Source of the DNA: a virus
Strand: one strand, 5' to 3'
DNA: 23,020 nucleotides
IMG/VR virus record: IMGVR_UViG_3300042397_001717
Span: 1 to 23,020 of that record
Below, piece by piece: positions 1 through 23,020 of the stretch. A model generated the notes under the pieces. The model saw only the letters and a list, made by a program, of their open reading frames with translations, made no database searches and was not told where the DNA came from. The position numbers were made by a program, and so were the translations under genes. Each line of letters starts with the position of its first letter. Positions within the stretch are counted from its first letter, which is position 1.

Positions 1-197
1 TTCACTATTTGAAAAGTGTCTAGACCTTCTTGGTCTATTATTTGTTGAATATCTTTTGAGCTTGTTTTGTAACCATCTTCAGTCATAAATGTGTTTGGAT
101 TTGAATCTTCTGCAAATTTGCACCCAGCATAAAGCATACCATTTCGTCTATCACGAATGACATAGAAGAATTTGCTAGTATAAATAGTTTGAGGCAT
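1..197 (-). CDS. GIY-YIG family endonuclease, N-terminal part (runs off left edge)
   Basis: The visible 65 residues start at an ATG at 197 preceded by a good ribosome site (AGGAG, minus strand, 206-210). The gene is cut by the window edge. The pattern FFYVI, then an RRNGMLYAG segment (residues about 11-24), then YKTSSKDI and an EGLDTF stretch matches the GIY-YIG nuclease core: the first strand with its tyrosine, the second strand normally ending YIG (here YAG), and the following helix. Many phage GIY-YIG proteins with this Y-TSSK signature are free-standing homing endonucleases, so a selfish or DNA-cleaving role is the best guess. The catalytic arginine and glutamate of the family lie beyond or near the edge and cannot all be checked. 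It points away from the structural genes and has its own late-promoter box at 256-263. Confidence 0.7.
   Translation of the reverse strand, partial: MPQTIYTSKFFYVIRDRRNGMLYAGCKFAEDSNPNTFMTEDGYKTSSKDIQQIIDQEGLDTFQIV
179..186 (+). promoter_or_regulatory. Late promoter box TATAAATA for the packaging genes
   Basis: An exact T4 late-promoter octamer on the plus strand, about 90 bases before the first plus-strand gene at 277. It lies inside codons 4-7 of the minus-strand GIY-YIG gene. Start of transcription is expected about six bases downstream. An AT-only octamer can occur by chance, so position and the matching boxes elsewhere are the support. Confidence 0.5.
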
Positions 198-255
198 TGC
201 TGTAACTCCTTATCAGTTATAGAATAGGTGGGACTGCCATCCGTGACCTATAACT

Positions 256-263
256 TATTTATA
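256..263 (-). promoter_or_regulatory. Late promoter box TATAAATA for the GIY-YIG gene
   Basis: Read on the minus strand this is an exact TATAAATA, with about 50 bases to the ATG at 197 and a Shine-Dalgarno sequence in between. It faces the plus-strand box at 179-186, so the two predicted transcripts would overlap at their 5' ends. Confidence 0.5.
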
Positions 264-276
264 AAGAAAGTAACTT

Positions 277-372
277 ATGACTTGGCATGATCATTACATT
301 GCAGGACTAAAACTTGGATTCACAGAAGAAATGGCATGTCGTTATGCTGATTTCAAGATGAATAGAAAGTAA
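277..372 (+). CDS. 31-residue conserved-looking small protein
   Basis: A short reading frame from ATG at 277 to TAA at 370-372, four bases before the gp16 start, so probably co-translated with it. The protein begins MTWHDHYIAGLKLGFTEEMA and ends in a basic tail (RYADFKMNRK). The composition looks like a real folded mini-protein with an amphipathic helix, and I have an impression of similar tiny proteins next to terminase genes in other T4-like phages; no function is known to me. The ribosome site is weak (AAGAAAG). The tight spacing to gp16 and the upstream late box support it being real. Confidence 0.55.
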   Translation: MTWHDHYIAGLKLGFTEEMACRYADFKMNRK

Positions 373-375
373 ATT

Positions 376-783
376 ATGAGCAATGATCCAATTGCAGACA
401 AGTTAGGTTTATCTCCATTAGTATATTCTCCAGTAATAGAACACGAACCTCTAGTGATAGATAATAGTGCTGATGTAGAAAAAAGATTAGAAGTTGATAC
501 TGCTTATGCTAGAACAAATTTCTATCAAACTATAGAAACAGGAAATAGAGCATTAGAACTTATTGTGGATTTAGCCAATCAGTCACAATCTCCTAGAGCA
601 TTTGAAGTATTAGCTACTCTTATGAAAACTATAACTGATGCTAATAAAGAATTGGTTGATCTATCCAGAAAAGCAGTAGAAATAAATAAACCAGAACAGA
701 AAGTTCAACATACAACTAACCAGATGATCTTTAATGGATCAACTAAAGATTTGTTAGAGTTCATCAAGAAAAATAAGGAATAA
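376..783 (+). CDS. gp16: Small terminase subunit (T4 gp16-like)
   Basis: A 135-residue protein, shorter than T4 gp16 (about 164). Gp16 forms a ring that recognises or loads the DNA concatemer and regulates the gp17 ATPase during packaging. Here the core runs from about residue 42 to 105: a DTAYARTNFYQTIE segment followed by a long helical stretch with NQSQSPRAFEVLATL and then ANKELVDLSRKA, the paired helices typical of this family. The N-terminus is variable and the C-terminus ends in a lysine-rich tail. The call rests on this pattern plus its place before gp17. The start at 376 follows the stop of the 31-residue gene by three bases, with an AGAAAG ribosome site. An AATAAATA octamer lies inside it at 681-688. 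Confidence 0.85.
   Translation: MSNDPIADKLGLSPLVYSPVIEHEPLVIDNSADVEKRLEVDTAYARTNFYQTIETGNRALELIVDLANQSQSPRAFEVLATLMKTITDANKELVDLSRKAVEINKPEQKVQHTTNQMIFNGSTKDLLEFIKKNKE
681..688 (+). promoter_or_regulatory. Possible internal late promoter box AATAAATA
   Basis: The octamer lies within the 3' part of gp16, about 100 bases before the 49-residue gene and 430 before gp17. It reads as ordinary codons for E-I-N-K and may be chance, but no exact box lies in the gap just before gp17, so it is a candidate source of gp17 message. Confidence 0.2.
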
Positions 784-785
784 TA

Positions 786-935
786 ATGTTTGAAATGTTA
801 CTTTACATTGCTATCGGTATCTTTATCGGTTGGAATATTCCAGCACCTTCATGGTCAACTACAGTATTCAATTGGATTGGTAGCAAGATCAAAGGTCTTT
901 GGGACAAGTTTAATGATAAGCATTTGAAGATTTAG
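786..935 (+). CDS. 49-residue predicted single-pass membrane protein
   Basis: This frame begins at ATG 786, two bases after the gp16 stop, and ends with TAG at 933-935. Residues 1-16 (MFEMLLYIAIGIFIGW) are a hydrophobic segment able to span or insert in a membrane, followed by NIPAPSWS and an amphipathic, basic C-terminal helix with two tryptophans and several lysines. It has no signal-peptidase site that I can see. Small proteins of this shape beside terminase genes occur in other T4-like phages as far as I recall, without known function. It is most likely co-transcribed with gp16. Calling it real depends on the tight spacing and the coherent membrane-plus-basic-helix design. Confidence 0.6.
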   Translation: MFEMLLYIAIGIFIGWNIPAPSWSTTVFNWIGSKIKGLWDKFNDKHLKI

Positions 936-955
936 TTCAAATACTCTATAGACTC

Positions 956-982
956 CTTACCTACGGTAAGACCTACGGTCAG
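956..982 (+). repeat. Tandem 12-base repeat forming two small hairpins
   Basis: ACCTACGGTAAG at 959-970 is followed directly by ACCTACGGTCAG at 971-982, one mismatch. Each copy is a hairpin: CTTACC/GGTAAG around TAC (956-970) and GACC/GGTC around TAC (970-980). It lies in the 182-base gap between the 49-residue gene and gp17. No U-tract follows, so it is not a standard terminator. A packaging-recognition or regulatory role is only a guess. Confidence 0.45.
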
Positions 983-1049
983 ACTAGTTGTTTAGATATT
1001 AAATAGATTAGATAAACTTTAAACAGAATTAAAGATACTATTATTTTGT

Positions 1050-1071
1050 TTTGATAATTAATTATATCAAA
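1050..1071. promoter_or_regulatory. 22-base palindrome upstream of gp17 (operator-like)
   Basis: TTTGATA and TATCAAA flank an 8-base AT spacer, giving a perfect 7-base inverted repeat 46 bases before the gp17 ATG. It could be a dimer-binding operator or an RNA hairpin. The rest of the gap 936-1117 is AT-rich with no gene above a few codons. Confidence 0.35.
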
Positions 1072-1117
1072 CATATGGATGTATGTCAACCCCTAAAATG
1101 AAGTTATTAACAACAAA

Positions 1118-2728
1118 ATGCAGGAATCTCGTGGCTATTTAGGTAATGTAAACTTAAAGAAAAAAGGTACTACGATAGATTGGACTCCTGAGATGATACA
1201 GGAGTTCATTAAATGTTCGGAAGATCCTATTTACTTTGCTGAGAAATACATACAGATAGTCCATGTCGATCATGGTTTGATTCCTATAGAACTTTATGAT
1301 TATCAAAAAGAGATCATAGAAAAAACTACAAACAATAGGCGTGTTGCTGTTGTTACCAGTAGACAGGCAGGAAAAACAACTACAGCTGTTGTTATTATTC
1401 TACACTTTGCATTGTTCAATGATCATAAGACTGTTGCTCTTCTTGCTAATAAAGGAGATGCAGCAAGAGAAATACTTGATAGAGTTCAAATAGCTTATCA
1501 AGCATTGCCAAAGTGGTTACAGCAAGGTGTTGTTGAATGGAATAAAGGTTCTGTATCTTTTGAAAACGGTTGTAAGATACTAGCAGGTTCTACAAGTTCT
1601 TCTGCAATTCGTGGTAAATCTATTTCATTCCTATATATAGATGAGACTGCATTCGTTGAAAACTGGGATAAGTTTTTCGCATCTGTTTTTCCTACAATTT
1701 CATCTGGTAATACAACAAAAATATTATTAACTTCTACTCCTCAAGGTTTGAATCATTTCTTCAAAACGGTTGTTGGTGCAAGAGAAAAAAGAAATGGTTA
1801 TGAACTGATAGAAGTTCCATGGCAACGCGTGCCTGGTCGAGATGATGCATGGAAACAAGAAACTCTTGATGCTATGGACGGTGACACTGAAAAGTTTGCA
1901 CAAGAGTTTGATTGTGAGTTCCTTGGCAGTTCTGGTACTTTAATCTCAGGTGACGCTCTTAAAAGTTTAGTACACCAAACTCCTCTCCATCAAAAAAATG
2001 GCTTTAATATTTACAAGTATCCAGAACCAGGCAAACCTTATGCATGTGTTGTGGATGTCAGTAGAGGAAAAGGATTAGATTATTCTGCATATCACATTAT
2101 TGATGTGAGCAAAATGCCTTATGAACAAGTTGCCACATTTAGAGATAATCTAACACCGCCAGTAGACTTTGTTCAACTTCTTTACTCTACATTAAGAACT
2201 TACAATGATGCTAGTGTGTTGATAGAAGTAAATGATATTGGCGGACAAGTTGCAGATTTATTACATTATGACTATGAATATGAAAATATACTAAAAACAG
2301 ATACTGGTGGTTCTACTGGCAAAAAGATCTCTACAACTGGTAAAGGTGATCGTGGTGTTAGAACTACAAAGACAGTGAAAAATGTTGGTTGTTCTATCTT
2401 GAAGTTATTGATAGAACAAAAACAACTCATAATAAATGATTTTGAAACTATTAAAGAATTATCAACATTTTCGAGGAAACGAAATTCATACCAAGCTGAA
2501 GATGGTTGCCACGATGATTTGGCAATGTGTTTAGTTCTATTTGCTTGGTTATCAAATCAGAAATACTTTAAAGAAATGACTGACATAAATACTTTAATCA
2601 AGTTAAGAGAAAAAACAGAACTTGAAATAGAACAAACTATTCTACCTTTCGGTCTAAAGTATGATGCAAGTGATGAAATAAATAACACTGACGACGAATT
2701 CCGATATTCAGATTTCAATGCTTGGTAA
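1118..2728 (+). CDS. gp17: Large terminase subunit: packaging ATPase and nuclease (T4 gp17-like)
   Basis: A 536-residue protein (T4 gp17 is 610). It cuts the DNA concatemer and pumps DNA into the prohead through the gp20 portal. N-terminal ATPase: Walker A SRQAGKTT at residues 81-88, Walker B FLYIDE at 171-176 with D175 and the catalytic E176, and coupling motif TSTPQG at 205-210. C-terminal RNase H-like nuclease: D313 in CVVDVSRG with D321, E370 in VLIEVND, and HDDLAM with D466/D467, matching the three acidic residues of T4 gp17. The frame is closed by a stop at 1094-1096 and the first ATG is 1118, but no convincing Shine-Dalgarno precedes it; an ATT at 1106 is the only other nearby option. 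All catalytic residues are present, so it should be active. Confidence 0.97.
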   Translation: MQESRGYLGNVNLKKKGTTIDWTPEMIQEFIKCSEDPIYFAEKYIQIVHVDHGLIPIELYDYQKEIIEKTTNNRRVAVVTSRQAGKTTTAVVIILHFALFNDHKTVALLANKGDAAREILDRVQIAYQALPKWLQQGVVEWNKGSVSFENGCKILAGSTSSSAIRGKSISFLYIDETAFVENWDKFFASVFPTISSGNTTKILLTSTPQGLNHFFKTVVGAREKRNGYELIEVPWQRVPGRDDAWKQETLDAMDGDTEKFAQEFDCEFLGSSGTLISGDALKSLVHQTPLHQKNGFNIYKYPEPGKPYACVVDVSRGKGLDYSAYHIIDVSKMPYEQVATFRDNLTPPVDFVQLLYSTLRTYNDASVLIEVNDIGGQVADLLHYDYEYENILKTDTGGSTGKKISTTGKGDRGVRTTKTVKNVGCSILKLLIEQKQLIINDFETIKELSTFSRKRNSYQAEDGCHDDLAMCLVLFAWLSNQKYFKEMTDINTLIKLREKTELEIEQTILPFGLKYDASDEINNTDDEFRYSDFNAW

Positions 2729-2746
2729 CTCTGAGTTTTTCTAATT

Positions 2747-2754
2747 TATAAATA
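2747..2754 (+). promoter_or_regulatory. Late promoter box TATAAATA for gp18-gp19
   Basis: An exact T4 late octamer in the gap after gp17, 51 bases before the gp18 ATG. Transcription is expected to start near 2760. Confidence 0.75.
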
Positions 2755-2764
2755 AAATGAGATG

Positions 2765-2787
2765 AGTTTATCGTCCAATAATAAACT
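2765..2787 (+). other. 5'-terminal stem-loop in gp18 leader
   Basis: AGTTTAT (2765-2771) pairs with ATAAACT (2781-2787) around a 9-base loop. If transcription begins near 2760 the stem sits almost at the 5' end of the message and ends just before the ribosome site. Such 5' stems are known to stabilise messages; here that is inference. Confidence 0.4.
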
Positions 2788-2790
2788 GAA

Positions 2791-2796
2791 AAAGGA
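2791..2796 (+). promoter_or_regulatory. Ribosome binding site AAAGGA(G) fixing the gp18 start
   Basis: The strong AAAGGAG overlaps an in-frame GTG at 2797, so that GTG is too close to be used. It is well placed for the ATG at 2806. Confidence 0.75.
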
Positions 2797-2805
2797 GTGC
2801 ACATA

Positions 2806-4695
2806 ATGGCAGTCGGTTTAATGTCTCCAGGCATTGAAGTTCGTGAGATTGATCTCACTACAATTATTCCTTCAGTAGCTACAACAGAAGGTGCCATTGC
2901 TGGTACTTTTAAGTGGGGTCCTGTAGGAGAACCTATTCTAGTAACATCTGAAGTTGATTTAGTCAAAAGATTTGGCAAACCAAAGTTAAATTGGAATACA
3001 GAAACATTCTTTGTTGCTGCTGACTTTTTAGCTTATTCAGATGCTCTTTACGTTTCGCGTGCAAATGACGGTGCAATTGCATTCGGTGAAGTTCTAGATG
3101 CAGTAACAAATACTGATATTAAGGTATTTGAAGCTATTTACCCAGGTGATATGGGTAACTCTATTGAAGTTCATCTGTTTGATAATGCTGGTTATTACAC
3201 AAAGAACAAAAACTTTACAATGGAACTAGCAACAGTTGTTGGATTTAATGTCGGCGACGAGCTTACACAACCATCAACAGGTGGTGCATTAGCACGTGGT
3301 GCCATTGAATCAATTGATATTAAGAATAAGATTATTGAAGTCAGACCTTTGAATAATTTGGCTTTCATTAAGGATAATCTTATTACTCACGTACCTTCAG
3401 CATCTACATTCACACCATTTGCTATTGGTACTTTTGACTATACTGCATTTGTTGATACTGCTCCAGTTCTTGGCGACTATCACGTAGTTGTAGTTGATCG
3501 TATGGGTGTATTTACAGGAACTCCCGGTGGTATTCTTGAAGTATTCGAGAATCTTTCTATTGTTCCAGATGCAAAAACTGATGATGGCACAAGTCTTTAC
3601 TTTATAACTGCCATTAATCGTCGTTCATCTTACATTAGAGTACCAGAAACACTTGATAATCTTAGCGGTTGGCCAACATTCTTTAGTGGTTATCAATCAA
3701 TTAACTTATCAGATGGTACAGATGGTAATGGCGAAGACTCAATTTCTATGAGTGCTCTTCAAGATGCTTGGTATCTGTTTGAGTCTGCAGAAGACATTGA
3801 CATTTCAATTATTCTTGCAGGTAAAGCAAGACCAGCTATTCAGACTCCTGGTTCAAACCAAACATATATGGCTAACTGGCTCATCGACAACATTGCACAT
3901 AAGCGCAAAGATGTAGTTGTTTGTGTTTCACCAAATAAAGAAGCTGTAGTTGATAATAAGGGAAGTGAACTTCAAGACATCACAATCTTCAAGACTGGAA
4001 TGTATCCTGGTTCTGGTGTTGGTGTTCAAGTTGGTATCACATCTTCATCTTATGCTATTGTAGATACAGGTTACAAATATCGCTATGATCGTTACAATGA
4101 TACTTATGTTTGGGTTCCATTGAACGGTGATATTGGTGGTCTATTAGCACGAACTGATGATCTTACTGATCCATGGTGGTCTCCTGCTGGTTACAATCGT
4201 GGTATTCTTAAGAATGTTGTCAAGTTAGCTTACAATCCAGTTAGAACTTCAGAAAGAGATCAACTTTACAAGATGGGTGTAAACCCTGTCTTTATTCAGG
4301 TTGGTATTGGCCCGATGTTGTTTGGTGATAAAACTGCACTAATGAAACCTTCTGCTTTTGATAGAATCAATGTCCGCAGATTGTTTATTGTTCTTGAAAA
4401 GGCTATTGCAAAAGCATCACGTTACTTCCTCTTTGAGTTCAATGATGCATTTACAAGAGCACAGTTTATCAATTCCGTTGAGCCTTATTTGAGAGATATT
4501 CAAGGTAGACGTGGCATTTATGATTTCCACGTTGTGTGCGATGAAACAAATAACACAGCTGAAATCATTGATCGTAATGAGTTCATCGGCGATATTTACA
4601 TTAAACCTGCAAGATCAATTAACTTCATTCAACTTAACTTCATTGCTGTTCGTACTGGTGTTGAGTTTAGTGAAATTGTCGGCAGAACTGGTTAA
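2806..4695 (+). CDS. gp18: Contractile tail sheath protein (T4 gp18-like)
   Basis: A 629-residue protein (T4 gp18 is 659). Many copies wrap the tail tube and contract to drive it into the host. The N-terminus MAVGLMSPGIEVREIDLT is the hallmark start of T4-like sheath proteins: this extended strand links neighbouring subunits. A variable middle (about residues 95-250) matches the protease-resistant outer domains, and the last hundred residues, with RRLFIVLEKAIAKASRYFLF, TRAQFINSVEPYLRDIQ and a final GVEFSEIVG, are the conserved inner domain facing the tube. I choose the ATG at 2806 over the GTG at 2797 because of the ribosome site. It is followed 17 bases later by gp19, almost certainly on the same message. 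Confidence 0.96.
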   Translation: MAVGLMSPGIEVREIDLTTIIPSVATTEGAIAGTFKWGPVGEPILVTSEVDLVKRFGKPKLNWNTETFFVAADFLAYSDALYVSRANDGAIAFGEVLDAVTNTDIKVFEAIYPGDMGNSIEVHLFDNAGYYTKNKNFTMELATVVGFNVGDELTQPSTGGALARGAIESIDIKNKIIEVRPLNNLAFIKDNLITHVPSASTFTPFAIGTFDYTAFVDTAPVLGDYHVVVVDRMGVFTGTPGGILEVFENLSIVPDAKTDDGTSLYFITAINRRSSYIRVPETLDNLSGWPTFFSGYQSINLSDGTDGNGEDSISMSALQDAWYLFESAEDIDISIILAGKARPAIQTPGSNQTYMANWLIDNIAHKRKDVVVCVSPNKEAVVDNKGSELQDITIFKTGMYPGSGVGVQVGITSSSYAIVDTGYKYRYDRYNDTYVWVPLNGDIGGLLARTDDLTDPWWSPAGYNRGILKNVVKLAYNPVRTSERDQLYKMGVNPVFIQVGIGPMLFGDKTALMKPSAFDRINVRRLFIVLEKAIAKASRYFLFEFNDAFTRAQFINSVEPYLRDIQGRRGIYDFHVVCDETNNTAEIIDRNEFIGDIYIKPARSINFIQLNFIAVRTGVEFSEIVGRTG

Positions 4696-4712
4696 AGAAA
4701 GGCTGAATACAA

Positions 4713-5270
4713 ATGAGTTTTAATGTTAACACATTTAGATCACAACTTGAATTTGGTGGTGCAAAACCATCCTTATTCGATGTGACAATCTTAAATCCAG
4801 TAGCAGGCATCAATGATCAAAAGACAACATTTATGATCAAAGCTGCTTCTCTTCCGTCATCCACTCTCGGTGAGATTCCAGTTGCTTACTTTGGTAGAAC
4901 TATCAAGTTGGCAGGTGATAGAACATTCGAGCCGTGGGGTGTAACTGTTATCAATGATGAAGATTTTGCTGTAAGGAATGCCATGGAAACATGGTCCTCA
5001 TGGATGAATAGTCATGAAGGTAACATTCAGTTATTTGGCACTTCTTCTCCTGCTGCTTATAAAGCACAAGCTATTATTAATCAGTACGGAAAGAATGGTA
5101 ACGTCATCAGAACTTACAAGTTCCACGGATTGTTCCCCACTAATATTGAAGCCATTAATATGGCATGGGATTTGACTGATCAGATTGAAGAATTTGGCGT
5201 CACTTTCTCTTATGATTGGTGGACAGTTGAAGGTTCAACAGGTACTGCTGCAACAGGCTTAGGTATTTAA
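4713..5270 (+). CDS. gp19: Tail tube protein (T4 gp19-like)
   Basis: A 185-residue protein (T4 gp19 is 163). It stacks as hexamers into the inner tube of the contractile tail, through which DNA passes. The pattern SRPSLFDV-like start (here AKPSLFDVTIL), the KAASLPSSTLGEIPVAYFGR segment near residues 44-62, the AGDRTFEPWGVTVIND stretch, and a C-terminal FHGLFPTNIEAINMAWD region are typical of T4-like tube proteins and related to Hcp and gp54-type folds. It ends in a small Gly/Thr/Ala tail longer than in T4. Its start follows gp18 closely with an AAAGG ribosome site. A late-promoter octamer and a terminator-like hairpin lie directly after it, making it the last gene of the gp18 unit. Confidence 0.95.
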   Translation: MSFNVNTFRSQLEFGGAKPSLFDVTILNPVAGINDQKTTFMIKAASLPSSTLGEIPVAYFGRTIKLAGDRTFEPWGVTVINDEDFAVRNAMETWSSWMNSHEGNIQLFGTSSPAAYKAQAIINQYGKNGNVIRTYKFHGLFPTNIEAINMAWDLTDQIEEFGVTFSYDWWTVEGSTGTAATGLGI

Positions 5271-5271
5271 G

Positions 5272-5279
5272 AATAAATA
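5272..5279 (+). promoter_or_regulatory. Late promoter box AATAAATA for gp20
   Basis: The octamer starts one base after the gp19 stop and ends two or three bases before the hairpin at 5282. A start about six bases downstream would fall inside the 5' arm of that hairpin. Confidence 0.65.
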
Positions 5280-5281
5280 AG

Positions 5282-5309
5282 AAGAGAGGAGTAATATCCT
5301 CTCTTTATT
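5282..5309 (+). terminator. Rho-independent terminator-like hairpin after gp19
   Basis: AAGAGAGGA pairs with TCCTCTCTT over nine base pairs (5282-5290 with 5297-5305) around loop GTAATA, followed by a short T-rich run (TTTATT). It would end the gp18-gp19 message. Transcripts starting at the overlapping promoter would lack part of the 5' arm. Confidence 0.7.
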
Positions 5310-5311
5310 AA

Positions 5312-5316
5312 TGGAG
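5312..5316 (+). promoter_or_regulatory. Ribosome binding site TGGAG deciding the gp20 GTG start
   Basis: GGAG at 5313-5316 is eight bases from the GTG at 5325 and only four from an out-of-frame ATG at 5321 that leads to a 12-codon frame. The GTG opens the portal frame and is the likely start. Confidence 0.6.
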
Positions 5317-5324
5317 TCAAATGA

Positions 5325-6929
5325 GTGCGCATCTTTGGTCTGCAAATAACAAAAGCTGAAAATGAAAAAGAAGAAATCCGTTCATTTGCTCCTCCTCCAA
5401 ATGAAGATGGTGCAATAGAAATAGCACCTATTGGTGGTGTTTACGGAACTTACTTAGATTTAAGTGGACAAGCAAAAGACGAAGCTGAAATAGTCACACG
5501 TTATCGTTCTATGGAGCGAGATGCCACAGTTCGTCGAGCAATTGAAGACATAGTAAATGAAGCTATTGTTGTCAGTGAAACCGAAAAACCAGTTAAGATA
5601 GATGTATCTTCTACTCAATTGTCTGTTTCTTTAAGAAAAAGAATAGAAGATGAGTTTGATGGAATTCTAAAACTTCTTGATTTCTCCAATAAAGGTTATG
5701 ATATCTTTCAACGTTGGTATGTAGACGGTCGTTTGAAGTACCATGCAATGATTGATGAAAAAAGTCCTGAAAAAGGGATTAAAGAACTACGATATATTGA
5801 TCCAAGAAAGATCAGAAGAATAAGAGAAATTGTCAAGAAAAAGTTAGGTGATAATGTCGATGGGTTTGAGAAACTAATAAAGCAAGAATACTATATCTAT
5901 TCAGAAAAAGGTTTTGCAAAAAATGTAAAGAATGGTCAATCTTTTGATCCAACTGATAATGACATTAAAGGAATCCGTATAGCTAAAGATTCTATCGTTG
6001 ATGTAAATTCCGGTTTATATACAGAAGATAACTCACTTATTATCAGTCATTTAGACTCAGCTGTAAAGCCATTAAATCAACTTCAAATGCTAGAGAATGC
6101 ATCTATCATTTATCGTTTGGCAAGAGCACCAGAACGCAGAGTCTTTTATCTAGATGTTGGTGATTTGCCAAAAGCTAAAGCTGAACAGTATGTTCATGAT
6201 ATGATGACTAAGCATAAAAATAAGTTAGTCTATGACTCCACAACAGGTGAAGTTAGAGATGATAGACGTTTCATGACCATGTTAGAAGACTTTTGGTTAC
6301 CTAGAAGAGAAGGTGGTCGTGGTACTGAAATAACTACACTTCCTGGCGCTGCAAATTTAGGTGAAATGGACGATATTAATTATTTCAAGAATAATCTTTA
6401 TGAGTCATTAAATGTTCCATCATCCAGATTATCTACTGATTCTACTTTCAGTCTCGGCAAAACAAGTGAGATAACTAGAGATGAAGTAAAATTTGCTAAG
6501 TTTATTCTAAGACTTAGAAATAGATTTGCTATGTTGTTTGATGGTATCTTAGAGAAACAACTTGTTCTTAAGAAAATCTTGACCATGGAAGAATGGTTGG
6601 AAATTAAGAATGTGATAAGGTATAACTTCATTGAAGATAACCATTATCAAGAACTGAAAAGAATAGAGATTCTAAACGGAAGATTAGAAGCTTTAAGAAA
6701 TATCCAAGACTATGTTGGAATCTATTATTCCAAAGCATGGGTAAGAAAGAATGTTCTATTTCTTATGGAAGAAGAAATTGACGAGCTCGGTAAAGAAATG
6801 GAAGATGAAAAAATTACAGAACCACCGCCAGAACCGGATGGTGATGCTAATGATGATGGGTTTGCAGATAGACACGGCAAGTCTCTTCTCAATGGTGAAG
6901 AGAAAGTTTATGAAAATAAAAAGTTATAA
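5325..6929 (+). CDS. gp20: Portal vertex protein (T4 gp20-like)
   Basis: A 534-residue protein (T4 gp20 is 524). Twelve copies form the ring at one capsid vertex: it starts prohead assembly, docks gp17 during packaging and later joins the tail. Recognisable family stretches are RYRSMERDATVRRAIEDIVN (about residues 39-58) with NEAIV directly after it, the ELRYIDPRKIRRIRE region, LNQLQMLENASIIYRLARAP (about 250-270) leading into a RRVFYLDVGDLPK segment, and LPGAANLGEMDDINYFKNNL followed by a LNVPSSRL tunnel-loop region. The start codon is GTG. The stop TAA is embedded in the next late promoter box. The C-terminus is acidic and proline-rich. Family membership is clear from these stretches and from the gene order gp17-18-19-20. 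Confidence 0.96.
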   Translation: MRIFGLQITKAENEKEEIRSFAPPPNEDGAIEIAPIGGVYGTYLDLSGQAKDEAEIVTRYRSMERDATVRRAIEDIVNEAIVVSETEKPVKIDVSSTQLSVSLRKRIEDEFDGILKLLDFSNKGYDIFQRWYVDGRLKYHAMIDEKSPEKGIKELRYIDPRKIRRIREIVKKKLGDNVDGFEKLIKQEYYIYSEKGFAKNVKNGQSFDPTDNDIKGIRIAKDSIVDVNSGLYTEDNSLIISHLDSAVKPLNQLQMLENASIIYRLARAPERRVFYLDVGDLPKAKAEQYVHDMMTKHKNKLVYDSTTGEVRDDRRFMTMLEDFWLPRREGGRGTEITTLPGAANLGEMDDINYFKNNLYESLNVPSSRLSTDSTFSLGKTSEITRDEVKFAKFILRLRNRFAMLFDGILEKQLVLKKILTMEEWLEIKNVIRYNFIEDNHYQELKRIEILNGRLEALRNIQDYVGIYYSKAWVRKNVLFLMEEEIDELGKEMEDEKITEPPPEPDGDANDDGFADRHGKSLLNGEEKVYENKKL

Positions 6930-6932
6930 ATA
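6925..6932 (+). promoter_or_regulatory. Late promoter box TATAAATA for gp67-gp68
   Basis: An exact octamer that contains the gp20 stop codon (6927-6929), 17 bases before the gp67 ATG. Confidence 0.7.
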
Positions 6933-6949
6933 AAAGAAGGATTTACACT

Positions 6950-7168
6950 ATGGATAGATTAAAGAACATTTTAGCTTCTGCAGCTGAAGGTAAGGCAAGT
7001 GATTTTGCATCTGCTGTTCACGATGAGTTAAATGCTAGGATTATGGATAGCATTGAGAATAGAAGAATTGAGATTGCTGATTCTATCTTTGCCAAAGATG
7101 TCGAAGAGATTGATATGGGATCTGTTGACTCAGAAGTAGATGATGTCGACTCATCTAACGAGGAATAA
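6950..7168 (+). CDS. gp67: Prohead core protein (T4 gp67-like)
   Basis: A 72-residue protein (T4 gp67, also called PIP, is 80). It is a small component of the internal scaffold core and is normally degraded by gp21 during head maturation. The N-terminal two thirds form a helix (residues 1-48, with LNARIMDSIENRRIEIADSIF very like the T4 pattern of MAARTIDLIKEEKIAIA), followed by a short acidic tail (DVEEIDMGSVDSEVDDVDSSNEE). The acidic tail is shorter than in T4. Position between gp20 and gp68 supports the call. An AAAGAAGG ribosome site precedes the ATG. Confidence 0.88.
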   Translation: MDRLKNILASAAEGKASDFASAVHDELNARIMDSIENRRIEIADSIFAKDVEEIDMGSVDSEVDDVDSSNEE

Positions 7169-7178
7169 GGAAGAAAAA

Positions 7179-7739
7179 ATGAAGACGTTTAAATCATTCT
7201 TGTCAAGCATAAACGAATCTCCAGAAGAGCCAAGAGGCAAGGATGAGCGTCGTTTCAAGAAAATGCATATAGATGCTACAGATGTTACTGATTATCCTAT
7301 ATCAGGACAAGATCATGTATTCAAAGGCAGCACAAAAAAGAATCCTGGCCGTATTGGAGACATTTCTGAACCAGATACCGATCATTATGACACACAGTAT
7401 GTCGATAATGGAGATGAAGGTGAGGTAAGTCGCGGTGAAGAAGAGGATGATGAAGAGGATGAAGATGAAGACGAAGAAGATGAAGAGCGAGTTGTAAAAA
7501 CTAAGAAAATGCGTACCGATATGGTTGGTGAGGAGACTTTAATAGAAGCTGTTAAGCCTGGTGTAGTTGTTCTAAACGATGGTTCCAAAAGAAACATCAT
7601 CGAATCAGAAGCTAAGGTACTAAACGTTTTATTTACTCAATTAAACTCGTCTAATCGTTTAAAAATGGAAGAAAGACTTACCTCTTCAAACAAAGAATTT
7701 CAAAAAGTTTTAGAGTTTGCAAAAACTTCTATTCGGTAA
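7179..7739 (+). CDS. gp68: Prohead core protein (T4 gp68-like) with acidic tract
   Basis: A 186-residue protein, longer than T4 gp68 (141). It is part of the scaffold core. The start at 7179 (MKTFKSFLSS) is chosen over an upstream in-frame ATG at 7140 because AAGGAAG at 7167-7173 fits it and the earlier start would lie inside gp67. Order: a basic, flexible N-terminal region, an almost pure Asp/Glu tract at residues 79-103, then a compact C-terminal domain (residues 125-186, VKPGVVVLNDGSKRN then NVLFTQLNSSNRLKMEERLT) that I recognise from gp68-type proteins of other T4-like phages. LIE-A at 121-124 fits the gp21 cleavage rule (I/L-x-E). The acidic tract is encoded by a purine run at 7436-7489. 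Confidence 0.75.
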   Translation: MKTFKSFLSSINESPEEPRGKDERRFKKMHIDATDVTDYPISGQDHVFKGSTKKNPGRIGDISEPDTDHYDTQYVDNGDEGEVSRGEEEDDEEDEDEDEEDEERVVKTKKMRTDMVGEETLIEAVKPGVVVLNDGSKRNIIESEAKVLNVLFTQLNSSNRLKMEERLTSSNKEFQKVLEFAKTSIR

Positions 7740-7754
7740 ACTAAAAAGGAAGAG

Positions 7755-7762
7755 AATAAATA
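7755..7762 (+). promoter_or_regulatory. Late promoter box AATAAATA for the first fibre
   Basis: The octamer lies in the 72-base gap between gp68 and the fibre gene, 50 bases before the ATG. The leader after it carries an imperfect direct repeat (TATCTCGCTTTA at 7761, TATCTCGGTCTTTA at 7785). Confidence 0.65.
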
Positions 7763-7811
7763 TCTCGCTTTAAACACATTCGTCTATCTCGGTCTTTAAG
7801 GAATATAACAA

Positions 7812-10800
7812 ATGGCTAATATAGTTTTTAGAATCTTTTCGGAAAAGTTAGGTGCTGTAACAGCATCTCAATTCGTAGGTAACTCTGGTGAGATCTTTTA
7901 TGATCCCGATGCCCTATCATTAAGAATTTCAGATGGTGTTTCACCTGGCGGTAGACTATTAGTTGGTAGCGGTGCTGCTGGTACAGTAGCTACAGATATT
8001 AATGTTACACCAACTGGTGGTATCCAAAGCGCCACCGTCCAAGCTGCTCTTCAGGAATTAGATGCTGAAAAGTTATCTAAGTCTGGCGGAATTATGACCG
8101 GTGAGTTGGTATTGTCTAATACTGCTCCTGTAGATGCATATGCTGCTGTTTCTAAGGCCTTTATGGAAACATACGTTGCAAATACCATTGCTTCTGGTGG
8201 TGTTGTTGCAAATAATGTTGTGTTTAATAATGCAAATACAACACTAACATCTAACACTATTCAGGGTGCAGTTGCCGAACTTGCAACAACCAAACTTTCA
8301 CTAGCTGGTGGTGCATTAACTGGTGCTGTTACAACTTCACAAACAATATTTGCTAACAACGAACTTGTAACTAAGTCATATGTCGAGAATTTAATCTCAA
8401 CAGAAGATACTTACATTGATACCATTGCATTCAGTACAGCAAACGGTGCAATGACATTCGTCAATACTGATGGAACAATCATCAACGTATCATTGAACGG
8501 TCGTTATCTACCGCTATCTGGTGGAACAATGACTGGCGAGTTGATTCTATCAAATACAGCGCCAACTTCAAACAATAGTGCTGCTACAGTCAACTACGTA
8601 TCTAATTATGTTAATAATGCATTTGCTAACGGTTCTGTTCAGGCAAACACTATTACATTTAATAACTCTAGCACTACTACAATTAGTTCAAACACAATTC
8701 AGGGCGCAATTGCTGAACTAGAAGCCGAAAAGGTTGGTAAGGCCGGAGATGTAATGACTGGGTTCCTAACCCTTTCAGCAGACCCAACAGCAAATCTTCA
8801 TGCAACCACAAAGCAATATGTTGATAGCAAGATTGCAAATACAAATATTACTTCTAATAATATTACTTATACACCAACCGGTACACTTGCAGCTAATAAC
8901 GTAACAGCAGCTCTAACAGAACTAGATGCTGAAAAGGTTGCCAAGGCTGGCGATACAATGGCTGGTTACTTAACACTTTATGCTGATCCTATTGCACCGC
9001 TTCATGCTGCAACAAAAGACTATGTTGATGATAAGGTAGCCGCTGGTGGTGGTGCTTCACTACTTGACGACCTTCTAGATGTTAATGCTACTGTACCATT
9101 AGATGGCCAGTCACTTATCTATGATGCTTCATTAACAAGATATATTCTACAGAATAGAGTTAAGAATACCGGTGATACAATGACTGGTGCTCTAACACTA
9201 TCTGGTGCACCAACAGCAAACCTACATGCTGCTACTAAAGCTTATGTTGATACTGTTGCTACAACTGCTGTTGCTGCTCTTATTGACTCAGCACCTACAA
9301 CTTTAGATACACTAAATGAACTTGCTGCTGCACTTGGAGATGATCCTAACTTTGCAACAACAGTAGCAACTAATATTGCCGGTAAGGTTGCTAAGGCTGG
9401 TGATACAATGACAGGGTTCTTGACCCTTTCAGCAGATCCTACAGCTAACTTACATGCTACAACTAAACAGTATGTTGATGTTAAGATTGCAAATACTACA
9501 ATTACAGCAAATAACATTTCGTATACACCCACAGGTGATATCACAGCCAATAACGTTACTGCTGCTCTAACAGAACTAGACAACGAAAAGGTTGCTAAGG
9601 CTGGTGGTGTAATGACTGGTGCATTAACACTATCTGGTGCACCAACAGCAAACCTACATGCTGCTACTAAAGCTTATGTTGATACTGTTGCTACAACTGT
9701 TACTCTTGGTGGATTGACTGATGTTATTGACACTGTAAGTAATACAGCAACACAAACTGGATCTCACCTTAAATGGAATGGAACACAGTGGGCTCCTGGT
9801 TGGACTACTGTAGTTCAATCTATTGATACTGTATTTAATAATAATTTTGCTCTTCTACTAAAAAGTGCTACAGCAGCAGTTTCAGATATTTTAATTGATG
9901 GTAATGATGCTATTACATATAATCCATCAACAAAAACTCTTACTCTTGATAGTAATACTATTACTTCAGCCAAGATTCAAACTTGGGATGGAATTACAGA
10001 AAAGGTTGCTAAATCCGGCGATACAATGACTGGGTTCTTGAACCTATCTGGTGCGCCAACAGCTAACCTTCATGCAGCAACTAAACTTTATGTCGATAGC
10101 AAAACTTATGTTATTAATGATTTGACAGATGTTGATACAACTGGTCTTGCAAATGGTCAAGTTCTATCATGGAATGGTACCAACTTTATTCCATTCTCAC
10201 TACCAGCTGGTACAACAGATACATATACAGCAAACTCAACTATCAATGCTAACGGTGTTGTAACATTTACAAAGAGTGATAACAGCACATATACATTAGA
10301 TATTTCTACTGCTGCTGTACTTGTTGGCGGCGATACTATGACCGGCCTATTGACTCTTTCTGGTGCACCAACTGCTAACCTTCATGCAGCAACTAAGGCT
10401 TATGTTGATGCTGTCCTTCCAGATGGTGTTGCAGATGGTCAAGAACTGTATTGGGATGGTACTGAGTGGACTCCTCAACTTGCAACTGCTTTAAGTCTTC
10501 ATGGTTATACTTCTGACGCATTGGCTGAAGCTGCAATGATTGCTACTGGAACACCAATGGGTGGTGGTAGAGTTTACTGGAATACTACAGATAGTAAGTT
10601 TAGACTTTATAATGGCACGGTTTGGTCAGATGTAACTTCTGCTGGTGATGTTGTTGGACCTGCTTCTGCAACTGATAATGCAATTGCTCGCTTTGATACA
10701 ACAACTGGTAAGTTGATTCAGAGTTCTTTAGCTACTATTAATGACACTGGGTCACTTGTTGCAAATAGTGCTTTTCTATCTTCAAACTTGGTTGTATCTG

Positions 10801-11105
10801 GTGCATACAAATCAGGGTTTGCAACTTCAACTGGTGTTCTTGATTGGTCTGCAAGGTCTTACTATAAGATGACTGCATCATCAGCAATAACAGTTAGCTT
10901 TACTAATGTAGATGCTGTATCAGTCAATTCTATGACCGTTGAGATTGCTATGAGTGGTGGTTCTATTACTTGGCCTACAGCTGTTAAATGGGCTGCAGGT
11001 ACTGCACCAACATTGACCAACTCTAAGACTCACCTAGTCATGTTGTCAACTTCAAATGGTGGTACAACCATTCTTGCGTCAGCCTTGACTGACTTCGTAC
11101 CATAA
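7812..11105 (+). CDS. Tail fibre / virion adhesin with MTG...AATK-YVD repeats
   Basis: A 1097-residue structural protein, probably a trimeric fibre for host binding. Residues 1-50 (FRIFSEKLG, then GEIFYDPDALSLRISDGVSPGG) are a virion-attachment-type domain shared with the fibre at 15925. The shaft holds about ten copies of a 26-residue unit (pattern G-x-x-M-T-G-x-L-x-L-S-x-x-P-T, then AATK-x-YVD) near residues 92, 165, 237, 312, 380, 454, 530, 598, 736 and 840, mixed with LTDV...GQVLSWNGT-type units. After GDVVGPASATDNAIARFD (945-962), a common phage-fibre stretch, comes a C-terminal cap (1002-1097) with ITWPTAVKW and GTAPTL, a beta-domain I recognise at the ends of many phage fibres. Ribosome site TAAGGAA. 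It splits the gp68-gp21 order usual in T4. Which T4 fibre, if any, it replaces cannot be told. Confidence 0.85.
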   Translation: MANIVFRIFSEKLGAVTASQFVGNSGEIFYDPDALSLRISDGVSPGGRLLVGSGAAGTVATDINVTPTGGIQSATVQAALQELDAEKLSKSGGIMTGELVLSNTAPVDAYAAVSKAFMETYVANTIASGGVVANNVVFNNANTTLTSNTIQGAVAELATTKLSLAGGALTGAVTTSQTIFANNELVTKSYVENLISTEDTYIDTIAFSTANGAMTFVNTDGTIINVSLNGRYLPLSGGTMTGELILSNTAPTSNNSAATVNYVSNYVNNAFANGSVQANTITFNNSSTTTISSNTIQGAIAELEAEKVGKAGDVMTGFLTLSADPTANLHATTKQYVDSKIANTNITSNNITYTPTGTLAANNVTAALTELDAEKVAKAGDTMAGYLTLYADPIAPLHAATKDYVDDKVAAGGGASLLDDLLDVNATVPLDGQSLIYDASLTRYILQNRVKNTGDTMTGALTLSGAPTANLHAATKAYVDTVATTAVAALIDSAPTTLDTLNELAAALGDDPNFATTVATNIAGKVAKAGDTMTGFLTLSADPTANLHATTKQYVDVKIANTTITANNISYTPTGDITANNVTAALTELDNEKVAKAGGVMTGALTLSGAPTANLHAATKAYVDTVATTVTLGGLTDVIDTVSNTATQTGSHLKWNGTQWAPGWTTVVQSIDTVFNNNFALLLKSATAAVSDILIDGNDAITYNPSTKTLTLDSNTITSAKIQTWDGITEKVAKSGDTMTGFLNLSGAPTANLHAATKLYVDSKTYVINDLTDVDTTGLANGQVLSWNGTNFIPFSLPAGTTDTYTANSTINANGVVTFTKSDNSTYTLDISTAAVLVGGDTMTGLLTLSGAPTANLHAATKAYVDAVLPDGVADGQELYWDGTEWTPQLATALSLHGYTSDALAEAAMIATGTPMGGGRVYWNTTDSKFRLYNGTVWSDVTSAGDVVGPASATDNAIARFDTTTGKLIQSSLATINDTGSLVANSAFLSSNLVVSGAYKSGFATSTGVLDWSARSYYKMTASSAITVSFTNVDAVSVNSMTVEIAMSGGSITWPTAVKWAAGTAPTLTNSKTHLVMLSTSNGGTTILASALTDFVP
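9193..9267 (+). repeat. Exact 75-base direct repeat, copy 1
   Basis: Identical to 9625-9699 and offset by 432 bases (144 codons), so in frame. It encodes the LTLSGAPTANLHAATKAYVD unit plus TVATT. Other copies of the unit differ at many silent sites, so this pair is recent or kept identical by recombination. Confidence 0.9.
9625..9699 (+). repeat. Exact 75-base direct repeat, copy 2
   Basis: Second copy of the repeat at 9193-9267; the sequences diverge right after the shared acaactg. Confidence 0.9.
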
Positions 11106-11108
11106 ATA
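11101..11108 (+). promoter_or_regulatory. Late promoter box CATAAATA for the chaperone gene
   Basis: The octamer contains the first fibre's stop codon (11103-11105) and ends seven bases before the hairpin at 11116, so a transcript would begin about at the foot of that hairpin. Confidence 0.6.
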
Positions 11109-11115
11109 AAAAAAT

Positions 11116-11142
11116 AGGTGGGGTACATATTGCCCCACCTTT
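11116..11142 (+). terminator. Terminator-like GC hairpin after the first fibre
   Basis: AGGTGGGG (11116-11123) pairs with CCCCACCT (11133-11140) around a 9-base loop: eight pairs, six of them G-C, followed by a short TT. The T-run is short, so termination may be partial; the hairpin may instead serve as a protective 5' end for the downstream message. Confidence 0.6.
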
Positions 11143-11159
11143 ACCAGTTGGAAGAATTA

Positions 11160-11591
11160 ATGATCGTATTTACAAAACCAGATGGCGAACTTGAGTTTCC
11201 AATTTCTTTTGATGAGTTGAGAGCAAGATTTCCACATACTTCATTTCCCCAACCATTAATGCAAAGTGCTTTACCTGCAGGATATCATTTATTTCAACAT
11301 GATGATTGCCCAGTCGTAAATAATAAAAAAAGTGTTGCATTTTTTAGAATAGATGAAATGGGGTTTCCAAAAATAGGTTGGAAACTAGAAGATTATTCTC
11401 AAGAAGAGTGGGCTGAGGCTGAACATAAAGTTGAGTTGGAAATAGAACGATTAGCCAAAGAAGTTTCTTGGTGTTTTGCAGATGATGTTCCTGATAAAAT
11501 AAAGAATAAATACAAAGAATATAGAAAAAAACTTTGGGATATTATCAATCAAGATGGATATCCTTTCAATGTAAAATACCCGGAGGCTTAA
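11160..11591 (+). CDS. Tail fibre assembly chaperone
   Basis: A 143-residue protein. I choose ATG 11160 (GGAAG ribosome site at 11150-11154) over a start at 11118, which lies inside the hairpin. The N-terminal half (MIVFTKPDGELEFPIS) is a small beta-like domain; a charged helix follows (about residues 77-102); the C-terminal KYKEYRKKLWDIINQDGYPF then NVKYP matches the tail-assembly-chaperone signature W/Y-x-x-YR-x-x-L-x-x-I-x-x-Q-x-G-(F/Y)-P, ending in a WP- or YP-type motif. Such proteins help fold or join tail fibres and are usually encoded next to the fibre they serve. It sits between two giant fibre genes and its stop abuts the next start, so the 1426-residue fibre is its likely client. 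It is not itself expected in the virion. Confidence 0.75.
   Translation: MIVFTKPDGELEFPISFDELRARFPHTSFPQPLMQSALPAGYHLFQHDDCPVVNNKKSVAFFRIDEMGFPKIGWKLEDYSQEEWAEAEHKVELEIERLAKEVSWCFADDVPDKIKNKYKEYRKKLWDIINQDGYPFNVKYPEA
11505..11512 (+). promoter_or_regulatory. Possible late promoter box AATAAATA before the Asp-box fibre
   Basis: The octamer lies inside the 3' end of the chaperone gene, 79 bases before the fibre ATG. It could give the long fibre gene its own message, but as in-frame lysine/asparagine codons it may be chance. Confidence 0.25.
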
Positions 11592-14500
11592 ATGGATCCT
11601 ATTAGCTTTATGCGAAATCGCGCCGTAAAATCTACACCAGCAACAACTAAGAGTTTTTATGGTCAGACGTGGGTTACAGATAACGTAAATGATAAAACTG
11701 TTTTTGCATTTATTAAAAATGAACAGTTAGCCGTTCCCCCTTACACAGCCAATAGTACAGTAAAGTATGCTGAAACTACTGGATTTTCTGATGCCGTTGA
11801 TGACTGGTCAGGATTTACTCATGCATTTGCTCCAACAAATTGGGGATCTGGTAATTACCACTCTCAATCTGAATCTTGGGAAGTAAATAGAATAACATTA
11901 CCAACAGTTCCAGGTGCGTTTGCAGCAAATGCGGATAGATCTATCATTGTTGCTTATGGTGGTGGAAATGTAAAACCTAAAGTTTCAACCGATTTTGGCT
12001 CAACATGGATTGATGCTAATACTACTTTACCTAATAATGATTTCCCAGGCATTTTGTTTGCAGAAGGTGCTTTCTATGTAGCATATTCAAATGGTCAAGG
12101 CGTATGGACATCAGTTGATGGTATGACTTGGACAAGTACCAGTAGCATCTTAAATTCAAACTATCTTTTAAAAGCTGGTGCTCCTGGGTATACTGTTATT
12201 GGAGACGTAATTTTTAGCGCTGGTAGAGATTATTTTTCTGCTCAAGCCAGAATTGGCGGGACAAATTATGTTTTTGCAAATTTTGATAAAGTATATGATG
12301 GAAACAGATCTTTACGGTTTGTTACAAAAACAGTAAATTATGAACAAACAAACAATGCTGTGTTAGTTATTTCTAATAAAGTATATTCTGTTACTTGGGA
12401 TGGTACAGCACCTACTGCAACTGAAGTTTTTGATACAGATACGATTTCAAGAAGTTTCTTGGCTATTGCATGGGATGAAGTGAACAACAGATACATTTCA
12501 ATTATGGCCGGATCAAGTTGGACAACAGGTAATGAAATCAGAACTTCATCAGACAATGGTGCAACCTGGACATTACTAAAAGCTATACCAGATGCATATT
12601 CTAATAGAAGTTTTATTGTTGTGCTTGCAAATGGCAAAATAGTTATATCCGGTAATGGTGGAAGTGATGTTATTTACTCACCAGACACAGACACATTTAA
12701 TTTTGGTTCAAGATTCAAAATGACAGGTAACTTACGTTTGACAGAAACAAGATTCTTAATAAGTGCTTATAATATGGATACCAACTCATATACTACTTAC
12801 GCTTCTGATTCTGCTGCCGCAACTGATACTACAAGTATTCTTTCAAAAAGAAAGTGGTTCACTCAAACTTGGGCAGGACAAGCAAATGTTATTATTACAA
12901 CATCATCTGATACTCTTAGGACTTCCTCAAATACCAACGTGACATTTAGTGGCACAAAAGACTATCCTAATGATAAGGGGTTGTACCCATCTTATTTTAA
13001 CGCTAATTCTGTTACACAAGGTACATACTCTTCTGGAGGTCTCAACTACGACACAACTTCATATCTGTGTATGCAAGATACTGCTCATGGAAATTATTCT
13101 CAAAATACACCACAGTATGTTGCAAATATTTGGAAGTCAACTGATAATGGTGTGACTTTTGAAAGGTCAGTTGACTATACAAATAAAGTTACATCTGTCG
13201 ATACAATATCGCACCAATTAAGCAATAATCCTAATTCAAACTGGACTGAAATTACAAAGGGTTCTAGTAATAATCCGATCTTTTCATTCTCACGTATTCT
13301 TTGGAGTCCAAACGATTTTTTTAGTACTCTAGATAGAAGAATCAACTCAGTATCTCCTGCTGGGTTAAATGAGATGTTTTATCAAGACGGCGCTTATTGG
13401 GCTTACGGCCACAATGGTGTTTTGATGACTTCAACTACAGGCAACTCGGGTTGGACTAAGTTTGATAATCTCCAAAAACTTTGCTTTGGAACAAGAATTA
13501 CTGCATTTGCAAAGAACGGAAATAATCTTATTGTATTTACAAACCTTTATTCAACACAATGTTTGTATTCAACAGATCTTGGTGTAACTTGGACAGATTA
13601 CACTACAGCATTTAGAACAGCTTGGGGTATATCTTTCACTGGTTGGAATATTAATAAGGATTCTGTAGCTACTGCATGCATTTGGGATGGAACTCAGTGG
13701 ATTGTTGCTGCGGCCGGAGCAAGTTCTGGAAGCCTTCTTGTTTCTACAAACGGTTCAACTTGGACTAAGAAAACTTCTTACCCAAGCAATTTTTCAACCA
13801 TTCCTATGACAATTACAAAACACCCAACTGACTCAACAATCTTAATTGGTTGTAGGAATGCTGGAATTGTTGTTACTAATACTTCTCTTGCTACATTCAC
13901 AACTCTTGGTTTTAGCAGTTATGGGTTTTCTTCAATTGTTACAAAGATTATTTGGAATGGTTCTACTTGGTTTGCGTTCTTTGAAACGGGGTCACAAGGT
14001 AGATATACTTATTCAACAGTAGCTAATCCAACCTCACTTGCAAATTGGAAAAGTCCATTAGTCCTAGCCGATTTCCCGGCCACTAGAAGATTTGGCGGCA
14101 CAACATCAACACTCAATGCAACAAATGCTTATTGGGATGGTACAAACATATTAATTGTTGATTACTACAATAGAAAAGCATTCAAATCACCAAATGGTGA
14201 TAACTGGACAGAAATGACTGGTTTGTATAGTAATACTCTTTGGAAGAAGTTCTCAAAACATCCATGGGCTATTGCTTCTAATGGCACTATGTATGTAGCA
14301 GTCGGTGACATGTGTGATAGTGGACACTCAACTGATGGTGGCTCAAATTGGTCAACAAATGCTGGCACAAAAATTGCTGCTGGTGTGGAAGATCCAACAG
14401 CAAGTCTCACCTTAGATACATATATTGCAAGTACGCTTACTATAACAAATGGTGGTTCTGGATACCCACCAAACGAAAGTAATCTTGCTGTAACAGTGAC

Positions 14501-15872
14501 ATTTAGTAATCCAACAGGTACTCCGGCAGTAAAACCAATTACTGGTACTATTATGACAAATAGTTCTGGTGCAATTTCACAAATTAACATTGATAACTAT
14601 GGATTTGTTTCAGGTTACACAACAGCTCCTATTATTACTAGTATTACTGGAAGCACAGGAAGTGGTGCAACAGCAACTGCAACATTGTTGTACAAACTAG
14701 GCGCAACAAGAATGATCAACTTAGGTAAGGGTCTTGGTCCTACTTACAGTACATATGCCAGCTTTCCATCTACTAAACACGACCAATTTGAAATTGGTGT
14801 TGTCCCAGAATATCCAGATCCTACCGGTATACCAGGAGTATCACTAAATAGTACACCAACACGAATAAGATTTGCTTTGGGGAACAAAAGGTTTACAAAT
14901 ACTGGTTTTAATAGCGGTGCATCTCTTTTAAGTGGTAATGATTCGGGTTCAATGATAATTAATAGTCCTTCAGGTTCAGGTGTATTTTTTTCGGGGGTAA
15001 ATTACTCAATATTAAATAGTTTTTCAAACGGACAACAAAAAACCTCATGTCCAGTATCATATAAAAGTATATATACATCAGATTGGATTTGTAAAGAATT
15101 TGCTCCAACAACAACTAAACCTCTTACTTCTTTTAATGCATCTTCTCCTTTTGTTGACAATACTGGTGCTCCATATGTCTTTTTTAATATTGAAAAAAGA
15201 GTATTTGCAAGTAATATTTCAATTTTTAGTGGTGGATTTAATTACAACACAGAGATAACTACTTTAGTTTCTGCAATTCAAGCTGAATATACTTCTTCTA
15301 ATAACACGTTAAAGTTTACCCCATCACTTTATAAGTATGGTATTGAAACTTACGGATCTTTCATTAGTGAAGACAATCCAACAAGTATTATTGCTAACTT
15401 ACCAGTAGACATGTCACTTAAATTAACTGGCACTGACTTGGATTCGTTTAGATCAAATAATCAAATATATATTACTACTCCGTTTGTTTTTGTTGCGTGT
15501 AACGGCGGGAACGAAAATACCCCAGGTAATACTGTTGTAATTACTATGCAAAAACCAAAAACGTATCCTATGAACGATTTTACACAGCAACAACCAAATT
15601 CAGTTAATGAGGTGTATTGGTTTAAGTCTACAAACGGCGGATCAAGTTGGACTGATATTTCTGCTCCAATAAGAGCTAAATATAATACTTTAGGTATTAT
15701 ATTTTCACAACAAAAATATAGTGTTGCACTTCCACTATTCATGAATTGGTCACAACATGAACAAGTGTGGTATTCAATCACACAAGATCAATATGTTATA
15801 TGGTCAAGAGACTTAACAAACTGGACTGTTGCAAGAGATCCTGCAATTCAGTTCCCAGATTATCCAGATTAA
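11592..15872 (+). CDS. Giant tail fibre/adhesin with Asp-box propeller repeats
   Basis: A 1426-residue protein, start fixed by GGAGG at 11582-11586 and an ATG touching the chaperone stop. It carries at least ten Asp-box-type motifs (S/T-x-D/N-x-G-x-x-W): STDFGSTW 132, SVDGMTW 174, SSDNGATW 319, STDNGVTF 516, STDLGVTW 660, STNGSTW 718, SPNGDNW 866, STDGGSNW 913, STNGGSSW 1346, SRDLTNW 1405. These mark blade turns of sialidase/BNR and photosystem-assembly-type beta-propellers, here probably two or more propellers. Residues about 946-1032 (ITNGGSGYPP ... SGATATATLL) are a separate beta-module known from phage fibres. No arginine triad or FRIP motif shows it to be a sialidase, so a glycan-binding adhesin is likelier. 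It lacks the N-terminal domain shared by the fibres on either side; how it attaches is unknown. Residues 1033-1340 match nothing I recognise. Confidence 0.75.
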   Translation: MDPISFMRNRAVKSTPATTKSFYGQTWVTDNVNDKTVFAFIKNEQLAVPPYTANSTVKYAETTGFSDAVDDWSGFTHAFAPTNWGSGNYHSQSESWEVNRITLPTVPGAFAANADRSIIVAYGGGNVKPKVSTDFGSTWIDANTTLPNNDFPGILFAEGAFYVAYSNGQGVWTSVDGMTWTSTSSILNSNYLLKAGAPGYTVIGDVIFSAGRDYFSAQARIGGTNYVFANFDKVYDGNRSLRFVTKTVNYEQTNNAVLVISNKVYSVTWDGTAPTATEVFDTDTISRSFLAIAWDEVNNRYISIMAGSSWTTGNEIRTSSDNGATWTLLKAIPDAYSNRSFIVVLANGKIVISGNGGSDVIYSPDTDTFNFGSRFKMTGNLRLTETRFLISAYNMDTNSYTTYASDSAAATDTTSILSKRKWFTQTWAGQANVIITTSSDTLRTSSNTNVTFSGTKDYPNDKGLYPSYFNANSVTQGTYSSGGLNYDTTSYLCMQDTAHGNYSQNTPQYVANIWKSTDNGVTFERSVDYTNKVTSVDTISHQLSNNPNSNWTEITKGSSNNPIFSFSRILWSPNDFFSTLDRRINSVSPAGLNEMFYQDGAYWAYGHNGVLMTSTTGNSGWTKFDNLQKLCFGTRITAFAKNGNNLIVFTNLYSTQCLYSTDLGVTWTDYTTAFRTAWGISFTGWNINKDSVATACIWDGTQWIVAAAGASSGSLLVSTNGSTWTKKTSYPSNFSTIPMTITKHPTDSTILIGCRNAGIVVTNTSLATFTTLGFSSYGFSSIVTKIIWNGSTWFAFFETGSQGRYTYSTVANPTSLANWKSPLVLADFPATRRFGGTTSTLNATNAYWDGTNILIVDYYNRKAFKSPNGDNWTEMTGLYSNTLWKKFSKHPWAIASNGTMYVAVGDMCDSGHSTDGGSNWSTNAGTKIAAGVEDPTASLTLDTYIASTLTITNGGSGYPPNESNLAVTVTFSNPTGTPAVKPITGTIMTNSSGAISQINIDNYGFVSGYTTAPIITSITGSTGSGATATATLLYKLGATRMINLGKGLGPTYSTYASFPSTKHDQFEIGVVPEYPDPTGIPGVSLNSTPTRIRFALGNKRFTNTGFNSGASLLSGNDSGSMIINSPSGSGVFFSGVNYSILNSFSNGQQKTSCPVSYKSIYTSDWICKEFAPTTTKPLTSFNASSPFVDNTGAPYVFFNIEKRVFASNISIFSGGFNYNTEITTLVSAIQAEYTSSNNTLKFTPSLYKYGIETYGSFISEDNPTSIIANLPVDMSLKLTGTDLDSFRSNNQIYITTPFVFVACNGGNENTPGNTVVITMQKPKTYPMNDFTQQQPNSVNEVYWFKSTNGGSSWTDISAPIRAKYNTLGIIFSQQKYSVALPLFMNWSQHEQVWYSITQDQYVIWSRDLTNWTVARDPAIQFPDYPD

Positions 15873-15893
15873 AGTAAGCATTAAACTTTTCTT

Positions 15894-15901
15894 AATAAAT
15901 A
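15894..15901 (+). promoter_or_regulatory. Late promoter box AATAAATA for the RCC1-like fibre
   Basis: The octamer lies in the 52-base gap between the two large fibre genes, 23 bases before the ATG at 15925. Confidence 0.65.
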
Positions 15902-15924
15902 ACTAAATACGATAGGGAAGATAA

Positions 15925-18900
15925 ATGTCATTTAACAATACTACATTCCAACTGTTTTCACAACATTTAGGAAACTCAGATGTTGCCGATTTTATTGGTG
16001 AAAGAGGCGAGATTTTCTACGACCCTAATACTGGCATTTTGAAACTATCGGATGGTATTAATCCTGGTGGTATCTCTATTACATCTGGTGCTGGTGGATC
16101 ATTTGATCCTTCATTGTACTATACTCGTGCAGCAGTAGATGGTAAGTTTACTCAACTTATTGGTTCTGCTGATACTCAAAGTGATACACTTGGGGAACTT
16201 CAGGTAAAGGTAGATGATAAACTTGGACTTGCTGGTGGTACACTTAGAGGTCCAGTTTATTATGCGCCACTTCCAACAGGAACAAATGAACTTACCAATA
16301 AGAACTATGTAGATCAAAAAGTATCAACAAGTATTACTACTTCACTAGCAACATTAACAACTGATTATGTTGCAGAAGGTTCACTAAATAAGTACTTCAC
16401 TGATACTAGAGCAGATGCAAACTTTGCACTAAACGTTGCACAGCCATTAAAGACTCAAGGTCTTGTTCGTAAGGTAAATGGTATTGCACCTGACTCAACT
16501 GGTGGAATTTCTATCTCACTTACCACAACAGTTACTGGTGATCTTGCATCTCAGCCTGCATCAGCAGATGATGGCACACTTTATGTTATCGTTAATGATG
16601 CTGATGCAAATAATGATGGTCGCAGTTTTGTTTGGGCTAATACTTCAAGTGAATGGGTAGAACTAGCCCCATCTGATACTGCAGCTAACGACGCTCGATA
16701 TATTAATGTTGCTGGTGATACAATGACCGGCAATCTAACACTAGCATCTAATCCAACCACTCCACTACATGCTGCAACCAAGCAATATGTAGATACTGCT
16801 GTAAGTGCTATTGCATTTGCTCTCGATGATCTAAGTGATGCCAATACAGCAACTGCAACTGTAGGTCAATCACTAGTTTATAATGGTACAAACTGGGTTC
16901 CAGCAACACCTGCAGCAAAACTCGGTGACCTTACAGATGTGTCTAATACAGCACCAGGCACTGGTTATATTCTTGGTTGGGATTCTGCAAATAGCGAATG
17001 GAAGCCAATTGCTTCTTCTGCATCACCAACACTTGCTTCATTGCTTGATGTTGATATTACTGGTGTAGCAAATAATAGTACCCTTCAATATAGTGCTGCA
17101 ACAACTGAGTGGAAAGTTACTACACCACAACCAAAGAAAGCAACAATGTTTGCAGACCATGGTGTTGGTTGGGGTCGTTCACATGTTTATGGAAATGAAG
17201 TATTCTGTGCAGGGTTTGCTGAATCCGGTGATAGAATTCACGCATGGAATCATTCTGGTCATGTAAGAAGATCTATATCAGCACCATTTGAAGTAAGACC
17301 ACCTGGTATTGCAAAACTTGTTGAAGGCATTTCATACCAACATGTACTTGGCACTGACGGTATTCTTTATTCTAGAGGTAGAGATGCCGAAGGTCAAATG
17401 GGTACAAATGCTTCGCCTGGTCGTCCAATTGATGATAGAGGTGGTATCTTCAGACAAAATCGTGACCCCAAAGTTTATGGACCTGGCATCTCTGTAATCA
17501 ACGTATGGTCTCATCGTGTTCACAATTGGGACGGTGGTGACGGTGGTTCGCTTTGGGTAGAAGTGAATGATAATGGCACTAAGAAGCTTTATGCTGCTGG
17601 TTATAATGGCAATGGTGTACTTGGTGTTGGAGGTATCGCAAATGCGGGTGCACTAACAAGTTTATCTATATTGGACGGTAAGGGAATTAAGAAACTTGAT
17701 TGTGTGCACACACTTATGTGCTTGATTACCAACGACGGTGAACTACATGCTGCTGGTTATAACAACAACGGTGCGCTTGCTCTTGACTTTATTGGTAATA
17801 CTTCTATTGCAAGAGCAAAATATGCTGATGGAACGTTTGTAACAAATGCAATTAATGTTCAAGTTTCATGGGTCAATGGTACTGGTACACAATCATGGTT
17901 CCTAAGAGGCGATGGGACAGTTTGGGGTTCTGGTTTAAATACAGAAAGTAACCTTGGTATTGGTGTTTCAACTAACGTTACAAAGTACAATCAAGTTCTT
18001 ACGGCCGCAAGTACACCAATTACTGGTGTTGTAAAGATCAGAGAAGTTGGTCGTGGTCAGTTGTTCATGCTAAAGTCTGATGGCACTGTTTGGGCTACAG
18101 GCAGAAATCATGATAGTTGCTTTGGTAACTCAGCATTTACACCAAATACAAATATTGGTAACTTTGCTAGACAGATTCAATCTGATATTCAAGATTTCTG
18201 GTCAGTTGGCGGTGCAGCACCTGGTTGGTGTACTGTATACTGGAAGAAAAATGACAAAATGTTCTTTAGTGGAACCAATGCTAACTTTACTGGTGGTTCA
18301 TTTACTGAAGCGCTCGGCGGAAATTACTATAACTTCTTACAACCTATTGAAACTTTTGATGGTAAAACTGTTGTTGATGTAAAACCGTTCAATAAAATAA
18401 ATGATGATCAAACTGGTAATTACCGCTCTACCATGTTCCTCACTGACGATGGTGAAATCTATGTTTCAGGCTTTAGTAATTATTGCCACGTTATAAATGA
18501 TGCTGATGGTATTTACCTTAAGACTCCTTATAAATTAACAGACTATCTTGAAGGTGCAACAGAAACTGTTTATGTAAGCAAGACAGAAACAGATCTTCCA
18601 ACAGGTGCATCAAATGGTCAAGTACTTACTTACAATGGTACTGAATGGATTGCAAAGACATTTGTTCCTGACACATTAACAACTGTTACTAAAGTAACTG
18701 GTCAGTGGACACTTAATCCTGGGTTGAATAATGTTTCGTTTACTGTTCCATTCAACCAAGTGGTAAATGCTTTCGTTCTTGGTAACATTCCAAATGGTAT
18801 CGTGACATATGACGGTACGTTCATCGTAACTAATGGAAACGTGAATGCGGTTGGTAATCAGTATGCATGGTCTTATACTCTTGCTGGTGATGCTCATGCA

Positions 18901-19071
18901 TTAGAACTAGTCTCTATTCCTGATCAGATTGTCGGTACAAGCGGAACGATTTTAAGAACTGCTGGGACTTTTGGTGGTGGTAGAATAGATGCTAACGTTC
19001 TTAAGTTTACCATCAATAACAAAACAGCATCACCACAGACCGTCAACTATGGTTATGTGCCATTATCATAA
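15925..19071 (+). CDS. Tail fibre/adhesin with RCC1-like beta-propeller
   Basis: A 1048-residue protein. Residues 1-52 (FQLFSQHLG, GEIFYDPNTGILKLSDGINPGG) match the N-terminus of the fibre at 7812, so both probably dock on the same virion site. Two MTG/AATK-YVD units (about 104 and 263) and LTDV...LGWDSANSEW-type units form the shaft to about 400. Residues about 415-865 hold around eight RCC1-like repeats with the D/N-G-x-(V/L)-(W/Y)-x-x-G-x-N pattern: GTDGILYSRGRDAEGQMG 476, NDNGTKKLYAAGYNGNGVLG 548, TNDGELHAAGYNNNGALAL 602, RGDGTVWGSGLNTESNLGIG 661, KSDGTVWATGRN 717, and TDDGEIYVSGF 840. This predicts a seven- or eight-bladed propeller, likely the receptor-binding head. The C-terminal cap (925-1048) with LGNIPNGIV, ELVSIPDQIVGT and VNYGY is a domain ending many T4-like and cyanophage fibres. 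Ribosome site AGGGAAG. Confidence 0.85.
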   Translation: MSFNNTTFQLFSQHLGNSDVADFIGERGEIFYDPNTGILKLSDGINPGGISITSGAGGSFDPSLYYTRAAVDGKFTQLIGSADTQSDTLGELQVKVDDKLGLAGGTLRGPVYYAPLPTGTNELTNKNYVDQKVSTSITTSLATLTTDYVAEGSLNKYFTDTRADANFALNVAQPLKTQGLVRKVNGIAPDSTGGISISLTTTVTGDLASQPASADDGTLYVIVNDADANNDGRSFVWANTSSEWVELAPSDTAANDARYINVAGDTMTGNLTLASNPTTPLHAATKQYVDTAVSAIAFALDDLSDANTATATVGQSLVYNGTNWVPATPAAKLGDLTDVSNTAPGTGYILGWDSANSEWKPIASSASPTLASLLDVDITGVANNSTLQYSAATTEWKVTTPQPKKATMFADHGVGWGRSHVYGNEVFCAGFAESGDRIHAWNHSGHVRRSISAPFEVRPPGIAKLVEGISYQHVLGTDGILYSRGRDAEGQMGTNASPGRPIDDRGGIFRQNRDPKVYGPGISVINVWSHRVHNWDGGDGGSLWVEVNDNGTKKLYAAGYNGNGVLGVGGIANAGALTSLSILDGKGIKKLDCVHTLMCLITNDGELHAAGYNNNGALALDFIGNTSIARAKYADGTFVTNAINVQVSWVNGTGTQSWFLRGDGTVWGSGLNTESNLGIGVSTNVTKYNQVLTAASTPITGVVKIREVGRGQLFMLKSDGTVWATGRNHDSCFGNSAFTPNTNIGNFARQIQSDIQDFWSVGGAAPGWCTVYWKKNDKMFFSGTNANFTGGSFTEALGGNYYNFLQPIETFDGKTVVDVKPFNKINDDQTGNYRSTMFLTDDGEIYVSGFSNYCHVINDADGIYLKTPYKLTDYLEGATETVYVSKTETDLPTGASNGQVLTYNGTEWIAKTFVPDTLTTVTKVTGQWTLNPGLNNVSFTVPFNQVVNAFVLGNIPNGIVTYDGTFIVTNGNVNAVGNQYAWSYTLAGDAHALELVSIPDQIVGTSGTILRTAGTFGGGRIDANVLKFTINNKTASPQTVNYGYVPLS

Positions 19072-19105
19072 CAATAATTCAAGAAATTCAGCAATAACAA
19101 ATCTT

Positions 19106-19113
19106 AATAAATA
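19106..19113 (+). promoter_or_regulatory. Late promoter box AATAAATA for gp21
   Basis: The octamer lies in the 63-base AT-rich gap after the RCC1-like fibre, 21 bases before the GTG start of gp21. Confidence 0.65.
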
Positions 19114-19134
19114 AAAATAAAAAGGATAACAACT

Positions 19135-19791
19135 GTGAAACTTATTACAGAACTCAATGAAGATGTTGGTGTTATTGTAGAAAAGAATGAAGATGGTAAG
19201 AAGAACCTTTACATCGAAGGAATCTTCTTACAGTCTGCGATTGAAAATAAGAATGGAAGATTCTATCCAGAACTAGTAATGGACAAAGAAGTTGCCCGTT
19301 ACATGAAAGAATCAGTTGAACAAAAGAGAGCACTGGGTGAACTTGGCCACCCAGAAGGACCTCAGATCAATCTAGATAGAACTTCACATCTTATTACATC
19401 TTTGAAAAAAGAAGGCACTAACTATGTCGGTAAGGCCCGTATTATGGATACACCTATGGGCAATATCGCAAAAGGACTTGTTGAGTCTGGTGTTCGTTTA
19501 GGTGTATCATCTCGTGGCATGGGAACTTTAGCAAAGAATGCTAAAGGCATCATGGAAGTACAAAGAGACTTTAGACTTGCAACTGCTGCAGATATTGTAG
19601 CAGATCCTTCTGCTCCTAATGCTTTTGTCAATGGTATTATGGAAAATGTAAGTTGGGTTTGGGATGATAAATATGGTTGGAAGGCTATGGAAGTAGCAGA
19701 AAGTATTCAACATGAAGTCAAGTCAAACTATAAAAAGATTGATGAACAAGTAATGTTACAAATGTTCAATAAGTTTATTGGAAATCTTTGA
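19135..19791 (+). CDS. gp21: Prohead core scaffold protease (T4 gp21-like)
   Basis: A 218-residue serine protease (T4 gp21 is 212). Held in the prohead core, it cleaves gp23, gp67, gp68, gp22 and itself after I/L-x-E, allowing capsid expansion. The fold is that of herpesvirus-type assembly proteases. H72 in LGELGHPEG and S125 or S126 in RLGVSSRGMG fit the catalytic His and Ser of T4 gp21 (recalled as His85 and Ser140), with a spacing of 53-54 here against 55. Also typical are NGRFYPELV (about 40-48) and LATAADIVADPSAPNAFV (about 147-164). The start is GTG with AAGGAT upstream, which may hold its level down. It has its own late box on each side, and the fibre block separates it from gp68. Confidence 0.95.
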   Translation: MKLITELNEDVGVIVEKNEDGKKNLYIEGIFLQSAIENKNGRFYPELVMDKEVARYMKESVEQKRALGELGHPEGPQINLDRTSHLITSLKKEGTNYVGKARIMDTPMGNIAKGLVESGVRLGVSSRGMGTLAKNAKGIMEVQRDFRLATAADIVADPSAPNAFVNGIMENVSWVWDDKYGWKAMEVAESIQHEVKSNYKKIDEQVMLQMFNKFIGNL

Positions 19792-19794
19792 GGT

Positions 19795-19802
19795 AATAAA
19801 TA
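19795..19802 (+). promoter_or_regulatory. Late promoter box AATAAATA for gp22
   Basis: The octamer begins four bases after the gp21 stop and 34 bases before the gp22 ATG. Confidence 0.65.
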
Positions 19803-19820
19803 AGACGAGTATACACAAAT

Positions 19821-19826
19821 AAGGAG
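19821..19826 (+). promoter_or_regulatory. Ribosome binding site AAGGAG deciding the gp22 start
   Basis: An ATG at 19827 touches this site and cannot use it; the in-frame ATG at 19836 is nine bases away and is the likely start. Confidence 0.7.
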
Positions 19827-19835
19827 ATGTTTACC

Positions 19836-20756
19836 ATGTCAAATACACTTGAACAAATTTCGGAAGCTCCTGATACGTACGATGCTGACGGCAAATCCGA
19901 TATGGATGCACAAGGCAAAGGCAGTTCAAAAGCTAATCCTACTGGAGTTAGAGCTAAGAAGCAAGGTCCTGCAGACAGAGGTGGTTCACCAGAGTCTATG
20001 AGCAGTGTTCTTTCTTCAGTTGTACCAGGTCAGTCAGGTATGAAGGAAGCAGTAGCTGAGCTTTTTGATGGACAGGATCTATCAGAAGACTTTATGTTAA
20101 AAGCAGAAACTATCTTTGAAGCTGCAATTAATCAGAAGGTTTCAAATATTCGCGAAGAACTTGAAACTGAATTTGCAGAAAGATTCGAAGAAGAATTGGA
20201 AGTTGCAGTAAATGAACTCGTTGAAAAGATTGATGAGTATCTTCAGTATGCAACATCACATTATATGCAAGAGAATGCACTAGCCATTGACAATGGTATT
20301 CATGTTCAGATGGCTGAAAGTTTCATGAACGGTCTGCATAATCTTTATGTAGAGCATAACATTTCAGTTGAAGATGAACAGATCGATCTAGTTGCTGAAA
20401 TGTCACAAGAGATTGAAACTCTTGAAGCAAAGCTTAACGAAGCAGTAAATAGAGAAATTGCTCTAGCTTCTGAATTGAATGAAGCAAAGGCTGCAGATAT
20501 TTTTGCTCGTGTAGCTGACGATTTAACAGTTTCGGAAACAGAAAAGTTTGCGGATCTAGTTGAAACTTTTGAAACAAATGATCTTGGTGTTTTCAAGACT
20601 AAGCTTGAGATTATCAAGGAAAGACATTTTGATTCAAAAAAGAAGGTTCTTTCGGAATCATTTGATGAAGAACCCATTGATGTAATTGAAAGGGTTGTAT
20701 CCGATCCAACTATTGCTGCTATTGCTGCTGCAATTTCAAAATCCGCCAAGAAATAA
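19836..20756 (+). CDS. gp22: Major prohead scaffold core protein (T4 gp22-like)
   Basis: A 306-residue protein (T4 gp22 is 269). It forms the bulk of the internal scaffold on which gp23 assembles and is then cut to peptides by gp21. The protein is highly charged and helical: a flexible N-terminal region rich in Gly/Ser/Asp (to about residue 65), then a long coiled-coil-like stretch (about 80-240) with SNIREELETEFAERFEEELE and EMSQEIETLEAKLNEA, and a short C-terminal part with SESFDEEPIDVIERVV then DPTIAAIAAAISK. That C-terminal pattern (variant of D-x-x-I-x-x-Y/V-xx-A-I-S-+) is typical of T4-like scaffolds. Several I/L-x-E sites for gp21 are present. The start ATG 19836 was chosen from ribosome-site spacing. 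Position between gp21 and gp23 makes the call firm. Confidence 0.92.
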   Translation: MSNTLEQISEAPDTYDADGKSDMDAQGKGSSKANPTGVRAKKQGPADRGGSPESMSSVLSSVVPGQSGMKEAVAELFDGQDLSEDFMLKAETIFEAAINQKVSNIREELETEFAERFEEELEVAVNELVEKIDEYLQYATSHYMQENALAIDNGIHVQMAESFMNGLHNLYVEHNISVEDEQIDLVAEMSQEIETLEAKLNEAVNREIALASELNEAKAADIFARVADDLTVSETEKFADLVETFETNDLGVFKTKLEIIKERHFDSKKKVLSESFDEEPIDVIERVVSDPTIAAIAAAISKSAKK

Positions 20757-20759
20757 ATA
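20752..20759 (+). promoter_or_regulatory. Late promoter box AATAAATA for gp23
   Basis: The octamer contains the gp22 stop codon (20754-20756) and lies 31 bases before the gp23 ATG, which follows the strong ribosome site AGGGAGA. Confidence 0.7.
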
Positions 20760-20790
20760 AAAAGGTAATCTTCAAAAAAGGGAGAATAAA

Positions 20791-22104
20791 ATGTTTTCTG
20801 AAGAACTTTCTAACAAGTGGAAGCCCATCCTAGAGCATGAAGCTCTATCACCAATTAAGGATCCACACAAGCGTGCAACTGTAGCTCAACTTCTTGAGAA
20901 CACTGTTCGTGCAGTTTCAGAGTCACGTGGCGCTGATTCACACTTCCTAACAGAAACACCTACAACTTCTGTTGGTACTGGTGGTTATTCATCTTCATCT
21001 GCAGCTGCTGGTCCAGTAGCTGGTTATGATCCAGTCCTTATCTCACTAGTTCGTCGTACAATGCCTAACCTCATTGCTTATGACATTGCTGGTGTTCAGC
21101 CAATGTCTGGTCCAACAGGCATGATCTTCGCAATGCGTTCACGCTATACCAACCAGTCTGGCGCAGAAGCATTCTATGGTGAAGCTGATACAGACTTCTC
21201 TGGTTCAGGTTCATATGGTGGTGCTCCAGTACACGCTGGTGGTCTTGATGGTACTACTGCCGGTAAGACTACAGGTACAGCTGTTGCAACTGGTGTTGCT
21301 GAATCACTCGGTTCAACTGGTCCCGATTTTGCTGAAATGTCATTCTCAATCGAGAAGATTGCAGTCCAAGCAAAGTCACGTGCTCTAAAGGCTGAATACA
21401 CTTCAGAACTAGCACAGGATCTCAAGGCTATTCATGGTCTTGACGCCGAAGCTGAACTAGCTAACATTCTTACTTCAGAAGTTCTAGCTGAAATCAACCG
21501 TGAAATCATCCGCACAGTTTATCTAACTGGTGTTGCTGGTTCACAGGTAAACGTTGCAGTACCTGGTCAGTTTGACCTTGACGTTGATTCAAACGGCCGT
21601 TGGTCAGTTGAAAAGTTCAAGGGTCTAATGTTCCACATCGAGCGTGAAGCTAATGAAATTGCTAAGCAGACTCGCCGTGGTAAGGGTAACATCATCCTCT
21701 GCTCATCAGATGTAGCTTCTGCTCTTCAGATGGCTGGTGTTCTAGACTATACACCTGCTCTCAATAGCAATAACCTAGCAGTTGACGACACAGGCAATAC
21801 TTTTGCTGGTGTTCTCAATGGCCGTTATCGCGTTTATATTGATCCCTATTCAACTGGCAACTATATGGTTGTTGGTTATAAGGGTTCAAATGCTATGGAT
21901 GCCGGCATCTTCTATTGCCCCTATGTTCCTCTTCAGATGGTTCGCGCCATCGGTGAGAGCAACTTCCAGCCAAAGATTGGGTTCAAAACTCGATATGGTC
22001 TTGTTGCCAACCCTTATGCTCAGGGTGCTACACAGGGTCTCGGTGCTCTTACAGCAAATACCAATGTGTACTATCGTCGTACACAGATCATGAACATTGC
22101 TTAA
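20791..22104 (+). CDS. gp23: Major capsid protein (T4 gp23-like)
   Basis: A 437-residue protein (T4 gp23 is 521) with the HK97 fold that builds the head shell as hexamers. The N-terminal 55 residues look like the delta-domain removed on maturation: LTE-T at 53-56 fits the gp21 rule and sits about where T4 is cut (after residue 65). Family stretches include GYDPVLISLVRRTMPNLIAY then DIAGVQPMSGPTGMIFAMRS (about 79-116), a glycine-rich insertion (about 135-170), and the C-terminal VVGYKGSNAMDAGIFYCPYV then PLQMVRA. The codon use leans more to C-ending codons (ttc, aac, atc) than its neighbours, as expected for the most abundant phage protein. It is shorter than T4 gp23, probably in the insertion domain. 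A strong terminator follows. Confidence 0.97.
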   Translation: MFSEELSNKWKPILEHEALSPIKDPHKRATVAQLLENTVRAVSESRGADSHFLTETPTTSVGTGGYSSSSAAAGPVAGYDPVLISLVRRTMPNLIAYDIAGVQPMSGPTGMIFAMRSRYTNQSGAEAFYGEADTDFSGSGSYGGAPVHAGGLDGTTAGKTTGTAVATGVAESLGSTGPDFAEMSFSIEKIAVQAKSRALKAEYTSELAQDLKAIHGLDAEAELANILTSEVLAEINREIIRTVYLTGVAGSQVNVAVPGQFDLDVDSNGRWSVEKFKGLMFHIEREANEIAKQTRRGKGNIILCSSDVASALQMAGVLDYTPALNSNNLAVDDTGNTFAGVLNGRYRVYIDPYSTGNYMVVGYKGSNAMDAGIFYCPYVPLQMVRAIGESNFQPKIGFKTRYGLVANPYAQGATQGLGALTANTNVYYRRTQIMNIA

Positions 22105-22142
22105 TATTTGAGCAATTAATAATAAGATCTGGTTAACAGACT

Positions 22143-22169
22143 AGGGAGGGCTTTATGCTCTCCCTTTTT
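22143..22169 (+). terminator. Rho-independent terminator after gp23
   Basis: AGGGAGGGC pairs with GCTCTCCCT (one G-T pair) around loop TTTAT and is followed by five Ts. It should end the gp23 message. The minus-strand endonuclease gene ends within its loop (stop at 22153-22155). The complement lacks a T-run, so it need not work in both directions. Confidence 0.85.
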
Positions 22170-23020
22170 GCCATATGTATTTAGCATTACCACAGTCCCA
22201 AATTCGATCATAATTATTGTTTAACATATTATCAAATTCCGTTAATTCGGAATCAAAACTTTCCAGTAAATCTTTAAGTTTATGTTTTTGAAACTTCACT
22301 CTAGAATAAAGTTTTGCTGTACCTTTTTTCCAATAGAAATAATTACATCCTGTGTCTTCAACATACACAAAATTGCTGTAAATATAACTTTCACCTGTGC
22401 CAAATCTCAAATCTGCAAAAGTTGTAAGTATTTCTGGTTGTTTATCTTTAATGAAGTTTTTCATAAGTTTACTAACACCACCTACAACTCTTATATTACT
22501 AGGTGAAGTCATACGTATGCATTCAAATCCAGCATTAAATCTATTCTTTCCGAAAGAACTTACCATAACTAAATCATTACCGTAGAATAACCCGTAGTGA
22601 TAATTAGCACCAACACCATTTGATAGATGGTGAAGATTATGAAAGTTTAATGCTTCTTTTGTATTAATAACTTTAATTATACAATTTCTGGCATAAATAG
22701 TTTGTATTGATTTATGACCGAACTTTTTCAATATCAAACTTTTGATCTTTTCAAGATTATCAGATTCAAAAACAGTAATCAGTTGATAACCTGCTTCTTT
22801 GCATTTCAACATCTTCATCCTATGATAGTTCTTATCTTTATTAGATGAGAACTCAGAATGCCAATAAAGTCCACAATACTCAATTGCTATCTTTTTGGTG
22901 TGATTTACGATATCTAATTCATAAGGTGCTATAATAGTTTTGTTACAATATTCTATTTCATGTTCAGGAAATTCAGAAATACACCATTCGCACAAATCTA
23001 TTTCAGCTTTGCTCCTATAT
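22153..23020 (-). CDS. VSR-like (EDxHD) homing endonuclease, runs off right edge
   Basis: The frame is open to the window edge: 288 residues are visible, beginning YRSKAEIDLCEWCISEF, so the real start lies beyond 23020 (a TTG at 22995 is only the first possible internal start). The pattern SKAE near the N-terminus, then YELDIVNHTKKIAIEYCGLYW, HSE, KNYHRMKMLKC and GYQLITVFESD is that of the VSR-like EDxHD homing nuclease fold (E in SKAE, D in ELD, E in AIEYCG, H in YWHSE). The C-terminal half (AREN-type ARNCIIKVINTKEALNFHNL, then HYGLFYGNDLVMVSSFGKNR, VVGGVSKLMKNF, FADLRFGTGESY) is the domain that accompanies it in many phage proteins, probably for DNA binding. It is convergent with gp23 and uses the terminator hairpin sequence for its last residues (QKGRA). 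Likely a selfish element targeting a nearby structural gene of related phages. Confidence 0.82.
   Translation of the reverse strand, partial: YRSKAEIDLCEWCISEFPEHEIEYCNKTIIAPYELDIVNHTKKIAIEYCGLYWHSEFSSNKDKNYHRMKMLKCKEAGYQLITVFESDNLEKIKSLILKKFGHKSIQTIYARNCIIKVINTKEALNFHNLHHLSNGVGANYHYGLFYGNDLVMVSSFGKNRFNAGFECIRMTSPSNIRVVGGVSKLMKNFIKDKQPEILTTFADLRFGTGESYIYSNFVYVEDTGCNYFYWKKGTAKLYSRVKFQKHKLKDLLESFDSELTEFDNMLNNNYDRIWDCGNAKYIWQKGRA

Follow-up and report, generated by a model that had tools for sequence, protein, structure and literature searches.

The window, by which we mean the whole 23,020-base stretch of DNA analysed, is IMG/VR record IMGVR_UViG_3300042397_001717, itself a single 23-kb contig. 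Family matches and similarity to T4-like phages place its head genes in T4-like order and in one direction (gp16-17-18-19-20-67-68, then gp21-22-23), with a sole break between gp68 and gp21. This break of 11,395 nt is occupied by fibA, a chaperone-like gene, fibB, and fibC, all of them open and on the plus strand (Table 1). A preliminary description of this DNA had gp68 and gp21 separated by just such a unidirectional block of fibre genes plus a chaperone gene, and the ORFs bear it out. By gp23, the closest cultured relatives (62-64%) are Melnitz (Methylophilales), DLP6 (Stenotrophomonas), and marine cyanophages. Both gp67 and gp68 are tentative names, drawn from position and weak PHROG matches rather than strong family matches, and the gp68-like ORF has no match in cultured phages. 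Searches of NCBIfam and Rfam returned no matches.

Table 1. Features of the gp20-gp21 region (positions are those of the window)
Feature	Position	Strand	Evidence or remark
gp20 portal protein, left conserved flank	5325..6929	+	tblastn, 46-60% identity to T4-like relatives
gp67-like prohead core protein	6950..7168	+	weak PHROG "prohead" match (E 0.004), plus position
gp68-like prohead core protein	7140..7739	+	position; C terminus matches gp68-position ORFs of L051, L055, L097
Late box AATAAATA before fibA	7755..7762	+	
fibA, 1097 aa: N-terminal anchor, repeat shaft, C-terminal beta cap	7812..11105	+	PHROGs, PDB
Mtd_N-like anchor of fibA, ~55 aa	7812..7979	+	identity to fibC; AF2 model; PDB folds
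Seven 97-nt shaft repeats of fibA, GDTMTGxLTLSGAPTANLHAATKAYVD type	8745..10425	+	
Late box CATAAATA before chaperone gene	11101..11108	+	
Tail-fibre assembly chaperone-like gene, 157 aa	11118..11591	+	PHROG tail fibre assembly, E 1.4e-6
fibB, 1426 aa, probable Asp-box beta-propeller protein	11592..15872	+	motif count
Late box AATAAATA before fibC	15894..15901	+	
fibC, 1048 aa: anchor, short shaft, RCC1-like propeller, C-terminal beta domain	15925..19071	+	
Mtd_N-like anchor of fibC	15925..16104	+	likeness to fibA N terminus
RCC1-like propeller region of fibC, aa 461-791	17305..18297	+	PF25390, 74.8 bits, E 1e-20, under curated cut-off of 150
C-terminal beta domain of fibC	18637..19068	+	~40% identity in L297, L302
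Late box AATAAATA before gp21	19106..19113	+	
gp21 prohead protease, right conserved flank	19135..19791	+	Peptidase_S77, E 4.5e-37; PHROG head maturation protease, E 2.3e-75

fibA matches tail-fibre PHROGs (E 2.5e-23) and the tail collar fibre of PDB entry 9d93 (E 1.1e-12), and its C-terminal cap is matched in Limnohabitans phage DC31 and in the relative L076. A recent duplication is indicated by the 95% identity of two of its shaft repeats (9171 and 9603); an eighth copy of the 97-nt unit is found in fibC, whose short shaft includes one repeat of the fibA type. The product of the chaperone-like gene falls below the Pfam cut-off for Phage_tail_APC (E 0.004, 17.3 bits against 26.6), and it matches a chaperone-like ORF of L051 (E 6.7e-7) that itself passes this cut-off at 66.5 bits.

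The preliminary description proposed three binding strategies for the three fibres: a repeat shaft with a beta cap, an Asp-box propeller, and an RCC1-like propeller. The RCC1 repeats of fibC are firm, exceeding the Pfam cut-offs for both RCC1_2 (PF13540; 33.1 against 22 bits) and RCC1 (PF00415; 23.7 against 21.7 bits) and matching UVR8 and RPGR in the PDB with E ~1e-5. The propeller of fibB, by comparison, is a probable reading by motif count: four strict SxDxGxxW Asp boxes where 0.02 are expected, and seven relaxed ones against 0.7. fibB has no Pfam or PHROG family match and, over its length, no relatives in cultured phages, viral contigs, or the PDB; the only match is for a short piece (aa 948 to 1032), to L010 in its gp17-gp18 gap. 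An AlphaFold2 model of fibB residues 80 to 960, made without relatives, had a mean pLDDT of 29 and was discarded.

Homologues of the C-terminal beta domain of fibC in L297 and L302 are short proteins in which this domain is joined almost directly to the anchor, so fibC gives the impression of two standard fibre modules with a propeller set between them. Phage-encoded RCC1-type repeats are shared with phAPEC6-type jumbo phages, in which RCC1-like proteins have been proposed to condense DNA (PMC7247149). In fibC, a fibre shaft precedes the repeats and a C-terminal beta domain follows them, an arrangement that favours an adhesin, unlike the phAPEC6 proposal.

The N termini of fibA and fibC (~55 residues) are 46% identical. 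An AF2 model of this shared anchor, built from 20 relatives, reached a pLDDT of 81, and among PDB folds the N terminus of the Major Tropism Determinant (Mtd), a tail-fibre adhesin, ranks best, with a probability of 0.97-0.99 but an E value of only ~0.1. The fold predicted for the N termini of both proteins may resemble that of the N-terminal domain of Mtd of Bordetella phage BPP-1, whereas the sequence match to Mtd_N (PF18454) lies below the cut-off (14.4 against 26.3 bits for fibA). Across the anchor family, 6 of 13 relatives tested match Mtd_N weakly in sequence, with a best E of 0.014. A docking domain like Mtd_N is the best reading of the model, and, since the anchor is common to fibA and fibC, both probably dock at the same kind of virion site. 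Neither a reverse transcriptase nor a variable repeat was seen in the window, which therefore gives no sign of a diversity-generating cassette.

Relatives of the anchor occur in 43 viral contigs, and among 50,697 cultured phage records in only four, all of them S-CAM7. In the window and L278-L310, it heads proteins, short ones among them, with quite different C-terminal kinds in many places of T4-like genomes: the gp45-gp44 and gp15-gp17 intervals, the neighbourhoods of gp41 and phoH, and a site preceding gp25. The domain is thus a handle for finding accessory adhesins scattered across T4-like genomes. A further link to the anchor, suggested by phrog_36222 for a 706-aa fibre of L207, was discarded, since the part of the profile matched is a different one.

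The block had also been described as punctuated by late boxes. Indeed, the T4 late promoter core, ATAAATA, is found 16 times on the plus strand of the whole window, where a first-order Markov model predicts ~4.5, and once on the minus strand. Nine of the 16 sit 17-57 nt upstream of gene starts (P ~1e-9), preceding gp18, gp20, gp67, fibA, the chaperone gene, fibC, gp21, gp22, and gp23. Three of the four cassette genes therefore have a late box of their own, the exception being fibB, which abuts the chaperone gene. These boxes suggest that the cassette is transcribed late, alongside the head genes.

The same data bear on whether an assembler joined the fibre block of another phage into the head cluster. 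In favour of such a chimera, the window is a single metagenome contig, represented by its assembled sequence. Nevertheless, the codon usage of the fibre genes agrees with that of the core genes (r 0.88-0.91), late boxes of the same type and spacing stand before fibA, the chaperone gene, fibC, and gp21, the gene junctions are clean on both sides, and analogous inserts are found in independent contigs (see below); we regard a chimera as very unlikely. The native codon usage likewise gives no sign of recent foreign origin, so "inserted" is a word to use with care. The cassette edges share no direct repeats of at least 10 nt between the two flanks and are marked by no recombinase. Neither invertase-type nor long inverted repeats were found in the window, and fibre switching by inversion was dropped as an explanation on the lack of the latter.

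In relatives, the gap between gp20 and gp21 has a median of 1.37 kb and is typically free of fibres. It holds gp67-like and gp68-like genes and usually one small low-charge ORF adjoining gp21, found in 89/138 contigs under a strict rule; the window lacks this ORF and has fibres instead. Excess gap length is due in part to long gp68-like ORFs. Similarly, gp20 and gp21 are near enough to be joined under the rule of the search tool (spacing of at most ~1.6 kb) in 2358/2535 records of cultured phages. The separation of the two genes in Vibrio phage SRILMA reflects a rearranged cluster with no fibres there and was set aside. The small ORF before gp21 (L002-L268) encodes 75-180 aa, mostly without a family match, and is possibly a head decoration protein.

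According to the preliminary description, the presence of the same three fibre genes in all relatives, as conserved as the head genes, would argue against a swappable cassette. Instead, fibA, fibB, fibC, and the chaperone gene are absent from the gp20-gp21 interval of every relative examined, and gene order between gp68 and gp21, which the description suggested comparing, proved variable in content. The clearest case is L098, L099, and L102, which are 95-96% identical in gp17, 93-95% in gp20, and 95-96% in gp21 and yet differ in the slot itself: only in L099 is gp68 followed, ahead of gp21, by a second, tandem paralogue of the small protein and by a gene for a tail protein of 603 aa (PHROG tail, E 5.6e-92). 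Here gp68 (48-76% identical) and the small protein (52-76%) diverge fast. More generally, in 21/21 close pairs the gp20-gp21 interval, 65-91% conserved, is less conserved than gp20 and gp21, and its size often differs.

We surveyed seven head-cluster junctions, with low-charge ORFs of at least 200 aa standing in, roughly, for adhesin or virion proteins. Such ORFs lie between gp20 and gp21 in 5/126 contigs, against 2/795 contig-junctions at the other six (Fisher P 7e-4, duplicate contigs removed), with large inserts undercounted owing to the survey's 10-kb flank limit. The gp20-gp21 junction thus holds most of the insertions; at gp16-gp17 a long low-charge ORF is present in only 2/109 contigs.

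A minority of relatives have other adhesin-like, tail, or collagen-like genes between gp20 and gp21. One of these, contig G001 (L114, positions 263-10732), has a closed 12.2-kb insert encoding a collagen-like protein of 405 aa, a cysteine-rich one of 159 aa, three virion-type proteins (995, 784, and 838 aa), and a 201-aa ORF; this insert lies on the gp20-gp67 side rather than the gp68-gp21 side. In L207, L238, L085, and L211, long runs of collagen-like and fibre-type genes follow gp20, with gp21 outside the stretch read. The run in G011 (L207 and L276; IMGVR_UViG_3300020056_000101) extends for >20 kb from gp20 to the contig end and consists of collagen-like, fibre-like, and glycine-rich virion-type genes; as the contig lacks gp21, we did not count it as an insertion.

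Taken together, these results make it probable that the window carries a host-recognition cassette in the gp68-gp21 slot and that the gp20-gp21 interval repeatedly gains and loses accessory virion genes in this lineage. The support from variability concerns the site in related lineages and not exchange of the window's own cassette: no relative has the same fibres at the site, so exchange of this cassette itself was not seen. Native codon usage, edges unmarked by repeats or a recombinase, and a chaperone below its Pfam cut-off speak against the cassette reading, as does the varying side of insertion, several large inserts (G001 among them) lying between gp20 and gp67.

We considered whether the ordinary fibre module of the lineage instead moved once to gp68-gp21 and is now fixed there. 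Native codon usage and regular late-promoter spacing fit such a relocation, and L051 and L076 have chaperone-like genes upstream of gp13, accompanied in L076 by a fibA-related fibre tip, as if the module had moved from there. A fixed module is at odds, however, with a slot whose content differs between 95%-identical phages of a related lineage and with an interval that generally evolves fast, and we think this history unlikely. Fibres that decorate the capsid rather than the tail would explain the place of the cassette among head genes. The small low-charge protein usual in the slot could be such a decoration, and some genes in the inserts of relatives match head or virion-structural PHROGs (phrog_1645 in L114, phrog_19577 in L207). 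Against this stand the shaft repeats, the assembly-chaperone-like gene, and the PHROG and PDB matches, all of tail-fibre type, as well as the likeness of the anchor to the N terminus of a tail-fibre adhesin, which together make head fibres very unlikely.

As a module, the probable host-recognition cassette is of a familiar kind; what is new is where it lies. In pelagimyophages and cyanomyophages, the host recognition cluster (HRC), a hypervariable tail-fibre island, always lies between VrlC and the neck gene gp14, and its structural operon is reported to encode collagen repeats, Mtd, and concanavalin-type domains (PMC7029224). Like the HRC, the cassette places tail-fibre genes inside the structural region of a T4-like aquatic phage, at a site of variable content in relatives; unlike it, the cassette lies between gp68 and gp21 and has no glycosyltransferases. 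As it does not occupy the VrlC-gp14 position, it is not the HRC itself, though it would work in the same way. The gp68-gp21 junction also differs from the hyperplastic region of cyanomyoviruses between g15 and g18, described in the passage of PMC2984593 that cites Millard 2009 as a hot spot of gene insertion in the structural module, mainly for metabolic genes. In Melnitz, fibres and assembly chaperones are encoded between a VrlC-like gene and gp13; a further tail fibre assembly chaperone precedes gp16, and the gp16-gp17 junction holds an F5/8-type protein. The chaperone-like genes of L051 and L076 and the fibre tip of L076, upstream of gp13, likewise stand where the published cluster sits. 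In the marine myovirus Alteromonas phage V22, too, a large and variable adhesin gene, for the receptor-binding protein, comes with a chaperone of its own, and host binding was tested there (PMC7289586); V22 is not T4-like. In our searches of the open-access literature, we found no description of fibres between gp68 and gp21.

The site thus looks like an additional, changeable place of host recognition. With late transcription, the products of all four cassette genes would be made at the same time as the head proteins. The small gene product may serve either fibA or fibB, its two neighbours, as a chaperone for trimerisation, and fibA and fibC would form trimeric fibres docked by their Mtd_N-like anchors at the same kind of virion site. 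The distal cap, Asp-box, and RCC1 domains could then bind glycans or proteins of the host surface, and cassettes might be exchanged when gp20 and gp21, the conserved flanks, recombine. For the three proteins, several receptors or alternative fibres are possible. A bolder reading, which we hold doubtful, makes gp20-gp21 a second place, as yet undescribed, at which adhesins land in the genomes of T4-like environmental phages, with fibA and fibC competing for one socket through the Mtd_N-like anchor, so that particles would carry mixed or alternative fibres reading different receptors.

In the papers we found, the host-recognition islands of T4-like aquatic phages lie near neck and baseplate genes; with a changeable adhesin site in the head cluster as well, a look at those islands alone can overlook genes for host range. 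Further, gp20 and gp21, both standard marker genes, flank a fast-changing segment.

Other accessory genes were noted in and around the head cluster. In Synechococcus phage RN05-S (L323, 1641-3089), a gene annotated "chaperone of endosialidase" directly follows gp23, a further place for accessory structural genes. L097 has a 274-aa HNH-like ORF (17697-18521) between the small ORF and gp21, the slot that holds the fibres in the window. In the window itself, an HNH-type homing endonuclease lies directly after gp23 on the opposite strand (22153-23019, minus strand), and a possible fragment of a GIY-YIG endonuclease precedes gp16 (3-197, minus strand).

Follow-up and report, generated by a model that had tools for sequence, protein, structure and literature searches.

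An RCC1-type β-propeller as the putative receptor-binding head of a fibre encoded by a T4-like phage

Receptor-binding modules decide the host range of phages, and many of those in environmental phages are unrecognised. One described protein with a layout like that of the fibre reported here is Gp45 of the staphylophage phi11, a trimer in which a stem is followed by an internal five-bladed propeller and a C-terminal tower (PMC4901313). Receptor binding has been proposed for its propeller, which is not described as RCC1, unlike the one considered here. RCC1-type propellers are best known from proteins of humans and plants. Proteins made of RCC1 repeats have been found by mass spectrometry in the virions of phAPEC6 (PMC7247149), W70 (PMC11370258) and, as reported in PMC5259590, GAP32. 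Related proteins of this kind (phrog_4219) include W70_237-239 of Septuagintavirus W70 and those of phAPEC6 and 121Q. The 121Q members that we examined, named chromosome-condensation proteins, are the products of single-propeller genes (about 380-400 aa) that stand in arrays and lack a shaft, unlike the fibre described below. The literature that we searched held nothing relevant on phage RCC1 proteins as receptor-binding proteins, and no description of an RCC1 propeller internal to a fibre that also has a tip domain.

The window, meaning the whole stretch of DNA analysed, comprises the 23,020 bases of a virus record. It carries a T4-type gene order (small terminase, gp17, gp18, gp19, gp20, fibre genes, gp21, gp22, gp23), and the presence of gp17 through gp23 in sequence identifies the virus as T4-like. 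A homing endonuclease fragment adjoins gp23 (22153-23019, minus strand; phrog_3339, E = 7e-80). The features relevant to the fibre are as follows.

5325..6929, plus strand: gp20 portal (phrog_213, E = 4e-189), left border of the interval that holds the fibre cassette.
7812..11105, plus strand: sister fibre P0002, with PHROG tail fibre matches and with adapter and shaft repeats as in P0001, without a propeller.
11118..11591, plus strand: tail fibre assembly-like chaperone (phrog_8746, E = 1.4e-6; Pfam Phage_tail_APC, 0.0043, under its cut-off).
11592..15872, plus strand: P0003 (1426 aa), a probable second propeller protein with six Asp-box motifs.
15925..19071, plus strand: RCC1-headed fibre protein P0001 (1048 aa), from ORF and translation.
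15925..16089, plus strand: N-terminal adapter of P0001 (aa 1-55), from alignment; common to P0002 and to fibre-like proteins of 44 viral contigs.
16822..16905, plus strand: shaft repeat 1 (aa 300-327), P0002-repeat HMM, 20.2 bits (best shuffled score, 8.1).
16921..17010, plus strand: shaft repeat 2 (aa 333-362), same HMM, 19.5 bits.
17038..17106, plus strand: shaft repeat 3 (aa 372-394), a weaker copy that scores 7.7 bits with the same HMM and so does not exceed the best shuffled score.
17152..18564, plus strand: RCC1-type β-propeller (about aa 410-880), from Pfam, repeat HMM, AlphaFold2 (pTM 0.78), VIA-align and Foldseek.
Near aa 424 (degenerate), 478, 554, 604, 663, 719, 776 (weak) and 842, plus strand: copies of the propeller motif, from pattern, repeat HMM and eye.
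18595..18651, plus strand: shaft repeat 4 (aa 891-909), directly after the propeller; same HMM, 20.9 bits.
18685..19068, plus strand: C-terminal cap (aa 921-1048), a module present on several unrelated shafts.
19135..19791, plus strand: gp21 prohead protease (Pfam Peptidase_S77, 4.5e-37), right border of the cassette.

The fibre genes form a cassette of about 11.3 kb (7812-19071) within the gp20-gp21 interval (7140-19071). In 17 relatives that have both genes on the contig, this interval holds small or prohead-type ORFs only, and RCC1 or recognisable fibre genes are absent from it in all 17; judged from these gene orders, the cassette therefore looks like an insertion at the gp20-gp21 site. 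Because it is located among head genes, attachment of P0001 to the head or neck of the virion rather than to the baseplate is possible. The cassette also encodes P0003, whose six Asp-box motifs (S-x-D/N-x-G-x-x-W/F) compare with a mean of 0.14 and a maximum of 3 in 1000 shuffled sequences. At the thresholds used, no relatives of P0003 appeared in viral contigs, PDB, Pfam, PHROGs or NCBIfam, and its motifs suggest that it is probably a second, Asp-box propeller protein beside P0001.

An initial annotation of this DNA had placed P0001 at 15925-19071, which is exact in coordinates, plus strand and length, and had read about eight repeats of a D/N-G-x-(V/L)-(W/Y)-x-x-G-x-N pattern at residues 415-865 as an RCC1-like propeller. 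Profile searches place the protein in the RCC1 superfamily: the Pfam RCC1-like domain PF25390 matches aa 461-791 (E = 1e-20; 74.8 bits, below the whole-domain cut-off of 150), and RCC1_2 (E = 4.4e-8; 33.1 bits, cut-off 22) and RCC1 (E = 7.5e-5; 23.7 bits, cut-off 21.7) both pass their cut-offs, while the Pfam search, taken to E 10, brought up no repeat family besides RCC1. An HMM built only from the repeats of other phages' RCC1 proteins matched P0001 at E about 1e-19, with six clear copies (473, 554, 598, 659, 708 and 833) and one very weak copy (770). The eighth domain that it listed, at aa 215-221, falls outside the propeller and is a chance match. A degenerate eighth copy near aa 424 was read by eye, and the hairpin predicted there has low confidence. 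The literal pattern has two matches (aa 663 and 719; shuffled mean, 0.002), and a relaxed form has five (478, 604, 663, 719 and 842; shuffled mean, 0.09). The repeats are present, far beyond what chance would give, and number about eight if degenerate copies count; the extent of the propeller needs correcting to about aa 410-880.

We modelled aa 406-880 with AlphaFold2, without templates, from a well-registered alignment of 24 sequences. The model reached a pTM of 0.78 and a mean pLDDT of 69.9, which is moderate, and was weakest at the first and last blades; an earlier AlphaFold model with poor terminal blades gave the same answer on the fold. Foldseek returned UVR8 as the best match (E = 2.5e-22), and the best 50 matches listed all belong to the RCC1 superfamily by title or known family. 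In VIA-align comparisons, the model matched UVR8 with a Z of 27.2 (338 residues, 4.0 Å) versus about 14-17 for unrelated propellers; seven-bladed lectins occur among the structural neighbours at a lower Z of about 14. The closest solved folds (UVR8, the RLDs of HERC1 and HERC2, RPGR, RCC1 and BLIP-II) are those of cellular proteins, with about 13-20% identity to P0001 over the aligned part. The input alignment was made up of viral RCC1 homologues, which makes the model dependent on the RCC1 family; the Pfam match is independent. Profile and predicted fold agree in supporting an RCC1-like propeller in a phage fibre. The whole model aligns along residues 15-381 of UVR8, which covers its entire seven-bladed ring, so the predicted propeller most likely has seven blades. 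Eight motif hairpins are present in the model, and eight blades are possible, the end blades being of low confidence.

Within P0001, the adapter is followed by shaft repeats, the propeller, a further shaft repeat and the cap. The HMM that located the shaft repeats was built solely from repeats of P0002 and found copies on both sides of the propeller, which is thus set inside a run of shaft repeats. The shared adapter, this shaft match and the PHROG tail fibre matches of P0002 mark P0001 as a fibre-type protein, as does its context, with an adapter as in the sister fibre and a chaperone-like gene nearby. The cap had been expected to come after the propeller; it is indeed C-terminal, although the shaft repeat at aa 891-909 intervenes. 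Direct search of the viral contigs gave no useful close relatives of the whole of P0001 or of its propeller, homologues of which emerged only when an alignment served as the query, and the shaft motif of the window, used as a query, gave no match above threshold in other RCC1 proteins.

We consider it likely, with a probability of about 0.75, that P0001 serves a T4-like phage as a fibre and binds the host through its RCC1-type propeller head; for the binding itself, this reading draws on comparison with other phages. The N-terminal adapter would attach the fibre to the virion, with the shaft of repeats holding it outward. Phage fibres are usually trimers, and if this one is too, and is present in the virion as we presume, three copies of the propeller would stand around the fibre axis. 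The chain would return to the axis by way of the further shaft repeat, and the cap would probably close and trimerise the tip, or else add a second binding site. The initial annotation had suggested a protein rather than a sugar as the possible target. Most solved RCC1-family proteins do bind proteins, but seven-bladed lectins have the same general fold, at lower Z, and either kind of target is possible.

Cultured Pseudomonas phages provide the comparison. Gp12 of PollyC occupies the position of T7 gp17, between an internal virion protein and holin/TerS/TerL. Its N terminus matches the PHROG tail family phrog_33642 (E = 1.7e-66, aa 1-334), its match to the Pfam T7 tail fibre (6.7e-5) falls just under the cut-off, and its RCC1 head spans about aa 406-862. 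Like P0001, PollyC gp12 and the fibres of Ppr_SeaP1-4 carry an RCC1 propeller as fibre head; they have a T7-type N terminus, a shaft rich in Ala-type helical repeats (read by eye) and the propeller at the C-terminal end, whereas in P0001 the adapter is of a marine-virus type, the shaft repeats differ and the propeller is followed by a cap. Across these five T7-like phages, TerL is 99-100% identical and fibre aa 1-320 are 98-99% identical, whereas the heads are 35-91% identical and fall into two types (35-38% identical between types, 66-91% within). The N4-like phage Littlefix, which belongs to another family and is recorded from PollyC's host strain CT12, has a tail protein with a C-terminal RCC1 head like that of P0001 but with unrelated N-terminal parts and no cap found; it aligns with the PollyC fibre over the RCC1 head only (35%, 470 aa). 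All four SeaP phages were isolated on the laboratory strain Pseudomonas protegens Pf-5, and since they carry both head types, head type does not simply follow isolation host.

In PollyC and SeaP the heads vary while TerL and the fibre N terminus are near-identical, and Littlefix aligns with PollyC over the head alone; receptor-binding modules behave in this way. It is the cultured relatives that display this divergence on a conserved base; searches of the viral contigs yielded no close relative sharing the fibre of the window. Host recognition is indicated by the RCC1 proteins in virions, by the PollyC fibre in the gp17 position and by the variable heads on conserved bases. The comparison thereby supports the initial annotation's view of the propeller as a putative receptor-binding head, and the idea is directly testable in the cultured Pseudomonas phages, in which the heads differ and the rest of the fibre does not.

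The same variation bears on a different role, in which the propeller would bind other virion proteins as a docking platform, as in tail nozzle proteins. RCC1-family propellers are often protein-binding, which counts towards such a role. So does the nozzle protein of phage SU10, whose seven-bladed propeller bears a loop onto which short tail fibres dock (PMC9509320). The propeller of P0001, however, lies far from the adapter and between shaft repeats, and phages that are nearly identical in the other genes compared have strongly divergent RCC1 heads, which is not the behaviour of a docking surface; we regard docking as very unlikely.

The cap invites a comparison of its own. Uncultured viral contigs (L061-L077) encode it at the C terminus of fibre-like proteins whose shafts are collagen-like or of other kinds, and in L027 and L028 the adapter almost immediately precedes it. 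Propeller and cap would be exchangeable cassettes. Although the cap had initially been called a known domain, it has no match in Pfam, PHROGs or 50,697 cultured phage records. The binding part could be either the propeller or the cap. Phage tips often carry a specific binding domain, and the terminal position of the cap and its recurrence on many different shafts would fit a fibre in which the cap is the receptor-binding part and the propeller a lateral spacer or low-affinity surface adhesin. That arrangement seems unlikely to us: the cap is rather well conserved, with 38-46% identity between very different fibres, more than would be expected of a specificity module, and the fibres of PollyC, SeaP and Littlefix have the propeller at their C-terminal end and as their variable part.

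The propeller as binding head is also at odds with the name under which such proteins are filed. P0001 matches phrog_4219 ('regulator of chromosome condensation') at 2.8e-16. PHROGs puts this family in the category 'DNA, RNA and nucleotide metabolism', the 121Q annotation reads 'DNA condensation protein', and the authors of the phAPEC6 study suggested a role in ordering packaged DNA (PMC7247149). On that basis P0001 would act in DNA condensation or otherwise on nucleic acids, in line with the names that phage RCC1 proteins bear in PHROGs and in several genome annotations. We find this highly improbable, because P0001 joins its RCC1 part to the adapter and shaft of a fibre, and because the match of phrog_4219 extends over the whole T7-like tail fibre of PollyC and the family includes the W70 virion proteins (PMC11370258). 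The condensation name is based on the repeat, not on tested function, and the functional category of phrog_4219 is probably wrong. If RCC1 propellers are indeed receptor-binding heads, many phage genes at present listed under DNA metabolism would have to be reinterpreted as host-recognition genes.

To survey RCC1 proteins across phages, we searched viral contigs with four aligned RCC1 segments, a seven-sequence alignment having been too divergent as a query. RCC1 proteins proved common in phages, with relatives encoded by 189 viral contigs; 80 of these were taken and, with L078, L079 and the window, gave 62 clusters. The initial annotation had called an internal propeller followed by a cap unusual. 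Given the precedent of phi11 Gp45, a propeller internal to a fibre with a tip domain is not new, but within the 62 RCC1 clusters sampled, the combination of RCC1 with this adapter and cap is confined to the window. Many sampled contigs hold arrays of single-propeller genes (about 380 aa), and some RCC1 proteins have tail-type N termini. In a descriptive PHROG scan, made without a background set, of 142 ORFs neighbouring RCC1 genes, the named matches were mostly to tail fibre, other tail or virion families. We think it more likely than not that phage RCC1-repeat proteins form a widespread class of propeller heads that bind receptors and pass from one fibre base to another, unrelated one. In the form shown by the window, the propeller is inserted into the run of shaft repeats and has a mobile cap after it, in a cassette that also holds a probable second, Asp-box propeller protein.

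Three further arrangements were observed among the RCC1 contigs. On each of two phage contigs (L147 and L148), seven to eight RCC1 single-propeller genes stand in tandem, resembling the 121Q array; such arrays are possibly a repertoire of alternative adhesins. In L078 (346-4488), a fibre-like protein has RCC1 repeats apparently broken by NHL-like repeats (by eye). A 2267-aa protein in L156 (4150-10950) carries about 33 RCC1 repeats between N- and C-terminal parts that, by eye, resemble a tail tubular or head-closure protein.
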